From Pseudomonadota bacterium (lineage in GTDB: Bacteria > Pseudomonadota > Alphaproteobacteria > SHVZ01): DNA of 64,000 bases. The stretch is taken from contig JACQAG010000031.1 in NCBI GenBank assembly GCA_016195085.1, positions 124,001 to 188,000 on the forward strand. The letters run 5' to 3'. The notes below the pieces were generated by a model. The model was given only the letters and a program-made list of their open reading frames with translations, searched no databases and was not told where the DNA came from. Within the stretch, counting starts at the first letter, position 1; each line of letters opens with the position of its first letter. Shown here in pieces: positions 1 to 64,000 of the stretch. The position numbers and the translations under genes are program-made.

Positions 1-144
1 GAGGGTGCCGAACATGAGCTGATCGGAAGGATCGCCCCAGGGCGTGTGCACGGTCTGCCAGCGCATGTCGGTCAGACCTGGAATGTCGTAGACGCCGCTG
101 CCGCCGATGATGCCGACCAGCGCCTTGTTCTCGGCCTTTGCCAT
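1..144 (-). CDS. mtnP: S-methyl-5'-thioadenosine phosphorylase, N-terminal part
   Basis: Only the first 48 codons are in the window; the gene runs off the left edge. The protein starts MAKAENKALVGIIGGSGVYD, and the GIIGGSGVYDIPGL stretch is the phosphate-binding N-terminus of the MtnP/purine nucleoside phosphorylase II family, which cleaves methylthioadenosine to adenine and methylthioribose-1-phosphate in methionine salvage. The ATG is at 144-142. It lies downstream of petABC on the same strand but is separated from it by 222 bp holding three tandem palindromes, so it probably has its own promoter. Family assignment is firm; the choice of methylthioadenosine over other purine nucleosides cannot be tested on this fragment. 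Confidence 0.85.
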   Translation of the reverse strand, partial: MAKAENKALVGIIGGSGVYDIPGLTDMRWQTVHTPWGDPSDQLMFGTL

Positions 145-244
145 GGATGGCTCCCTGCCCCCAATGCGAGCTGGGGAGTTTTTCAACAATGCCGGCTCCC
201 GGCAAGCGTGGATGAGGGCCGACGAATTCCTAGAGGGCACCAAC

Positions 245-340
245 GAAACGGGCCACCCTGGGTGGCCCGATCTGAGTGAGACGGGCCACCCTGGGTGGCC
301 CGACCCGAACGAAACGGGCCACCCAGAGGTGGCCCGATCG
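245..340. repeat. three tandem GC-rich palindromes, 33-bp period
   Basis: Three hairpins lie at 249-269, 282-302 and 315-336. The first two are the same 21-bp perfect palindrome with arms CGGGCCACCC and GGGTGGCCCG around one T. The third has 9-bp arms around CAGA. They start exactly 33 bp apart and share linker words such as GAACGAAACGGG. They sit between the end of petC and the start of mtnP and could act as a transcription stop or 3'-end stabiliser for petABC. No T-tract follows, so this is not a classical intrinsic terminator. Confidence 0.75.
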
Positions 341-366
341 GTTCGGCGCGGCGTCGGGTCCGAGGC

Positions 367-1119
367 TCAGTGAATATCGGCCCAGACCTTGCGCTTGGTC
401 GCGTAGAGCATGCCGGTGAGGATGAGAAGGTAGAGCATCACCTTCCAGCCGAGCTGCTTCCTTTGCTCGAGGATCGGCTCGGAGGCCCAGGTAAGGAAGG
501 TGGTGACGTCGCGCGCCTCCTCAGCCACCGTCGCCGGCGTTCCGTCCTGGAAGGTGACGCTGCCTTCATTCAACGGCGGCGGCATGGCGATCTGGTGGCC
601 TGGGAAGACCGCGTTGTAGTTCATCCCCTCCAACAGCTTCACCTCGGCCGGCGGCTCGCCGTAGCCGGTGAGAATGGCGAAGAGATAGTCGGGGCCGCCC
701 GGGCGGGCGCTGACGATCTTCGAGAGGTCGGGCGGCAGCGCGCCGTTGTTGACGGCGCGGGCGGCCTTGTCGTTCGCATAAGGCTTGGCGAAGCTGTCGG
801 AGGGTCGTCCGGGCCGCGTGAACATCTCGCCCAGGTCGTTGGGGCCGTCCTGCACCTCGACGCTGGCGGCGATGGCGCGAATGTTCTCCTCGTCGAAACC
901 GATCTCCGCCAGGTTGCGATAGGCGAGATAGGTCATCGGATGGCAGGCCGAGCACACTTCCTTGTAGACCTGGAAGCCGCGCTGGAGGGCCGCCCGGTCG
1001 AAGGTGCCGAAGAGACCGTCGAACGACCAGTGCTGCTTCGCCGGACGGCTTTCCTCCGCGGCTTTCGCTGATCCGAAGGTGAGCGCCAGGACGGCGAGAG
1101 CGGCGGCGAGGCGGCGCAT
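367..1119 (-). CDS. petC: cytochrome c1 of the bc1 complex
   Basis: This 250-residue protein is the heme-c subunit of ubiquinol:cytochrome c reductase, carrying electrons from the Rieske centre to soluble cytochrome c on the periplasmic side. Residues 1-20 form a signal peptide. The heme motif CSACH is at residues 56-60, the axial methionine lies in the AMPPPL region, and one C-terminal membrane helix (WKVMLYLLILTGMLYA) anchors it. The ATG at 1119 overlaps the petB stop codon as TAATG, so the two are translationally coupled. It is the last gene of petABC. The same reading frame stays open through petB, but that longer ORF is a shadow. Confidence 0.96.
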   Translation of the reverse strand: MRRLAAALAVLALTFGSAKAAEESRPAKQHWSFDGLFGTFDRAALQRGFQVYKEVCSACHPMTYLAYRNLAEIGFDEENIRAIAASVEVQDGPNDLGEMFTRPGRPSDSFAKPYANDKAARAVNNGALPPDLSKIVSARPGGPDYLFAILTGYGEPPAEVKLLEGMNYNAVFPGHQIAMPPPLNEGSVTFQDGTPATVAEEARDVTTFLTWASEPILEQRKQLGWKVMLYLLILTGMLYATKRKVWADIH

Positions 1120-2375
1120 TACGGCTTCTCCATGGGTGCCGCTCTGGCGCCGGCGATACCGGCACCGCCGGCCAAGACCGGGGCGTTGATCGAGGTTGGC
1201 AGCGGCAGCGGTCGCTCGAGCTTGCCCAAGAGCGGCGTTAGAATGAGGAAGTGGAAGAAGTACCAGAAGGTGGCGATGCGGCCGACGATGAGGAACGCGC
1301 CGCTCGGCGGGTTGGCGCCGACCCAGCCCAGAACCAGCGCGTCGACGACCAGGACCCAGAAGAACCACTTGAACACCGGCCGGAACCGCGCCGAGCGCAC
1401 CCGGCTGGTGTCGAGCCAAGGCAGGATCAGCAGCAGCAGGATCGAGCTGAACATGGCGATGACGCCCAGGAGCTTGTTCGGGATCGAACGCAGGATCGCG
1501 TAGAACGGCAGCAAGTACCATTCCGGCACGATTTCCGACGGCGTCGACAACTGGTTGGCCGGGATGGAGTTGTCCGGATTGCCGAAGATCTCCGGCCAGA
1601 AGAACACGATCGCGGCATAGACGATGAGGAACACGCCGAGCCCGAAGAGATCCTTCACCGTGTAGTAGGGATGGAAGGGGATGCTGTCCTGCGGGCCCTT
1701 GGTGTCGATACCGATGGGATTGCTGGAGCCGAACCGGTGAAGGGCCACCAGATGCAGCACGACCACGCCGACGATGACGAACGGCAAGAGGTAGTGCAGC
1801 GAGTAGAAGCGGTTGAGCGTCGCGTTGTCGACGGCGAAGCCGCCCAACAGCCAGGTGACGACCTTCGGGCCGACCAGGGGAATGGCGGAGAACAAGTTGG
1901 TGATGACGGTGGCACCCCAGAAGCTCATCTGGCCCCAGACCAGCACGTAACCCATGAACGCCGTCGCCATCATCAACAGCAGGATCACCACGCCGATGAT
2001 CCACAACAGCTCTCTCGGCGCCTTGTAGGAGCCGTAATAGATCCCGCGGAAGATATGGATGTACACCGCGATGAAGAACATCGAGGCGCCGTTCATGTGG
2101 ATGTAGCGGATGAGCCAGCCATAGTTCACGTTGCGCATGATGTTCTCGACCGAGCTGAAGGCGAGGTCGGCATGCGGGGTGTAGTGCATCGCCAGCCAGA
2201 TGCCGGTGACGATCATGATCACCAGCATGATCCCGGCCAGCGAGCCGAAGTTCCAAAGGTAGTTCAGGTTCTTCGGTGTCGGGTACTCGTGCAGCTCGTG
2301 CTGCATGAAGGTGAAGACCGGCAGCCGGTGGTCGATCCAGCGCACCAGGCCGTTCTTGAAGGTTGGCTCTGCCAT
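1119..2375 (-). CDS. petB: cytochrome b of the bc1 complex
   Basis: This 418-residue membrane protein holds both b hemes and the quinol oxidation and reduction sites of complex III. Many membrane helices are visible, and the family motif [14 protein letters not shown] is present at the Qo site. I start it at the ATG giving [19 protein letters not shown], which follows petA by 14 bp; the frame is open further upstream but overlaps petA. Its stop overlaps the petC start by one base. The organisation petA-petB-petC matches the usual alphaproteobacterial operon. Confidence 0.96.
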
Positions 2376-2389
2376 GGTCTCGAGGGCCC

Positions 2390-2926
2390 CTATCCGACGC
2401 GGATGGTTGTGTCGTCGAGGAAGGCGTAGGGCGGGATCGGCAGGTTCGCCGGCGCCGGGCCTTTGCGGATGCGTCCGGAGGTGTCGTATTGCGAGCCGTG
2501 GCAGGGGCAGAACCAGCCGCCGTACTCGCCCTTCGGATCGGCCGGCTTCTGACCCAGGGGCACGCAACCGAGATGCGTGCACACGCCCACCATGATCAGC
2601 CACTCGGGTTTTGGCGCGCGCTTGCTGTCGGGTTCCGGATCAGGCAGCTCGGCCAGCGGCACATCGGCGGCGGTCTTGATCTCTTCCGGTGTGCGGTGCC
2701 GCACGAACACCGGCTTGCCGCGCCACAAGACCGTAATCGCCTGGCCGACGGCCACCGGCTTCAGATCGACGTCCGCCGTCGATAGCGCCAGCACGTCGGC
2801 CGAAGGGTTCCAGTAGTGGATGAACGGCCAGGCCAGGGACGCCGCCCCGACCGCGCCCATGGCCGAAGTCGCCAAGAAGAGAAAGTCGCGCCGGGTCTCG
2901 CCCTTCGCGTCGTGCGCAGTCGCCAT
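2390..2926 (-). CDS. petA: Rieske iron-sulfur subunit of the bc1 complex
   Basis: This 178-residue protein carries the [2Fe-2S] cluster that takes the first electron from ubiquinol. Both cluster motifs are present, CTHLGC and CPCHGS. The N-terminus has a twin-arginine sequence ([20 protein letters not shown]), as expected for a Rieske protein inserted by the Tat route and held by an uncleaved membrane helix. It is the first gene of the operon, and the promoter should lie in the divergent gap shared with trmL. Confidence 0.96.
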
Positions 2927-3150
2927 GAATCCACCCCTAACGCGGCCCCCCTCACATCGGCAGGGCCCCTGTGAGACCGGCTGGAACCTAACCTAGTTTC
3001 ACGGCCTTGTCGGACTGTGCGACACTATGACGCAAGACACTGAGGACGCTGGCGATTCATGCCCCGAACGGGTCGCCGCCGCGGCCTCGTGGGGCTTGCG
3101 CTCGAGGCTGCCGACGAAGGCTGCCGGCGCCCTGGAAGAAGGCGGACTCG
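2927..3150. promoter_or_regulatory. divergent intergenic region, petA / trmL
   Basis: These 224 bp separate the petA start (minus) from the trmL start (plus) and must hold both promoters. I see no clear sigma-70 hexamers or strong inverted repeat. A short AG-rich stretch (GAAGAAGGCGGA) ahead of the trmL ATG can serve as its ribosome binding site. Confidence 0.4.
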
Positions 3151-3648
3151 ATGCGTCTAGTTCTCTACGAACCGGACATTGCCGAGAACACCGGCGCCAT
3201 CCTGAGGTTGGCGGCGTGCCTGGCGGTTCCGGTGGACCTGGTCGAGCCCGCAGGCTTCGTCCTCGACGACCGCCGGCTGAGGCGGGTGGGGATGGACTAC
3301 GTGGATCAGGTGCGGCTTCTCCGCCATACCTCTTGGCAGCGCTTTCTCGAGGCGCGGCCGCCCGGCCGGCTCGTGCTGCTGACGACCAAGGCCGCCCAAG
3401 CCTATACCGACTTCGCCTTCGCGGAGGGCGACGCGCTGCTGCTCGGGCGCGAAAGTGCGGGCGTTCCGGCCTCGGTGCACGCCCTCGCCGACGCACGGAT
3501 CAAGGTGCCGATGCAGCCTCTCTCCCGTTCGCTCAACATTGCCGTAGCCGCCGCGATGGTGCTAGGCGAGGCGCTGAGGCAGACCGCCGGCTTCCCTGGG
3601 GGCTTCCCCGGGCCTGCCCCATCGCCAACCCCGATGGACGAGACATGA
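3151..3648 (+). CDS. trmL: tRNA (cytidine(34)-2'-O)-methyltransferase
   Basis: A 165-residue SPOUT-class methyltransferase of the TrmL/YibK group, which methylates the wobble-base ribose of certain leucine tRNAs. The SPOUT signatures are in order: NTGAILR near the N-terminus, [11 protein letters not shown] in the middle, and the knot segment [20 protein letters not shown] near the C-terminus. Length is normal apart from a short proline/glycine tail. The stop overlaps the hemF start as ATGA, so the two form one operon. Confidence 0.93.
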
Positions 3649-4496
3649 ACGATCCCGCGAGCGAGCGGAAAGAGGCGGCGAACCAGTGGTTCGGCCAGCT
3701 CCGCGAGCGGATCTGCGCCGCCTTCGAAGCCCTCGAGGACCAATGCCGCAATCCCGGCTCCGAGCTCGCCCCCGGCCGCTTCGAGCGCAAGGCCTGGGAA
3801 CGGCCAGGCGGCGGCGGCGGGGTGATGGCGATCATGCGCGGGCGCGTGTTCGAGAAGGTGGGCGTCAACATCTCCACCGTCCATGGCGAGCTTACCCCGG
3901 AGTTTCGCAAGCAGATCCCGGGTGCCGCGGAGGATCCGCGCTTCTGGGCCGCGGGCATCTCGCTCGTTGCCCATCTGCAGTCGCCGCTGGTTCCGGCGGT
4001 GCACATGAACACCCGCCACATCGTGACCACCAAGGGCTGGTTCGGCGGCGGTGCCGATCTCACCCCGATGGTTCCCGAGGAGGCCGATACGGCGGCCTTT
4101 CATGGGGCGCTCGAGAGCGCCTGCGCGCGCCACGACAAGGACTACTACCCGCGCTTCAAGAAATGGTGCGACGACTATTTCCATCTTCCCCATCGCGGCG
4201 AGCAGCGGGGTGTCGGCGGCATCTTCTTCGACAATCTCGATACCGGCGATTGGGAGCGCGACTTCGCCTTCACCCGCGATGTCGGGCTGGCCTTTCTCGA
4301 GGCCTACCCGGCGATCGTGCGCCGGCACATGGACAGGCCCTGGACCGAGGAGGAGCGGCGCCATCAGCTCGTGCGCCGCGGCCGCTACGTCGAATTCAAT
4401 CTGCTCTACGATCGCGGCACGCTGTTCGGCCTGAAGACCGGCGGCAATGTCGAGGCGATCCTGATGAGCCTGCCGCCCGCCGTCGCTTGGCCATAG
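3645..4496 (+). CDS. hemF: oxygen-dependent coproporphyrinogen III oxidase
   Basis: This 283-residue enzyme decarboxylates coproporphyrinogen III to protoporphyrinogen IX using O2 in heme synthesis. Nearly all family blocks are visible: [38 protein letters not shown], the [20 protein letters not shown] block, and the C-terminal [20 protein letters not shown] block. I chose the ATG at 3645 that overlaps the trmL stop; a longer open frame upstream lies over trmL and has no support. An oxygen-dependent heme enzyme fits an aerobic organism with a bc1 complex next door. Confidence 0.95.
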
Positions 4497-4504
4497 TGTC
4501 CCGC

Positions 4505-4607
4505 CTCTGAAATTCGTCAGCGAATTTCAGAGATAAGCGGGCCACTAATCAATTGAATCTAGTGTGATGATTCCGAAGTTCGCCAACGAACTTCGGAATC
4601 ATCACAC
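4505..4607. terminator. two perfect hairpins between convergent genes
   Basis: Hairpin 1 (4505-4532) has a 12-bp perfect stem CTCTGAAATTCG with loop TCAG. Hairpin 2 (4562-4607) has a 21-bp perfect stem and a four-base loop CCAA. Both carry the same core, GAA(A/G)TTCG - four bases - CGAA(T/C)TTC. They lie between hemF (plus) and the cyclase gene (minus), where a two-way terminator is expected. The stems are not GC-rich and lack T-tracts, so a protein-bound or repeat-derived role is also possible. Confidence 0.7.
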
Positions 4608-4616
4608 GAGCCCGCA

Positions 4617-6395
4617 TTATTTCCAAGCGACCGCGAAGATCTCGACCGACTCCTTGAAGCCCTTCAGCTGCCGCTGGCCGCGGCTCTCGAAGGTGAACGA
4701 CTTGCCGGCGCAGAGGCCCTGCACCACGCTCGCCACCATGATCTCATCCGTCCCGGCCTCGCCACAGACGCGCGCGGCCAGCTGCACGGTCGAGCCGAAG
4801 AGGTCGCTGCCTTGGGCGATCGGCTCGCCGGCATTGACGCCGATCCTCAAGTGCAGCTCCGGCGGCCTGCCGCTCTGATTGTGCTGGGCCACCGCCCGCT
4901 GGATCTGGACCGCGGCGGCGACGGACTCCTGCGCCTTGTTGAATGCCGCCATGATGCCGTCGCCGGTGTGCTTGATCTCGCGCCCGGCATTGTCGCGGAG
5001 CGCTTGGCGGACCGCCTGGTTGTGCGCCTCGACCAGCTCCATCTGCGCCTGATCGCCGTGGGTCTGGGTGAACGCGGTCGAGCCGATGATGTCGGTGAAC
5101 AGCACGGCGACGAAATCCGCCCTGGCGGACTTGGTCTCGGCCTCGTTCCAGCGGTCAAGGGCGGCGATGAGCGCCGGCTCGTCGGACTTCTGGCCTTGGA
5201 GATGCGCCTGGATGCCGTCGATGCCGGCCTTGAACATGTCGAGATATTTCGGCTGCGCCAGGTACTCCTGATAGTTCTGCGCGAAGTTGCTGGAGCCATC
5301 GGGATCGAAGGCGATCTTCGCCAGCGACTTCGCCAAGAGCCAGCGCACTTCCGATTGGTCGAGCCGTTTCTCGCGCGCGATGCCTTCGCAGGCGCCGGCG
5401 TAGAACAGGTGGCAGCCGAAGGTGCTGTAGGGATCGAGCCGGTTGTCGGTGACGTGGCGCCCGCGCTCGATCACCCGGGCCAGCGAGGCGTGCAGGTAGG
5501 CGATCACCGCCTCGTCGCACTCCTGCAGCAGGAGGAGACGTTCGGGCTTGACCGTGAACACTTCCGCTTTGCCGGCTTCCTCGCTCTCCGCGGTGGTCGT
5601 CGGGGCGGGTTCGGAAGCTGAAGCTCCCTTATCCTCGGCCGGGCGGCGCGGCGCCAGAGCCGAAGGCATGATCAGGGCGTCGCGTTCGCCGCGGCCACGC
5701 GACGGGGAGAAGATGGCGCGAATCTGCGCGGCCTCCTCGGCGGTGAGCAGCATCCGCCAAAACCAGAAATAGCCGATGACGAAACCGAGCACCGCGCCGC
5801 CGACGAGCGTGCCGTGCGACAGCGTGGCGGCGAACAGGGCCGAGGCGAGCGCGTAGGTGGTGACGCTGACGACCCCGGCGCCGGCGGCCGCCGAGGCGCC
5901 TTTGATGATAAGCACACTGCTCGGCGGCGTCTTCCGCACCGCCGATTGCCCCTCCGCGCCGGCACCGGCACCGGCCTTTGGCCGCGCGCCGCCGCCGGCG
6001 CGAGCCTGGCCCCCGGAATCGGCGGAACGGCTGCGACTTCGTGCCGCACGCGGCGCCGCCGTGCCGACGGCCGCATCGCGCTCATCGACCTCTTCGAGCG
6101 CCGCGCCGCCGGCGGCGCCGCCGGCGGATTTGCTCGCGCCGGCAGAAGAAGCCGCTCTGGAATCCACCGCCTTCGGCTTGTCCTCGCGCCGGTGTACGAC
6201 GACGGTATTGGTGGTCTTGCGGCCGGTCTGCGCATCGGCGACCTCGACCGTCACGCGCACGGCACTGGCCTTGCCTTCCTCGAAGATCTGCTTGGCGTAG
6301 GCGAGCGCCTTCTCCTCCTCCTCGAGGCCGAAGCGGGAGATCATCGAGGATTGTCCGCCGATCGTGGCGTAGATGAGGAAGTTGCCCGTAGCCAT
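4617..6395 (-). CDS. membrane-anchored class III adenylate/guanylate cyclase
   Basis: A 592-residue protein with a three-part build. Residues 1-75 form a small domain of unknown type (starts MATGNFLIYATIGGQ). A low-complexity Ala/Arg/Gly linker and two membrane helices follow at about 155-215. A mixed helical region leads to a class III cyclase catalytic domain from about 425 to the end. The two metal aspartates are in place (FTDIIGST at 433-440, HTGDGIMAAF at 476-485). It should make cAMP or cGMP on the cytoplasmic face; which one cannot be told from sequence. The N-terminal domain may sense something. The first 60 residues also look like a small stand-alone domain fused on. It is monocistronic, convergent with hemF. 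Confidence 0.88.
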   Translation of the reverse strand: MATGNFLIYATIGGQSSMISRFGLEEEEKALAYAKQIFEEGKASAVRVTVEVADAQTGRKTTNTVVVHRREDKPKAVDSRAASSAGASKSAGGAAGGAALEEVDERDAAVGTAAPRAARSRSRSADSGGQARAGGGARPKAGAGAGAEGQSAVRKTPPSSVLIIKGASAAAGAGVVSVTTYALASALFAATLSHGTLVGGAVLGFVIGYFWFWRMLLTAEEAAQIRAIFSPSRGRGERDALIMPSALAPRRPAEDKGASASEPAPTTTAESEEAGKAEVFTVKPERLLLLQECDEAVIAYLHASLARVIERGRHVTDNRLDPYSTFGCHLFYAGACEGIAREKRLDQSEVRWLLAKSLAKIAFDPDGSSNFAQNYQEYLAQPKYLDMFKAGIDGIQAHLQGQKSDEPALIAALDRWNEAETKSARADFVAVLFTDIIGSTAFTQTHGDQAQMELVEAHNQAVRQALRDNAGREIKHTGDGIMAAFNKAQESVAAAVQIQRAVAQHNQSGRPPELHLRIGVNAGEPIAQGSDLFGSTVQLAARVCGEAGTDEIMVASVVQGLCAGKSFTFESRGQRQLKGFKESVEIFAVAWK

Positions 6396-6555
6396 CCGCG
6401 GAGCCTGTCAAAATGAGGGGCGCGGCCCCCTGATGCGCTGGGTGCGGCCCCGACCCAGCAGGGGAGGGCCGGGTTGACGATGAGCTCTCACCTCGTCCCG
6501 AAATCCACCCCCGCCGCCGTCATATTACGCGAAGAGCGAGGACGCTGGCCAAGTT

Positions 6556-7839
6556 CTATGGAGGATCCGAACCGGCGGCGCCGGCCGGGGCGGCGCCCAC
6601 CAGACGCGCCGCCTGGGCGAGGCAGAGGGTGCGGTCGGCCTGGAAATCGCCGTCGATCCACCACGCTTCGAGCTCTGCCAGCAGCGCGCCGACCCTGGGG
6701 CTGGGATGGATGCCGAGGGCCACGATGTCCGCCCCGCCAATCGGCAGATGCGGCGGAGTCCAGGACTCGGCCGCGGTCAGCCAAGCACGAAATCCGCCCA
6801 CCGCCGCCTGGATCCGCTCCGGCGAATACTCGGCCCAGGCGATCAGCACGAGATCGCCGGTGAGCAAGGCGCCCAGCCGATAGAGCAGCCGGCGCCGGGC
6901 GGCCGCATCGGCCTTCGGATCGATCGCCCCCCGCTCGCGCGCCAGGGCGGCAAGCCGATGCATCTCGGCATTGGCGAGCCTGAGGCGTTCGCCGACGCGC
7001 TCGGTTGCGGCGACGTCGGCGGGCAGCACGATGGCAAGACGCCGCAATGGGCTCTGGGTCAAGCGCTCGTCGGTCTCGAGTTCCGCCAGGCGCGCCAAAG
7101 CCGTGGTCGGCGCCGCCTCGGGGAGGATCCGCCCCAGCACCGCGGCCGCGTGCATCAGTTTTAGGCTTGCCGCCGGATCGGGCCCGATGAGGATGCGGAA
7201 GAGCTCGGCGCGCACCCGCTCGCCGGAGAGCTTCGGCAGCAGGTGCGCCAGCTCGCTGCAGGCGGCGAGCGCCATCGGATCCGGCTCGCCTTGGCCGAAG
7301 CGCTGATGGAAGCGGAAGAACCGCAAGATCCTCAGCACATCCTCCTCGATCCGGCGGCGAGCCTCGCCGACGAAGCGCACCCGCCCGGCAACGAGGTCGG
7401 CACGGCCGCCGAACGGGTCGTAGAGCGTGCCGTCCGCATCGGCATAGAGCGCATTGATGGTGAAGTCGCGTCTCGAGGCATCGGCTTGCCAATCGTCGGT
7501 GAAGGCGACCCGCGCATGCCGTCCGAAGGTCTCGACGTCGCGCCGCAAGGTGGTGATCTCGAACGACCGGCCACCGATGATCGCGGTCACCGTGCCGTGG
7601 GCGATGCCGGTCGGCACCACCTTGATGCCCGCGCGCGCCAGCAGCCGCATCACCGTTTCGGGCGCATCGGGGGTCGCGAGATCGACGTCCGATTGCGGCA
7701 GCCCCAAGATCGCATCGCGCACGCAGCCGCCGCAGAAGCGCACCGCCGCACCTTCGGCGGCCAGCGCCTCCAGCACCGCCGCCGTCGGCGGGTCCTGCAT
7801 CCAGCCGGGGAGCGGCTCCAGGCGGCCGGCGGGCTCCAT
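6556..7839 (-). CDS. cca: CCA tRNA nucleotidyltransferase / poly(A) polymerase family
   Basis: This 427-residue enzyme adds or repairs the CCA end of tRNAs. The class II nucleotidyltransferase head is clear: FCGGCVRDAIL with the GG..RD motif at residues 37-42 and the metal aspartates in SDVDLAT at 50-56, followed by ITTLRRD and the RR-containing RRIEEDVLRILRFFRF neck. It is the last gene of a four-gene minus-strand cluster. In other alphaproteobacteria this enzyme also lies next to the CoA pyrophosphatase and the small membrane protein found here. Some family members are poly(A) polymerases, but the cluster context favours Cca. Confidence 0.9.
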   Translation of the reverse strand: MEPAGRLEPLPGWMQDPPTAAVLEALAAEGAAVRFCGGCVRDAILGLPQSDVDLATPDAPETVMRLLARAGIKVVPTGIAHGTVTAIIGGRSFEITTLRRDVETFGRHARVAFTDDWQADASRRDFTINALYADADGTLYDPFGGRADLVAGRVRFVGEARRRIEEDVLRILRFFRFHQRFGQGEPDPMALAACSELAHLLPKLSGERVRAELFRILIGPDPAASLKLMHAAAVLGRILPEAAPTTALARLAELETDERLTQSPLRRLAIVLPADVAATERVGERLRLANAEMHRLAALARERGAIDPKADAAARRRLLYRLGALLTGDLVLIAWAEYSPERIQAAVGGFRAWLTAAESWTPPHLPIGGADIVALGIHPSPRVGALLAELEAWWIDGDFQADRTLCLAQAARLVGAAPAGAAGSDPP

Positions 7840-7851
7840 GGTGATACGGGG

Positions 7852-8133
7852 CTAGTTCGTCTCGGCGGGGACGACGCGGCCGTCGATGATCCGGGGCGGC
7901 GTGTAATGGGCCCCGGGCTTGGCGCCGCCGAACACCGCCAGAGCGAACAGGCCGAGGGCGGCGATCATGACGCCGGTGAGCGCCAGCACCGTCCACGGCA
8001 CATCGCCCAGCCGCGGCGCCTTCTCGGGCTGGCCGGCGAGCTGCGCGCGGCGCAGCGCCATGTAGAACCAGCCAAAATAAGCCATGGTCGGCAACAGCAG
8101 CGGCAGCACGACGGTGACGAGAATGCGCGCCAT
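7852..8133 (-). CDS. small two-helix membrane protein (DUF6111-like)
   Basis: A 93-residue protein with one helix at about residues 4-24 (ILVTVVLPLLLPTMAYFGWF) and another at about 49-68 (VLALTGVMIAALGLFALAVF), and a short proline-rich tail. Its ATG overlaps the stop of the NUDIX gene as TGATG, and it ends 12 bp before cca, so it is coupled to both. Proteins of this size and position are known in Rhodospirillales and Rhodobacterales as DUF6111; I recall the family from context and cannot confirm it. Function unknown. Confidence 0.75.
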   Translation of the reverse strand: MARILVTVVLPLLLPTMAYFGWFYMALRRAQLAGQPEKAPRLGDVPWTVLALTGVMIAALGLFALAVFGGAKPGAHYTPPRIIDGRVVPAETN

Positions 8134-8783
8134 CACAGCCTCAGCCGTTCCGCCAGGTTGACCAGCATGCCAGCCGTAGCACCCCAGATATGATAATGAG
8201 CGTAGGGCAGCACGTAGAAGGTGCGAAGCTGGCCGTTCCATTCGCGGCTGTGACGCTGGTGGTTGGCGGTGTCCATGACGAAGGCGAAGGGCACCTCGAA
8301 CACCTCGGCCACCTCGTGGCTGTCGGGAACGAGCTCGAAGGGCGGGCTCACCACGCCGACGACGGGCGTGATCTCGAAGCCGGTGCGGGTGCGGTAGATA
8401 TCGAGCCGGCCCAGGATCTCGACCCGCTCTGCCGGCAGCCCGATCTCCTCCAGCGCTTCGCGGAGCGCTCCCGCCTCCGGGCTGGCGTCGCTCGCCTCGA
8501 TGCGGCCACCAGGAAAGCTGATCTGGCCTGGATGGTCGGGAAGGTGATCGGTGCGGCGCGTCAACAGGACCGTCATGCCGCCCGGCCGCTGCACCAACGG
8601 CACCAGGACGGCCGCCTTGCGCAAGTTCGCCGGCAACGCCATGTCAAAATTCAGGTCGTTGTCGCCGCGTCGCGCCGCCTCATTGCCCGGCCGTGGGATG
8701 AAGGCGCGCCTTAGCGCGGCCAGGTCCGGGCTCAGCTCGGAGCTTCGAGGCTGCCCAGGGGCCAGAAGGTGTTTTTGCTCCAT
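8133..8783 (-). CDS. NUDIX hydrolase, CoA pyrophosphatase type
   Basis: A 216-residue NUDIX protein of the NudL/NUDT7 group, expected to cleave CoA and its thioesters to 4'-phosphopantetheine and adenosine 3',5'-bisphosphate. The group-specific lead LLTRRTDHLPDHPGQISFPG precedes the NUDIX box (GGRIEAS...REALEEIG, residues 92-115). As in other NudL proteins the first acidic position of the box is Asp, not Glu. The ATG at 8783 overlaps the end of the DUF1285 gene by 52 bp; the alternative start MALPANLRK near residue 48 would remove the overlap but also conserved N-terminal sequence. Confidence 0.88.
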   Translation of the reverse strand: MEQKHLLAPGQPRSSELSPDLAALRRAFIPRPGNEAARRGDNDLNFDMALPANLRKAAVLVPLVQRPGGMTVLLTRRTDHLPDHPGQISFPGGRIEASDASPEAGALREALEEIGLPAERVEILGRLDIYRTRTGFEITPVVGVVSPPFELVPDSHEVAEVFEVPFAFVMDTANHQRHSREWNGQLRTFYVLPYAHYHIWGATAGMLVNLAERLRL

Positions 8784-9289
8784 ACTCCGAACGTCGGCTT
8801 ATCGCCGATGCTCTCCTCTCCTCCCAGTTCGACCAGATGATAATAGACCGGTCTTAGAATGCGGGCTTCGAGACGGCCCTTGACCAGAATATAAGGCCTG
8901 GGCTCGCCGGTGACAGGGTCGAGGTCGACTCGAATCGGATGCTCCGGCCCGACCTCCACCTCCTCGTCGAGATTGGTTCGCAGGATCAGGCTCTGTCCAC
9001 GCCCGGAGCCGGCGACGTTCACTTCTACGGCAATGAAGGGCGAGTCCTCGACCTCGATGCGGCCGCGCTCGACCGGCGTGGTGAGCCAATAGGTGCCGGC
9101 TTCATCGCGGCTCAACACACTGGCAAATAACCGAACCAGCGGTTTTCGGCCGATCGGCGAGCCGCGGTAATACCAGGTGCCATCGGCGCCGATTCGGATC
9201 TCGAAGTCGCCACAATCGATGGGCAGCGTCGGCCGCCCGCCTTGCGTCGGTCCGCCAAGCTCCTTGGCATCGCGGGATCGCTGGGTCAT
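8732..9289 (-). CDS. DUF1285 family protein
   Basis: A 185-residue cytoplasmic protein that I place in DUF1285 from its pattern (the segment around GTWYYRGSPIGRKPLVRLFA, then TPVERGRIEVEDSPF, then LVKGRLEARILRPVYYHLVE). It has no signal peptide or membrane segment. Structures of the family are known but no reaction has been assigned. It heads the minus-strand cluster DUF1285 - NUDIX - small membrane protein - cca and diverges from the MoxR gene across a 56-bp gap that must hold both promoters. Confidence 0.82.
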   Translation of the reverse strand: MTQRSRDAKELGGPTQGGRPTLPIDCGDFEIRIGADGTWYYRGSPIGRKPLVRLFASVLSRDEAGTYWLTTPVERGRIEVEDSPFIAVEVNVAGSGRGQSLILRTNLDEEVEVGPEHPIRVDLDPVTGEPRPYILVKGRLEARILRPVYYHLVELGGEESIGDKPTFGVWSKNTFWPLGSLEAPS

Positions 9290-9345
9290 GCTAACGGCGT
9301 TCCCTTATTTCGCGCGCACTCATCAGGCCGAGGATACCCCATACC

Positions 9346-10362
9346 GTGAGCAGCACCCTCTCCGCCAATCCATCCGGTCCGCCCGCCCCGGAGCTGGTCG
9401 CCGAAGTCGAAGCGCTCGGCCAGCGGATGGCGCTGGTGCGCGAGCGTATCGGCCGGGTGATCTTCGGCCAGGAGGCGGTCGTCGACCAGGCGCTGATCAC
9501 GCTCCTGTCCGGCGGCCATTGTCTCTTGATCGGCGTGCCGGGCCTGGCCAAGACCCGCCTCGTCGAGACGCTCGGCATCGTGCTCGGCCTCGAGGACAAG
9601 CGCATCCAGTGCACGCCCGATCTGATGCCTGCCGACATTCTGGGATCCGAGGTCCTGGAAGAGTCCGATGCCGGCCGCCGCCATTTCCGCTTCATCAAGG
9701 GGCCGGTCTTCTGCCAGCTCTTGATGGCGGACGAGGTCAACCGTGCGAGCCCGCGCACCCAGTCGGCCCTGCTGCAGGCGATGCAGGAGAAGCGCGTCTC
9801 GGTTGCCGGCCAATATCATCCGTTGCCCATCCCCTTCCATGTGCTGGCGACCCAGAACCCGCTCGAGCAGGAGGGAACCTATCCCTTGCCGGAAGCGCAG
9901 CTCGACCGCTTCCTCTTGCAGGTCGACGTCGGCTACCCCGACATCGATGCGGAGCGGCGCATGCTGATCGCGACCACCGGGGCGGATGAGGAGAAGCCGG
10001 TGGCGGTGATGCGTCCCGCCGATTTGCAGGCGGCCCAGAGGCTGGTGCGCCGCATGCCCGTGGGCGAGAGCGTGGTCGAGGCCATCCTCTCGCTGGTGCG
10101 CGCCGGCCGCCCGGATACCTCCGGCATCGACGACGTTTCGCGTCATGTCGCCTGGGGCCCGGGACCGCGCGCGAGCCAAGCCCTCATGCTGGCCTGCCGC
10201 GCGCGGGCCGTGCTCGACGACCGCCTGGTGCCGTCGATCGACGACGTGCTGGCGCTCGCCCATCCGGTGCTGCGCCACCGCATGGCGCTCAATTTCGCCG
10301 CCCGGGCCGAAGGCATCACCATCAATCAAGTGATCGACCGGTTGTGCGAGCCCTTGGCATAG
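9346..10362 (+). CDS. MoxR-family AAA+ ATPase
   Basis: A 338-residue AAA+ protein. Walker A is GVPGLAKT (63-70), Walker B LLMADEVNR (125-133), and the family sequences ATQNPLEQEGTYPLPEAQLDR and the arginine-finger region follow. MoxR ATPases act as chaperones for neighbouring von Willebrand factor A or DUF58 proteins, often in cell-envelope maturation or stress tolerance. The start is a GTG at 9346. The downstream DUF58 gene begins inside its last 19 bp, so the locus is a tight operon of four genes. Confidence 0.93.
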   Translation: MSSTLSANPSGPPAPELVAEVEALGQRMALVRERIGRVIFGQEAVVDQALITLLSGGHCLLIGVPGLAKTRLVETLGIVLGLEDKRIQCTPDLMPADILGSEVLEESDAGRRHFRFIKGPVFCQLLMADEVNRASPRTQSALLQAMQEKRVSVAGQYHPLPIPFHVLATQNPLEQEGTYPLPEAQLDRFLLQVDVGYPDIDAERRMLIATTGADEEKPVAVMRPADLQAAQRLVRRMPVGESVVEAILSLVRAGRPDTSGIDDVSRHVAWGPGPRASQALMLACRARAVLDDRLVPSIDDVLALAHPVLRHRMALNFAARAEGITINQVIDRLCEPLA

Positions 10363-11240
10363 ACCGCCCCATTCCAGTGCGGCAGCGGGCCGAACAGCTA
10401 GCCGCGACGCTGCCGCCGCTCCTGGTGGCTGCCCAGCGCGTCGCCTCCACCGTCGCCCAAGGCGTGCATGGACGTCGTCGGGTGGGTCAAGGCGAGACCT
10501 TCTGGCAGTTTCGCCCCTATGCGCCCGGCGACCCGGCGAAGGCGATCGACTGGCGGCAGTCGGCGAAAACCGACCGCGCCTTCGTGCGCGAGACCGAGTG
10601 GGAGGCGGCCCAGAGCGTCTGGCTGTGGCGCGACGGCTCGGCCTCGATGGCCTATCGCTCGGCGCGTTCGCTGCCGCTGAAGCGCGAGCGTGCCGAGCTC
10701 CTGCTGCTGGCGTTGACCGTGCTGCTGATCGGCGCCGGCGAGCATGTGGCAGCGCTCGGCCACGGCATTCCGCCCGCCACCGGCCGTGTCGCCTTGGGTC
10801 GGTTGGCCCACGTCATCGAGCAGCCCGTCGCCGCCGCCGCATCCGGCCTGCCCGGCTTCGAGCCGCTGCCGCGCCACGCCGAGCTGGTCCTCATCGGCGA
10901 CTTTCTGGCGCCGCTCGAGGAGATGCGCCAGCTCATCTCCCGGTTCCTCGGCCGCGGCGTGCGCGGCTACATCCTGCAGGTGCTGGATCCGGCGGAAGAG
11001 ACGCTGCCCTTTGCCGGACGCGTGCGTTTCGAGGGTCTCGAGGGCGAGGATCCGGCCTTGGTGCCGCGGGTCGAGTCGGTGCGCAGCGACTATGTGAGCC
11101 GCATGAGCGAGCATCAGGCGGGTCTCGCCGAGCTCGCGCGCGCGGCCGGCTGGTACTACGGCATGCACCACACCGACCGCACGCCGGAGCGGGGCCTGCT
11201 ATCGCTCTATGCCGCGTTGGCGCGGCTGCCCATAAACTAG
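10344..11240 (+). CDS. DUF58 domain protein of the MoxR operon
   Basis: This 298-residue protein carries the DUF58 signature RRRVGQGETFWQFRPYAPGDP...IDWRQSAKTDRAFVRE near residues 42-80, then a von Willebrand A-like core (VWLWRDGSASM). DUF58 proteins are usual partners of MoxR ATPases. The GTG start at 10344 lies 19 bp inside the MoxR gene. No membrane segment is obvious, so it is probably a cytoplasmic link between the ATPase and the two membrane proteins that follow. Confidence 0.88.
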   Translation: MRALGIDRPIPVRQRAEQLAATLPPLLVAAQRVASTVAQGVHGRRRVGQGETFWQFRPYAPGDPAKAIDWRQSAKTDRAFVRETEWEAAQSVWLWRDGSASMAYRSARSLPLKRERAELLLLALTVLLIGAGEHVAALGHGIPPATGRVALGRLAHVIEQPVAAAASGLPGFEPLPRHAELVLIGDFLAPLEEMRQLISRFLGRGVRGYILQVLDPAEETLPFAGRVRFEGLEGEDPALVPRVESVRSDYVSRMSEHQAGLAELARAAGWYYGMHHTDRTPERGLLSLYAALARLPIN

Positions 11241-11252
11241 GAGTCGCGGCGG

Positions 11253-13997
11253 TTGCTGACCCTCGGATCCATCGCTTTCGCTTCGCCGTGGGTCCTGGCC
11301 GCACTGGCGGCGCTGCCGATCATCTGGCTCCTGCTCCGGGTGACCCCGCCGGCGCCGAAGCGGCTGCTGTTTCCGGCGATCCGGCTCCTCTATCTCTTGC
11401 GTCCGAAGGAGGAGACGCCGGCACGCACGCCATGGTGGCTCATCCTGCTCCGCCTCACGCTGGCGGCGACGGTTATCCTGGCGCTCGCCCAGCCGCTGCT
11501 CAATCCGGGTGCCAGGCTCGCCGGCAGCGGACCCTTGGTGCTCGTCATCGACGATGATTGGGCGGCAGCGCCGCGTTGGGTCGATCACCGCCGGGCGCTC
11601 GTCGATCTCATCGACCAGGCCGAGCGCGAGGGACGGCCGGTGGCGCTCATCACCACGGCGGCCGGTGCGGAGGAAGGCCGGCGCTCCTCCGGCATCATCA
11701 GCGCCGCCGACGCGCGCGCCATCGCGCAGGCCCTCCAGCCGAGACCTTGGCTCCCCGACCATGCCGCAGCGCAGGCGGCGATCGACCGTCTCGTGCTTCC
11801 CGGCCCGGCCCACGCCGCCTATCTCGCCGACGGCGTCGCCGGCGGCAGCGCCCAGAATTCCCTCATGGAGAGGCTGCAGCATCTGGGCGGGCTCGCGCTT
11901 TTCACCGACCGCGCCGACGTGCTGCCGCATCTCCTGCAGCCGCCCTCGGGCAATGGCAACGACCTGGTGGTGACGACGCTCCGCGCCGCCGCCGCCGGCG
12001 AGACGCAGCTCAAGCTCAGGGCGCTCGCCGGTGACGGCCGCGTGCTCGCCCTCGAGCCGGCGCGCTTCGGCGCCGAAGGGCTCAAGGCCGAGACCAAGCT
12101 CGCCTTGCCGACCGAGCTGCGCAATCAGGTGGCGCGCATCGAGCTCGAGGGAGAAGCCTCGGCCGGCGCCGTCGTGCTCCTGGACGAGCGCTGGCGCCGG
12201 CGGCCCGTGGGCCTCGTCGGCGGCACCGCCTTCGATGCCTCGCAGCCGCTCCTGGACGAGCTGCACTACATCGATCGGGCGCTTTCACCCTTCAGCGAGG
12301 TACGGCGCGGGCCGCTCCTGGAGCTGCTGAAGCGCGAGCTGGCGGTGATCGTGCTGCCCGACAGCGGCGCCTTGCCGCCGAACGAGCGCGCCCAGCTCGA
12401 CCCCTGGATCAACAATGGCGGCGTGCTGCTGCGCTTCGCCGGGCCGAAGCTCGCCAATGGCGATGACGATCTGGTGCCGGTCAGGCTCCGGCGCGGCGAC
12501 CGGGCCTTGGGCGGCGCCTTGTCCTGGAGCCGTCCGGCCAATCTGGCGCCCTTCGATGCCAGCTCGCCCTTCGCCACTCTGGTGCTGCCGCCCGACGTCA
12601 CCGTCTCGCGCCAGGTGCTGGCGCAGCCGGTCATCGACCTCAACGAGAAGACCTGGGCGCGGCTCGCCGACGGCACGCCGATCGTGACCGCTGAGAAGCG
12701 CGGCTCCGGCTGGGTGGTGCTGGTGCACACCACCGCCAGTCCCGCTTGGTCCAACCTGCCGCTATCGGGCTTGTTCGTGGAGATGCTGCGACGGCTGGTG
12801 GCGCTGAGCCAGGGCGTGGTCGGCGGCTCCGGTACCGCCTCGCTGCCGGCGATCGAGACCCTCGATGGCTTCGGACGGTCGGAAAAGCCGCCGGCCACCG
12901 TGGCGGTGCTGCCGGCGGACGGGCAGGTCGGCCCGACCAATCCGCCCGGCCTCTACGGCACCGACACGGTCAGACGAACGCTCAACCTGGCGCCCTCGGT
13001 GCCGAGCTTGCAGGCGATGCCGGCACCGCCCGACGGCGTCGCCAGGGTCATTTATGCGCGCGCCCAGGAGGTCGATCTGAAGCCGTGGCTGCTGGCGCTG
13101 GCGCTCGCCATCCTGTTGGCCGACACCGTCATTGGGCTGGCGCTGCGCGGGCTCTTGCCTGGCCGCGCCGCCGGCATGCGCGCGGCCTCCCTGGCGCTCA
13201 TGCTCCTCCTCTTCGGCCACGGTGCCGCCTTGGCGCAGACCCGCTCCCAACGCGGCGCCGGCGCCAGCCCCGCCGATATCTTCGCCCTCGATGCCACGCT
13301 GCGCCCGCGCTTGGCTTATGTGATCACCGGCGACGGCCAGCTCGATGACACCAGCCGCGCCGGGCTCGAAGGCTTGACCCTGGTGCTGTCGCGGCGCACC
13401 GCGCTCGAGCCCGACCAGCCCATGGGTGTGGATGTGGAGAATGACGAGCTCGCCTTCTTCGCCCTCATCTATTGGCCGATGAGCGCCCAGCAGCGTCTGC
13501 TTTCGCCCCAGGCGGTGCAGCGGCTCGACACCTACCTGCACAATGGCGGCACCATTCTCTTCGACACCCGCGACCAGGCCGAGACCGTGGCCGATCCCTT
13601 CGGCGCCGGGCCCGGCGCCCAGCGGCTGCGCGAGCTGGTGCGCGGCCTCAACATGCCGGCGCTGACGCCGGTGCCGCCCGACCATGTCTTGACCAAGGCG
13701 TTCTACTTGCTGAACGAGTTTCCCGGGCGCTTCGTCGGCGGCCAGGTCTGGGTGGAGCCGACGCGGGCGCGCGGCGAAGACGAGGTATCGTCGGTCATCA
13801 TCGGCGCCAATGACTGGGGCGGCGCCTGGGCAATGGACGGCCGCGGCCGCGGCATCCTGCCGGTGGTTCCCGGCGGCGAGCTGCAGCGCGAGATGGCATA
13901 TCGCTTCGGCGTCAATCTCGTCATGTACGCGCTTACCGGCAACTACAAGGCCGACCAGGTGCACGTGCCCGCCATCCTCGAGCGGATCGGACAATGA
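11253..13997 (+). CDS. large membrane protein, BatA-like N-terminus and DUF4159 C-terminus
   Basis: A 914-residue protein. The N-terminus has two membrane helices around a basic loop (ASPWVLAALAALPIIWLLLR, then WLILLRLTLAATVILALAQP), as in BatA-like aerotolerance proteins. A large central region shows VWA-like segments (GPLVLVIDDDWAAAPRW). Two more helices lie near residues 610-660, and the C-terminal 230 residues match DUF4159 (RPRLAYVITGDGQLDD...DTYLHNGGTILFDTRD). It begins with TTG at 11253, 9 bp after an AGGAG. Alphaproteobacteria often carry this gene between DUF58 and the next VWA-type protein. The role is probably in envelope homeostasis and remains unproven. Confidence 0.85.
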   Translation: MLTLGSIAFASPWVLAALAALPIIWLLLRVTPPAPKRLLFPAIRLLYLLRPKEETPARTPWWLILLRLTLAATVILALAQPLLNPGARLAGSGPLVLVIDDDWAAAPRWVDHRRALVDLIDQAEREGRPVALITTAAGAEEGRRSSGIISAADARAIAQALQPRPWLPDHAAAQAAIDRLVLPGPAHAAYLADGVAGGSAQNSLMERLQHLGGLALFTDRADVLPHLLQPPSGNGNDLVVTTLRAAAAGETQLKLRALAGDGRVLALEPARFGAEGLKAETKLALPTELRNQVARIELEGEASAGAVVLLDERWRRRPVGLVGGTAFDASQPLLDELHYIDRALSPFSEVRRGPLLELLKRELAVIVLPDSGALPPNERAQLDPWINNGGVLLRFAGPKLANGDDDLVPVRLRRGDRALGGALSWSRPANLAPFDASSPFATLVLPPDVTVSRQVLAQPVIDLNEKTWARLADGTPIVTAEKRGSGWVVLVHTTASPAWSNLPLSGLFVEMLRRLVALSQGVVGGSGTASLPAIETLDGFGRSEKPPATVAVLPADGQVGPTNPPGLYGTDTVRRTLNLAPSVPSLQAMPAPPDGVARVIYARAQEVDLKPWLLALALAILLADTVIGLALRGLLPGRAAGMRAASLALMLLLFGHGAALAQTRSQRGAGASPADIFALDATLRPRLAYVITGDGQLDDTSRAGLEGLTLVLSRRTALEPDQPMGVDVENDELAFFALIYWPMSAQQRLLSPQAVQRLDTYLHNGGTILFDTRDQAETVADPFGAGPGAQRLRELVRGLNMPALTPVPPDHVLTKAFYLLNEFPGRFVGGQVWVEPTRARGEDEVSSVIIGANDWGGAWAMDGRGRGILPVVPGGELQREMAYRFGVNLVMYALTGNYKADQVHVPAILERIGQ

Positions 13998-16081
13998 CCG
14001 CGGCCGGGCTGCACATCGCCATCGCGCCGGCGCTGCCGCTCTGGACGGTGGCTCTGTTCGGTCTGTTGGCGCTGACGGTGCTTGCTCTCGGCATCTTTGC
14101 CCGCGCTCGCGGCACGACGCTCAGAACCATCGCCGCCGCGGCGCTGTGGCTGACCTTGCTCAATCCGTCGCTGGTGTCCGAGCGGCGCGAGGCCAGGCCC
14201 GACGTGGCCGTCGTCGTCGTCGATCAGACGCCGAGCATGCAGATCGGCGATCGTCGCCAGCAGGTGCAATCCGCACTCGACCAGCTGACCCGGCGTCTGG
14301 CGACGATGGCGGGGCTCGAAGTCCGCATCGTGCCGTTGACCGGAAGCGTCGTCGGCCCGACGACCGGAAGCGAGGATGGGAGCCGGCTGTTCAGCGCCCT
14401 CGAGCGGGCGCTGGCCGACGTGCCCCGCCAGCGGCTGGCAGGCGTGGTGGCGCTCACCGACGGGCAGATCCACGACGTGCCGAACCCGCCATCCGGCAAT
14501 CAGCTGACGGCACCCTTCCATGCCTTGATCGCCGGGCACCGCAACGAGGCCGATCGGCGCCTGGTGGTGGCGCGCGCGCCCGCCTACGGGCTCGTCGGCA
14601 AGCCCGTCACCATCACCGTCAGAGTCGAGGATACCGCGGCTGTGCCCGGCCAGACCGTGGGCTTGACCTTGCGGCGCGACGGCGCCGGCGAGCAGCGCGT
14701 CACGGTTCCGGTCGGGCGCGACACCGACATCACGCTCACCCTCGATCATGGCGGCCAGACCGTGATCGAGCTCGAGGTCGAGCCCGGAGCGAACCCGCTC
14801 TCCTTGGACAACAAGCGCGCGGTCATCGCCATCAACGGCGTGCGCGACCGGCTGCGGGTGCTCCTGGTCTCGGGCGAGCCGCATGCGGGCGAGCGCACCT
14901 GGCGCAGCCTCTTGAAGGCCGATCCGTCGGTCGATCTCGTGCATTTCACCATTCTGAGGCCGCCGGAGAAGCAGGACGGCACGCCGATCCGCGAGCTGTC
15001 GCTGATCGCCTTTCCGATCCGCGAGCTCTTCGAGCTCAAGCTCGACGAGTTCGACCTCATCATCTTCGATCGCTACCAGCGGCAAGGCATCCTGCCCCGC
15101 ATCTATCTCAGCAACATCGCCGACTATGTGCAGAAGGGCGGTGCGCTCCTGGATGCCGCGGGCCCGCCTTATGCGACGGGCCTCAGCCTCTATCGCTCGC
15201 CTTTGGGCCAGGTGCTTCCGGCCGAGCCCAACGGCGTCGTTTTCGAGGAAGGCTTCAAGCCGAAATTGACCGATGTCGGCCACCGGCACCCGGTGACCGC
15301 CGACCTGCCCGGCGCCGGCATGGGCACCGACCTACCGGATTGGGGGCGCTGGTTCCGCCACATCGATGCCGACCCGCACCGCGGCGAGGTGGTGATGCAG
15401 GGCATCGGCCAGCGTCCGATCTTGGTCTTGGACCGGGTCGGCAAGGGGCGCGTGGCGCAGCTCTTGAGCGACCACATCTGGCTCTGGACCCGCGGCTACG
15501 AAGGCGGCGGGCCGCAAGCGGAGCTGCTGCGCCGGCTGGCCCACTGGCTGATGAAGGAGCCGGAGCTGGAGGAGAACGATCTGAAGGCGCAGGTCGTCGG
15601 CAACCGCCTGCAGATCACCCGCCGCAGCCTGAAGCCGGACGACCGGCCGGTCGAGGTGACGAAGCCGGACGGCGAGGTCGCCTCGGTGCCGATGACGGAC
15701 GATCCCTCCGGGCGCGCCGTCGGCAGCCTCACGGTCGAGCGCCCCGGCCTCTATCGCCTGAGCGACGGCACCCTCACCACGGTTGCCGCGGTCGGCGCGC
15801 TCAACCCGTTGGAGTTCTCCGACATGCGGGCGACCGAGACCAAGCTCGCCCCGATCGCGGCCGCCACCGGCGGCGGCGTCGAGTGGCTGGCCGACGGCCT
15901 GCCCGACATCCGCCGCATCCGCCCGGGGCGGCAGGCGGCGGGCCGCGGCTGGATCGGGCTCAAGGCCAATGGCGATTTCATGGTGACCGGGGTCGACGAG
16001 GTGCCGCTGCTGCCGGCCTTCCTGGTGCTGGCCATCGCGCTCGGCACGCTCATGCTGGCGTGGCGCCGCGAAGGACGTTAG
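13994..16081 (+). CDS. membrane VWA / glutamine-amidotransferase-like protein of the MoxR operon
   Basis: This 695-residue protein starts with two membrane helices (about 14-33 and 40-56). A VWA-like segment with VAVVVVDQTPSMQIGD follows, keeping the D-x-(T/S)-x-S metal-site pattern as DQTPS. The middle and C-terminal parts resemble class I amidotransferase-like folds (LLDAAGPPYATG), but I see no catalytic Cys-His-Glu set. One helix closes the protein (LLPAFLVLAIALGTLMLAW). The ATG overlaps the preceding stop as ATGA. It is the last of the MoxR operon and likely works with the 914-residue protein at the inner membrane. Confidence 0.82.
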   Translation: MTAAGLHIAIAPALPLWTVALFGLLALTVLALGIFARARGTTLRTIAAAALWLTLLNPSLVSERREARPDVAVVVVDQTPSMQIGDRRQQVQSALDQLTRRLATMAGLEVRIVPLTGSVVGPTTGSEDGSRLFSALERALADVPRQRLAGVVALTDGQIHDVPNPPSGNQLTAPFHALIAGHRNEADRRLVVARAPAYGLVGKPVTITVRVEDTAAVPGQTVGLTLRRDGAGEQRVTVPVGRDTDITLTLDHGGQTVIELEVEPGANPLSLDNKRAVIAINGVRDRLRVLLVSGEPHAGERTWRSLLKADPSVDLVHFTILRPPEKQDGTPIRELSLIAFPIRELFELKLDEFDLIIFDRYQRQGILPRIYLSNIADYVQKGGALLDAAGPPYATGLSLYRSPLGQVLPAEPNGVVFEEGFKPKLTDVGHRHPVTADLPGAGMGTDLPDWGRWFRHIDADPHRGEVVMQGIGQRPILVLDRVGKGRVAQLLSDHIWLWTRGYEGGGPQAELLRRLAHWLMKEPELEENDLKAQVVGNRLQITRRSLKPDDRPVEVTKPDGEVASVPMTDDPSGRAVGSLTVERPGLYRLSDGTLTTVAAVGALNPLEFSDMRATETKLAPIAAATGGGVEWLADGLPDIRRIRPGRQAAGRGWIGLKANGDFMVTGVDEVPLLPAFLVLAIALGTLMLAWRREGR

Positions 16082-16105
16082 TCCGGCGCCGCGGCGGGGG
16101 GGCGC

Positions 16106-18121
16106 GTGGTAACCGTCGAAGAATTCCTGAAAGTGGCGCTTCAGCACCATCGCGCCGGGCGGTTGACCGCCGCCGACTACATCTATCGCCAGGTCCTCGC
16201 CGTCAATCAGGACCAGCCGGACGCGCTGCATCTCTCCGGCGTGCTCGCGCTCGAGCAGGGCGAGCCTGTGCTGGCGGCCGAGCGCATCGAGCGCGCCATC
16301 GCCGCCAGCGGCGATCGCGCCCATTATCACCTGAGCCTGGCGAAGGCGAAGCGGATGATCGGCCAGAATGCCGCGTCCGCGGCCAGCACGCGACGCGCCC
16401 TGGCGCTCGACCCGGCTCAGTTCGACATCGTCAATCTCCTGGGCGCGCATGCCCACGAGTCCCTCGATCCGCAGGGCGCCATGCGATTCTTCACCCGCGC
16501 GCTTGCCGTCGATCCCTCGAGCGGCGATGCCGAAAGCAATCTCGCCATGATGCTGCAAGGACACGTCGGAACCGAGCCGGCGGTCCGGCGCTACAAGGCC
16601 GTGCTCCAGCGCGAGCCGACCCATAGCGTGGCCGCTGCCGGCCTTGCCTTCACCTTTCAGGAGAGCGGCCGGAGCGTCGAGGCTGAGGCCGAGGCAAGGC
16701 GCCTCCTCGCCCTCGGGGCGCCGGCCGCTTCGGTCCTGCCGTTCCTGGCGATGACGCCGCTGTTTCCCCGCGACCGCGAGGAAATTGCCGCCGTGCGGAA
16801 CCAGCTGCTGACCGCGCTCGACCGCCTCATCGAAACCGCGCCGGCCGGGAGCCTGCCGCATCCGGAAAAGGTCATTCGCGCCACCGGCTTTTTTCTCGCT
16901 TATCACGATTGGGACGATCGGGCGACGCAGGAGCGGTTGGCCCGGCTCTACCTCAAGATCACGCCGGATCTCGATTGGACGGCTCCCCATTGCGAGGCCA
17001 AGCGGCCGCGCCGGGACCGGCTGCGCATCGGCTTCGTGTCGTTCAATCTCCGCAGCCACACCATCGGTGTCCTCAACCGAGGCATCCTCGCCAATCTGTC
17101 GCGGCAGCGGTTCGAGACCTTCATCTTCCGCAATCCGCGCCGCAACGACTCCGTCGCCGATGAGATCGAAGCCTCCGTCGACGGTGTGGGCGTGCTGCCC
17201 TTCGATCTTGCGGGCGCGCGTCGCCTCATCGCCGGCTACGAGCTGGATGCGCTCATCTATCCCGACATCGGCATGGACGCCTTCGTCTACTTCCTCGCCT
17301 TTGCGCGTCTGGCCCCGGCGCAGGTCACGAGCTGGGGCCACCCCGATACCACCGGAATTCCCAACATCGATTATTTCCTCTCGGCCGCCGACATCGAGCC
17401 CGAAGGTGCCGAGGCGCATTACAGCGAAAGGCTGATTCGGCTTCGGAGCTTCCCCAATCATTTTACCCCGCCGGACCGCGCGCGCCGGTTGACGGGGCGC
17501 GCCGCCTTCGGCCTGCCGGAGGATGCGATCCTCTACGGCTGCGCGCAGAATCCGGTGAAATTCCACCCGGATTTCGACGCAGCACTGGTGCGGATTCTCC
17601 GCGAGGATCGGAAGGCAAGGCTGGTCCTCAATTCCGGCGGCCGCGCCCATTGGCTGGGGATGTTCCTGGAGCGGCTCAAGTCGCGCTTGCCCTCGGTTCA
17701 GGAGCGGGTGGTGCTGACCCAGAATCTCGACCGCGCCAGCTTCACCGGTCTCTTGGAGGCGGTGGATGCGCTCGTCGATCCGTTCCATTTCAGCGGCGGC
17801 AACACCAGCCTGGAGGCGTTCTCGGTGGCTCAACCCGTGGTGACCTGGCCGGGCCGCTTCATGCGCGGCCGCTTGACCCATGGCTGCTACCGGCGCATGG
17901 GCATGGCCGATCTCGTCGCCGACGGCCCGGAGGCGTTCGTCGGCCTGGCGCAGCGCCTCGCCAACGACCGGCCCTGGCGTCAGACCATGAGCGAGACGAT
18001 CCGGAGCCGCTCGCCGGTGCTCTACGACAATGTCGAGTCCGTGCGCGAGCTCGAACGCTTCCTCGAAGCCGCCATCGCCGCGGCCGAACGCGGCGAGCGG
18101 CTGGCGGATTGGAGCGGCTAG
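16106..18121 (+). CDS. TPR protein with SPINDLY-type O-GlcNAc transferase domain
   Basis: A 671-residue protein. Residues 1-250 are tetratricopeptide repeats (for example LAVNQDQPDALHLSGVLALE and LAVDPSSGDAESNLAMMLQG). Residues about 295-650 match the GT41 O-linked GlcNAc/fucosyl transferase C-terminal region, including RLRIGFVSFNLRSHTIG, QVTSWGHPDTTGI, LYGCAQNPVKFHPDF and the nucleotide-sugar site FSGGNTSLEAFSVAQPVVTW. The start is a GTG behind a G-rich stretch, 24 bp after the MoxR operon. In bacteria such proteins modify flagellar, adhesin or other proteins, but the target here is unknown. It overlaps the convergent amidotransferase gene by 4 bp. Confidence 0.9.
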   Translation: MVTVEEFLKVALQHHRAGRLTAADYIYRQVLAVNQDQPDALHLSGVLALEQGEPVLAAERIERAIAASGDRAHYHLSLAKAKRMIGQNAASAASTRRALALDPAQFDIVNLLGAHAHESLDPQGAMRFFTRALAVDPSSGDAESNLAMMLQGHVGTEPAVRRYKAVLQREPTHSVAAAGLAFTFQESGRSVEAEAEARRLLALGAPAASVLPFLAMTPLFPRDREEIAAVRNQLLTALDRLIETAPAGSLPHPEKVIRATGFFLAYHDWDDRATQERLARLYLKITPDLDWTAPHCEAKRPRRDRLRIGFVSFNLRSHTIGVLNRGILANLSRQRFETFIFRNPRRNDSVADEIEASVDGVGVLPFDLAGARRLIAGYELDALIYPDIGMDAFVYFLAFARLAPAQVTSWGHPDTTGIPNIDYFLSAADIEPEGAEAHYSERLIRLRSFPNHFTPPDRARRLTGRAAFGLPEDAILYGCAQNPVKFHPDFDAALVRILREDRKARLVLNSGGRAHWLGMFLERLKSRLPSVQERVVLTQNLDRASFTGLLEAVDALVDPFHFSGGNTSLEAFSVAQPVVTWPGRFMRGRLTHGCYRRMGMADLVADGPEAFVGLAQRLANDRPWRQTMSETIRSRSPVLYDNVESVRELERFLEAAIAAAERGERLADWSG

Positions 18122-18843
18122 GCGGCGCGGCGCGCCCGGCGGTGCTTGACCAAGTCCATCCAGCGGGCGGCCAGCGTGCGGCCGAGGCTCATCGCCTGGT
18201 CGAGGTGGCGGTCCATCTCGGCTTGCATGCGGGCCTTGACGTCGCTCCAGCCCGAAGCCGCTTGTGCGGCCGGGCTCGCCGCCCAGTCTTCGAGGATCCG
18301 GCGGTCGACCTCGGGATGGAACTGCACGCCATAGGAGACCTCGCCCACGCGATAGGCCTGGTTCCGGCAGAAATCGTTGGTCGCCAGCAGCACGGCGCCG
18401 TCCGGCAGGTCGAGGGTGTCCTCATGCCACTCCATTGGCCTGAGATCCGGCCCACGCCCGGTAAAGAGCGGGTCCGCAGCGCCGGCGGCGGTCACCGTCA
18501 CCGGTTGGAAGCCGAACTCGATGGCGCGATGCCGATAGACACGCCGGCCGAGCCCGCGCGCCAGGATCTGGGCACCGAGACAAATGCCGAGCACCGGGAT
18601 GCCGGTCTCGTGGAAAGCACCGACTAGGCGAAACAGGGGGCGATAGTGGGGATAGGTGTCGTCCGCGGCGACGCTCATCGGCCCGCCCAAGAGCAGGAGG
18701 CCGGCGAATTCCTCCGGCCGGTCGGGCAGGGCATCGCCGCGGAGCGGCTCGACGGTGATGCGCTCCGCCCCCGCCCGATCGAGCCCCTCGCCGACGACGC
18801 CGGCCGGCGCCTCCGCCTCGTGCTGGATCACCAGAATGCGCAT
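18118..18843 (-). CDS. GMP synthase-like class I glutamine amidotransferase
   Basis: A 241-residue stand-alone amidotransferase with the full triad: Cys88 in VLGICLGAQ, and His176 and Glu178 in QFHPEV. It also shows LLLLGGPMSV near residue 50. The group includes proteins annotated as GMP-synthase-like and YfeJ-like; with no synthetase domain the true donor-acceptor reaction is unknown. It is followed on the same strand by nothing, since it ends head-on against the glycosyltransferase gene. Confidence 0.88.
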   Translation of the reverse strand: MRILVIQHEAEAPAGVVGEGLDRAGAERITVEPLRGDALPDRPEEFAGLLLLGGPMSVAADDTYPHYRPLFRLVGAFHETGIPVLGICLGAQILARGLGRRVYRHRAIEFGFQPVTVTAAGAADPLFTGRGPDLRPMEWHEDTLDLPDGAVLLATNDFCRNQAYRVGEVSYGVQFHPEVDRRILEDWAASPAAQAASGWSDVKARMQAEMDRHLDQAMSLGRTLAARWMDLVKHRRARRAA

Positions 18844-18916
18844 GCTCGACCCTCCTTGCCGGCCGGGCGAAGGTGGTCTGTCAGCCAGCCGATGGCAAGA
18901 GCCGACATGGGGGCAA

Positions 18917-19546
18917 TCACCCTGCCAATCCGGCGCCGGGCGGAGGCGTCTTCACCGCCTCGATGATCTTCACCACGTCGAGATAGACGTTCTCGACCCG
19001 GCTGAGCCGGAAGCCGGCCTTCTCGACATTGCCGACCGTATCGCGGTTGAGCGCCGGGCCGAATCGGCGGGTGAGCGGCGTCAACAGATCCATGAGCACG
19101 CCGAAGGGCGCGATCTGGCTGCGCACATGCTCGAACATGAGGATCTGCCCGCCGGGCTTCAGCACCCGGTGCAATTCGCGCAACCCCACGACCGGCTGCG
19201 GCACGGAACAGAAGGTGCAAACCGTCGCCACCGTGTCGACGCTGTCGTCGGGGAGATCGAGATGGCACACATCCATTACCTTGAGAGCGATGGTTCCGGG
19301 GTAGCGAGCGGCCTTTCGCTCCGCCCGCTCCAGCATCTTCGGGCTGATGTCGATGCCGAGGAGATCCAAATCCGGCGGCAGGAACTTGAAGTCGTTGCCG
19401 GTGCCGGCGGCGACCAGCAGCGTCTTGCCCCGGACCTTGGCGAAGAGCCGTCGCTTGTGCACGCCCAGCCGACGGTCGTCGGCGAAGGTGAGGAGATCGA
19501 AGCTGCGGCTGGCGGCATCCCATTTCCGTTGCGTGGCTTCGTCCAT
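18917..19546 (-). CDS. class I SAM-dependent methyltransferase
   Basis: This 209-residue protein has the class I Rossmann motifs: VAAGTGNDFKFLPP (motif I), DLLGIDISPKMLERAE (motif II), VMDVCHLDLPDDSVD, then ELHRVLKPGGQILMFEHV. It resembles the UbiE/MenG-like and phospholipid N-methyltransferase group, but the substrate cannot be read off. I start it at the ATG giving MDEATQRKWDAAS; an upstream in-frame extension overlaps the next gene and looks like shadow. It lies 13 bp downstream of a small membrane protein gene, so they are probably cotranscribed. Confidence 0.86.
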   Translation of the reverse strand: MDEATQRKWDAASRSFDLLTFADDRRLGVHKRRLFAKVRGKTLLVAAGTGNDFKFLPPDLDLLGIDISPKMLERAERKAARYPGTIALKVMDVCHLDLPDDSVDTVATVCTFCSVPQPVVGLRELHRVLKPGGQILMFEHVRSQIAPFGVLMDLLTPLTRRFGPALNRDTVGNVEKAGFRLSRVENVYLDVVKIIEAVKTPPPGAGLAG

Positions 19547-19559
19547 GGCCGAGCCCGCC

Positions 19560-19940
19560 TCAGAGGCCGGCATCGAGCACGGCGCCCTTGAGCGCGCGGT
19601 CGTAGAGCTTGAGGGCGAGCACCACGACGAGGCCGAAGCCCGCTCCGACCATCGCCGCCTCCGCGGTTGCAAGCGATCCGGCGCCCATCGAGTCGCGCAT
19701 GCCGAAGAGCATGCCGCCATACATGCCGATCAGCGATCCCGGCATCATCGTCTCGAACATGCCGAGGAGCGGCGCCAGCAGCATTCCCACGACCAGATGC
19801 AGTGCCATGCCGACGGCCATGCCGAGCATCATGGCAACCACCATGTCCATGCCCGGCCACACCAGGGCGCGCACGCCAAGCGCCACCGCCGCGCCGATCA
19901 GGCTACCGGCTAAACAGTCTCCGATCGCGAACAGCATCAT
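19560..19940 (-). CDS. methionine-rich small membrane protein, unknown function
   Basis: A 126-residue protein with four hydrophobic segments and an unusual methionine and glycine load: about a dozen Met between residues 30 and 85, in runs such as MDMVVAMMLGMAVGM and MFETMMPGSLIGMYGGMLFGM. Two start codons abut (ATGATG); the second, at 19937, has the better spacing to the GGGAGG site. Met-rich membrane helices are seen in some copper-handling proteins, but no metal-binding motif is clear. It is followed closely by the methyltransferase gene. Confidence 0.7.
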   Translation of the reverse strand: MMLFAIGDCLAGSLIGAAVALGVRALVWPGMDMVVAMMLGMAVGMALHLVVGMLLAPLLGMFETMMPGSLIGMYGGMLFGMRDSMGAGSLATAEAAMVGAGFGLVVVLALKLYDRALKGAVLDAGL

Positions 19941-19992
19941 CGACCTCCCTTGGGCTATCGTCCTGGCGGGCTCCGGCTCGCAAGCCGGCGGA

Positions 19993-20886
19993 TCATTCTT
20001 CGATGCGAACGTGGTCGGCGGACCAGGGGCCGGGCCAGGCTTCCGCGCCCGCGCCCGCGCCGCGGAGCCGCCGGCACTGGCCGACGGGCACGCCGCGGGC
20101 GATCAGGAGCGGGCCCAGGCCAACGCATTCGGTCGTCATCGGGTGCTCGGCGAAGATGCCGGTCGAGCCCAATTCCGGCTCCGCCGGCACATAGACCGCC
20201 GCACCCGAGGTGTTGGGCTCGCTCAGCCCGTTGATGCGCTGCACGCCGACGGTCCCAACCACCGCCACCGGACACATGAGCTCGATCGCCCGCGCGCGGG
20301 CGCAGGCGAAGACGCGGGTGTAGCCCGAGGCAAGATCGGTCATCGAGGGCACCAGCAGCAGGTCGGGCTTCGCCTGCTGCAGCCTCGCGGCCAGCGCCGG
20401 CTGCTCTACATCGAGGCAGACGGCGATGGCAAGCCGAAGCCCGCGCCAGGGAATGATCTTGAGCGCATCGCCGGGCCGCACCAGCCAGCCGTCCGCACGC
20501 TGCTCCCAAGGGGTCAAGCAGAGCTTGTCTTGCGTGTAGGTCGCCCCCGGCGTGATCAGATGCGCGCGATTGACGAAGCCGTTCGCCTGCGCCGCCGGCA
20601 TCGAGCCGGCCAAGAGGGTGATGCCGGTGCTCCACACCGCGTCGGCCAGTGCGGCCAGCGCCTTCGGCGCTTGGGCGGCCATGAAGGCGACCTCGCCCGC
20701 GGGCTCGAGGCCGGGCGGCGCGAAGGCGAGAAAATGCGCCGCCACCCATTCCGGCAGCATGATGAGATCGACACCACCGGCCGCCGCCTCCTCGATGCGA
20801 TGGATCGCCTGGTCGATCCACTCGTCCAGGCTCACGAGCGGCTGGCCGAGATTGGTCGCCCACAAGGCGAGCGTCACCTGCTCCAT
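19993..20886 (-). CDS. carbon-nitrogen hydrolase (nitrilase superfamily)
   Basis: A 297-residue nitrilase-fold amidase. The Glu-Lys-Cys triad is present: Glu46 in LPEW, Lys121 in DKLCLTPWE, and Cys157 in IAVCLDVE. The YTQDKLCLTPWEQ form of the lysine motif places it among carbamoylase/aliphatic-amidase-like members rather than true nitrilases. Substrate unknown. It lies 52 bp upstream of the Met-rich protein on the same strand. Confidence 0.87.
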   Translation of the reverse strand: MEQVTLALWATNLGQPLVSLDEWIDQAIHRIEEAAAGGVDLIMLPEWVAAHFLAFAPPGLEPAGEVAFMAAQAPKALAALADAVWSTGITLLAGSMPAAQANGFVNRAHLITPGATYTQDKLCLTPWEQRADGWLVRPGDALKIIPWRGLRLAIAVCLDVEQPALAARLQQAKPDLLLVPSMTDLASGYTRVFACARARAIELMCPVAVVGTVGVQRINGLSEPNTSGAAVYVPAEPELGSTGIFAEHPMTTECVGLGPLLIARGVPVGQCRRLRGAGAGAEAWPGPWSADHVRIEE

Positions 20887-20931
20887 GGTAGATCCCTTGT
20901 GGGGAGCCCGTTGCCTCGGATCCCGGATGAT

Positions 20932-20963
20932 GATTCACCACGGAGGCACGGAGAACACGGAGA
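20932..20963 (+). repeat. left inverted repeat of the GxxExxY cassette
   Basis: A 32-bp sequence beginning GATTCACCACGGAGGCACGG. It recurs inverted at 21365-21396 with 31 of 32 bases matching. It starts 46 bp upstream of the nitrilase start codon and ends 14 bp past the GxxExxY stop. Such CACCACGGAGGCACGG words are, from memory, common near GxxExxY genes in many phyla. Confidence 0.85.
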
Positions 20964-20976
20964 AGAAAGCGTAGTT

Positions 20977-21357
20977 TCAGAAAACAAAGCGGCGAAGTCC
21001 ATCCTTGAGAGCGACGACGTTGAAGTTCATCAGGAGCCCCACCTTGTGACCGCTGAGGCGGAGGTAGGTTAGCATTTGCGCTTCGTGGATCGGCATCAGT
21101 CGGTCAACTGCTTTGATTTCAAGGATGAGTTGTCCATCGGCAACGATGTCCATGCGATAGCTGCAATCCAATCGAATGTCTTTGTACACAACGGCGAGAG
21201 GAACCTGGCGGGAGTGTGGAATACCCGCTCGCCCGAGCTCGTAGCATAGACATTCCTCGTAGGCAGACTCGAGCAATCCTGGTCCGAGCTGGCGGTGCAC
21301 CTCGATCGCCAACCCGATGACTTGCTCGCTCAACGCGCTTCCATGCTTGAGATTCAA
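20977..21357 (-). CDS. GxxExxY protein (PD-(D/E)XK-like)
   Basis: A 126-residue protein of the GxxExxY family. The name-giving motif is in GPGLLESAYEECLCYEL (about residues 25-41). Further family blocks are LAVVYKDIRLDCSYRMD, the EIKAV segment (LILEIKAVDRL), and the C-terminal LMNFNVVALKDGLRRFVF. The D...E-x-K pattern matches the PD-(D/E)XK nuclease fold, although no nuclease activity has been settled for the family. The start is TTG at 21357, and its ribosome binding site (GGAGA) is the end of the flanking inverted repeat. The gene plus two 32-bp repeats makes a compact cassette of about 465 bp between unrelated genes. Confidence 0.9.
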   Translation of the reverse strand: MNLKHGSALSEQVIGLAIEVHRQLGPGLLESAYEECLCYELGRAGIPHSRQVPLAVVYKDIRLDCSYRMDIVADGQLILEIKAVDRLMPIHEAQMLTYLRLSGHKVGLLMNFNVVALKDGLRRFVF

Positions 21358-21364
21358 ACTTTGC

Positions 21365-21396
21365 TCTCCGTGTCCTCCGTGCCTCCGTGGTGAATC
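21365..21396 (-). repeat. right inverted repeat of the GxxExxY cassette
   Basis: Inverted copy of the 32-bp repeat at 20932-20963, with one mismatch. It ends 15 bp before the hutH stop codon and supplies the ribosome binding site for the GxxExxY gene. Confidence 0.85.
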
Positions 21397-21411
21397 TTCA
21401 ATCGGGCTCCA

Positions 21412-22950
21412 TCAGTCGAGGCTCGGCAGCGCGGCAGCGCCGGGGAAGTCGTTGAAGGTGCCGGATTGCACCAGCGCCTTTGCCGCGGCGATGTCGGGGG
21501 CGAGATAGCGGTCGCGCTCATGGAAGGAAATGCGCGCCCGGATGAGCGAATGGGCGCGGGCGAGCTGGCGCGAGGTCGCGAGCGGCCGGCGCAGATCGAT
21601 CGCCTGCGCCGCCGCCATCAGCTCGATCGCCACGATCCCGGCGGTGTTGTCGGCCATGTCGGCGAGCCGGCGCGCGGCGAAGGTGGACATGCTGACATGG
21701 TCTTCCTGGTTGGCCGAGGTCGGCAAGCTGTCGACCGAGGCCGGATGCGCCAAGGATTTGTTCTCCGAGGCGAGTGCGGCGGCGGTCACTTGCGCGATCA
21801 TGAAGCCGGAATTGACCCCGCCATCGCGGATGAGGAAGGCGGGCAGGCCGCTCATATGCGGATCGATCAGCAAGGCCAAGCGCCGCTCCGACAAGGCGCC
21901 GGTCTCGGCGATCGCCAGCGCCAAGGTGTCGGCCGCCATCGCCACCGGCTCGCCATGGAAGTTGCCGCCGGACAGGACCTCGCCCCGATCGGCGAACACC
22001 AGCGGGTTGTCGGAGACGGCGTTGGCCTCGATCAGCAAGGTCGAAGCGGCAAAGCGCATGTGATCGAGGCAAGCGCCCATGACCTGCGGCTGGCAGCGCA
22101 GACAATAGGGGTCCTGCACCCGGTCGTCGCCCTCGCGGTGCGATTCGCGGATGGCGCTGCCGCGCAAGAGCTCGCGGTAGACGGTCGCCACATCCGCCTG
22201 GCCCTTGTGGCCGCGCACGGCCTGGATGCGGGGATCGAAGGGCGTGTCCGAGCCGGCCGCACCGTCCACCGTCATGGCGCCGGCGATCAGCGCGGCCATG
22301 AACGCATCTTCCGCCTGATAGAGGCCGGCAAGCGCCAATGCGGTCGACACTTGGGTCCCGTTGAGGAGCGCCAGGCCTTCCTTCGGCGCCAGCTCCAGGG
22401 GTGCGATCCCGGCATGGCGAAGCGCATCGGCCGCCGAAACGATGCGGCCTTCGATGCGGGCTTCGCCCACGCCGATGAGCACGGTCGAGAGATGGGCGAG
22501 CGGCGCCAGATCGCCCGAGGCGCCGACCGAGCCCTTCGATGGGATGCAGGGATAGACCTCGGCGTTGGCGAGCGCCAAGAGGGCGTCGATCACCACGTGC
22601 CTGACGCCGGAATAGCCGAGCGCGAGGCCGGCTGCCTTCAGCACCAGCACCAGGCGGACCACGGCGTCGTCGAGGAGCGGCCCGGTGCCGGCGGCATGGC
22701 TCAAGACCAGGCTTCGCTGCAGCTCCTTCAGCTTCTCCGGCGGGATGCGGGTCTTCGCCAGGAGGCCGAAGCCGGTGTTGATGCCGTAGACGGTGTCGTG
22801 GTCAGCCACCACGCGCTCGATGATCCTGGCCGCGGCCTCGATGCCGGGACGTGAGGCGGGATCGAGCGCCACCGGCACCTTCTGGCGCCAGATCCGGCGG
22901 AGATCGGCCAGCGTCAGCTTGCCGGGGACGATGGTGAAGCGCTCCATCAC
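21412..22950 (-). CDS. hutH: histidine ammonia-lyase
   Basis: A 512-residue enzyme that removes ammonia from L-histidine to give trans-urocanate, the first step of histidine degradation. The Ala-Ser-Gly triad that cyclises to the MIO cofactor lies at residues 144-146 in [17 protein letters not shown], and the catalytic Tyr55 is in VYGINTGFG. Other family blocks are [31 protein letters not shown] and [11 protein letters not shown]. It lies downstream of hutU on the same strand, separated by 120 bp filled with a palindromic repeat. Confidence 0.97.
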
Positions 22951-22953
22951 GAG

Positions 22954-23052
22954 CCCCCATCCCGGCCTTCCCCCGCTCTTGCGGGGGAAGGAGACGACGA
23001 TGCGCCCATTGACTCCCTCCCCCGCGCATGCGGGGGAGGGCAGGGGTGGGGG
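22954..23052. repeat. nested palindromic repeat between hutU and hutH (double-hairpin type)
   Basis: Two hairpins lie side by side: CCTTCCCCCGC/GCGGGGGAAGG around TCTT (22966-22991) and CCCTCCCCCGC/GCGGGGGAGGG around GCAT (23015-23040). The outer ends (CCCCCATCCC and GGGTGGGGG) also pair. The same design recurs at 57016-57114 and 61016-61118. It sits inside the hutUH transcript and could set the relative amounts of the two messages. Confidence 0.8.
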
Positions 23053-23070
23053 AAATACCGGCGCACGGCG

Positions 23071-24798
23071 TCAGCCGTCCAACATCGGCAGCTTGAGGCC
23101 GTGCTCGCGGGCGCATTCCTTGGCGCGCTCGTAGCCGGCATCGGCATGGCGCATGACGCCCGAGGCCGGATCGTTGGTCAGCACCCGCTCCAGCCGGCGC
23201 GCCGCTTCCTTGCTGCCGTCGGCGACGATCACCATGCCGGCATGCTGCGAATAGCCGATGCCGACGCCGCCGCCGTGATGGATCGAGACCCAGGTGGCGC
23301 CCGAGGCGCAGTTCAACAAGGCGTTCAGGAACGGCCAGTCGGAGACCGCATCCGAGCCGTCGAGCATGCCCTCGGTCTCGCGGTTGGGGCTGGCGACGGA
23401 GCCGGAGTCCAGATGGTCGCGGCCGATCACGATCGGCGCCTTGAGCTCGCCCTTGGCCACCATCTCGTTGAAGGCGAGTCCGACCCGGGCCCGTTCGCCG
23501 AGGCCGAGCCAGCAGATGCGCGCCGGCAGGCCTTGGAACTGGATGCGCTCGCGCGCCATGTCGAGCCAGTTGTGCAGATGCGCATGGGTCGGCAGCAGCT
23601 CCTTCACCTTGGCATCGGTCTTGTAGATGTCTTCCTTCTCGCCCGACAGCGCCACCCAGCGGAACGGTCCGACGCCGCGGCAGAACAGCGGGCGGATATA
23701 GGCCGGCACGAAACCGGGGAAGTCGAAGGCGTCGGCGACCCCCATCTCCTTGGCGAATTGCCGGATGTTGTTGCCGTAGTCGAGCACGGGGATGCCGAGG
23801 CGGTGAAACTCCAGCATGGCGCGCACTTGCGTCGCCATCGACTCCTTGGCGGCGCGCTCGACGCCGCGGGGATCGGTCTCGCGCCGCCGCGCCCACTCAT
23901 CCAGGCTCCAGCCCTGGGGCAAGTAGCCGTTCAAGGGATCATGGGCGCTCGTTTGATCGGTGACGACGTCGGGCCTGATGCCTCGGCGGACCAGCTCGGG
24001 GAAGATGTCGGCGGCATTGCCGAGAAGACCGACCGAAAGCGCCTTGCCCGCGGTCGTGGCCTCGCGGATCATCGCCAGGGCCTGGTCGAGGGAATCGGCC
24101 TTGCGGTCGAGATAGCGCGTCTCCAGGCGCCGCTCGATCCGGCTTGGCTGGCACTCGACCGCGAGCAATGAGGCGCCGGCCATGGTGGCGGCGAGCGGCT
24201 GCGCCCCGCCCATGCCGCCCAATCCGCCGGTCAGGATCCATTTGCCCTGAAGACTGCCGGCATAGTGCTGGCGGCCGACCTCGACGAAGGTCTCATAGGT
24301 GCCCTGCACGATGCCCTGGGTGCCGATATAGATCCACGAGCCCGCGGTCATCTGCCCGTACATCATCAGACCTTTGCGGTCGAGCTCGTGGAAATGCTCC
24401 CAGGTGCCCCAGGCCGGCACCAGGTTGGAGTTGGCGATCAGCACCCGGGGCGCGTCCGCATGGGTCTTGAAGATGCCGACGGGCTTGCCAGACTGCACCA
24501 GCAGCGTCTCGTCCTCGCCGAGATCCTTCAGGCTGGCGACGATGCCATCGAAGCTGGCCCAGTCGCGCGCCGCCCGCCCGATGCCGCCATAGACGACGAG
24601 CTCCTCCGGCCGCTCCGCCACCTCGGCATCGAGATTGTTCATGAGCATGCGCAAGGGCGCTTCGGTCTGCCAGCTCTTGGCCGAGAGCACGCTGCCGCGG
24701 GGCGCGCGAATGCGCCTGGTGTTGTCGAGACGCCGCGTCGCCGCTGGCGTGGTCGCGCCCGCCTGCCGCGGTCGCTTGTCGACGTCGTTCGAAGCCAT
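23071..24798 (-). CDS. hutU: urocanate hydratase
   Basis: A 575-residue NAD-dependent enzyme that converts urocanate to 4-imidazolone-5-propionate, the second step of histidine degradation. Conserved stretches are [40 protein letters not shown], the NAD-binding [13 protein letters not shown], the [14 protein letters not shown] block, [12 protein letters not shown] and the C-terminal [15 protein letters not shown]. It is the first gene of hutUH. A HutC-type operator lies about 90 bp upstream of its start. The next enzyme, imidazolonepropionase (hutI), is not in the window. Confidence 0.97.
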
Positions 24799-24850
24799 TG
24801 GTCAGCTCCCGAAGATCCACGCCGGACGGTTGCCGACGGCCAGACTGGAT

Positions 24851-24950
24851 CGGATGACGCGCGACTTCAACGAGCTTGCGCACCATCAGTTTGTCTATAC
24901 ATATCTGCCTGTCGGAAGGCCTCCTGGCAAGGGTCTGCTTGCGGCGGCCT
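24851..24950 (+). repeat. direct repeat A, hutU-side copy of the operator segment
   Basis: These 100 bp match 34171-34270 at 81 of 100 positions without gaps, in the same orientation and exactly 9,320 bp apart. The best-conserved core covers TTTGTCTATACATATCTGCC. The two copies bracket the less GC-rich block with the split cucumopine-synthase-like pair, hyuAB, ABC transporter and RpiR gene. They look like the footprint of an insertion or segmental duplication. Confidence 0.8.
24889..24906. promoter_or_regulatory. HutC-type operator upstream of hutU
   Basis: The site reads AGTTTGTCTATACATATC. It holds GTCTATAC, which fits the GT-N-TA-N-AC core known for operators of the HutC subfamily of GntR regulators. 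It is about 90 bp upstream of the hutU ATG. Three sister sites precede hutC, the second transporter operon, and the dioxygenase/EamA pair. The rest of 24799-25026 shows no gene. Confidence 0.72.
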
Positions 24951-25026
24951 GCTTGGGCGGCTGTATCAGCCGGGCGCAACGATCGAGTTTCGCTCCAGAC
25001 GCGTCCACAAGGTGCCCGCGCAAAGT

Positions 25027-25575
25027 CTACTTCTCATGCAAAATCGCAGCGATCGAATCGAACTCGGCGGGAGTACGATGCGGAAATGCCACGCCTAGAT
25101 TCCATGGAAAAATGAAATGGATCCACCGGTGCATTCTGATGACGTAGGTCATCATCGCTCCGGTAAGCTCCACGTAATCTTCCTTGCTCGATAGTTGGTC
25201 GAGCGCATCCGCGTAGGTCTGCCCCATATCATGCATCTTGGTGAGGCCAAGATCCGCCATGAACTCGAAAACATTGAAGGTGCCGACAAGAAACTCCTTC
25301 GTCATCCGGACTATCGTCGAAAGTTCCACATCTGGATATTGCGACACTTTGAGGAAGCGATACATCACGTCGGCGCCGACCAGCATCAAATAGGCTTCAA
25401 GATGCACGAGCACGGTGAATGATTGCTTGCCGGTTCCGGCGCCGCTCTCGATGACACCCCAGCGGATCTTTTGAATCTCATTGGGCTCGGACAGCCAGAT
25501 TTGATCGATTTGCCGCTCGATCTCGGCCTTCGCCTGACGCCAATCGCCCTGGTATTTCTTGACTGCAGACATCAT
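25027..25575 (-). CDS. stand-alone helical-bundle protein, cucumopine-synthase C-domain-like
   Basis: A 182-residue all-helical protein. It aligns with the helical half of the two fused proteins at 36288 and 38329: EPNEIQKIRWG (here about 30-40) against EPEDLRKVRLG and EPDEIRQFRSG, and HFIFPWNLG (153-161) against YHYFPWYVG and FHYFPWGLG. Those halves correspond to the C-terminal helical bundle of cucumopine synthase. Its ATG overlaps the stop of the upstream cyclophilin-like gene (25572-25575), so the two are translated together and probably form a two-subunit version of the same enzyme. Base composition is visibly less GC-rich than the hut genes next to it. Role inferred. Confidence 0.72.
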   Translation of the reverse strand: MMSAVKKYQGDWRQAKAEIERQIDQIWLSEPNEIQKIRWGVIESGAGTGKQSFTVLVHLEAYLMLVGADVMYRFLKVSQYPDVELSTIVRMTKEFLVGTFNVFEFMADLGLTKMHDMGQTYADALDQLSSKEDYVELTGAMMTYVIRMHRWIHFIFPWNLGVAFPHRTPAEFDSIAAILHEK

Positions 25576-25994
25576 GCGGCTCCCCGAACTGTGACGCGCA
25601 CCAAATTCTTTTTGGGATTGGCCACGGTCTGCTCGTAGACGGACTGGCCGAGGCGGCGCAGGATCGGCAGATCGGACTCGACCACTTGTCCGAATTTGTT
25701 GATCGAAGCGCTCTCAGTGATGCTGCCGTAGCACAGACAGATGGTCTGTCCGGGCGCGTAGAGATAGACGGCGCCCAGCGTCCGGCGCACCATGTTGTTG
25801 CGCCCGAGATGAACGATCCTTGTCGGCAGCCAGAACGACTCGCCCGAAATGACGACATGCCCGAGCACGCTCTCGAGCGGTAGTCGCTTCACTACTTCGT
25901 CGACAACGTCCGGATTATCGTTGGCGAGCAATGCGACTTTGAATTTGAGATCCACGTCCGATGCGTGGAACTCAAGAAATGCGGGTGCCGACAT
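25572..25994 (-). CDS. stand-alone cyclophilin-like protein, cucumopine-synthase N-domain-like
   Basis: A 140-residue protein (from ATG 25994, preceded by GAGGGCAGG; an in-frame ATG at 26012 would add six residues). It matches the cyclophilin-like half of the fused proteins: HVVISGESFWLPT (46-58) against HPVVSGESVYAWT and HAVVTGESMYAWT, followed by GQTICLCYG and LGQSVYEQT. This fold is the N-terminal domain of cucumopine synthase and is related to DUF3830. The invariant His-x-Val-Val/Ile-(S/T)-G-E-S motif is kept, but the following Trp of the fused copies is changed. First gene of a two-gene unit, divergent from hyuA. Confidence 0.7.
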   Translation of the reverse strand: MSAPAFLEFHASDVDLKFKVALLANDNPDVVDEVVKRLPLESVLGHVVISGESFWLPTRIVHLGRNNMVRRTLGAVYLYAPGQTICLCYGSITESASINKFGQVVESDLPILRRLGQSVYEQTVANPKKNLVRVTVRGAA

Positions 25995-26012
25995 CTGCCT
26001 GCCCTCATCCAT

Positions 26013-26180
26013 CGCCGCCTGGAAACCGTACTTAAGTTCTGGATCAATTTATTCACGTTGTCAACATAGGAAAAATCTAATACACATGATGCAACCGAAA
26101 CCGAACGAGCAAGCGTCACGGGGCATTGCCGGAGCGCTTGCCTCCCAGAGGTCCAACCAACCGGGGCTGAGACCGAGTCG
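26013..26180. promoter_or_regulatory. divergent promoter region of the transferred block
   Basis: These 168 bp separate the split-enzyme genes (minus) from hyuA (plus). They are AT-rich for this genome. A perfect -35 hexamer TTGACA for the minus strand is at 26064-26059, inside the 9-bp palindrome GTTGTCAAC (26057-26065), a possible regulator site. I could not fix -10 elements with confidence. The RpiR-type regulator encoded at 33178 is the obvious candidate to bind here. Confidence 0.45.
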
Positions 26181-28262
26181 ATGAAGAGCACACCGCACAT
26201 GCTGCAGCGACTACGGGTCGGTGTGGACTCAGGCGGTACCTTCACCGACATCTGCACGTTCGATGAGTCGGCTTGCAAAATTCACGTCTGGAAAGTTCCG
26301 AGTACGCCGCAAGACCCGTCGCTCGGGATCGCAACCGGTGTCGAGCAGGCGCTGAAGGAGCTGTCGGGGGCCGATGGCAAATGGCCGGACGTCGTATACT
26401 TCGGTCACGGCACGACCGTTGCCACGAACGCGCTCATTGCAGGCACCGGGGCCGAGACCGGGATGTTAACGACCGCTGGGTTCCGCGACATCCTGGAGCT
26501 GCGGCGACAGAAGCGCGATTCCCTCTACGACCTGCAGACCGAGAAACCGGAGATCCTTGCAAAACGAGACAAGCGGCTCGAGGTCCGTGAGCGCGTGCTT
26601 TTCGATGGGCGGATTCTGGTTGAGCTGCAGGAGGAAGATGTACGGGCGGCTGCGCGGAAGCTGCGTGCGGAAGGCGTCCAATCCGTCGCTGTTTGCTTCC
26701 TCTTCAGCTACATCGAGCCCCGGCATGAGCTGATGGTGAAGACGATCCTCGCTGAGGAGATGCCGGGGGCGTTTGTCAGTTCATCCCACGAGGTTGCCCC
26801 GGAATTTCGCGAATACGAGCGCTTTTCCACCACTGTGGTCAACGCCTATGTCGGCCCGATCATCAAAGACTATTTGGCACGATTGCAGCCGCGTTTGGCG
26901 AAGGCCGGCATCACTGTTCCACCCCATCTCATGCAGTCGAACGGCGGCACGATTTCCAGTGAAGCGGCCCAGAAATTTCCGGCGCGCACAGTGTTGTCCG
27001 GTCCAGCAGCTGGTGTTATGGGCGCTCTCGCAGTTGGGCGCCTGTCCGGCTTCGATAGCCTCATCACCTTCGATATGGGGGGCACCTCCACCGACGTGTC
27101 GCTTATCGATTCCGGCCGGATGACGACCTCGAGCAGTTCGATGATCCGCGGCTATCCGCTGAAGCTGCCGATGCTCGACATCCACACAGTCGGTGCCGGC
27201 GGAGGCTCGATCGCCCATGTCGACGCGGGCGGTTTGCTAAAGGTGGGGCCCCGCAGCGCCTCGGCCGATCCGGGACCGGTTTGTTACGGCCGCGGCAACC
27301 AAGAGCCTACCGTGACGGATGCGAATGTGGTCTTGCAGGTGCTCAACCCGAACCACCTACTAAACGGCCGACTGTCGATCAACCAGGCTTTGGCGAAACA
27401 GGCCATCATCCGCCTCGGCGAGCAGCTCGGCCTCGATCCGATGGCGACGGCGCAAGGCATCGTTAGCGTCGTCATCGCCAACATGACGAAGGCGATCAGA
27501 GTCATTTCCATCGAGCGAGGCTACGACCCGCGAGACTACGTGCTCTTCAGCTTCGGGGGTGCCGGTCCCTGCCATGCCGCGCGCCTGGCGAATGCGCTTG
27601 AGGTCCCGCGCATTGTGGTGCCGAAACATCCCGGCATTCTCTGTGCTCTTGGCCTGCTGCTGAGCGATATGCGCACCAGAGTATCCCTGACACGGCTGCA
27701 ACCGCTCTCCGAGGAATGCGCCGATAGCCTCTCAGAGCAGTTCACAAGCTTGGAACAACGCGTTGCGGCCTGGTTTGAGCGAGAGGCAATACCGTCCGAG
27801 CGCCGTTTGACGACCCGGTCAATCGACATGCGCTATGGTGGGCAGGGCTTTGAGCTCAACATCCCAGTTTCCGACGCCAGCTTCGATGCGGCCCAAATTG
27901 TGCGGCTCCAGGCAGACTTCGAATGCGCTCACCAGCAAGCCTACGGCTACATCGCCGAGGCCGAACCCATTCACATAACAACTTTGCGCGTCGAGGGTGT
28001 CGGCCTAGTGCCGAAGGCAGAGCTGCCGGCGCACTCGCCAGCCACCTCCGCTGTCGCTGATGCGCTCGCTGGCACGAGGCAGGTATGGCTGCCGGAGACA
28101 GGGGGATTTTCTGCTTTGCCCGTTTATGATCGGATTCGGCTTGGACCCGGACATCAGGTCATCGGGCCGGCAATCATCGAGCAGATGGACTCCACCACTT
28201 TGGTGCTGCCGGATCAGTCCGCGGCCGTGGATCCCTACCTCAACCTGGTCATCGAGCGGTAA
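26181..28262 (+). CDS. hydantoinase/oxoprolinase family subunit A
   Basis: A 693-residue HyuA-type protein. The ATP-binding start is VGVDSGGTFTDICTF (about 13-27), followed by FGHGTTVATNALIAGTGAETG, VVNAYVGPIIKDYL, LMQSNGGTISSE, the FDMGGTSTDVSLI loop and IHTVGAGGGSIAHVDAGG. HyuA/HyuB pairs open lactam, hydantoin or related rings, or carboxylate substrates, using ATP; 5-oxoprolinase and acetophenone carboxylase are relatives. It is coupled to hyuB (2-bp gap). Beside histidine genes, an imidazolone- or hydantoin-type ring is an attractive substrate, but that is inference. An alternative ATG lies six codons in. Confidence 0.88.
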   Translation: MKSTPHMLQRLRVGVDSGGTFTDICTFDESACKIHVWKVPSTPQDPSLGIATGVEQALKELSGADGKWPDVVYFGHGTTVATNALIAGTGAETGMLTTAGFRDILELRRQKRDSLYDLQTEKPEILAKRDKRLEVRERVLFDGRILVELQEEDVRAAARKLRAEGVQSVAVCFLFSYIEPRHELMVKTILAEEMPGAFVSSSHEVAPEFREYERFSTTVVNAYVGPIIKDYLARLQPRLAKAGITVPPHLMQSNGGTISSEAAQKFPARTVLSGPAAGVMGALAVGRLSGFDSLITFDMGGTSTDVSLIDSGRMTTSSSSMIRGYPLKLPMLDIHTVGAGGGSIAHVDAGGLLKVGPRSASADPGPVCYGRGNQEPTVTDANVVLQVLNPNHLLNGRLSINQALAKQAIIRLGEQLGLDPMATAQGIVSVVIANMTKAIRVISIERGYDPRDYVLFSFGGAGPCHAARLANALEVPRIVVPKHPGILCALGLLLSDMRTRVSLTRLQPLSEECADSLSEQFTSLEQRVAAWFEREAIPSERRLTTRSIDMRYGGQGFELNIPVSDASFDAAQIVRLQADFECAHQQAYGYIAEAEPIHITTLRVEGVGLVPKAELPAHSPATSAVADALAGTRQVWLPETGGFSALPVYDRIRLGPGHQVIGPAIIEQMDSTTLVLPDQSAAVDPYLNLVIER

Positions 28263-28264
28263 AG

Positions 28265-29941
28265 ATGGCTATTACCGCACAATCATTCGGTCTACGTGCT
28301 TCCGAGAGCAAAGCTTCGTTAGATCCCATCACGATCGAAGTGATCGGCAGCGCCTTGCTGAGCGTCGCCGAGGAGATGGGTAAGGCGATCATCCGCGCCG
28401 CCTACTCGACCAACATCAAGGAACGCCAAGACTGCTCCACCGCGCTATTCGACGAGCAGGGCCGCATCATCGCCCTGGCCGAGCACATACCCATTCACCT
28501 CGGCTCCCTGCTCGGTATCACCGAATATGTGATTAAGCGCCACGATCACTCGAGCTTCCGTCCGGGCGACGTCTTTGTGGGCAACGACGCTTATACCGGC
28601 GGTGGCACGCATCTGAACGACATCGTGCTACTGGAGCCCGTCTTCCACACCGGCGTGCTCACGGGCTGGGTTGCCAACCTTGCTCACCACTCAGACTTTG
28701 TCGACCGCGGCCACGCGCACATCTTTCAGGAAGGGCTGCGGATTCCACCCGTGCGGCTGTATCGCGAGGGCGTCCTGCAGGATGATGTGATGCAGCTCAT
28801 TCTGCTGAACTGCCAAGTTCCTTGGGAACGGGTGAACGATTTTCGCGCGCAAATGGCGGCTAGCCGGCTCGGTGTTCAGCGCTTCCAAGCGCTCTGCGAT
28901 AAGTATGGGCGCGAGATCGTCGTCGCCGCAGGCGCACGTATCCTCGACTATACGGAGCGTCGCGCCAGAGCCGGCATCGCCAAGATCCCGACGGGTGTCT
29001 ATGAGTTTCGCCATGCCTTCGATACCAATCTCATTGACGAAATCCTGGATCTGAAGGTCAGGGTCGAGGTCAAGGGCGGCGAGATCTTCGTAGATTTTCC
29101 CGATGCGCCGCCTCAGGTTCGCGCTCCCATAAACATGGTTGAGACGGCGCTGCTGGGGACAGTCTATTTCGCTGTTAAGGCTCTCATTGATCCCGAGATA
29201 CCTGCCAATGCGGGGCTTCATCGAGTCATTCATGTAACTGCGCCGGTCGGAAGCGTCCTCAACGCAACACCACCCGCTGCCGTATACAGCCGGACGGACA
29301 TCGCGCAGCGGCTCGTTGACATGATCTTCGCCGCCTTCTCGAAGAGCATTCCAGAGTGTGTTGCTGCTGCTTCGACCGGCGGGACGTTGCTCACGGTAAG
29401 CGGAATGCATCCCCTAACGGGCCGGTTCTATGTTTACAACGAGATGCATGGCGGCGGCATGGGAGCAAGGGCAACGAAGGATGGCCTCGACGGTGTGCAG
29501 GTCAACATCACCAACACAGCTAACCTGCCTATCGAAGCCTTGGAATCTGAATTCCCGGTCAGGGTCGAATGCTACGAGCTGCTTCAGGACTCCGGGGGGG
29601 CCGGCGAATACCGAGGCGGCATGACCATGCGCCGCCGGGTCAGAGTCTTGGATCACGTCGCGACGATTTCTGCGGGGGGCACGAGCAGCGTCATGCCTCC
29701 ATTTGGCCTGTCCGGTGGGTTGCCGGGTTGCCCTTCGCGGGTTGAGCTCTCCCAAGGAGCAGCTCCGCTGAACCGGCGTTCCGGCACTCTTCAGCCCGAC
29801 CAAACTGTCGGCATGGTCGCTGCCAGCGGCGGAGGGTTCGGCGATCCCAAAAAGCGAGATCGCAAGCTTGTCCTGCGGGATTTGAGGGAGGAGCGCATCT
29901 CACAGCGAGCCGCGGTCGAAATCTATGGCCTCAAATCCTAG
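28265..29941 (+). CDS. hydantoinase/oxoprolinase family subunit B
   Basis: A 558-residue HyuB-type protein. Signatures include DPITIEVIGSALLSVAEEMG, NIKERQDCSTALFD, LAEHIPIHLGS, DVFVGNDAYTGGGTHLNDIV, NLAHHSDFVDRG and the C-terminal PFGLSGGLPG. It is the partner of HyuA upstream, and together they should form an ATP-dependent ring-opening or carboxylating complex. An ABC importer of amino-acid type follows within 50 bp, which fits uptake and breakdown of one substrate. Confidence 0.88.
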   Translation: MAITAQSFGLRASESKASLDPITIEVIGSALLSVAEEMGKAIIRAAYSTNIKERQDCSTALFDEQGRIIALAEHIPIHLGSLLGITEYVIKRHDHSSFRPGDVFVGNDAYTGGGTHLNDIVLLEPVFHTGVLTGWVANLAHHSDFVDRGHAHIFQEGLRIPPVRLYREGVLQDDVMQLILLNCQVPWERVNDFRAQMAASRLGVQRFQALCDKYGREIVVAAGARILDYTERRARAGIAKIPTGVYEFRHAFDTNLIDEILDLKVRVEVKGGEIFVDFPDAPPQVRAPINMVETALLGTVYFAVKALIDPEIPANAGLHRVIHVTAPVGSVLNATPPAAVYSRTDIAQRLVDMIFAAFSKSIPECVAAASTGGTLLTVSGMHPLTGRFYVYNEMHGGGMGARATKDGLDGVQVNITNTANLPIEALESEFPVRVECYELLQDSGGAGEYRGGMTMRRRVRVLDHVATISAGGTSSVMPPFGLSGGLPGCPSRVELSQGAAPLNRRSGTLQPDQTVGMVAASGGGFGDPKKRDRKLVLRDLREERISQRAAVEIYGLKS

Positions 29942-29986
29942 CCGTCTGCCGGTTATTTGGATGCGGTCGCCGCAGGATTTGCGCCG

Positions 29987-30706
29987 ATGAGCCAACCCGA
30001 CTTCTTTGAGCTCGTTGGCTTCGGTCCGAATGGATGGGGCGCGGCGCTCCTGCTTGGAGCACTCATGACAGTCACAGTTGCCTTTTGCGGGCTATTGATC
30101 GGGTCCGCAATAGGAACGATGGGGGCTTGGGCAAAGATTTCGGGAGGGCCCATTCTCCGCGGCCTAGCAGACGCATACACGACCGTCCTTCGCGGTGTCC
30201 CAGACCTGCTCGTCATTTTCGTGGTCTATTTTGGAAGCAGCTCTGTGCTGACGACGCTTGGCCAGCTGTTTGGCGGCTCCGGATTCATCTCCTTCCCCGG
30301 CTTCCTCGCCGGCGCGATCGCAATCGGAGTCACGTCCGGAGCCCAGAGCACGGAGGTATTCCGGGGCGCCTATCACGCGGTCCACCGAGGCGAGATCGAT
30401 GCTGCGCGTGCGTGCGGCATGCCGACGTTCCTTCGATTTCGCCGGATCATCGCGCCGCTTACGTTGCGCCACGCTTTGCCTGCTCTGGGAAACGTATGGC
30501 TGGGCCTCCTGAAGGAGTCATCGCTCCTTTCAGCAACCGGCGTCACTGAACTCATGCGTCAGGCTCAGGTGGCTGCAGGGTCGACCCGGCTACCATTTCA
30601 TTTCTTTGTTTCTGCGGCTGCTCTCTACGCAATTTTAGCGACGGTGTCTGGCGTCGTCGCCCAGCGGTTCGAGATGCACTACTCGCGCGGCGTTCGGAGA
30701 GCTTAG
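29987..30706 (+). CDS. polar amino-acid ABC transporter permease
   Basis: A 239-residue permease of the HisQ/OccQ type, with about five membrane helices and the EAA loop (GEIDAARACGMPTFLRFRRI, near 135-155) that contacts the ATPase. I chose ATG 29987 with an AGGA about 10 bases upstream; a TTG at 29957 is an in-frame alternative. Its stop overlaps the GTG of the next permease by one base. Confidence 0.88.
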   Translation: MSQPDFFELVGFGPNGWGAALLLGALMTVTVAFCGLLIGSAIGTMGAWAKISGGPILRGLADAYTTVLRGVPDLLVIFVVYFGSSSVLTTLGQLFGGSGFISFPGFLAGAIAIGVTSGAQSTEVFRGAYHAVHRGEIDAARACGMPTFLRFRRIIAPLTLRHALPALGNVWLGLLKESSLLSATGVTELMRQAQVAAGSTRLPFHFFVSAAALYAILATVSGVVAQRFEMHYSRGVRRA

Positions 30707-31434
30707 TGGACCTTACGTTCATAGTTGATGCGCTGATTAAGATGGCGGCCGGGATTCCGTTGACGCTTCGGCTCGCCGCCAGCTCTGTCTTGCTAGGTGC
30801 TTTGCTCGGCTTAGCGCTTGCTCTGATGCGGCTAGCCGACATCGCATTACTTCGGGCATCCGCATGGATCTACATCCAGCTCATTCGAAGCGTTCCGCTG
30901 CTCGTCCTCATGTTTCTCGTGTACTACGGATTGGGACAATTTCAGCTCATTCGCAGCAGCGCGCTTTGGCCTTTCCTGCGAGAACCCTACTGGTGCGCAC
31001 TGACGGCTCTGACTATCAACACGTCCGCTTACGCAAGTGAGATCATCCGCGGCGGATTGCTTTCGGTTCCACGCGGCCAGATCGAGGCGGCGCGGGCTTG
31101 CGGCATGCCTCCGATCCTCATGTTTCGCCGGATCGTGCTGCCCATCGCAATACGGCAGGCCATCCCGGCCTACGGCAACGAGATCATCGCGATGGTCAAG
31201 GCGACGTCGCTAGCGTCTCTCGTAACCCTCATGGAAGTGACTGGCATCGCAACTTCGATTGCCTCCGAAACCTACCGTCCTGTCGAAGTCTTTGTCGCCG
31301 CAGGAATGATCTACCTGGGGATCAACTTTGCTCTCACGCGGGGAGTGGGCTTTCTCGAATACCGGCTCACAGCGCATCTGAGGCCACGGCCAGACAAGCC
31401 GTTGGCGGTGCTCGCAGCAGGTACGCCAACGTGA
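30706..31434 (+). CDS. polar amino-acid ABC transporter permease
   Basis: A 242-residue permease of the HisM/OccM type. The first helix TLRLAASSVLLGALLGLALA and the EAA loop GQIEAARACGMPPILMFRRI are clear. GTG start at 30706 overlaps the previous stop, and its own stop overlaps the ATPase GTG. The two permeases presumably pair as a heterodimer, as in the histidine, octopine and nopaline importers. Confidence 0.88.
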   Translation: MDLTFIVDALIKMAAGIPLTLRLAASSVLLGALLGLALALMRLADIALLRASAWIYIQLIRSVPLLVLMFLVYYGLGQFQLIRSSALWPFLREPYWCALTALTINTSAYASEIIRGGLLSVPRGQIEAARACGMPPILMFRRIVLPIAIRQAIPAYGNEIIAMVKATSLASLVTLMEVTGIATSIASETYRPVEVFVAAGMIYLGINFALTRGVGFLEYRLTAHLRPRPDKPLAVLAAGTPT

Positions 31435-32207
31435 GCTTATCAAACACGCGACCAACTGCCGTGTCTCTGCAGGACATACACAAGAGCTATGGCTCCATCG
31501 AGGTGCTCAAGGGAATCTCGCTCGAAGCCCATGAAGGAGAGGTGATCTCAGTCTTGGGCGTTTCGGGGTCAGGCAAGTCGACCATGCTTCGATGTATCAA
31601 CATGCTCGAGGTTCCGAACAGAGGTTCCGTAGCCATTGCAGGAGAGACGATTCGGTTAGAGCGGTTACGAAGTGGGGCCGTGCGTCCGGCGGATCAGAGC
31701 CAAGTCGATCGGATCCGTTCTCGGATCGGGATGGTGTTCCAGAGTTTTAATCTTTGGTCGCATCTGACGGTCTTAGAGAACGTCATCGAAGCGCCTATAC
31801 ATGTTCAGAAGAGACATCGCGCCGAATGCATCGAGGAAGCCGAAGCGCTTCTTGCCAAGGTCGGTATTGCCGATAAGCGGGATTTCTACCCGGCGCACCT
31901 TTCAGGCGGACAGCAGCAGCGCGCCGCGATCGCCAGAGCATTGGCGATGCACCCGATGCTGATGCTCTTTGATGAACCCACTTCAGCGCTCGATCCAGAA
32001 CTCGTCGGTGAAGTGCTGAGAGTGATGCGCGCTCTCGCGGAAGAGGGACGCACCATGCTGGTAGTGACCCATGAAATGAGCTTTGCGCGGGATGTCTCCA
32101 CGCGCGTTGTGTTTTTGCACGAAGGCGTAGTCGAGGAGGACGGAACGCCAGCCGAGGTCTTCGGCGGAAGCCGATCGGACCGCGTTCGGCAATTCATCGC
32201 AGGTTAG
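31431..32207 (+). CDS. polar amino-acid ABC transporter ATP-binding protein
   Basis: A 258-residue ATPase of the HisP/OccP type. Walker A is GVSGSGKST, the Q-loop sits in IGMVFQSFNLW, the signature is LSGGQQQR, and Walker B is LMLFDEPTSALD followed by the switch histidine in VVTHEMSF. The longer spacer ahead of the Q-loop (VRPADQSQVDRIRSRIG) is typical of the histidine/octopine subgroup. It starts at GTG 31431 within a GTGA overlap. It may also energise the second transporter (35318-38198), which lacks an ATPase gene. Confidence 0.9.
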   Translation: MSLSNTRPTAVSLQDIHKSYGSIEVLKGISLEAHEGEVISVLGVSGSGKSTMLRCINMLEVPNRGSVAIAGETIRLERLRSGAVRPADQSQVDRIRSRIGMVFQSFNLWSHLTVLENVIEAPIHVQKRHRAECIEEAEALLAKVGIADKRDFYPAHLSGGQQQRAAIARALAMHPMLMLFDEPTSALDPELVGEVLRVMRALAEEGRTMLVVTHEMSFARDVSTRVVFLHEGVVEEDGTPAEVFGGSRSDRVRQFIAG

Positions 32208-32268
32208 TCCGTAAGTTGCGGAAGCTTCGGGTGCTGGTTCTTGGATCAAGAAGTAAGGGGAACGTGAA

Positions 32269-33123
32269 ATGTTGAAACTCATCATTCGTGTGCTTGCTTC
32301 GGTATTCGCTGCTGTTTACCTGCTGGGCGGCGCTCAAGCCCAGGACAAGAAATGGACGGAAGTGCGGATTGCGACGGAAGGCGGGTTCCTGCCTTGGAAC
32401 TTTACGAAGCCAGATGGAACACTTGGCGGCTTCGAGATCGATCTTGCGAACGACTTGTGCGCCAGGATGAAAGTGAAATGCGTAATCACCGCACAGTCGT
32501 TCGACAGCATGATCCCCGCGCTCAATGCCGGAAAATACGACGCCCTCATTGACGACGTCGCGATCACGCCTAAGCGGGAAGAAGCGATCGCATTCTCCAT
32601 CCCGTACGCCGCTCTCTGCTACACACTTGGAACACTGAAGGGCAGCGACATCTCGAACAAGTTGCCGCCGGAAGACAAGATCTATTCACTCACCGACGAA
32701 GCCTCGTCTGGCAAGGCTCTCGACGCAATTAAGCCGGTGATCAAGGACAAGGCGATCGGTACCTTGTCTGCGGGTACGTCCGTGACATTCGTCGAAACGT
32801 ATTTCAGCGGCGTCTCGCTGATGCGCCAATACAAGACTCCCGAAGCACGTGACCTGGATCTCGTGGCGGGCCGTGTGGATTTGATCATCGGGTCGAAAGA
32901 TGCGCTTTTGGGCATAGCCAAGAAGGCGGGAAACGAGAACATCACTATTGCCGGGCCCTGCTTTCAGGGTGGGGTCGTTGGCAAGGGCGCCGGGGTTGGT
33001 TTGCGCAAAGCGGACGTGGAGTTGAAGGCGCTGTTCGACAAGGCGATCCGGGAAGCGCAGGCCGACGGCACGATTAAGCGACTGTCCGAGGCGACGTTCG
33101 GCATGGACGTTACGCCTCAGTGA
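32269..33123 (+). CDS. opine/histidine-type substrate-binding protein
   Basis: A 284-residue periplasmic binding protein with a signal peptide ending at GGAQAQ (residue 25). The segment ATEGGFLPWNFTKPDGTLGG then FEIDLANDLCARM is typical of HisJ, lysine/arginine/ornithine, octopine and nopaline binding proteins. It keeps DDVAITPKREEAIAFS from the ligand-closing region. The class binds cationic amino acids and amino-acid-derived opines, so a histidine or imidazole-opine ligand is plausible. Last gene of the hyuAB-transporter operon. Confidence 0.87.
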   Translation: MLKLIIRVLASVFAAVYLLGGAQAQDKKWTEVRIATEGGFLPWNFTKPDGTLGGFEIDLANDLCARMKVKCVITAQSFDSMIPALNAGKYDALIDDVAITPKREEAIAFSIPYAALCYTLGTLKGSDISNKLPPEDKIYSLTDEASSGKALDAIKPVIKDKAIGTLSAGTSVTFVETYFSGVSLMRQYKTPEARDLDLVAGRVDLIIGSKDALLGIAKKAGNENITIAGPCFQGGVVGKGAGVGLRKADVELKALFDKAIREAQADGTIKRLSEATFGMDVTPQ

Positions 33124-33177
33124 GGGCTCCGAGGCGTTTTCCTAAGCGGAGAACTGGTCCCAGGAGGGGCAGAAGAC

Positions 33178-34080
33178 TTGCTACTCAAGGCGAATAAGTT
33201 CGCGTATAGAAACCGTGAATTGGAACACTCGAACGGAAACGCGGAGCCGCGCATTACTAGCACCAAGTTGGAGGCGCTCCTTCAGGATCGGAGACTGACG
33301 CCCGGGCAGCGGCGCATTGCTCAGTGTCTGATCGAAAACAGCGAGGTCATCGGCTTTCTGTCAAGCGGAGAGCTTGCGCAGCGCGCCAATGTGAGCCAAC
33401 CCTCGGTAACGCGCTTTGCGTTGGCACTGGGCTTCGAGGGCTACCTCGATATGCGCCGCCAATTGCGATCGGGCAAATCGCCGAGGTCTCCGGACGCCAA
33501 ATCAAAGGCCAATCGATATCAGGCGGCCGCGCTCGCAGAATCGGCGAATGTTGCGGATCTTGCAACGAGCCTTCCCGATCTGCAAACGATCCGTGCCGTA
33601 GGGACCGCTTTGGCGCAGTCAAAACCGCTCGTCGTGTTGGGACTGAGGGCATCTTCAGGGCTGGCAACGCAGTTTTGCTATTACGCCGCCAAGATTCATC
33701 CCGATGTCCGCTTGATCTCGACTGGTGGGTCATTGGTCGAGGACACGCTGGAGCAGGCACAGGCTGCCGGCGGCAAATTCGTGCTGACATTCATGATGCC
33801 ACTCTATCCGCGCGAAACCATCACGGCGTTGCGCTTCGCGAAGCAGATCGGTCTGAAAGTTGCGCTCGTAAGCGACTCGACCTTTTCCGACCAGGATAAG
33901 ATTGCTGACTTGTTGCTTAGGGGGCGCATCAATTCGAGTCTGGTCTTCGATTCCTATGCCGCAATGTCGGTGCTGATCGCCGTATTGCTCGATGCGATGT
34001 GCGACGCAATGGCGGGCCGGGCGCAAGTGCGCCTTGATGCGGTCGACCTCTCGTCCAAACGTCGCAAGGTGTTTGTCTGA
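33178..34080 (+). CDS. MurR/RpiR family transcriptional regulator
   Basis: A 300-residue regulator. The N-terminal HTH (LTPGQRRIAQCLIENSEVIG then LSSGELAQRANVSQPSVTRF, about 40-80) is followed by a SIS domain (LVVLGLRASSGLATQFCYYA then VRLISTGG). SIS domains usually bind phosphosugars, but RpiR regulators next to amino-acid catabolic operons are also known. The start is TTG at 33178, 10 bp after AGGAGG. It closes the less GC-rich block and is the likely local regulator. Confidence 0.86.
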   Translation: MLLKANKFAYRNRELEHSNGNAEPRITSTKLEALLQDRRLTPGQRRIAQCLIENSEVIGFLSSGELAQRANVSQPSVTRFALALGFEGYLDMRRQLRSGKSPRSPDAKSKANRYQAAALAESANVADLATSLPDLQTIRAVGTALAQSKPLVVLGLRASSGLATQFCYYAAKIHPDVRLISTGGSLVEDTLEQAQAAGGKFVLTFMMPLYPRETITALRFAKQIGLKVALVSDSTFSDQDKIADLLLRGRINSSLVFDSYAAMSVLIAVLLDAMCDAMAGRAQVRLDAVDLSSKRRKVFV

Positions 34081-34170
34081 TCACCTTGCCGACCGGCGGG
34101 GCAGTCTGCTCGTAGCCTGACCCCGCCGTGGGCTGGCCGGCAGGTTCCCTCTACTCTGCCCGGGTATTCC

Positions 34171-34270
34171 AGGATCGCACGCGACGTCAACGCGCTTGCG
34201 CCGCGTCCGTTTGTCTATACATATCTGCCCGTCGGGAGGGTCGCTGGCAAGGGGCTGTTTGCGGCGGTCT
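34171..34270 (+). repeat. direct repeat B, hutC-side copy of the operator segment
   Basis: Copy of 24851-24950, 81 of 100 bases identical. After 34270 similarity resumes past an extra 20 bp or so: the GCGGCCTGCTTGG word of copy A is found again near 34286. The copies share orientation although hutU and hutC point in opposite directions, as expected if one divergent operator region was duplicated. Confidence 0.8.
34209..34226. promoter_or_regulatory. HutC-type operator upstream of hutC
   Basis: The site reads CGTTTGTCTATACATATC, nearly the same as the hutU copy and with the same GTCTATAC core. It is about 160 bp upstream of hutC, so HutC probably controls its own gene. Confidence 0.72.
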
Positions 34271-34383
34271 GCCATGGTTGCCGCGGCCTGCTTGGATCTG
34301 TAAAACCGCAGGCGCCTCGGTCGATCGAGACGGCGCCGGGAGCAGTCCGAAGAGCGGAGGACGACCAAGATGAGGAGACAGCG

Positions 34384-35106
34384 TTGAAATCCGAGGCCGC
34401 CATTCCGCGATATACCGAGATACAGCGAGCGCTCGAAGCGCAAATCATGTCGGGCGCTTGGCAGCCGGGGCACCGGGTGCCGGCGGAGCACGAGCTGTTG
34501 GAGCAGTACAGTTGCTCGCGCATGACGGTGAGCAAGGCGCTGTCGGCTCTTGCCGCCGCGGGCCTCATCATTCGCAAGCGCCGGTCGGGTTCATTCGTCG
34601 CCTCGCGCGTCTCTGAGGAGACCGTTCTCGAGATTCACGATACCAAAGCCGAGATCCTCGCCAGCGGCAAGCCCTACAGCTATGAGATCCTGTCCCGGCG
34701 ACTCCGCTCCGCGACCCGCAAGGACGTGCGGCGCTTCGGCGTCCCGACCAAGACTAGGGTCCTGGCGCTGCTGGTTCGCCATTTCTCCGGCGACCAGCCC
34801 TTCGTGATCGAAGATCGCATCTTCAACCTGACCGTCGTTCCCGACGCCGCGCAGGAGCAGTTCAAGCACACCCCGCCCAGCAGTTGGCTCTTGAAGCGCA
34901 TCCCGTGGACGAATACCGAGCATGCTATCTGGGCGACACCGGCATCCGGCAACATGGCGAGCCGGCTGGGCATCGCCAATGGGACCGCATGCCTGGTGGT
35001 CGAGCGCAAGACCTGGCAGCTCGGCGCGCCCGTGACCTTCGTCCGCCTGACCTATCCAGGAAAGCTGCACCGGCTCATCGGCCGCTTCCGCCCCGCATCC
35101 TCTTGA
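34384..35106 (+). CDS. hutC: histidine utilization repressor, GntR/HutC family
   Basis: A 240-residue regulator with a GntR winged helix (residues about 8-75: IPRYTEIQRALEAQIMSGAW, PAEHELLEQYSCSRMTVSKA) and a UTRA ligand domain. The UTRA part carries LLVRHFSGDQPFVIEDRIFN and the TEHAIWATPAS segment typical of HutC, whose ligand is urocanate. Start at TTG 34384 behind GAGGAGA; the ATG at 34371 runs into a stop after five codons. Four matching operators in the window define its likely local regulon: hutUH, itself, the transporter/cucumopine-synthase-like operon, and the dioxygenase/EamA pair. Confidence 0.92.
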   Translation: MKSEAAIPRYTEIQRALEAQIMSGAWQPGHRVPAEHELLEQYSCSRMTVSKALSALAAAGLIIRKRRSGSFVASRVSEETVLEIHDTKAEILASGKPYSYEILSRRLRSATRKDVRRFGVPTKTRVLALLVRHFSGDQPFVIEDRIFNLTVVPDAAQEQFKHTPPSSWLLKRIPWTNTEHAIWATPASGNMASRLGIANGTACLVVERKTWQLGAPVTFVRLTYPGKLHRLIGRFRPASS

Positions 35107-35254
35107 CATAGCAGCCTTGCGGCCGGAAACGCGCGTCGTCGCGCTTGGGCCCGAAGCGCTCCAGCCGGCCCGCCCCCGGCGGACCGGGCGGGGCGCCTGG
35201 GCCAATCTGCGGGCGGCGGCGCAAACCCCCTTGCTGCGGCCTCCGCGCTCTTGC

Positions 35255-35272
35255 ATTATGTCTATACTTAAT
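35255..35272. promoter_or_regulatory. HutC-type operator upstream of the second transporter operon
   Basis: The site reads ATTATGTCTATACTTAAT, one base away from the perfect palindrome at 40129. A second half-like word, CATGTCTATG, follows at 35280. The site is 46 bp before the ATG of the binding-protein gene. The remainder of 35107-35317 shows no gene. Confidence 0.75.
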
Positions 35273-35317
35273 CTTCCACATGTCTATGCGATTGGCACTG
35301 GAGAGAGGAGGCGGCGG

Positions 35318-36163
35318 ATGTGGGGACCCAAGCTCGGAGCGGCGCTCGCGCTGCTCGCCTTGGCTGAATTCACACTCGGTTCGGGCGCTCGCGCTCAGAC
35401 GATTGTGGCTTCGGAGGTCTTCAAGAAAGCCGGCGAGATCTCATTTTGCAGCGAGCTTGCCGATCCGCCCGCCGCTTATCTGGCGGCGGATGGAACCACG
35501 CCGGATGGCTTCGAGGTCGACATCATGAGCGCCATCGGCCGAGCGCTCGGCGTGCGCGCGGACATAAGAAACTACAAATTCGCCGCGATTTTCGCCGCGC
35601 TCGATTCCGGAAAATGCGACGCGGTGATGTCGCAGACCTCCAAGAGCCCGGAACGGCTGCAGAAATACCTCTTCGTCGACATCCGCCAGCAGGGGTCGGG
35701 GCTGCTGGTGAAGGCGGGGAACCCCCTCAACCTGCAAACCTATTTGGACCTTTCCGGCCGGCGCGTCGCCGTCCTTCTCGGCAGCGCCAACGAACGCCGG
35801 TTGCAGGAGGCGAATACGAAGCTCGCGGCCGAGAACAAGGCGCCGATGGCGATCGCTTCATACGCGACCAACGTCGCCGCTTTCCAAGAGCTCGACCTCG
35901 GCCGCGTCGACGCGTTCGTGAGCGGTTCGTTGACGCTCGCCTTTTTCCTGAACAAGAGCGGCGCCAAGTTCGTGATCGGCGGCATGCCGGTGCCGCCGAC
36001 CACGCTGGGGGCGCTCTTCCCCAAGGACCAGGTCGAGAAGGCGGAGGCGGTGAAAGCGGTCTACGCGTCCCTGGTCGCCAACGGCGAGATCAAGAAGATC
36101 GTGGACAAGTGGGGCGTCGGCCAGGGCACCTCGATATGCGGCGGCGGGTTCACATGCGATTGA
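35318..36163 (+). CDS. amino-acid-type ABC substrate-binding protein
   Basis: A 281-residue periplasmic binding protein with a signal peptide (MWGPKLGAALALLALAEFTL, cleaved near GARAQ). The SBP_bac_3 pattern is visible: GEISFCSELADPPAAYLAAD, GFEVDIMSAIGRALGV, CDAVMSQTSKSPER. Start at ATG 35318 behind GAGAGGAGG; an in-frame ATG upstream lies within the operator region and is unlikely. It belongs to the family of the protein at 32269 but is distant from it, so the two importers need not share ligand. First gene of a HutC-linked operon. Confidence 0.86.
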   Translation: MWGPKLGAALALLALAEFTLGSGARAQTIVASEVFKKAGEISFCSELADPPAAYLAADGTTPDGFEVDIMSAIGRALGVRADIRNYKFAAIFAALDSGKCDAVMSQTSKSPERLQKYLFVDIRQQGSGLLVKAGNPLNLQTYLDLSGRRVAVLLGSANERRLQEANTKLAAENKAPMAIASYATNVAAFQELDLGRVDAFVSGSLTLAFFLNKSGAKFVIGGMPVPPTTLGALFPKDQVEKAEAVKAVYASLVANGEIKKIVDKWGVGQGTSICGGGFTCD

Positions 36164-36287
36164 CCGTGTCGCGCCATTTGATGCAAGGGCGCCCAGCGCT
36201 CCGGCGGGCGGCATCCGCTTCCCCCGCGGTCGGCTACCGGCTGGCGCGTCAACGCTCTCGTTTCAAGCAAGGAGGAAAAGCATAGTC

Positions 36288-37271
36288 ATGGGTCGCAAGA
36301 TCGACATCCGCTGGCCGGAGCTGGACATCACCGTCGTCGCCGAGCTTGCCGACGAGACCAACCCCGAGCTCTGCGAGGAGTTTTGGCAGCACCTGCCCTT
36401 CAAGGTGCTGCAGGCACACCCGGTCGTATCGGGAGAATCGGTCTATGCCTGGACGCCGATCGTGAGCACGGCGCCGGTTCGGCACCGCGAGCAGATCATG
36501 AACTGCCCGGTAGGGCGCCTGCGGTATTCACAGGCGACCGGCAACAAGTTCTCGGTGCAATACGGCAGAGGGCTCGAGCCGCTGGCACAGCCGGTGCTGG
36601 GCATGGTCTTGCCCGAATACCATGCGCAGCTGCCGATCGTCGGCAAGGCGATCTGGGAAAATGTATTTTGGCGGAAGGAGCTCCTCTTCGTCGTGGTCTC
36701 GCAGCACGGTGCGAAGGGCCAGGGCGCGGCGCGATCCGGTGGTCGCGGGCTGCCCGACGTGGCGAGGATGTTCATCGAGGAAGCCGAGCGCATTCAGACG
36801 GTCGAGCCCGAGGACCTGAGGAAGGTGCGCCTCGGCCAGATCGGCGACACCGGCACCTACGGGCAATACTTCACCGCCTGGGATTTCGTGAACGGGATGC
36901 TGCGCGACTACATCATGTACACGATCTTTCCGCTTCTGCGCCTTGCGGACAAGCTCGGGCCGAAGGAGATCAGCGCCTCCTTGGATGAGTTCGATCCACC
37001 CTATTCGGAGTATCTCTCCTATTCCGGCTTGGTGACGCTCGAGCGCTTCGCCAAGGCGCTCCGCGCCGCCGTCCGCGAGGCGAAAAGCGCCGAGGAGGTG
37101 AAGGTGCTGTTACGCGCCTTCCTGCGCTACGGAAATCGCCTCTGCGCCTGGTCCTATCACTACTTTCCTTGGTATGTCGGCATGTTCTATGGCCGTCAGG
37201 TCAACGGCCAGGAGCTGCCCGGGCGCTGGAACCCGGCCGCCGCCGCCGCGCCCGCGGCCGCGGCGGAGTAG
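36288..37271 (+). CDS. cucumopine synthase-like protein, normal domain order
   Basis: A 327-residue cytoplasmic protein with no signal peptide. Residues 1-140 are cyclophilin-like, with the motif HPVVSGESVYAWTP (44-57). Residues 173-305 are the helical bundle, with YGQYFTAWDF (191-200) and SYHYFPWYVG (289-298). Length and order match cucumopine synthase, the Ri-plasmid enzyme that condenses L-histidine with 2-oxoglutarate. A long Gly/Ala-rich linker (near 141-155) and an Ala-rich tail are extra. It lies between a binding protein and a permease in an operon behind a HutC site. The product could be a related imidazole opine, or the protein could run the reaction backwards. Confidence 0.75.
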   Translation: MGRKIDIRWPELDITVVAELADETNPELCEEFWQHLPFKVLQAHPVVSGESVYAWTPIVSTAPVRHREQIMNCPVGRLRYSQATGNKFSVQYGRGLEPLAQPVLGMVLPEYHAQLPIVGKAIWENVFWRKELLFVVVSQHGAKGQGAARSGGRGLPDVARMFIEEAERIQTVEPEDLRKVRLGQIGDTGTYGQYFTAWDFVNGMLRDYIMYTIFPLLRLADKLGPKEISASLDEFDPPYSEYLSYSGLVTLERFAKALRAAVREAKSAEEVKVLLRAFLRYGNRLCAWSYHYFPWYVGMFYGRQVNGQELPGRWNPAAAAAPAAAAE

Positions 37272-37334
37272 TCTCGCCAGAGACCGGCGCGCCGGCGAAT
37301 TGCCCGGCGGCGCCGGCGAAGGCGGTCGACCGGG

Positions 37335-38198
37335 GTGACCGCCCGTTGGGAGTTGGCAGGTCCCGATCTCACGGGCGGCGCATCGGGCGCGGAGGAAGGA
37401 TTGCAGTTCGATCTGACGTTTTTCCTCGGCTTCGTCTTTCATCCGCCGGCCTCGCTGCTCTTCGGGCTGTGGATCACCGTTGCCTCGACGGTGCTGGCGA
37501 TGGCGATGGGGGTATTCCTCGGAGTCCTGCTGGCGATCGCCGGTCTCGGGCGCTCGCGTCTCCTCAGGTCCTTCAACCAGGTCTACATCGCCTTCTTCCG
37601 CGGCACGCCGATCCTTGTGCAGCTGATGCTGATCTATTTCGGCCTGCCGTATCTGATGGGCGGATTCGATCTGTTTCCCCCCGTCATCTCTCTAGGCCCG
37701 CTCGTCCTCAACGGTGCCATGGTCGCCGGCATCGTCGCATTCGGGCTGCACGAAGCCGCCTATATGAGCGAGATCACCCGGGCCGGCATCTCCTCCATCG
37801 ATCCGGGCCAGGCCGAAGCGGCGAAGTCTCTCGGCATGGCCCGAGCCTTGACCATGCGCAAGGTCATTCTGCCGCAGGCGGTCCGCGTGATCATTCCGCC
37901 GCTCGGCAACCAATTCAACGCGATGTTCAAGACGACATCTTTGCTCAGCGTGATCGCCGTGCCCGAGATGTTCCACATCGCCGATGCCATCCACGCCGCC
38001 ACCTATCGGACCTTCGAGGTGTATCTCGGCGTGTCGGTCTACTACCTCGTTCTCACCGGGATCTGGACGGTCCTGCAGCGCCGCCTCGAAGCGCATCTCA
38101 AGACCGAGTTCGTGGCGACGCCGGCCCGTCGGGCAAAGCCGAAGCGGCGCGCCCCATCCCCGGGCCGCGCCGGCTGGTCAGCGCATCCGAGGGAATGA
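37335..38198 (+). CDS. polar amino-acid ABC transporter permease
   Basis: A 287-residue permease with about five helices and the EAA loop GQAEAAKSLGMARALTMRKV, then ILPQAVRVIIPPLGNQFNAM. The start is GTG 37335; a TTG 22 codons downstream is possible. The C-terminus has a long basic Arg/Pro/Lys tail. No second permease or ATPase gene is nearby, so it probably works as a homodimer with an ATPase from elsewhere, for example the one at 31431. Confidence 0.85.
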   Translation: MTARWELAGPDLTGGASGAEEGLQFDLTFFLGFVFHPPASLLFGLWITVASTVLAMAMGVFLGVLLAIAGLGRSRLLRSFNQVYIAFFRGTPILVQLMLIYFGLPYLMGGFDLFPPVISLGPLVLNGAMVAGIVAFGLHEAAYMSEITRAGISSIDPGQAEAAKSLGMARALTMRKVILPQAVRVIIPPLGNQFNAMFKTTSLLSVIAVPEMFHIADAIHAATYRTFEVYLGVSVYYLVLTGIWTVLQRRLEAHLKTEFVATPARRAKPKRRAPSPGRAGWSAHPRE

Positions 38199-38328
38199 GC
38201 AACGGGCACAGGGGCGCGTCCAGGGGCATTTCGACAGCCCCGGCCATCGCCACGCGCGGCCTTCCGATGGAAGGCGCATTGCGGGCGGACAGCCGGGTCG
38301 ACAGCGGCGATCACCGGAGACTTTAGCG

Positions 38329-39282
38329 ATGAATTTCTCGAGCTTGTCCGAGCTAACCGATGCGTTGAAGGCTCGAACTTCCGAAATGATGACCGACGAG
38401 CCGGATGAGATTCGGCAGTTCCGCAGCGGCACGCTGGAGAACAAAGCGGGAAGCTACGGCCAGTATTTCGGAACCTGGGATATCGCCGCCGGCATGGTGC
38501 GCGACTATTCCATGTACACGATGTATCCAATCCTGCAGCTTGCCGAGAACCCTCGATTGGACCACGAGCAGTTTCGCGCCGTTTTGGAAGCCTTAGATCC
38601 GCCCTACAGCAACTACCTTCGCTACAGCGGCTTTCCGCAGATGGGCGAATATGCCGCCGCCCTGCGATCGCTCATCGGCCGCAATCAGTCGCGCGACGAG
38701 GTGATACAGGCGATGCGGGCTTACGTCGCCTATACCAATCGCATGGCCGCATGGTCGTTCCACTACTTTCCATGGGGGCTCGGCAAGCATTTCCAGTACG
38801 CCGAGCCGGACGTAGCGCCGCCGGACATCAGCGACCTGAAGCGCCGCGTGCGGATCAAGAACGGACAGCCCATCCGCCTGACCTGGCAGCCGCTCGGCGT
38901 GTCGGTCAAAGCGGTGTTGGCGACCAACGAGAACCCGGAGCTCTGCGAGGATCTCTTGCGAGCACTCCCCTTCACCATCCTCCAGGACCATGCTGTCGTT
39001 ACCGGCGAGTCCATGTATGCCTGGACGCCGGTCGTCAGCACGGCGCCGATCCGCGTGCGCGAGCGGATTTGCGATGCGCCCCGCGGCCGGCTTCGCTACT
39101 CGCAATCGACCGGTCAGAAGCTCATCGTCCAGTACGGCCCGACGACGGAGGATCTGGCGCAACCGGTGCTGGGCGAGGTGCTCGAGCCGGATGCCGCCCG
39201 GCTCGCCGCGGTCGGGCGCAAGGTCTGGGAAAGCACCTACGAGACGAAGGAACGGATCTGGCTGACCGTGGAGGCCGCTTAG
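38329..39282 (+). CDS. cucumopine synthase-like protein, reversed domain order
   Basis: A 317-residue protein with the same two domains as the 36288 product but in the opposite order. The helical bundle comes first (about 20-160: YGQYFGTWDI at 44-53, SFHYFPWGLG at 143-152), and the cyclophilin-like domain second (about 178-317: HAVVTGESMYAWTP at 221-234). All motifs are intact, so the protein is probably functional. ATG 38329 follows GGAGA. It lies 130 bp after the permease gene and 12 bp before the convergent dioxygenase gene. In effect it is a circular permutation of its neighbour, most simply formed from split genes or from a tandem pair. Confidence 0.75.
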   Translation: MNFSSLSELTDALKARTSEMMTDEPDEIRQFRSGTLENKAGSYGQYFGTWDIAAGMVRDYSMYTMYPILQLAENPRLDHEQFRAVLEALDPPYSNYLRYSGFPQMGEYAAALRSLIGRNQSRDEVIQAMRAYVAYTNRMAAWSFHYFPWGLGKHFQYAEPDVAPPDISDLKRRVRIKNGQPIRLTWQPLGVSVKAVLATNENPELCEDLLRALPFTILQDHAVVTGESMYAWTPVVSTAPIRVRERICDAPRGRLRYSQSTGQKLIVQYGPTTEDLAQPVLGEVLEPDAARLAAVGRKVWESTYETKERIWLTVEAA

Positions 39283-39294
39283 CCCGGAGGCCGT

Positions 39295-40104
39295 TCAGGC
39301 GGGTGGAGCCCGCCAGACCACGGGAAAGGCTTCGCAATCCATGATGGCGCCGTCCTCAGGCGCGCCGGTCGGCGGCGGCGGCGGCGACATCTTTCCCGAC
39401 CGCCGGCGGAAGCGCGCATCGTCTCCGGTCCAGCGCGTGGAGAGCACGCGGCGCCGCCGGCTCGCGGAGGCGTTCCCGGCCGCGCCATGCAGCGCGAGCC
39501 CATGAAAGATCACGCAGTCGCCGGGCTCGACGGCCCAGCCGATGATGCGGTGATCGCCCGGGTCGATGACGGGGAGGACCTCCCAGCGCGGATCGTCGTT
39601 CTCCCTGAGGCTGCCGTCGACGAACCGTTGCGGACGATACCATTTTCCGGCGCGATGCGATCCGGCGACGAACTCCAAGGTGATATCCCGCGGAACTGGA
39701 TCGACCGACAGCCACATGGTGCAGAAGTTCCAGCCGTCGACCGGACTATAGGGCTGGTCCTGGTGCCAGGGGGTGCGCTTTTCCGCGCCCGGCTCTTTGA
39801 CCAGGACGTGATCGTGCAGGAAGTTGACCTTGCTTGACCCCATCAGCTCGGCGGCCACGAGGCTTGCCGGCGACCGGCGCATGAATGCCTCAAACTCCGG
39901 GATCCGCCGCCAGTTGTCGCTGTCCTGGAAGAAGCGCCGCGTATCGCCGTCGGCATAGCTCGCGTGATCGCTGGGCTCGCGCATGTTGCGGGCGATCCCT
40001 TCCTCGACCAGCGCCAGCCAATCGCCGGAGAAGGCCCTGCGCATGCAGACGGCTCCATCCGCTTGGAACGAGCGTAGATGCTCGGCATCGATCAGGCTTG
40101 TCAT
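39295..40104 (-). CDS. phytanoyl-CoA dioxygenase (PhyH) family protein
   Basis: A 269-residue Fe(II)/2-oxoglutarate-dependent oxygenase. The iron ligands are His114 and Asp116 (TPWHQDQPYS) and His206 (LHGAAGN), and an Arg that can hold 2-oxoglutarate lies at 217-219. Start at ATG 40104; the frame is open upstream through the operator, which rules out the longer version. The perfect HutC-type operator is 25 bp upstream. Members of this superfamily hydroxylate amino acids and their derivatives (for example ectoine), so a histidine-derived substrate is likely but unproven. Confidence 0.85.
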   Translation of the reverse strand: MTSLIDAEHLRSFQADGAVCMRRAFSGDWLALVEEGIARNMREPSDHASYADGDTRRFFQDSDNWRRIPEFEAFMRRSPASLVAAELMGSSKVNFLHDHVLVKEPGAEKRTPWHQDQPYSPVDGWNFCTMWLSVDPVPRDITLEFVAGSHRAGKWYRPQRFVDGSLRENDDPRWEVLPVIDPGDHRIIGWAVEPGDCVIFHGLALHGAAGNASASRRRRVLSTRWTGDDARFRRRSGKMSPPPPPTGAPEDGAIMDCEAFPVVWRAPPA

Positions 40105-40128
40105 GAGGCAGGTTCGTAGTCGGTCCCG

Positions 40129-40146
40129 ATTATGTCTATACATAAT
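40129..40146. promoter_or_regulatory. perfect HutC-type operator between dioxygenase and EamA genes
   Basis: The site reads ATTATGTCTATACATAAT: 7-bp perfect arms ATTATGT/ACATAAT around CTAT. It is the best of four sites and lies 25 bp upstream of the dioxygenase ATG and 23 bp upstream of the EamA ATG, so one bound repressor could cover both promoters. Confidence 0.8.
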
Positions 40147-40168
40147 TGGGAAGAGCGCCATTGTCCAG

Positions 40169-41167
40169 ATGTTGCGCTGGCGCGAACCCGGCATTCGGGT
40201 CACACTCCCGCCCGCGATGACCACGCCCGTGCGTCAAGCGGCAAGTGCCGCCGAGCCGCCGCCGGCCGAGCCGCGAGCGGCCGCCGCGGCACCGACTATC
40301 TCCGACGATCGACCCATCCTCGGCATGGCGTTAATGGTCGCCGGCATCATCGTCTTCTCGGTCATGGATGGGCTGTCGAAATATCTCACCAACGGCTACA
40401 GCCCGATCGAGATCGCCTGGATCCGCTACGTATTCCTGCTCGCCTGCCTGATCCCGGCGCTCATCGCCGAAGGCCCCAGCCGCGGCCTCGCCACGCCCAA
40501 TCCGGGACTGCAGATCCTGCGCGGCCTCGGCATGCTGGGCTCGACCCTGCTCTTCATCCTGGCCCTCGCCAACCTACCGATCGCCGATGCGACGGTGATC
40601 GGCCTGTTGTCGCCGTTCATCGTCGCCGCCGCCTCGCTGCCGATGCTGGGCGAGCGCGTCGGCGTCAGCCGGTGGCTCGCCATCCTGGCCGGCTTCGCCG
40701 GGGTCATGGTCGCGGTCCAGCCCGGGAGCGATGCGTTCCGCTGGGCAGCGCTCTTTCCGCTCCTGGCCTCGGCAGCCTGGGCGCTCGCCTTTCTTATCAC
40801 AAGGCAGGCGCGCGAAGCGGATTCGAGCCAGGTCATGCTGGGCTACACCGGGCTGGTCGGCGCCGCGGTCACCACGCTTGCCTTGCCCTTCGTCTGGGTT
40901 TGGCCCACCCCGGCCGATTGGCTGGTTATGCTGGCCGCTTCCGGCTGTTACGCCTTGGCGCAATGGCTGCTGGTGCTCGCGCTCCGCTTCGCCTCGGCGG
41001 CGCTGGTGGCCCCGTTGTCCTACACCCAGATCGTCTGGGCCGGTCTCATCGGCGCGCTCTTCTTCGGCACCACCCCCGATCTTGCCACCGTGATCGGCAG
41101 CCTCATCATCGTTGCCAGCGGCATCTTCATCTGGCACCACGAGCGCCGGGCGGCCACCCCACGCTGA
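40169..41167 (+). CDS. EamA/DMT family transporter (HutC-linked)
   Basis: A 332-residue membrane protein with ten predicted helices in two EamA repeats, first helix ILGMALMVAGIIVFSVMDGL. Start at ATG 40169, just after the operator; ATG 40217 (MTTPVRQ) is a shorter option and neither has a strong ribosome binding site. EamA proteins mostly export or exchange amino acids and small metabolites, including opine-type metallophores in other bacteria. Its shared operator with the dioxygenase suggests it moves a product of this pathway. Confidence 0.85.
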   Translation: MLRWREPGIRVTLPPAMTTPVRQAASAAEPPPAEPRAAAAAPTISDDRPILGMALMVAGIIVFSVMDGLSKYLTNGYSPIEIAWIRYVFLLACLIPALIAEGPSRGLATPNPGLQILRGLGMLGSTLLFILALANLPIADATVIGLLSPFIVAAASLPMLGERVGVSRWLAILAGFAGVMVAVQPGSDAFRWAALFPLLASAAWALAFLITRQAREADSSQVMLGYTGLVGAAVTTLALPFVWVWPTPADWLVMLAASGCYALAQWLLVLALRFASAALVAPLSYTQIVWAGLIGALFFGTTPDLATVIGSLIIVASGIFIWHHERRAATPR

Positions 41168-41237
41168 GGCTAGCATCTCGCCAGCGGCCGCCGATTGCGG
41201 CATAATCCCCGAACGCCATCACCTCGGAGTCCCAGAA

Positions 41238-41540
41238 TTGGCCGTCGACCCGCCTCGCCGTCCTGGCAGAGAGATCACCGGCCCGACGGGCGGCGCCCGC
41301 CCGCCCGCCTCGTTCAGCCTGAGACCCGCCGGCGGCAGCGAGATCGGCCCGGTCCAGCGCGGCGGCGCGCCGGCGCGGGTCGCGGCCGCGGGCTTGCCGC
41401 GCCGGGTGTTCGAGCGGCTGAAGACCGCCATCAGCGATGCCGACATCGACGCCCAGATCGACCGCATGCTGCGCTTCATCACCATGGGGCTCATCGACCG
41501 CACCGCGCCCCGCGGCTCCTATCTCAACCTGCTGACGTGA
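41238..41540 (+). CDS. hypothetical protein, about 100 residues
   Basis: Start at TTG 41238 with GGAG nine bases upstream. The N-terminal half is proline- and glycine-rich. The C-terminal half looks folded and helical (RRVFERLKTAISDADIDAQI, then MLRFITMGLIDRTAPRGSYL). I do not recognise the family. It is followed by a GC-rich hairpin region at 41541-41640, with GCCGCCG/CGGCGGC around GACAA at 41622-41640. Confidence 0.55.
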   Translation: MAVDPPRRPGREITGPTGGARPPASFSLRPAGGSEIGPVQRGGAPARVAAAGLPRRVFERLKTAISDADIDAQIDRMLRFITMGLIDRTAPRGSYLNLLT

Positions 41541-41665
41541 GCGGTGCGGCCGGCACTCGGGCCGGCAGTTGACGGGAATGCACAGGGCTGAAAGCATAAG
41601 CCCAGGGCTGAAGACATGAACGCCGCCGGACAACGGCGGCAGGCACCAAATCGGGGGAGTTGGAC

Positions 41666-42022
41666 ATGGCGCGCTTTATCGCGATCATGCTATTTGCGCT
41701 GGCTTCCATGGCCGTCATGGGCGCGGCGGCCAATGCCGCCGGTCCCGAGCCGGTGAAGGGGGCCACCTTCGTCAACATCGTCAACGAGACGCCTTCGCGG
41801 GTCTATTACCGGGTCAAGCTCTGGCAGCGCGACTATGCCTTCGTCATGGCCGGCAAGACCGCTCAGGTCCCGGTGCCGCAGGAGTCCTCCAAGCTGGCCA
41901 CGGTCGAGGTCGAAGTCTATATGCGCGACCCCCGCGACAAGTGCTTCGCCACGGTGCCGATCAACGGCAGCATCGTGGTGACCGACCTCGACGTGAAGAT
42001 CGACTGCAAGGCCAAGCGCTGA
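41666..42022 (+). CDS. small secreted protein, unknown function
   Basis: A 118-residue protein with a signal peptide (MARFIAIMLFALASMAVMGA, cleavage near NAAG). The mature part looks beta-rich (ATFVNIVNETPSRVYYRVKL) and ends in a Cys-containing segment (DKCFATV...KIDCKAKR), so one disulfide is possible. Start at ATG 41666, six bases after GGGGGAG; an in-frame TTG six bases upstream is ignored. Only 22 bp separate it from hutG. Confidence 0.7.
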   Translation: MARFIAIMLFALASMAVMGAAANAAGPEPVKGATFVNIVNETPSRVYYRVKLWQRDYAFVMAGKTAQVPVPQESSKLATVEVEVYMRDPRDKCFATVPINGSIVVTDLDVKIDCKAKR

Positions 42023-42044
42023 GCCCCTGGCGCCGCTTGGGCGG

Positions 42045-42854
42045 ATGCGACCGTTTCGGTTCCAAGAGGGCTCCACGCCGCTTCTGGTGAGCTGCCCCCA
42101 TGTCGGGACCCACATCCCGGGCGAGTTCGCCATCGGCATGACTCCGGCGGCGCTCGAGGTTCCCGACACCGACTGGCATGTGGACCGCCTCTACGACTTC
42201 GCCCGCGATCTCGGCGCCGGCATGCTGGTCGCGACCTATTCGCGCTACGTCATCGACCTCAACCGCCCGCCCGATGGCGCGCTCCTCTATCCCGGTGCCA
42301 GCAATACCGAGCTGGTGCCGACGACCCGGTTCGACTTCCAGCCGATCTATCGCGAGGGCGCCAGTCCCGACCGGGCGGCGATCGATCGACGCATCGGGAG
42401 CTATTGGCGGCCCTATCACGACCAGCTCGCCCGGGAGCTCGGGCGCCTCAAGCAGACATTCGGTTACGCGCTCTTGTGGGATGCGCATTCGATCCGCTCG
42501 CTGGTGCCGCGCTTCGCGCCGGAGCGCCTGCCCGATCTCAATCTCGGCAGCGGCGGCGGCAGCTCCGCCGATCCGGCGCTGGCTGAAAGGCTGGCGGCCT
42601 TGGCGGCCGAGGCGTCGGCCTTCACCAGCGTGCTCAACGGCCGCTTCAAGGGCGGCTACATCACCCGCGCCTATGGCAAACCCGCCGATGGCATCGAGGC
42701 GATCCAGCTCGAGCTGGCGCAAGCGACATACATGGACGAGGCGCCGCCTTGGCGCTATCGACCGGATCTGGCCGACCGCGTGCGGCCGGTGCTCAGCCGG
42801 TTCCTGGAGACGATGCTGGCGTGGCGGCCGGAGATGAAACGCGCCGCGTCTTAG
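42045..42854 (+). CDS. hutG: N-formylglutamate deformylase
   Basis: A 269-residue member of the N-formylglutamate amidohydrolase family, which releases formate and glutamate at the end of the five-step histidine pathway. Family blocks: LLVSCPHVGTHIP near the start, DTDWHVDRLYDFA, YVIDLNRPPDGALLYPG, WRPYHDQLARELGRLK, LWDAHSIRS, and GYITRAYG. A HutG that uses formylglutamate means the organism should also have HutF (formiminoglutamate deiminase), which is not in the window. No HutC-type site is visible upstream. Confidence 0.9.
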   Translation: MRPFRFQEGSTPLLVSCPHVGTHIPGEFAIGMTPAALEVPDTDWHVDRLYDFARDLGAGMLVATYSRYVIDLNRPPDGALLYPGASNTELVPTTRFDFQPIYREGASPDRAAIDRRIGSYWRPYHDQLARELGRLKQTFGYALLWDAHSIRSLVPRFAPERLPDLNLGSGGGSSADPALAERLAALAAEASAFTSVLNGRFKGGYITRAYGKPADGIEAIQLELAQATYMDEAPPWRYRPDLADRVRPVLSRFLETMLAWRPEMKRAAS

Positions 42855-42927
42855 TTCCTCGTTCCGTTCAGACCGACGGGGTGGGGGCATTCGCGAGCGG
42901 CACGGACCTGCTCTAATGTATCCGTGC

Positions 42928-43593
42928 TCAGCCCAGATGCTTCTTGAAGAAGGCGATGGTGCGCTCGCGCGCGAGCTTCGTCGCGCTCGCGTCGTAGCTG
43001 CCGCGTTCGTCGCAGTTGAAGCCGTGGCCGGCGGGGTAGAGATGGATCTCCACCTCCGGCCGTTTCTTGCGCACGATCTCCACGTCGCTCAAGGGAATGC
43101 CGGTGTCCTTTTCGCCGAAATGCAGCATGGTGGGTGCGGTGGTCTTGGCATCGGCGAACGGGACCATGCCGCCGCCGTAATAGCCGACCGCCGCATCGAC
43201 GCCGAGGCGCTGGCCGCCGAGGAAGGCCAGCGTGCCGCCCCAGCAATAGCCGACGACGCCGACCTTGCCGGCGGGCTTTGCCTGCTTCACCGCGGCGGCG
43301 AGGTCGAGCATGACCTTGTCGAGGTCGGTGGCGCCGCGGATGTCGCGGCCCTTGGCGACGTCGTCGGGCCCGTAGCCGAGCTCGATGCCCGGCTTCACCC
43401 GGTCGAAGATGGCCGGCGTCACCGCGAGGTATCCGTCCTTGGCGAAGCCGTCGGCGACGCCGCGCATGTGGTTGTTGACCCCGAAGATCTCCTGGATCAC
43501 CACCAGCCCGGCCTTGGGCTTGCCTTGGGGACGGGCGATGTAGCAGCCAAGCTTGAAACCGTCGGAAGCGGTCAGCGTGATGGTCTCGGACAT
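42928..43593 (-). CDS. dienelactone hydrolase family protein
   Basis: A 221-residue alpha/beta hydrolase with the dienelactone hydrolase triad Cys117 (GYCWGG), Asp163 (FGEKD) and His190 (PAGHGF), plus Glu35 (VIQEIFG) that positions the Cys. The group cleaves lactones and esters; the true substrate is unknown. Single gene, with its own promoter in the gap before the DUF2938 gene. Confidence 0.9.
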   Translation of the reverse strand: MSETITLTASDGFKLGCYIARPQGKPKAGLVVIQEIFGVNNHMRGVADGFAKDGYLAVTPAIFDRVKPGIELGYGPDDVAKGRDIRGATDLDKVMLDLAAAVKQAKPAGKVGVVGYCWGGTLAFLGGQRLGVDAAVGYYGGGMVPFADAKTTAPTMLHFGEKDTGIPLSDVEIVRKKRPEVEIHLYPAGHGFNCDERGSYDASATKLARERTIAFFKKHLG

Positions 43594-43687
43594 GGGATCT
43601 CTCTGGATTGACGGGGAGGGGAGGGCTCTTGGAAATCATAGCCGAGGACAGGACCCGGCTGTAAAGCGCCGCCCGGCTCCGAGCCGC

Positions 43688-44161
43688 TCAAGCGACCATG
43701 AGGCTGCCCACCGCCAGACCCAAGCCGCAGGCGGTATGGGAGGCGAGCGACTGCAGGCAGGCGATGAGCGGTGCGGCGGTCTTGTTTCCGAGCACGCCGG
43801 CACCCATCGCCGGCATGAAGTAAAACCAAGGCACGACCACGCTGGCGACGCCGAAGACGAGCCCGTTGGCGAGACTGGGCTCGAGGCCCAGCACGGTGCG
43901 GATGAGCACGACATAGACGAGCCCGTAGAGAACGCCCACGGCGTAGTGGCCGACCCAGCCGATCACGATCTCGTTATTGACCGGTTCGGCCTTGGCGATC
44001 GGTTCGTGGAAGAACGTGCCCCTGGCCGCATGGCCGAACCAGCGTCCGACCAAGCCCCAATTGCCCGCGGGCAAGCCGGTCGCCAGGCGCAGCCCCTGCT
44101 GCCAAAGATCCAGAAACACGGTGCCCATGATGCCCGAAGCGACGATCTCCACGATGTTCAT
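43688..44161 (-). CDS. DUF2938 family membrane protein
   Basis: A 157-residue protein with four membrane helices and the DUF2938 pattern: MNIVEIVASGIMGTVFLDLW, NWGLVGRWFGH, the RGTFFHE turn, IGWVGHYAVGVLYG and a PWFYFMPAMGAGV segment. Start at ATG 44161 behind GGGGGA. Function unknown. Confidence 0.85.
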   Translation of the reverse strand: MNIVEIVASGIMGTVFLDLWQQGLRLATGLPAGNWGLVGRWFGHAARGTFFHEPIAKAEPVNNEIVIGWVGHYAVGVLYGLVYVVLIRTVLGLEPSLANGLVFGVASVVVPWFYFMPAMGAGVLGNKTAAPLIACLQSLASHTACGLGLAVGSLMVA

Positions 44162-44200
44162 TGTTCCCCCGATCGGACGACGCACAATTTTCTTGAGTCA

Positions 44201-44267
44201 TCGCCGGGCTTGACCCGGCGATCCATCGTGCGGCTGGAAGATGGACCCGCGGATCGAGTCCGCGGGT
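44201..44267. repeat. pair of TCAAG/TCGAG-loop hairpins
   Basis: Two perfect hairpins: TCGCCGGG/CCCGGCGA around CTTGA (44201-44221) and ACCCGCGGA/TCCGCGGGT around TCGAG (44245-44267). A third, weaker member (GCCGGA/TCCGGC around TCAAG) is at 52137-52153. These words are widespread between genes in alphaproteobacteria. They lie between the DUF2938 gene and an EamA gene. Confidence 0.75.
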
Positions 44268-44294
44268 GACGAAAGCAGAGTAGCATTCGCACCC

Positions 44295-45203
44295 TCACCG
44301 CCGCCGCGCCACGAACACGCCGATGAGGATGGCCGCGGCGGAGGCCACGATCGGTACGGTCAAGGGTTCGCCCAGGACCAGCACCGCGAGCGCCACGCCC
44401 AAGGGCGGCTGCAGGAACTGGAGGACGCCGATGCGGGCGACGCCACCGCGGCCGAGGGCCCAATACCAGGCGACATAGCCCAGGATCGAGATGCCGATGG
44501 CGAGATAGAGGACGCTCGCCCAGCCGAGCCATCCCGCGTCCTGCCAGGAGGGGCCGGACGCGAAAGCGGGCACGAAGGGCGCTTGCAGCGCGCCACCGAT
44601 GATCACCCCCCAGAAGGTGGTGGCCCAGGAGGAGTAGCCGGCGGCGGCAAGCCGGCCGCCTGAGACATAGCCGAGCGAGGCGACGATCGCCGCGCCGAAG
44701 ACGATGCTGTCGCCCATGAGGCCGGCGCCCTCGTCGCTGACGCCGCTGCGCGAGAACACGAGATAGATCTCGCCGGCGAGCGCCACGGCGCAGCCGGTCC
44801 ACCAGATCGGCGCCGGCCGCCTCAGGTCGAACAGCGCGGCAAAGAGTCCGGTGAACAGCGGCAGCGCCGCCAGGATGAGGGCGCTGTGGGAGGCCGAGGT
44901 GAAGTGGGTGCCGATGGCGAAGAACAAGGGGAAGAGCACGAAGCCGGAGAGGCCGGAGAGCCCGAGGAGCCCGAGCTGCATCCGCTGCTTGGGCAATCCC
45001 AGGCGCAATCCCAGGACCAGCGGCAGCGCCGCCGCCGCCGCCAGCACGCCCCGGAGCAAGGCCGCCAGCACCGGATCGAAAAGGGTGACCGCGATCTTGG
45101 TTGCGATCGGGCTGGCGGCGAAGAGAACGACGGCCAGGATCGCCGCGGCGAAGGCGCGGATATCCCGCTCAGGCGCGGATGCGGCGATCGAGGCGGGGCT
45201 CAC
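44295..45203 (-). CDS. EamA/DMT family transporter
   Basis: A 302-residue protein with ten predicted helices in two EamA repeats. Start placed at GTG 45203, which overlaps the vapC stop as GTGA; a TTG at 45218 would overlap vapC by 19 bp. It differs clearly from the HutC-linked EamA protein and has no visible link to the hut genes. Substrate unknown. Confidence 0.86.
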   Translation of the reverse strand: MSPASIAASAPERDIRAFAAAILAVVLFAASPIATKIAVTLFDPVLAALLRGVLAAAAALPLVLGLRLGLPKQRMQLGLLGLSGLSGFVLFPLFFAIGTHFTSASHSALILAALPLFTGLFAALFDLRRPAPIWWTGCAVALAGEIYLVFSRSGVSDEGAGLMGDSIVFGAAIVASLGYVSGGRLAAAGYSSWATTFWGVIIGGALQAPFVPAFASGPSWQDAGWLGWASVLYLAIGISILGYVAWYWALGRGGVARIGVLQFLQPPLGVALAVLVLGEPLTVPIVASAAAILIGVFVARRR

Positions 45204-45598
45204 GTTTGCCGGGGACAAGCGGTGACATCGGTGCGGGTGAAGTCATCACCTTTGTAGAGCAGCGGCTCGCCGCTCGCCTTGGCGAGAGCGTAGGCGAAGC
45301 AGTCGCCGTAGTTGAGACCAGCGGCATGGCGTCCCCGGCCGAAACGACGCTGGGCCGAACGTGCGATCTCGACCTGCTCGACATCCACGGCGACGACCTC
45401 GACGCGCGCACGGTGTAGGAACAGATCCAATTCCCGGCCGGCCAGCTCGCCGCCGCGCGCTTCCAGAACGATCGCCGCCTCGAGCACGGTCGCCGCCGAG
45501 ACGAGGCGCCTTGGGTCGGCTTCGATGAGTTCGTTGAAGCGCCGCCGCTCGGGCTCGTCGCCCAGAATGGCGATGAGAGCCGATGTGTCGATCACCAT
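45200..45598 (-). CDS. vapC: VapC-type PIN domain toxin
   Basis: A 132-residue PIN-domain ribonuclease, expected to cut tRNA or rRNA when freed from its antitoxin. The acidic site is intact: Asp4 (MVIDTSAL), Glu40 (TVLEAAIV), Asp99 (NYGDCFAYALA) and Asp118/119 (YKGDDF). It follows vapB by 12 bp on the same strand. Confidence 0.92.
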   Translation of the reverse strand: MVIDTSALIAILGDEPERRRFNELIEADPRRLVSAATVLEAAIVLEARGGELAGRELDLFLHRARVEVVAVDVEQVEIARSAQRRFGRGRHAAGLNYGDCFAYALAKASGEPLLYKGDDFTRTDVTACPRQT

Positions 45599-45610
45599 GG
45601 CCCGCGCTCG

Positions 45611-45865
45611 TCAGCGAGGCAGGCCATGTTCGTCATAGTCGATGATCTCATCGGAGCTGCGCCGGTCCCGGCGCGTGAGCCTGCCGCAGCGCTTGGCGAT
45701 CTCGTCGAGCTCGTCGGCGAGTGAGCGACCTCGGCTGCGCGCGTTGAGACGCTGCAGCCGCTCGCGGATGGCGGTCGCGACCGCATCGGTCAAACTCTCG
45801 CCGGTCCGTCGAGACAGCTCCCGTGCCAGCCGATCGGTCTCCGCGTCCTTGATGCTCAGGGCCAT
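45611..45865 (-). CDS. vapB: VapB-type antitoxin
   Basis: An 84-residue protein of the VapB/Rv0623-like group: DNA-binding N-terminus ALSIKDAETDRLARELSRRT then GESLTDAVATAIRERL, and an acidic, probably disordered C-terminus (SSDEIIDYDEHGLPR) that would cap the toxin. It comes first in the operon, as usual, and its promoter holds the operator described separately. Confidence 0.9.
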   Translation of the reverse strand: MALSIKDAETDRLARELSRRTGESLTDAVATAIRERLQRLNARSRGRSLADELDEIAKRCGRLTRRDRRSSDEIIDYDEHGLPR

Positions 45866-45869
45866 GGAA

Positions 45870-45904
45870 TCTACCTAGGTAGAAAATAATCTATATTCTA
45901 CCTA
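45870..45904. promoter_or_regulatory. vapBC operator/promoter
   Basis: A perfect 14-bp palindrome TCTACCTAGGTAGA lies at 45870-45883, and its half TAGGTAGAA is repeated inverted as TTCTACCTA at 45896-45904. A minus-strand TATAGATTAT between them is a candidate -10 element. The palindrome ends five bases from the vapB ATG, so the mRNA leader is very short. VapB dimers with or without VapC should bind here. Confidence 0.8.
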
Positions 45905-45923
45905 AAGCATACGAGCCGCGCAA

Positions 45924-46871
45924 TCAGCTGTCGAGCCAGCCGGCGCGGCGGAGCTGGCGCATATAGGTGCGGCTCACCGGAATGCGCGTCCCGTTGGTGA
46001 GCACCAGCTGGGCGCGGTGGCCGTTGCGCTCGACCGTGGCCACCGCCCGCCTTGCCACCCAGTAGGAGCGATGCACTTGCTGGCCCATGGCAGGGTCGAG
46101 CTCGGCCACCGCATCGGACATGCGGAAGAGGATGAGATCGCTGCCAAGCGCGGTGGTGATCCTGAGATAGTGATCTTCGGTGGCGATCGAGAGCAAATCC
46201 GTGCCCAGCCTTGCCGGTATGCGGCGGATGAACCGCTGGCCGTCCGCGCCCGGGCCGGCTCCGGCCTCGCTCGCTTCCATCGCTGGTTGCGGCGGGAGCG
46301 CCGGCCCGGACTGGGCGCGGGCGCGCCGCGTGTTGATGATGGTCAGCGGCACGCTGATGAGCGCGATCATGGTGGTGACCGAGCCATAGAGCGCCAGGAG
46401 ATCGGTCGGCGCCAGCTTCGGCGGATGCCCGAACGCCGCCTGCAGCAGAATCGCCACGCCGGCGCTGGGCAGGCTCGCCAGCACCGTGCCGGCGAGCGCC
46501 TGCAGGGCGGGATGCCAGGTGCTGCTGATCCGGTGCCGGACCGCGAAGCGGATGGCCGGCTCGACCACCAGGCCGATGAGCGGGATGGCGAGCATCCAGA
46601 AGGCGAACCGCTCGATCAGCTCGAAGTCGCGGGTGCCATAGGGCCTGAGCCAGGCCACCGCCGCGCCGATGGCGAGCAGCACCGCCATCCCCTGCGCCGA
46701 GCGGACGAGCGTGGTCCGTTCGCGAAGCGCGAGCTGTCCGTCGCCGGCCGTTGACGAAATCTCGAGAACGATTGGCGTATCCGCGCTCGTCCCGGCATTC
46801 CCTTCGCTGTATGTCGGCGGCGGTGGCGACCCCGATGGACGGTCGCCGAAGGGATGGGAAAGGGGAGTCAT
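45924..46871 (-). CDS. LytTR-domain transcriptional regulator with membrane segments
   Basis: A 315-residue protein. An N-terminal disordered stretch is followed by four membrane helices (about residues 60-185), then a C-terminal LytTR DNA-binding domain (about 215-315), recognisable from LLSIATEDHYLRITTALGSD, MGQQVHRSYWVARRAVATVE and GTRIPVSRTYMRQLR. I give the ATG at 46871; ATG 46880 is equally possible. Either way its start codon overlaps that of the divergent membrane gene at 46870, so the two promoters must lie inside each other's coding regions. It probably controls the divergent ABC/outer-membrane operon. Confidence 0.85.
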   Translation of the reverse strand: MTPLSHPFGDRPSGSPPPPTYSEGNAGTSADTPIVLEISSTAGDGQLALRERTTLVRSAQGMAVLLAIGAAVAWLRPYGTRDFELIERFAFWMLAIPLIGLVVEPAIRFAVRHRISSTWHPALQALAGTVLASLPSAGVAILLQAAFGHPPKLAPTDLLALYGSVTTMIALISVPLTIINTRRARAQSGPALPPQPAMEASEAGAGPGADGQRFIRRIPARLGTDLLSIATEDHYLRITTALGSDLILFRMSDAVAELDPAMGQQVHRSYWVARRAVATVERNGHRAQLVLTNGTRIPVSRTYMRQLRRAGWLDS

Positions 46872-47463
46872 GCTGCTCATGGCGTGGGTCGCAATCCTGG
46901 CATTGGCGACATCGGCGGCACAAGCGGCCGAGATCGGCGCCATCCTACAAGGGACGCCTTTGTGGGTATATCCGCTGCTCGGGCTGTTGATCTATCTCGG
47001 TCTGCAGGCGAGGCGGGAGCGCGTCGCCCGGCCGCTCAGGCTCCTGATCACGCCTGCCGTCTTCATCGGCTGGGGGATCGTCGGCGTGCTGGTGAAACCG
47101 GGCTTCGGCCCGGTCCTGGCCCTGGATTGGCTGGGGGCCGCCGCCGCCGGGATGGCGCTGGCGGCCGCCAGTCTCGATACCAGCCGATGGCGGGTCGAGG
47201 GCGGCCTCGTTCGCCTGCCCGGGAGCTGGTTCCCGCTCATCCGCAATCTGGCGATCTTCGCTGCCAAATACGCTCTTGCCGTCGCCGCCGCCACGCTGCC
47301 GGGCAGGCGGGGCAGTCTGGTGCTCTGGGATGTCGCCGTATCCGGCGCTAGCGTCGGCTACTTCGCTTTCTGGCTGGTGCAACTGGCCCGGCTCTACCGG
47401 CGCTCCGCGCCCGTTGCCGACCAGCCCAAGGACCGCATCGCCGAGGCCGGAGACAGCGCATGA
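46870..47463 (+). CDS. small integral membrane protein, first gene of ABC/outer-membrane operon
   Basis: A 197-residue protein with five or six helices and an N-terminal signal-like segment (MLLMAWVAILALATSAAQAA). The TPLWVYPLLGLLIYLGLQARR stretch resembles the DUF6622 type; this match is from memory and weak. Start at ATG 46870 behind GGGGAG. Its stop overlaps the ATPase start as ATGA. Confidence 0.7.
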   Translation: MLLMAWVAILALATSAAQAAEIGAILQGTPLWVYPLLGLLIYLGLQARRERVARPLRLLITPAVFIGWGIVGVLVKPGFGPVLALDWLGAAAAGMALAAASLDTSRWRVEGGLVRLPGSWFPLIRNLAIFAAKYALAVAAATLPGRRGSLVLWDVAVSGASVGYFAFWLVQLARLYRRSAPVADQPKDRIAEAGDSA

Positions 47464-48185
47464 CCGGCATCCCTGCGGAGTCGAGCGAGGCCCAGCCGGT
47501 GGTCAGGCTCCGCCATGTGAGCAAGACCTATGACGAAGACGGGCTCACCGTGGCCGCCGTCAATTCCATCAGCCTCGACATACCGGGCGGGCGGTTCGCG
47601 ATGATCGTCGGGCCGTCGGGCAGCGGCAAGACCACGCTCTTGAATCTCATCGGCTGCATCGATCGGCCGACCTCGGGCCAAGTCGAGGTCTGCGGCGAGG
47701 AGGTGGGGGTGCTGACCGACCGCGCGGTCACGGATTTCCGCGCCCGCAACATCGCCTTCATCTTCCAGAACTTCAACCTGTTCCCGGTGCTCTCGGCCTT
47801 CGAGAACGTCGAGTATCCCTTGCTGCTCCTGGGCGTGGCCGCCGCCGAGCGGCGCCAACGCACGCTGGCGCTGCTGGAATCCGTCGGTCTCCTCGACCAG
47901 CGACGCCATCGTCCCAACCAGCTGAGCGGCGGACAGAAGCAGCGCGTGGCGATCGCCCGGGCGCTGGTCAAGAAGCCGGCGCTGGTGCTCGCCGACGAGC
48001 CCACGGCCAATCTCGACAGCCACACCGGCGCCGCCATCATCGCCGTCATGCGCCGGATGCAGGAGGAGCACAAGGTGAGCTTCGTCTTCTCCACCCACGA
48101 CCCTGAGCTCATGTCCCATGCCGAGGACACCTTCGCCATCCGTGACGGAGCGCTGGTCGAGCACCGCTCGGGAACGATCCGATGA
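47460..48185 (+). CDS. ABC transporter ATP-binding protein, LolD/MacB type
   Basis: A 241-residue ATPase with Walker A GPSGSGKTT, Q-loop FIFQNFNLFP, signature LSGGQKQR, Walker B LVLADEPTANLD and the switch histidine in FSTHD. The LolD/MacB class couples to FtsX-type permeases and acts on the periplasmic side rather than importing solutes. It overlaps genes on both sides by four bases. Confidence 0.92.
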   Translation: MTGIPAESSEAQPVVRLRHVSKTYDEDGLTVAAVNSISLDIPGGRFAMIVGPSGSGKTTLLNLIGCIDRPTSGQVEVCGEEVGVLTDRAVTDFRARNIAFIFQNFNLFPVLSAFENVEYPLLLLGVAAAERRQRTLALLESVGLLDQRRHRPNQLSGGQKQRVAIARALVKKPALVLADEPTANLDSHTGAAIIAVMRRMQEEHKVSFVFSTHDPELMSHAEDTFAIRDGALVEHRSGTIR

Positions 48186-49579
48186 TGCTCTTCAAAATCG
48201 CCTTTCGGAACATTCGCCGCAACGCACGCCGCTCGACCATGACCGCATCCGCCATCGTCGTCGGCGCCGTCGCCTTGGTGCTGTTCGGGGAGTTCATGGC
48301 CAATGTGACCACGGGATTTCAGACCAACACGGTCGAGCGGACCGGGCATCTTTCGGTCTTCCGCGCCGGCTATTTCGATTTCGGCGCCGGAAACCCCGCT
48401 GCCTACGGCATCGCCGACTATCGCCGGGTCATGGACCTCATCGCCGAGGATCCGGTGCTCCGCCCCTGGCTCAACGTCGTGACGCCGACGGTCACGCTGT
48501 TCGGCATCGCCGGCAATTTCGACATCGACGCATCCAAGACCTTCTTCGGCTCCGGCGTCGTCCCGTCCGATCGCGATCGCATGCGGCTGTGGGACGAATA
48601 CGGCATCTTCCGCGGCCGCATCCTCGCCGATTCCGGACTCAGCGACGACGACGAGACGGTGGGCGTCGTCGGCATCGGGCTCGCGCGCGCGTTGGGTCTC
48701 TGCGAGGCCCTCAAGCTCGCCAATTGTCCGCCGCGTCCCAGGGCCGCGGAGGAGCCGGGCGAGACGGCCGCTTCCGAGCTGATGGATCTTGCCCGCCGCG
48801 ACCGCGACACGATCTCGCCGCAGCACGCCGATGCGGCGCCGCGCCTGGATCTCCTGGCGGCAACCGCCGGCGGCGCTCCCAATGTGCTGAGCCTGACGGT
48901 GAGCAAGGCCGAGCCGCAAGGGGCGAAGGAGCTGGACGATGCGTTCATCGCCATGCACTTCAAGCTGGCGCAGCGGCTTCTCTACGGCCGCGGCGAGCCG
49001 AAGGCGGTCGGCATCGTGCTCCAACTGCATCGCAGCGAAGACATGGCGGCGGCGCGCGTCCGTCTCGAGCGCCTGTTCAAGGAGCGGGCGCTCGAGCTCG
49101 AGGTGCGCGACTTCACCGAGCTCTTGCCCTTCTACAAGCAGGTGATCGGCCTCTTTGGCGCGATCTTCTCGTTCATTGCGGCGATCATGGGTGTGATCGT
49201 GCTGTTCACCGTGGTCAACACCATGAGCATGACGGTGATCGAGCGCACCAACGAGATCGGCACGGCACGCGCCATGGGCGTCAGGCGGAGCGTGATCCGA
49301 CGGCAGTTCCTGATCGAGGGCTGGATGCTGGGCGCCATCGGCGCCAGCGTCGGGTTGATCCTGGCGGCACTCCTCGCCTGGCTCATCAACAATGGCGGTC
49401 TCACCTGGACGCCGCCGGGCCAGGCGCTGCCGGTGCCGCTCCGCGTGCTCACCAGCGGCGTGGCGCCGCTCAACCTCGCTGTGTGGCTGGGGCTGGTGGC
49501 GGTCGCCACCGTCGCCGCGCTGATCCCGGCCAACCGCGCGGCGCGGCTGCCGGTGGTCGATGCCCTGAGGCATGTATGA
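48182..49579 (+). CDS. FtsX-like ABC permease, LolC/E-MacB type
   Basis: A 465-residue permease with one N-terminal helix, a large periplasmic region (about 45-315), and three C-terminal helices containing the FtsX block NTMSMTVIERTNEIGTARAM then GVRRSVIRRQFLIEG. The periplasmic insert is long for LolE. With the LolA-like protein and beta-barrel encoded next, the set resembles a route for moving a lipid or lipoprotein across the envelope. Confidence 0.9.
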   Translation: MMLFKIAFRNIRRNARRSTMTASAIVVGAVALVLFGEFMANVTTGFQTNTVERTGHLSVFRAGYFDFGAGNPAAYGIADYRRVMDLIAEDPVLRPWLNVVTPTVTLFGIAGNFDIDASKTFFGSGVVPSDRDRMRLWDEYGIFRGRILADSGLSDDDETVGVVGIGLARALGLCEALKLANCPPRPRAAEEPGETAASELMDLARRDRDTISPQHADAAPRLDLLAATAGGAPNVLSLTVSKAEPQGAKELDDAFIAMHFKLAQRLLYGRGEPKAVGIVLQLHRSEDMAAARVRLERLFKERALELEVRDFTELLPFYKQVIGLFGAIFSFIAAIMGVIVLFTVVNTMSMTVIERTNEIGTARAMGVRRSVIRRQFLIEGWMLGAIGASVGLILAALLAWLINNGGLTWTPPGQALPVPLRVLTSGVAPLNLAVWLGLVAVATVAALIPANRAARLPVVDALRHV

Positions 49580-50382
49580 GCGCCGTCGGTTCCCGCCTCG
49601 CGGCGGCGCTGGCGATCGCCTTGCTGGCGGCGCTCGTCGCCGCACCGGCCAAATCGCAGCCGGCGGCCGCAGCGCCGACGGCTGAGGAGATCATCGCGGC
49701 CGCTGATCTCGTGCGCAATCCCGACAAGGCCTTCCGGCTGACCTCCACGCTCATCGAATATGTCGGCGGCAAGCCGCGCGACCGGGTGGTGCTCGTCATC
49801 TTCGCGCGCGAGGACAAGGCGACGCGGCAGTTCAGCAATCTCGCGCGCTATGCCGAGCCGTTGCGCGACACCGGCAAGATGGCGCTCTTGAATGCGCCCA
49901 ATCTCTGGTTCTATGACCCTGCCTCGAAAACCAGCATCCGCATCTCCCCGCAGCAGCGCCTCATCGGCCAGGCCTCGGATGCCGACGTGCTGACCGTCAA
50001 TCTCGCCCGCGACTACCGGGGCGTGATCCTCGGCGAGGAGACCCTGCAGGACGCCGACCGCAAGGACCGCCTTTGCTGGCATCTCGATATGACCGCGGCG
50101 ACTGCCGATGCGATCTACAGCCGAATGGAGTACTGGGTCGAGCGCGGCACCTATCGCGCGGTCAAGGCCAAGTTCTATTCCGACAGCGGCAGGTTGCTGA
50201 AGATCGCCTATTTCCGCAAATACCAAGAGCAGCTGGGCCAGCTCAGGCCGACCGAGACGATCATCATCGATGCGGTCGATGCGAATCTGGTGACCACCAT
50301 CAACTCCACCGACTATCGCTTCCAAGATATCCCCGACACCTGGTTCCAGCGGGACTTCCTGCCGCGGCTCAAGGTCGACTGA
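49576..50382 (+). CDS. outer membrane lipoprotein-sorting protein, LolA-like
   Basis: A 268-residue periplasmic protein with a signal peptide (cleavage near AAPAKSQ). The mature part fits the LolA-like family that carries lipids or lipoproteins: RLTSTLIEYVGGKPRDRVVL, LLNAPNLWFYDPASKTSIRI then SPQQRLIGQASDADVL, and a closing DIPDTWFQRDFLPRL. ATG at 49576 overlaps the permease stop; its stop overlaps the next ATG by one base. Confidence 0.86.
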   Translation: MSAVGSRLAAALAIALLAALVAAPAKSQPAAAAPTAEEIIAAADLVRNPDKAFRLTSTLIEYVGGKPRDRVVLVIFAREDKATRQFSNLARYAEPLRDTGKMALLNAPNLWFYDPASKTSIRISPQQRLIGQASDADVLTVNLARDYRGVILGEETLQDADRKDRLCWHLDMTAATADAIYSRMEYWVERGTYRAVKAKFYSDSGRLLKIAYFRKYQEQLGQLRPTETIIIDAVDANLVTTINSTDYRFQDIPDTWFQRDFLPRLKVD

Positions 50383-51800
50383 TGCGGCGCCTCACCGGCG
50401 CTCTTTTGGCCTTGGCGCTCGCAGCGGCGGCGCCGGGCCCGGCCCATGCCGAGGAGAACGACGACCTCGAGCGCATCCCCGGCGCGATCGAGGATCCGTC
50501 CCGCGCCGACCCCGCGGGCGGGGTCGCACCGACGGCTTCTCTCGGCCAGCGCCGCTTGCGGCTCCATCTCGAGGATGCGGCGGTCCTGGCCCTGCTCCGG
50601 CGGCCGATCGTGGGCTTCCCGCCGCCGGCGCCGCCGGACTGGCAGAACCGCACCAGCTTCGATGGCAGCAACCAATGGGATCTGGCCGATGGTCTGACCG
50701 CAAGCCTCAGCGACCGCTTGACCTGGCGCGAGACGAGCGACTTCGGTCTCGGAGCGCGGCGGTCGGCTCGCAACGATTTCCGCGAGGGCTATCTCACCTG
50801 GGAGCCGGCCGGCACGGTCTATCTCGAAGCCGGCCGCATCAATCTCCGCAACGGCATCGCGCTCGGATTCAATCCGACCGATTTCTTCAAGGCGCGGACC
50901 CAGGTCGACCAGGCCTCGCTCGATCCTTCGGCGCAGAGCCGCAATCGGCTCGGCACGCTGATGGCGCGCGCCCAAGGCATCTGGGAGGCGGGCTCGCTCA
51001 GCGTCGCGGTAGCACCCGGGCTCTATTCCCCGAGCCCGCTCGCGGCGATGAGGTCGGCCTTCGATCCGGGCTTCGAGCGCACCAACGCCGCCGACCGGCT
51101 GCTGCTGAGCGCCAGCCACGACCTGGCAGGTCTCAACCCGCAGCTCCTCGCCTATCGGGAAGGGGCGGACATGAAGACCGGCCTCAACCTCTCGCGCCAG
51201 TTGGGGCAGAGCGTGATCGCCTATGCCGAATGGGCCGGCGGAAGCGAGCGGCCGCTGATCGCCGAGGCGCTCGCCTATGGCCGGCGCACCGGAACGCTGC
51301 CGGCCAGCGCACCGACGCTGCCGCCGACCACCTTCGACAAGCGGTTCCGCAATGATCTCGCGCTCGGCGCGTCCTGGGCCAGCGCCCTCGGCTTCACCAC
51401 CAATCTCGAATACCACTATCACCAGGCGGGATTCTCCGATGCCGACTGGCGCAACTGGTTCGCCATCGGCCGTGCCCGCCCAGGCGTCCCGCAAGTCGCC
51501 AGCGAGCTCTGGTACGTCCGCGCCTTCGCCGCCGACCGGCAGCAGCCGCTGACGCGGCAGCAGATGTTTCTCCGCGCCAACATGCCCGACGCGTTCTGGC
51601 GCGGCCTCGAGCTGACGGCGCTCGCCTTCGTCGACCTCACCGACGGCTCCAGCCTGGCGCAGCTATCGGCCAGCTACTACCTGACGAATGCCTGGACCAT
51701 CGGCGCCTATGTCAGCGCCAATCTCGGCAGCCCGCGCTCCGAGCGCGGCAGTCTGCCGCAGGCGGCAAGCGCCATCCTGCAGCTCGTGCGGTATTTTTGA
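50382..51800 (+). CDS. outer membrane beta-barrel protein
   Basis: A 472-residue protein with a signal peptide (MRRLTGALLALALAAAAPGP, cleavage AHA|EE at 23/24). Alternating hydrophobic strands run along its length, and the last residue is Phe (LVRYF), the usual signal for insertion by the BAM machinery. I recognise segments similar to DUF1302/alginate-export-type barrels (VYLEAGRINLRNGIALGFNP) but cannot fix the family. It ends the LytTR-linked operon. Confidence 0.8.
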   Translation: MRRLTGALLALALAAAAPGPAHAEENDDLERIPGAIEDPSRADPAGGVAPTASLGQRRLRLHLEDAAVLALLRRPIVGFPPPAPPDWQNRTSFDGSNQWDLADGLTASLSDRLTWRETSDFGLGARRSARNDFREGYLTWEPAGTVYLEAGRINLRNGIALGFNPTDFFKARTQVDQASLDPSAQSRNRLGTLMARAQGIWEAGSLSVAVAPGLYSPSPLAAMRSAFDPGFERTNAADRLLLSASHDLAGLNPQLLAYREGADMKTGLNLSRQLGQSVIAYAEWAGGSERPLIAEALAYGRRTGTLPASAPTLPPTTFDKRFRNDLALGASWASALGFTTNLEYHYHQAGFSDADWRNWFAIGRARPGVPQVASELWYVRAFAADRQQPLTRQQMFLRANMPDAFWRGLELTALAFVDLTDGSSLAQLSASYYLTNAWTIGAYVSANLGSPRSERGSLPQAASAILQLVRYF

Positions 51801-52251
51801 GGGCGGGGAGACAGTCGGCTTACAAATCGAAGCATTCATGAGAGGCAAAGCGGTTGAGATGGCGGCTGCTTGGGCCTGAGCATCCCGCGTGCTCTCGGAG
51901 ATCCTGAACGCCGACACCGACCCAATCACCCGCGACAGGCTGCATCCGATGTTGCGTGCCGGCATAGAGGAGAGCGCCGAGCGCGTCTTCTGATGGCCGT
52001 CGACGCTGGCCTTCACCTCCGCAATATGCTCGCGGCCATCGCCGGCAGACCGAGCTTTCTCCTTCTATCAACTCGTCATGCACGTGCTTGACCCGCACAT
52101 CCACGTCGTGCCGCGACTCGGCCGAGGATTTGGATTGCCGGATCAAGTCCGGCGATGGCGACTTAAATCATGTCGCGGGATGCGACGCCCGCATTCGAGC
52201 GGTAGGTTATGCTCAACCGGACGGAAGCGGGGCAGGCTCGGATCCGGCCGC
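51801..52251. other. intergenic region, no gene seen
   Basis: A 451-bp stretch between the outer membrane protein gene and the end of ychF. Short ORFs here have no start signals, coding bias or family resemblance that I can see. It holds one TCAAG-loop hairpin (52137-52153) with adjoining words of the same repeat type. Confidence 0.6.
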
Positions 52252-53352
52252 TCAAACATTGAAGCGGAAAAGGAATATGTCGCCGTCCTGGACCAGGTAG
52301 TCCGCACCCTCGACGCGCATCTTGCCCGCATCCTTGGCGCCCAGCTCGCCGCCTGAGGCGACGAAGTCGGCATAGGAGATCGTCTCGGCGCGGATGAAGC
52401 CGTGCTCGAAGTCGGTGTGGATGGCGCCCGCCGCCTGCGGGGCTTTGGCACCTTGGGTCACGGTCCAGGCATGGGCCTCCTTCGGGCCGGCGGTGAAGAA
52501 GGTCAAGAGGCCGAGGATGCGGTAACCCTCGCGAATGACCCGCGCCAGCCCCGTCTCATTCAGCCCGAGATGCTCGAGGAATTCCTGCTTTTCGGCCGCG
52601 GTCGCGAGCTCAGCCACCTCGGCCTCGATCGCCGCCGAGATGATCACGCTGCCCGCACCCTCGGCCGCCGCCTTTGCAGCGACGCGTTGGGTGAGCGCAT
52701 TGCCGGTGGCGGCATGGTCCTCGCTCACATTGGCGACATAGAGCACCGGCTTCGCGGTGATGAGCTGCAGCTGCCGCCAGGCCGCGAGGTCGGCGGCCGC
52801 CACCGCGACCGTGCGCGCCGGCTTGCCATCGCGGAGTGCTGCCAGGGCGGCCTCCATCAGCGCCAATTGCTGGGCCGCCTCCTTGTCGCCGCCGCGCACC
52901 TTCTTGGTGGCGGCGTAGGCCCGTCGCTCGAGGGAGTCGAGATCGGCCAGCATGAGCTCGGTCTCCACCGTCTCGGCATCGCGGATCGGGTCGACCGAGC
53001 CCTCGACATGGGTGATGCCGCCATCCTCGAAGCAGCGGAGCACGTGCACGATGGCATCGACAGCGCGGATATGCCCCAGGAACTGGTTGCCGAGACCCTC
53101 GCCCTTCGAGGCGCCGCGCACCAAGCCGGCGATGTCGACGAATTCCAGCGTGGTCGGGACGATCTTCGCCGATTTGGCAAGCCCGGCGATGACCGCAAGG
53201 CGGGCATCGGGCACCGGCACGCGGCCGATATTGGGCTCGATGGTGCAGAAGGGATAGTTCGCCGCGGCCGCCGCCGCGGTCTCGGTCAGCGCGTTGAACA
53301 GCGTCGACTTGCCCACATTCGGCAGGCCGACGATACCGCAATTGAAGCCCAT
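52252..53352 (-). CDS. ychF: redox-regulated ATPase/GTPase YchF
   Basis: A 366-residue Obg-like P-loop protein, nearly universal, which binds ATP and associates with ribosomes. Walker A is GLPNVGKST (9-17), the switch region reads [20 protein letters not shown], and the C-terminal TGS domain has [16 protein letters not shown] and [17 protein letters not shown]. Length and motifs are normal. It lies downstream of pth on the same strand. Confidence 0.96.
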
Positions 53353-53394
53353 GGTGTCTCTTTGAAAGTGTCTCGCAAGCGAGTTGCCGGAAGA

Positions 53395-53548
53395 CCCTCA
53401 CCCGCCTCGCTTGCGCTCGGCACCGTCGGGGACGGCCGCGCCGGATCCTTCCGGCGCGGCGTCGGGGACGGGAGGACCCGTCCTCGACCGTCCCGACCCC
53501 GCACTGCGGGAGAGGGAGGGACCCGCGTCTTCGCGGGAGGGTGAGGGG
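53395..53548. repeat. palindromic repeat forming the 3' end of pth
   Basis: A GC-rich inverted-repeat region running from CCCTCACCCGCC to GGCGGGTGAGGG-like words (ends CCCTCAC at 53395 and GTGAGGGG at 53541-53548), with inner palindromes such as ACCCGCGTCTTCGCGGG at 53521-53537. The last 50 or so codons of pth lie in it. Confidence 0.7.
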
Positions 53549-54177
53549 TCGCGGTCCGAAGTCGAACCATCACTACGTTGCACATCAGTGCGGGGTGGCT
53601 TCGGTCTCGGCGGGTGGAGAGCGAGGTGGCAGCGGTTCATGAATTCGCTGTCATCGCCTGCGACCAGGAGCGGTGCGGCATCGGCGAGCGCGTCCAGGAG
53701 CTTTTCCAGCCATGGCTGCTCCTCCTTGTCGAAATCGCGCAGCACATAGGGATGCACCAGGTTCTTGTCGCCGGGATGGCCGATGCCGAGCCGGACGCGC
53801 TTGTAGTCGCGGTCGAAAAGCTGATCGATCGAGCGCAGCCCGTTATGGCCGGCGCTGCCGCCGCCCTGCTTCACCTTGACCTTGCCTGGCGTGAGCTCGA
53901 GCTCGTCGTGAAAGACCACGACCTGGCTCGGGGCGAGCTTGTAGAAATGCGCCGCTTCGCCGATCGCCTCGCCCGACAGGTTCATATAGGTCATCGGCTT
54001 CAAGGCCAGGATTTTCACGCCGGCGATGCCGCCTTCGGCCAGATAGCCGCGGAAGCGTGCCCGCCACGGCCCGAAGCCGTGGCGGCGCACGATCCGATCC
54101 AGCGCCATGAAGCCGATATTGTGCCGGTTGCCGGCATCGCCCGGGCGCGGATTGCCGAGGCCGGCGAACAGCAGCAT
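53398..54177 (-). CDS. pth: peptidyl-tRNA hydrolase with repeat-encoded C-terminal extension
   Basis: A 259-residue Pth, which frees tRNA from stalled peptides. Catalytic residues are present: Asn10, His19 (NRHNIGF), the MTYMNLSG asparagine, Asp in VVFHDELEL, and the [10 protein letters not shown] asparagine. The usual length is 185-210 residues. Here residues from about 205 on ([20 protein letters not shown] and beyond) are translated from a palindromic repeat and are unlike Pth. The stop codon itself is in the repeat. The extension is likely disordered and tolerated. It lies 21 bp downstream of rplY. Confidence 0.93.
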
Positions 54178-54198
54178 CGGTACCGGTGCCTCTCCTTG

Positions 54199-54948
54199 CT
54201 ACTTCTTCCGCTCGCGTTCGGCCGGCTTCCTTTCGGCTGGCGCGGCGGCACCCTTGGCCGGAGCGGCACCCTCGGCCGGAGCGGCACCCTCGTCCGGTGC
54301 GGCACCCTCCGCTCCTTCCACCGGCACGGCGCCTTCGGCACCCTCCGCGGTAGCGGCAGCGGCCGGGGTCTCTTCGACCTGCACCGTCGGCGCGGCGACC
54401 GAGGCGATGGTGAAGTCGCGTCCGGTGATGGTCGGTACCACCCGGTCCGGCAGCTTGACGGCGCTGATGTGCACCGAGTCGCCGATGTCGAGCCCGGTCA
54501 GGTCGACCGAGAAGGAGGTGGGTATTTCCTCGGCCAGGCAGCGGACCTCGATCTCGTGGCGCACCACGTTGATGACGCCGCCGCGCTTCAGGCCCGGGGA
54601 TTGGTCCTGGTTCACGAAGACCACGGGCACGTTGACGGTGACCCTGGTCTTGGCGCCGACCCTGAGGAAGTCAGCATGGATCGGCCGATCGCTCACCGGA
54701 TCGAGCTGCACCTCGCGGGGCAGCACGCGCAGCGTCTCGGCGCCGAGCTTCACGTCGTAGAGCCGGTTGAAGAACCCGGCGCGGTGCAGCTCGCGCGCCA
54801 GCATCCGGTCCTCGAGGCTGACGAGGATGGGGTCTTTGCGATCGCCATAGATCACGCCGGGAACCCGGCCTGTCCGACGAGTCGCCCGGGCGGGCCCCTT
54901 GCCGCCCCGGTCGCGCCGCTCGGCGGCGATGGTTGCAATGTCGACCAT
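54199..54948 (-). CDS. rplY: 50S ribosomal protein L25/general stress protein Ctc
   Basis: A 249-residue L25 of the long (CTC) type, which binds 5S rRNA. The N-terminal domain has [20 protein letters not shown] and the second domain has [20 protein letters not shown] and [20 protein letters not shown]. The last 60 residues are a low-complexity Ala/Glu/Gly/Pro tail made of repeats such as [16 protein letters not shown], ending [10 protein letters not shown] strong AGGAGAG precedes the ATG. The upstream prs frame runs into the first 97 bp of this gene. Confidence 0.94.
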
Positions 54949-55931
54949 GAAAACTCTCTCCTTTCCTCACGCATGGGGCCGGCTGGGGGAGGGAAGGGGA
55001 GGAGGTGTTCCACACCCCCTCCCGAAACCCACCCCCGGGGAGGGAAGGGGAGGGCCATCAACTGGGCGATCGAAAGTTGGCGGATGTTGTGGGCGACCCT
55101 GACCGCCTCGGTCGCCTGGATGCTGTCGGTCAGCACCATCGCCTCCAAGGGCGAGGCGGTGACCCGGGCGACCGCGCCGCCGGACAGGACGCCATGGGTG
55201 ATATAGGCGCTGACCGAGGTGGCGCCGTGGTCGATGAGCGCCTCGGCGGCGTTGACCAAGGTGCCGCCGGAATCGACGATGTCGTCGATGAGGATGCAGC
55301 GCCGGCCTTTGACGTCGCCGATGACGTTCATCACCTCCGACACGCCGGCGCGCTCGCGGCGCTTGTCGATGATGGCAAGGTCCGCTTCCAGCCGCCTGGC
55401 GATGGCGCGGGCGCGGAGCACGCCGCCGACGTCGGGGGAGACGATCACCAGCTCGTCGCCGTCGTATTTCTCCTTGATGTCCTTGACGAACACCGGCGCC
55501 GAATAGAGGTTGTCGGTCGGAATGTCGAAGAAGCCCTGGATCTGGGCGGCATGGAGATCCATGGTCAGCACCCGGTCGGCGCCGGCGGTGGTGATGAGGT
55601 TGGCCACCAGCTTCGCCGAAATGGGGGTGCGCGGACCGGATTTGCGGTCCTGCCGGGCATAGCCGTAATAGGGGAGGACCGCGGTCACGCGCCGGGCCGA
55701 GCTGCGGCGGAGCGCGTCCAAGGTGACCAGGAGCTCCATCAGGTTGTCGTTGGCGGGATAGGAGGTCGATTGCAGGACGAACACGTCCTCGCCGCGGATG
55801 TTCTCGTGGATCTCGACGAATATCTCGAGATCGGAAAAGCGCCTGACGCTGGCCTTGGTCAAGGGCAGGTTCAGATACGCGCCGATCGCCTCGGCCAGAG
55901 GCCGATTGCTGTTGCAGGTCAAGACTTTCAT
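54852..55931 (-). CDS. prs: ribose-phosphate pyrophosphokinase with altered C-terminus
   Basis: This enzyme makes PRPP from ribose-5-phosphate and ATP. Residues 1-292 are a normal class I Prs: [55 protein letters not shown], and the PRPP loop [13 protein letters not shown] (212-224). The usual ending (about 20 further residues with an EAIRRI-type helix) is missing. After QLMA the frame enters a palindromic repeat and reads [20 protein letters not shown], then continues across the gap into rplY, giving 359 residues. Either the protein lives with this tail, or it stops differently because of a base error. prs is normally essential. Confidence 0.9.
54984..55056. repeat. palindromic repeat copy 1, inside the 3' end of prs
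   Basis: A GC-rich element that includes GGTGTTCCACACC-type hairpin sequence and the word CGAAACCCACCC. It matches 56021-56092 closely over about 70 bp (shared words GGGGGAGGG, AGGGGAGG, ACACCC, CTCCC, AAACCCACCC), in direct orientation. The two copies lie at either end of prs, about 1.04 kb apart. Confidence 0.78.
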
Positions 55932-56020
55932 AGGCAGGGCTCTCCACGACCCGCGGGCGCGGACGCGATCGGGCGCGGGACTATTATCAGCCCGTCGCCG
56001 AACTGTAAACCCGCATCAGC

Positions 56021-56092
56021 GGGGGTGGGCGGGGGAGGGCAGGGGAGGGGGTGTGGTACACCCGCTCCCAAAACCCACCCTCGGGCGGGGAC
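56021..56092. repeat. palindromic repeat copy 2, upstream of prs
   Basis: Second copy of the element at 54984-55056, with a GGTGT-GGT-ACACC hairpin core. It lies in the 199-bp gap between the prs start and the end of the lipoprotein gene, so it could also affect where transcripts stop or start there. Confidence 0.78.
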
Positions 56093-56130
56093 CCTGGCGG
56101 CCGGCCCGGACGCAGGGTGGCGCGCCGCCG

Positions 56131-56982
56131 TCAGTCGGGGATGCGGGCCGAGAGCGCCTGCATGATTTCGGCGAGTCCGCCGGCTGCTGCATCGGCGATG
56201 GCGACGGCGACGTCGCCCCACGGGCCGTCGAGCAGCCCGGCGCGCTGGGTGTTCTCCTGGTCGATCACGCCCAGGGACAGGCCTTCGTGGTCGATGACGC
56301 TCCAGCTCACCGCCACCCGTTCCTGGCCGGAAGCCGCCGCCGTGATCGTGACCGAGCCCAGCACCACCACGGTGCCGTCATCCGCCTCGGTGGCGATGTT
56401 GATCGAGCGTCGCTGCAGGGCCCGCTCCATGGCGCGCTTCAAGGCGGTCCGGCCGTCGCCGGGGGCGCCGTCGACGGGATAGACGACGACGCGCGCCGAG
56501 CCGCTGGTGTCGTTCGGCCGGCCGGCCTCGATCAGTCGATTGAGGGAGGGGCCGACGGCGAGCGCCATGCCGAGCAGAACCCCCGGCTCGGATTGCTGCC
56601 AGGCAACCCGCGGCACCAGCCAACGGCCGCTGTCGCCGCCGAGCGCCTTGCCGGAGGCATCGAGGAGCCGCCAGTCGAGCTCGATCTCGTCGCGCTCGCC
56701 GTCGAAGAGCCGCGCCTTGGCGGTGCCGGCGAGGCTCTTGGCTTCCCGGGTGGTGCGGATGGTGCTCGCCGGCACATCCAGGCGCTGCAGCTGAGCGGCG
56801 ACGGCGCGGGCGAGCTCGTTCGGTTCGGGAGCGCCTTCGATCGGCAGCACGACGACGCCCCCTCGGTCGGCGAGCTTGAGCAGCGGGTTCGCTTCCTTGT
56901 GGTCGTCCATGAAAGGCTGCGGCAGCGGCTGGCAAGCCGACAGGGCGAGGCCCGTGGCAACGATGATGAGCGCCTGGCGCAT
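56131..56982 (-). CDS. lipoprotein, unknown function
   Basis: A 283-residue lipoprotein: MRQALIIVATGLALSAC has the lipobox LSAC with Cys17. The mature protein has GGVVVLPIEGAPEPNELARA then a mixed alpha/beta pattern, and VVVYPVDGAPGDGRTALKRA then MERALQRRSI in a repeat-like second half, so it may be built from two similar domains. The start is ATG 56982; a longer open frame continues through the repeat upstream and is not real. I do not recognise the family. Confidence 0.78.
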   Translation of the reverse strand: MRQALIIVATGLALSACQPLPQPFMDDHKEANPLLKLADRGGVVVLPIEGAPEPNELARAVAAQLQRLDVPASTIRTTREAKSLAGTAKARLFDGERDEIELDWRLLDASGKALGGDSGRWLVPRVAWQQSEPGVLLGMALAVGPSLNRLIEAGRPNDTSGSARVVVYPVDGAPGDGRTALKRAMERALQRRSINIATEADDGTVVVLGSVTITAAASGQERVAVSWSVIDHEGLSLGVIDQENTQRAGLLDGPWGDVAVAIADAAAGGLAEIMQALSARIPD

Positions 56983-57015
56983 CACGGGACGATAAGGCCC
57001 ATGTCTGACCTCATG

Positions 57016-57114
57016 CCCCCACCCCAACCCTCCCCCACCTGAACCGGTGGGGGAGGGAGCCACGATCTCATGCTCCCTCCCTCGCGTCTTAGCGGGGGAG
57101 GGTGGGGGTGGGGG
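57016..57114. repeat. nested palindromic repeat (double-hairpin type)
   Basis: Same design as 22954-23052 and 61016-61118: outer ends CCCCCACCCC and GGTGGGGGTGGGGG, inner hairpin CCCTCCCCCACC/GGTGGGGGAGGG around TGAACC, and a second CCCTCC/GGGAGGG hairpin. Located between the lipoprotein gene and the M24-fold gene. Confidence 0.8.
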
Positions 57115-57195
57115 CACCGTCAGGGGAGCGCTAGAGAACACAGCTCACCAAGAGACCGAGGACGCAAAACAAGAGGAAGAGAATGAGGTGCGGCA

Positions 57196-58347
57196 TCACA
57201 CACAGACGTAGTCGATGGCAGCCTGCGATAGGGGCTCGGCGCCCTGCTCGCCCACGAGCGAGGTGCGCCCGAGGGTCATTGCGATCCCGGAGTCGCTGTC
57301 CATGATGATCATGTGGATGAAGAACACCATGCCCGGGGCGGCGATGACCGGATTGCCGCGGTAGAGCATCGGCCAATCCATCCAGTTCGGCGCGAACAAG
57401 GCGCCGAGGCTGTAGCCGCAGGCATTGAGCCGGTGCGCCCGGTAGCCGGCGCGGTCCAGCACCTTGACATGCGCCTCGAACACGTTCGCCACCGGCTCGC
57501 CCGGCTTTAGGGCCGCCTCGCAGGCCAGCAGCGCTTCCTTGCAGGCCTTGTGCATGTCCTCCTGGCGCGGCAGCTTCGGGCCGACGCGGATGGTGCGCAT
57601 CAGGCAGGAATGATAGTGCCGGTAGGTGCCGGCGAATTCCAGGGTGAGCTGATCCTCGGCCGAGAGCGTGCGGCGCCCGCTGAAGAACCGGCAGAGCAGC
57701 GCATCGCGACCGGAGCCGATGATGAACTCGTTGGCGGGATAGTCGCCGCCGCCGCGGAACACCGCGCCCTGCATCGCCGCCAGGATCTCCGCCTCGTCCG
57801 CGCCCGGGCGCGCGAGGCCGATTGCCTCGTCCCAGGCGCGATCGGCGAGCCGGGCGGCATCGCGCACATAGGCGATCTCGGCCGGGCTCTTGATCAGCCG
57901 CTGCCGGCTCACGAGGTCGGAGGCGTCCTCGAGCGTGGCCACGCCGTCGAGCGCATCCGCCAGGCGCCTGCCGTTGCGTGCGGTCAGCCCGTAGGCTTCC
58001 CATTCGACGCCCAGCTTCTTGCCGCGGCAGCGCTGCTGCTCGAGGATGTGCCGGAGCTCGACCGCCGGCTTCGCGTCCTCGCCATCGACCCAGATGCGGA
58101 TATCGGCGATCGTCGAGGTGTGCTGCGCTTGGCGCAGATCGGGGACGCGCGTCAGCAGGATGAGCGTGCCGTCGGCGCCGAGATAGAGGCACTGGAAAAA
58201 CACGAAGCCGAAGGTGTCATAGCCGGTCAGGTAGAACATGCTCTCCTGGCGGAACATCAACAGCCCGTCGAGGCCGCGCTCGGCCATGAGCTCGAGCGTG
58301 CGGCGCTGACGCTGGGCGAATTCCTCGCGGGCGAAGTGCAGAGCCAT
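57196..58347 (-). CDS. M24-fold (creatinase/Xaa-Pro peptidase-like) protein lacking metal ligands
   Basis: A 383-residue protein with a creatinase-type N-domain (1-155) and a pita-bread C-domain (156-383). The five metal ligands of true M24 metallopeptidases are not kept. The first Asp position is Glu237 (TLEFAG), the second is Ser/Cys at 247-248 (YHSCLMRT), the HG motif is replaced by ACGYSLG (309-315), and the first Glu site reads FFIHM. This resembles ectoine hydrolase (DoeA) and creatinase, which hydrolyse amide or ureido bonds without metal. So a non-peptidase hydrolase is more likely than PepP/PepQ. Overlaps nothing; 3 bp from pgeF. Confidence 0.82.
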   Translation of the reverse strand: MALHFAREEFAQRQRRTLELMAERGLDGLLMFRQESMFYLTGYDTFGFVFFQCLYLGADGTLILLTRVPDLRQAQHTSTIADIRIWVDGEDAKPAVELRHILEQQRCRGKKLGVEWEAYGLTARNGRRLADALDGVATLEDASDLVSRQRLIKSPAEIAYVRDAARLADRAWDEAIGLARPGADEAEILAAMQGAVFRGGGDYPANEFIIGSGRDALLCRFFSGRRTLSAEDQLTLEFAGTYRHYHSCLMRTIRVGPKLPRQEDMHKACKEALLACEAALKPGEPVANVFEAHVKVLDRAGYRAHRLNACGYSLGALFAPNWMDWPMLYRGNPVIAAPGMVFFIHMIIMDSDSGIAMTLGRTSLVGEQGAEPLSQAAIDYVCV

Positions 58348-58350
58348 GGG

Positions 58351-59124
58351 TCAATCCTTCAGCGCGATGACGGACAAGAGCCGACCATAGTCGCCCTCGC
58401 CCTGGTGGCAGGCGCGGCGATAGCTGAAGAAGCGATCGGCCTCGTGGCAGGTGTCATGGTCGAGGCGCCGCACGTCGCCGATGCCGGCGCTTCGCAGCCG
58501 CGCCTCGACGTAGCCGCCGAGATCGAACAGGCAATGCCCCGCGCGCGCGGCCGGACGGAAGAAGCGGCCATTAGCGGCGTCCTCCTCCAGAAACGGCCCG
58601 GGAAACTCCGGTCCGACCTCGTAGCTGTCCTTGCCGATGCAGGGGCCGACGGTGGCGGCGATGCGGGATTTGGCGGCGCCGCGCTCGACCATGGCGGCAA
58701 TGGTGGCCTCCAACACCCCACCCTTGCCGCCGCGCCATCCCGCATGCGCGCCGCCGATGATCCGCGCTTCCCGGTCGGCGAACAGCACCGGGGCGCAGTC
58801 CGCGGTCAGGATCCCGAGCCCGATGCCCGCCACCGTCGTCACCATGGCATCGGCGCGCGGCGCCTCCGCACGGCTGAGGACCTTGTCGACGTGGACCACG
58901 ACCGGGCTGTGGATCTGATAGAGGGTCACCAGCCGGTCGGGAGCGAGATCGAGGCAAGCCAGCACCCGCGACCGATTGATCTCGACATCGTCCTTGTCGT
59001 CCAGCGAGCCCCGCCCGCAATTCAGCGAGGCGTAGATGCCGCCGCTGACGCCGCCCTGGCGCGTGAAGAACCCGTGAGCGACATGGGGCAGCGCGAGATT
59101 GTCGGCGGCGAGCAGTACGGTCAT
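58351..59124 (-). CDS. pgeF: peptidoglycan editing factor PgeF (YfiH, laccase-like fold)
   Basis: A 257-residue protein with the zinc/copper-binding residues of the family: His in LYQIHSP, Cys in LTADCAPVLF and His in GGAHAGWRGG. PgeF acts on wrongly built cell-wall precursors carrying L-Ser, and relatives are purine nucleoside phosphorylases. Its ATG overlaps the midA stop as ATGA, and the order lgt-midA-pgeF is common in alphaproteobacteria. Confidence 0.93.
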   Translation of the reverse strand: MTVLLAADNLALPHVAHGFFTRQGGVSGGIYASLNCGRGSLDDKDDVEINRSRVLACLDLAPDRLVTLYQIHSPVVVHVDKVLSRAEAPRADAMVTTVAGIGLGILTADCAPVLFADREARIIGGAHAGWRGGKGGVLEATIAAMVERGAAKSRIAATVGPCIGKDSYEVGPEFPGPFLEEDAANGRFFRPAARAGHCLFDLGGYVEARLRSAGIGDVRRLDHDTCHEADRFFSYRRACHQGEGDYGRLLSVIALKD

Positions 59125-60176
59125 TCGAATCCTGGAGGTGTCGATTGGCCTGGCGGGGTGAGGGCGAGCGCCTTGAACAAGGTGCCCATTTCATCGGCGT
59201 CGATCAAGCGACGGAGATCGTCCCACACGCCGGCGCGCGCTGGGGCGAGCCGCTTGGCGCGCTCGCCGATGCCGAGACGCTCGAGCCACACGCCCTGGTC
59301 GATGGGCCCATGCACCGTGGCACCGGCTTCGGTTGCGGCGGCGGCGAAGGCGGCGAAGTCGACATGGGCGGTCAGATCGGCGGTGCCGGGATCCTCTAAA
59401 GGCGGATGCGGTCGATGGCCTTTGACCGCCTGCAGCGTGTCGCCGGGGACGCTCGCGGCATAGCCGTAGTCGATGATGAGCGCCGCACCGCCCAGGGCGA
59501 CGAGGCGCCGTGCCAGCGCATCGGCGAGCGCCAGGCGGGCCGGCGACAGCTCGATGACCGCGTCGATCGGTGCGGAGGCGAGTGCTGCCGGCACCAGCGC
59601 CGCCAAGGGGCTCATCGCCAAGACGAAGCGGAACCCGCCCCCCTTGTCGCGATCGACAAGACGTTCCTGCCAGCCCAGAGGTGTCCGCTGCAGCTGGCGG
59701 ATCGGCAAGGCATCGACGAACTCGTTGGCCAGCAGGATCGCCGGCCCGTCGGGCAGGGTGGCAACCGCATCATGCCAGGACGCCTCGGCTCCGGTGAGAG
59801 CTTCCTGCTGGCGCCGGCGGAGCATCGGACTGGTCTCCACCAGATGCAGCCGGAGCGCCCGGCGGAACGCCGGTGCGGCGGCGGTGGCGCGCAAGGCATC
59901 GGCCAGCATGGTGCCGCGGCCGGGGCCGAGCTCGATGAGGAGCACCGGATCGGGCGCGCCCATCTGCCGCCAGACGAAGGCGGCCCAGAGGCCGACGAGC
60001 TCGCCGAACATCTGGCTGATCTCGGGCGCGGTGGTGAAGTCGCCGGCGGCGCCGAAGGGCTCGCCGGTGGTGTAATAACCGGCTTCCGGGTCGGCGAGGG
60101 CCAGCTGCATGTACTCGCCGAGATCGATCGGGCCCAGCGTCTCGATCCGGCGCCGGAGCCGCCCAGCCAGGCTCAT
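59121..60176 (-). CDS. class I SAM-dependent methyltransferase, MidA/NDUFAF7 family
   Basis: A 351-residue member of the family of mitochondrial NDUFAF7, which dimethylates an arginine in a complex I subunit. Family motifs: YMQLALADPEAGYYTTGEPF then GAAGDFTTAPEISQMFGELV, motif I LIELGPGRGTMLADAL, and the LLANEFVDALPIRQ segment. Start at ATG 60176, overlapping the lgt stop as ATGA. The bacterial target is not established. Confidence 0.92.
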   Translation of the reverse strand: MSLAGRLRRRIETLGPIDLGEYMQLALADPEAGYYTTGEPFGAAGDFTTAPEISQMFGELVGLWAAFVWRQMGAPDPVLLIELGPGRGTMLADALRATAAAPAFRRALRLHLVETSPMLRRRQQEALTGAEASWHDAVATLPDGPAILLANEFVDALPIRQLQRTPLGWQERLVDRDKGGGFRFVLAMSPLAALVPAALASAPIDAVIELSPARLALADALARRLVALGGAALIIDYGYAASVPGDTLQAVKGHRPHPPLEDPGTADLTAHVDFAAFAAAATEAGATVHGPIDQGVWLERLGIGERAKRLAPARAGVWDDLRRLIDADEMGTLFKALALTPPGQSTPPGFE

Positions 60177-60982
60177 CGCTGGACGGCGGGTCTGACCAGG
60201 GCCCAAACGATGAGGGCGAGACCGGCGAGCAGCATCGGCAGCGACAGGAGCTGGCCCATGGTCGCGCCGAAGACGAGGAAGCCGAGATAGTCGTCTGGCT
60301 CGCGGAAGAACTCGACGGTGGTGCGGGCCAGCGCGTAGCCGGCGAGAAAGACGCCGCTCACCAGGCCGGGGCGCTGGCGCAGGCGTGGGTTGCGAACCAG
60401 CACGAACAGGACGAGGAAGAGCACGAGCCCTTCCAAGGTCGCCTCGTAGAGCTGGCTCGGATGACGCGGCACTGCCAGGCCGTCGCGCGGAAACACCATG
60501 GCCCAGGGCACGTCGCTCGGCCGGCCGAAGAGCTCGCCATTGATGAAGTTGGCGATGCGGCCGAAGAAGAGGCCGATCGGCGTGGCGGCGCAGACCACGT
60601 CGCCCAGCGCCCGCACGTCGATGCCCTTGCGGAGCGCGAACAGGATGATGGCAGCGACGACGCCGAGCGCGCCGCCATGGAACGACATGCCGCCATGCCA
60701 GACCATGAGGATTTCCAACGGATGCTGGAGGTGATAGCCGGGCTGGTAGAACAGCACATAGCCGAGCCGCCCGCCGATCACGACGCCGATCGTGGCCCAG
60801 GTCAGGAACTCGTCCACCGCCTCTGGGTTCACCAGGGAAGGTCTTTGCCGGGCGATCCAGAGGCCGTAGCGCCAGCCCAGGAGCAAGCCCGCGATGTAGG
60901 AGAGCGCATACCAACGAATGGCGAGCGGCCCGATGGCGATCGCCACCGGATCGATCATGGGGAAGGGGATGACGGGCAGCAT
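60173..60982 (-). CDS. lgt: prolipoprotein diacylglyceryl transferase
   Basis: A 269-residue inner-membrane enzyme that attaches diacylglycerol to the lipobox Cys, with seven predicted helices. The Lgt signature GRIANFINGELFGR is present, along with IRWYALSYIAGLLLGWRYGL and HGGMSFHGG with the essential His. First gene of lgt-midA-pgeF. Confidence 0.97.
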   Translation of the reverse strand: MLPVIPFPMIDPVAIAIGPLAIRWYALSYIAGLLLGWRYGLWIARQRPSLVNPEAVDEFLTWATIGVVIGGRLGYVLFYQPGYHLQHPLEILMVWHGGMSFHGGALGVVAAIILFALRKGIDVRALGDVVCAATPIGLFFGRIANFINGELFGRPSDVPWAMVFPRDGLAVPRHPSQLYEATLEGLVLFLVLFVLVRNPRLRQRPGLVSGVFLAGYALARTTVEFFREPDDYLGFLVFGATMGQLLSLPMLLAGLALIVWALVRPAVQR

Positions 60983-61015
60983 CTAGGCGCCTAGCACGCA
61001 AAGAGATGGAAGGTG

Positions 61016-61118
61016 CCCCCACCCTAACCCTCCCCCGCGGAAGACGCGGGGGAGGGAACTGGAGATGTCGCTCTCTGGCTCCCTCCTCCGCGGAAGCGGG
61101 GGAGGGCTGGGGTGGGGG
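61016..61118. repeat. nested palindromic repeat (double-hairpin type)
   Basis: Third copy of the design seen at 22954 and 57016: ends CCCCCACCC and GGGTGGGGG, inner hairpins CCCTCCCCCGCG/CGCGGGGGAGGG around GAAGA and CTCCGCGGAAGCGGGGGAG. It lies between lgt and hldD. Confidence 0.8.
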
Positions 61119-61147
61119 TATCGGGCGATTGCAAGCATTGTGCTGCG

Positions 61148-62134
61148 TCAGCGATAGGGATCGTCGCGGCGGAGGAAATCGTGCACGTAGCTGCCGACAC
61201 CGTCCTCGATCGCGGTGAAGGGGCGCCGATAGCCCGCTTGGCGCAGCCGGTCCATGCGGGCCTCGGTGAAGTATTGGTAGCGCGGGCGGAGCGCCGGCGG
61301 GGTGTCGACATACTCGATCGCAGGCTCGCTGTTGGTCGCAGCGGCGACGGCGCGGGCGAGATCGGCGAAGCTGCGCGCCTTGCCGGTGCCGATGTTGAAC
61401 AGGCCGCCCAAGCTCGCCTGCTCGCTCATCCAGAGCATCACCTCGACGCAATCGCCGACCCAGATGAAGTCGCGGAGCTGGCCGCCATCGCCATAGTCGG
61501 GATGATGGGAGCGAAAGAGGCGCGGCTTCTCGCCCGCCTTGAGGCGCTCGTGGATTTGCCAGGCGACGCTGATCTGTCCGCCCTTGTGGTACTCGTTCGG
61601 GCCGTAGACGTTGAAGAATTTCAGACCGGCCCAGGCCGGCGGCCGGGTCGCCGGATCGGCGGCGAGCCGGGCCACGCGCCGATCGAAGAGATGCTTCGAC
61701 CAGCCATAGGGGTTGAGCGGCATGAGCTTGGCGAGTGCCGCGGGCGTGCCGTCATCCTCGAAGCCGGCGCTGCCGTCGCCATAGGTCGCGGCCGATGAGG
61801 CGTAGATGAAGCGCGTCTGATTCCGGGCGCACCAGCGCCACAGCTCGAGCGACAGGGAGAAGTTGTTGGCGGCGATCAAATCGGCGTCGCTCTCCGTCGT
61901 CGAGGAGATGGCGCCCAAGTGAAAGATCGTCCTGATCTTGCCCCGCTGGCGGTCGAGCCAGTCCTGGAAGCGGTCGGGGTGCACCAGATCGGCGAGCTCG
62001 CGCTTGGCGATGTTGCGCCACTTGTCGCCGCACCCCAGGCGGTCGACGACAACGATCTCGCGCTCGCCTCTGGCTTCCAGCCCGGCCACCAGGTTCGAGC
62101 CGATGAACCCGGCGCCGCCGGTCACGACGATCAT
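61148..62134 (-). CDS. hldD: ADP-L-glycero-D-manno-heptose 6-epimerase
   Basis: A 328-residue short-chain-dehydrogenase-type epimerase that makes the heptose donor for LPS inner core. NADP site GGAGFIGSN, then DKWRNIAK and the catalytic YGWSKHLFD; FFNVYGPNEYHKG and the HHPDYGDGGQLRDFIWVGD region are typical of HldD. Start at ATG 62134; the frame is open upstream without support. It shows that the organism makes heptose-containing LPS. Confidence 0.94.
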   Translation of the reverse strand: MIVVTGGAGFIGSNLVAGLEARGEREIVVVDRLGCGDKWRNIAKRELADLVHPDRFQDWLDRQRGKIRTIFHLGAISSTTESDADLIAANNFSLSLELWRWCARNQTRFIYASSAATYGDGSAGFEDDGTPAALAKLMPLNPYGWSKHLFDRRVARLAADPATRPPAWAGLKFFNVYGPNEYHKGGQISVAWQIHERLKAGEKPRLFRSHHPDYGDGGQLRDFIWVGDCVEVMLWMSEQASLGGLFNIGTGKARSFADLARAVAAATNSEPAIEYVDTPPALRPRYQYFTEARMDRLRQAGYRRPFTAIEDGVGSYVHDFLRRDDPYR

Positions 62135-62342
62135 CTCCGCCCCCAGGCTTCCAGGGCCCCCGGGTTTCCAGGGAAGGCCCGGGTTATAGGGGAGGGACCC
62201 CCATGGCGGCAAGGTGGGGCCGGCAAGCTGCCGCAACCATCGACGGCGTACCGCCTGCCGCCCGATCGTCGCTCGCTCACGGTTGCGCGCGCCGTTCGCG
62301 GCCTGCGATAGTGGCCACGGTTCGAAGGCGATGGAGAGGCCG

Positions 62343-62633
62343 ATGCAGACCGAAAACCGCCTGCTCGACGATCTGGCCCGGCTTGCCTCCAGCGCCATGG
62401 GTGCCGCCGCCGGACTCCGCGCCGAGATCGAGGCCCGGATCAAAGCCGAGCTCGAGCGCATCCTTGGCGAGCTGGACCACGTGCCGCGGGAAGAATTCGA
62501 GGCGGTGAAGGCGATGGCGGCCAAGGCGCGGGCCGAGCAGGAGATCTTGACGGAGCGGATCGTCCGGCTGGAAGCCGAGCTCGCCCGGCGGTCGAAGCCC
62601 GCATCCCCGGTCGGCAAGAGGACCAGAGCCTGA
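62343..62633 (+). CDS. ubiK: ubiquinone biosynthesis accessory factor UbiK (BMFP)
   Basis: A 96-residue coiled-coil protein: N-terminal amphipathic helix (LLDDLARLASSAMGAAAGLR), then EELERIL/REEFEAVKAMAAKARAEQ and the C-terminal LTERIVRLEAELA typical of BMFP. It helps assemble the late steps of ubiquinone synthesis at the membrane. ATG 62343 follows GGAGAGG; an in-frame ATG four codons upstream is possible. Confidence 0.88.
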   Translation: MQTENRLLDDLARLASSAMGAAAGLRAEIEARIKAELERILGELDHVPREEFEAVKAMAAKARAEQEILTERIVRLEAELARRSKPASPVGKRTRA

Positions 62634-62739
62634 CGCGCGATCTATCGCGCAAATGTCGCAAATTCGACGTTTAAGCGCGCGCGCAATTCTTCCTAAAACA
62701 AGCACTTGCGCCGCGGCGTTCACTTTGGCACTCTACAGC

Positions 62740-62767
62740 TAGTGGTGATTGACGCCTTGCACCACTA
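62740..62767. promoter_or_regulatory. inverted repeat upstream of the YbjN-like gene
   Basis: TAGTGGTG (62740-62747) and CACCACTA (62760-62767) form perfect 8-bp arms around a 12-base spacer. It lies in the gap after ubiK, 65 bp before the chosen ATG of the next gene, and could be an operator. No regulator is identified. Confidence 0.5.
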
Positions 62768-62831
62768 AGTGTCGGCAGAAGGCGTCACCATCGCGCAGCC
62801 GTCGCTGCGCCTGGGCAAGGAGCTGACAGGC

Positions 62832-63335
62832 ATGACGTTACAGAGCGTCGAAACAGCTCGCTCCCGTCAAAATCCCATCGATATCCTCGAAGAAATCGTC
62901 TCCACGAATGAATGGTTGCATGACCGCGCCTCGGAAGAAGAACTGGCCGCCGAGGTCGAGGGTCGCTGGTGCGATTACCGCATGTTCTTCGTCTGGCGGG
63001 AGGAGACCGGCGCCTTGCATTTCTCCTGCTGCTTTGATGCCCGCGTCCCCGACAACAAGCGCCATGACATCCACGATCTCCTGGCGATGATCAACGAGAA
63101 GCTCTGGCTCGGGCATTTCGAGGTCTCCTCGGAAGACTCCGTGCCGATGTTCCGCCACACGACCTTGCTGCGCGGCGCCCCCGGGGCTTCGGTCGAGCAG
63201 CTCGAGGATCTGGTCGACATCGCCTTGACCGAGTGCGAGCGCTTTTTCCCCGCGTTCCAATTCGTCATCTGGGGTGGCAAGAGCGCAGCGGAAGCGATCG
63301 GCGCGGCAATGTTCGAGACCGTGGGCGAGGCTTAG
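62832..63335 (+). CDS. YbjN domain-containing protein
   Basis: A 167-residue protein with the YbjN/type III chaperone-like fold pattern: NPIDILEEIVSTNEWLHDRA, CDYRMFFVWREETGALHFSC, and ECERFFPAFQFVIWGGKSAA then EAIGAAMFETVGEA. The family is widespread in alphaproteobacteria and lies next to proC in many genomes. ATG 62832 follows AAGGAG; a GTG at 62769 would add 21 residues within the inverted-repeat region. Confidence 0.87.
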   Translation: MTLQSVETARSRQNPIDILEEIVSTNEWLHDRASEEELAAEVEGRWCDYRMFFVWREETGALHFSCCFDARVPDNKRHDIHDLLAMINEKLWLGHFEVSSEDSVPMFRHTTLLRGAPGASVEQLEDLVDIALTECERFFPAFQFVIWGGKSAAEAIGAAMFETVGEA

Positions 63336-63374
63336 CCCCGCCCCTTCGCGGCTCGCAGCGTCGCGCAAATCATC

Positions 63375-64000
63375 ATGGCGAAGCCGGTCCTGCTCGTCGG
63401 CTGCGGCAAGATGGGGGGCGCCTTGCTCTCCGGCTGGCTCCAGCGCCAGGATCTTCCGGGCGGCGTTTATGTGATCGAGCCGAATGCGGCCGGCCTTGGC
63501 ACCTTCCGCGGCGCTGCCGGTGTGAGCCTGCATCCGTCGGCCGGCGACCTGCCGGCCGGGCTCGATCCGGAGATCCTGGTGCTCGCGGTCAAGCCGCAAA
63601 TGATGGATGCGGCGTTGCCGCCCCTGAGGCGCTTCACCGGTGCCACCGTGCTCTCCATCGCCGCCGGCAAGACGCTGGCCTATTTCAGCCGCAGCTTCGG
63701 CGCCGAGGCGCCGATCGTGCGCTCGATGCCGAACACGCCGGCGTCGGTCGGCCGCGGCATCACCGTGGCGGTGGCGAACGCGCGCGTGAGCGCCGCCCAG
63801 CGCCGGCGCTGCCACGGGCTCTTGGCGGCGGTGGGCCAGGTCGAATGGGTCGAGGACGAAGGCCTGCTGGACGCCGTCACCGCGCTCTCCGGCGGCGGGC
63901 CCGCCTATGTCTTCCTCCTCATCGAATGCCTGGCCGCGGCCGGCGCCGAGGCGGGGTTGCCGGCCGATCTCGCCATGCGGCTGGCGCGGGCCACCGTCAG
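63375..64000 (+). CDS. proC: pyrroline-5-carboxylate reductase, N-terminal part
   Basis: The gene runs off the right edge after 208 codons. The NADPH-binding start VLLVGCGKMGGALLSGWL, then ILVLAVKPQMMD, RSMPNTPASVGRGIT and the helix TALSGGGPAYVFLLIECL, identify ProC, which makes proline from pyrroline-5-carboxylate. The usual SGSGPAY is SGGGPAY here. Start at ATG 63375. Confidence 0.95.
   Translation, partial: MAKPVLLVGCGKMGGALLSGWLQRQDLPGGVYVIEPNAAGLGTFRGAAGVSLHPSAGDLPAGLDPEILVLAVKPQMMDAALPPLRRFTGATVLSIAAGKTLAYFSRSFGAEAPIVRSMPNTPASVGRGITVAVANARVSAAQRRRCHGLLAAVGQVEWVEDEGLLDAVTALSGGGPAYVFLLIECLAAAGAEAGLPADLAMRLARATV

Follow-up and report, generated by a model that had tools for sequence, protein, structure and literature searches.

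A HutC-type operator shared by a MysH-like oxygenase and an EamA transporter in an alphaproteobacterial locus resembling cucumopine-type opine catabolism

Introduction

In this work we ask why a PhyH-family oxygenase and an EamA-family transporter, encoded by divergent genes in an alphaproteobacterial genome, face one another across a single HutC-type operator, and whether the compound they act on is being made or consumed. The two genes lie within a 64-kb stretch of a draft contig, referred to here in its entirety as the window. An initial annotation proposed that the pair hydroxylates and exports a histidine-derived product, possibly a secreted, metal-binding imidazole compound. Below we describe the operator, the genes around it (Table 1) and the relatives of both proteins, and set this proposal against alternatives in which the oxygenase takes part in the uptake and breakdown of a histidine-derived compound.

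Results

The operator between phyH and eamA

Sequence coordinates confirm that phyH and eamA diverge from a common HutC-type site, ATTATGTCTATACATAAT, which as an 18-mer is separated by 24 bp from the PhyH ATG and by 22 bp from the EamA ATG; the 25 and 23 bp given previously are right within counting convention. The arms of the site carry CATAAT in both directions, and a sigma70 scan found no sigma70-like promoter there. The initial annotation had called the operator perfect, which is a slight overstatement: 8 of the 9 palindrome pairs match, and TGTATAGACA, the core on one strand, differs by one base from the Pseudomonas HutC consensus TGTA-N2-TACA, the footprinted core of that repressor (PMC12977541). 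The same TGTATAGACA variant also precedes hutH-hutU in the Enterobacterales described below.

Sites matching TGTMTAKACA with at most one mismatch occur four times in the 64-kb window against 0.5 expected, a count reached in 0 of 100 shuffles. Searching with the extended 18-mer (up to three mismatches) recovered only the sites at 40129 and 35255 in the window, where 0 were expected, and the same two were the only matches to this pattern in the whole 4.8-Mb genome, the reversed-pattern control giving 0. With a matrix built from 8 operators of gene clusters in four Enterobacterales, from which window sequences were left out, the four HutC-type sites of the window occupied the first four ranks over 64 kb, at 40129 (21.0 bits), 34208 (16.8), 24888 (16.5) and 35255 (14.6), followed by a next non-overlapping score of 3.8. 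The site between phyH and eamA is thus the best-scoring in the window, as had been annotated. The ten-base core TGTMTAKACA is found at four further places in the genome; since the reversed-pattern control gave 3, and since the neighbours of three of these places (PIN/NTP-transferase, cupin, TetR/PNPOx) have no relation to histidine, with few ORFs around the fourth, these sites were treated as background.

The remaining window sites lie upstream of hutU, upstream of hutC and, at 35255, ahead of the run importer-Cuc2-permease-Cuc3. About 110 bp around the hutU and hutC operators (24828-24965 and 34148-34285) are copies of one another, roughly 75-80% identical by eye, so that one promoter region has probably been duplicated. 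Only one protein in the genome, the window HutC (34384-35106), scores above the TIGR02018 cut-off, and in our tree it groups with the regulators of opine plasmids and of the Enterobacterales clusters described below, not with canonical HutC (support 100/99). On sequence grounds, the four sites are predicted operators of this single HutC repressor.

Table 1. Genes and HutC-type sites of the window (positions within the 64-kb stretch)
Feature	Position	Strand	Remarks
hutH, histidine ammonia-lyase	21412..22950	-	
hutU, urocanase	23071..24798	-	TIGR01228 E 7e-289
HutC-type site upstream of hutU	24888..24905	.	pattern + matrix
Split cucumopine-synthase-like pair	25027..26012	-	25572-26012 cyclophilin-like; 25027-25575 helical bundle
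Hydantoinase/oxoprolinase subunits A and B	26181..29941	+	
Second amino-acid ABC importer	29957..33123	+	two permeases, ATPase, binding protein
HutC-type site upstream of hutC	34208..34225	.	pattern + matrix
HutC	34384..35106	+	TIGR02018 274 bits, cut-off 220
HutC-type site ATTATGTCTATACTTAAT	35255..35272	.	45 bp upstream of binding-protein gene
Amino-acid ABC importer binding protein (family 3)	35318..36163	+	start re-assigned to ATG 35318 behind GGAGAGAGGAGG
Cuc2, cucumopine-synthase-like	36288..37271	+	cyclophilin-like + helical-bundle order
Amino-acid ABC permease	37335..38198	+	
Cuc3, permuted Pictet-Spenglerase/cucumopine-synthase-like	37984..39282	+	true start downstream of 37984; homology from ~38332
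PhyH-family Fe(II)/2OG oxygenase, MysH-like	39295..40104	-	ATG at 40104, coding to 39298 + stop
HutC-type operator ATTATGTCTATACATAAT	40129..40146	.	between divergent phyH and eamA
EamA/DMT-family transporter	40169..41167	+	PF00892 E 2e-23; start 40169 or 40217 uncertain
N-formylglutamate amidohydrolase (HutG-like)	42045..42854	+	

Gene content of the locus and of opine plasmids

The 21-39 kb part of the window holds hutH, hutU and hutC, a hydantoinase A/B pair and two ABC importers for amino acids. Three cucumopine-synthase-like systems lie there too, each laid out differently: split genes (25027-26012), the order of cucumopine synthase itself (CUS; 36288-37271) and a permuted order (38260-39282); the latter two, Cuc2 and Cuc3, are fused proteins with opposite domain orders. 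The cyclophilin-like half of the split pair (25572-26012) is 25% identical to Cuc2 over that domain, and Cuc3 is clearly homologous to Pictet-Spenglerases of solved structure. A HutG-like gene follows just past eamA, with no HutC-type site found beside it, and a carbon-nitrogen hydrolase gene adjoins hutH (19993-20886); hydrolases of this kind recur by hutH/hutU in other alphaproteobacteria (L077:414-1376, L079:18072-18989).

Cuc2 shares 68-70% identity (about 503 bits) with its counterparts on pRi2659, pAtAg67 and A. vitis plasmids, and scores 115 bits against the solved cucumopine synthase. In the three plasmid regions compared, Cuc2 relatives are accompanied by hutG, hutI, hutF, hutH and hutC, a Cuc3-like protein, hydantoinase A/B and an importer for amino acids; hutU lies at the edge. 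The plasmid pAtAg67 has been described as octopine/cucumopine-catabolic (PMC10745273), and for hydantoinase A/B of Ti plasmids a role in opening lactam opines has been suggested (PMC6733357); judging from gene content, the plasmid block compared here would be the tested catabolic region. In terms of sequence, the combination of a CUS-like enzyme with hutC, hut genes, hydantoinase A/B and an ABC importer in the window matches such a cucumopine-type catabolic locus. Since Cuc2 is far closer to the opine-plasmid proteins than to the solved cucumopine synthase, we favour a catabolic role for the locus, in which the Cuc enzymes would probably run in the direction of histidine. Operator cores of the form TGTNTANACA were absent from the Ri/Ti plasmid regions searched.

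The PhyH oxygenase and its relatives

The oxygenase matches PF05721 (E 5e-24; 86.1 bits, cut-off 22) and its neighbour PF00892 (E 2e-23), which upholds both domain calls of the initial annotation. Residues H114, D116, H206 and R218/R219 of PhyH are invariant in 35 aligned sequences and provide the predicted HxD...H facial triad and 2OG-binding Arg of an Fe(II)/2OG oxygenase. In an AlphaFold model (pLDDT 95) the closest fold is that of MysH (Foldseek rank 1; VIA-align Z 32, rmsd 2.0; 27 for SnoK); by sequence, too, MysH is the closest PDB entry (E 3e-39, 34% identity). For MysH, hydroxylation of a glycine substituent has been proposed as the step that releases it (PMC10510106); by analogy, the probable reaction of PhyH is hydroxylation at a carbon adjacent to nitrogen, with cleavage of the C-N bond. 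Scanned PhyH neighbours were hut, opine-type and transport genes, with no mycosporine/MAA (palythine) genes among them.

By sequence, the nearest PhyH proteins are those of Acerihabitans, Erwinia typographi, 'Martelella alba' and Sodalis (62-67% identity), which together with the window protein form one clade (SH-aLRT 100%). All four Enterobacterales clusters have the same order, namely hutC-type regulator, binding protein, permease, ATPase, cuc2 and phyH, with TGTATATACA sites, and in 4/4 genomes phyH directly follows cuc2. Each of the four genomes also has hutU; near it lie a second, canonical HutC and operators whose flanks differ. Comparison of loci L178-L181 with L016-L019 shows two HutC paralogs in these Enterobacterales with differing operator flanks, mostly CTTGTATAGACAAG near hut and ATTTGTATATACATA at the cluster. 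Nine PhyH residues are specific to the Cuc2-linked clade, among them S62, L96, S120 and T129, and some flank the triad, such that a shift in substrate may have taken place. Cuc2 is present in only 1 of 385 alphaproteobacterial genomes, yet it occurs with this PhyH in two distant lineages; their co-occurrence is therefore above background and points to a joint function. Horizontal transfer would account for the spread of the PhyH-Cuc2 unit between these lineages.

More distant alphaproteobacterial PhyH proteins (46-58%) repeatedly occur in hut neighbourhoods, including one locus (L075) in which hutH-phyH-hutU form a single run. A HutC-type core lies 36-142 bp upstream of seven of these distant phyH genes, against 0.41 expected from the loci-wide background (Poisson P 3e-7, uncorrected for kinship, two of the seven being close relatives), and five of the seven also have hutH and hutU within 10 kb. 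The hut-linked distant proteins do not form a single clade in our tree, and no Cuc2 or Cuc3 was found near them in the alphaproteobacterial loci scanned, so PhyH may act on something other than a Cuc product, such as a plain histidine derivative. With the PhyH-regulator-Cuc2 linkage in four Enterobacterales and these relatives at hut genes, membership of PhyH in a histidine/imidazole-opine catabolic regulon is well supported, and the earlier connection of the oxygenase with histidine/imidazole metabolism is borne out. Elsewhere, PhyH relatives occur near an aromatic amino-acid lyase 38-40% like HutH (L118:8297-9829, L110, L115, L126), possibly a different imidazole or amino-acid lyase; at L118 the PhyH relative is adjacent to this lyase and a HutC-type site lies near the PhyH start.

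The EamA transporter

The shared site at 40129 is the sole tie of EamA to the regulon, and were the in-frame ATG at 40217 the true start, the operator would lie 70 bp away. The best EamA relatives are at most 44% identical, one of them a paralog from another part of this genome, and none of ten such loci has a hut gene, PhyH or operator nearby. The four Enterobacterales clusters have no EamA counterpart, and three of the four genomes give no match at E 1e-8. EamA reached no named-exporter equivalog in NCBIfam (best TIGR00950, 45.6 bits against a cut-off of 230), has no solved-structure relative by sequence and was not found in viral contigs. Pfam hits of the main ORFs over 18-49.6 kb include no metallophore biosynthesis genes, opine dehydrogenase or TonB receptor.

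At loci L038-L043, in the same family, a PhyH relative (48-51%) has three to six EamA genes in a tandem array next to it. A general pairing of PhyH with EamA was rejected, and the arrays were left out as evidence, because EamA genes are common and the array copies are only 24-29% identical. We consider membrane transport of a substrate or an overflow product, inward or outward, the probable role of EamA.

Discussion

The site at 40129, the gene set and the conservation of the PhyH-regulator-Cuc2 unit tie the oxygenase to the uptake and breakdown of histidine-derived opines, compounds of the plant-tumour type, and it is thus more likely to help consume a compound than to make or export one. We judge it somewhat probable that the window regulon is a relative of the cucumopine-type opine-catabolic locus under HutC control, in which phyH and eamA are both derepressed by an imidazole inducer. 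HutC would keep four promoters shut until urocanate or a related imidazole releases them, and its departure from the 40129 site would derepress the divergent phyH and eamA together. The importer would take up a histidine-derived opine or similar compound, which hydantoinase A/B, the Cuc enzymes and PhyH may then unmask. In such a scheme the Cuc enzymes would probably free histidine from Pictet-Spengler-type adducts, and PhyH would most likely oxidise an imidazole amino acid or opine beside nitrogen, giving fragments usable by the hut pathway. HutH and HutU, with later steps, would break down the histidine, while EamA would probably carry substrate or overflow product across the membrane. Several findings weigh against this scheme: the Ri/Ti plasmids do without PhyH within 10 kb of Cuc2, hut-linked PhyH elsewhere occur with no Cuc gene nearby, the clade-specific residues may reflect another substrate, EamA shows no conserved link, and neither a sigma70-like promoter at the 40129 site nor TGTNTANACA cores in the plasmid regions were found.

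The opposite direction, in which an imidazole opine is built from histidine by the Cuc enzymes, hydroxylated by PhyH and exported by EamA, possibly as a metallophore, appears quite improbable to us. EamA proteins export opine metallophores in other bacteria, the operator is common to EamA and PhyH, and Cuc3 is clearly related to solved Pictet-Spenglerases, a type of enzyme that can be biosynthetic, as in StnK2 (PMC7955054). However, Cuc2 shares some 503 bits with opine-plasmid proteins against 115 with the solved synthase, the PhyH unit is accompanied by importers, hydantoinase and hut genes, and the Enterobacterales units dispense with EamA. The surrounding genes match catabolic plasmid loci, and the hydroxylation and export of a histidine-derived product that had been envisaged is not supported. 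The link of the oxygenase to histidine/imidazole metabolism is supported; EamA is not conserved with the PhyH-regulator-Cuc2 unit. Metallophore export, and with it the secreted metal-binding product, was rejected for the same lack of conservation together with the absence of an exporter equivalog, and of metallophore genes, opine dehydrogenase or TonB receptor among the Pfam hits of the proteins scanned.

EamA may also be set apart from the oxygenase: that HutC controls PhyH only, with EamA an unrelated neighbour facing the site, has in our view a little less than an even chance, and is compatible with a catabolic explanation for PhyH. The isolation of its relatives at ten loci and the uncertain EamA start argue for this, whereas the centring of the 40129 site between the two predicted starts, with CATAAT arms in both directions, argues against it. 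For the oxygenase itself, a role in ordinary histidine utilisation, for example on N-methylhistidine or another N-substituted histidine, with its move into an opine locus in this lineage and the Enterobacterales incidental, seems unlikely. PhyH relatives do occur in or beside hut genes without Cuc in six loci (L075, L077, L079, L083, L092 and L106), most of which carry a HutC-type site, and its fold relative MysH cleaves C-N bonds; against this, the window protein falls in a distinct clade that is found only with Cuc2 and has its own conserved residue changes.

Returning to the catabolic reading that we prefer, we tentatively suggest a broader scenario, which we regard as speculative and more doubtful than not: a MysH-like oxygenase may recur in HutC regulons, unmasking histidine from N-substituted or Pictet-Spengler-type imidazoles, and may here have been joined with reversed cucumopine-synthase-like enzymes outside Agrobacterium. 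If so, the histidine-utilisation regulon would have an oxygen-dependent entry step, of which we found no description; a literature search on this PhyH oxygenase family in histidine utilisation returned no relevant paper. Alphaproteobacteria and Enterobacterales would then have, outside Agrobacterium, homologues of the catabolic genes of opine plasmids as candidate degraders of histidine-derived compounds. PhyH, Cuc2 and the regulator with its own operator form a defined target for finding the substrate, and the locus could serve to check whether enzymes resembling cucumopine synthase operate in reverse during catabolism.

Among known systems, cucumopine-type Ri, Ti and opine-catabolic plasmids share with the window Cuc2, a Cuc3-like protein, hutH, hutC, hydantoinase A/B and an ABC importer. 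The window in addition has PhyH and EamA, whereas the plasmids have neither within 10 kb of Cuc2, which implies that opine catabolism does not require PhyH; the window, whose regulon we regard as chromosomal-type, also lies on a draft contig that may be of plasmid origin. Solved Pictet-Spenglerases of the StnK2/9ns6 type and cucumopine synthase (3x27) have both domains in common with Cuc2 and Cuc3, and differ in that the window enzymes sit in a catabolic gene context. MysH, the Fe/2OG oxygenase of palythine biosynthesis, shares with PhyH the HxD...H facial triad, the fold and the best sequence match, but PhyH is 34% identical to it and occurs in a hut/opine context. Finally, the HutC-controlled hut regulon of Pseudomonas has in common with the window a HutC family repressor, an operator resembling TGTA-N2-TACA, and hutH with hutU; in contrast, the window HutC groups with opine-type regulators, and its regulon holds the oxygenase, EamA and opine-type genes.
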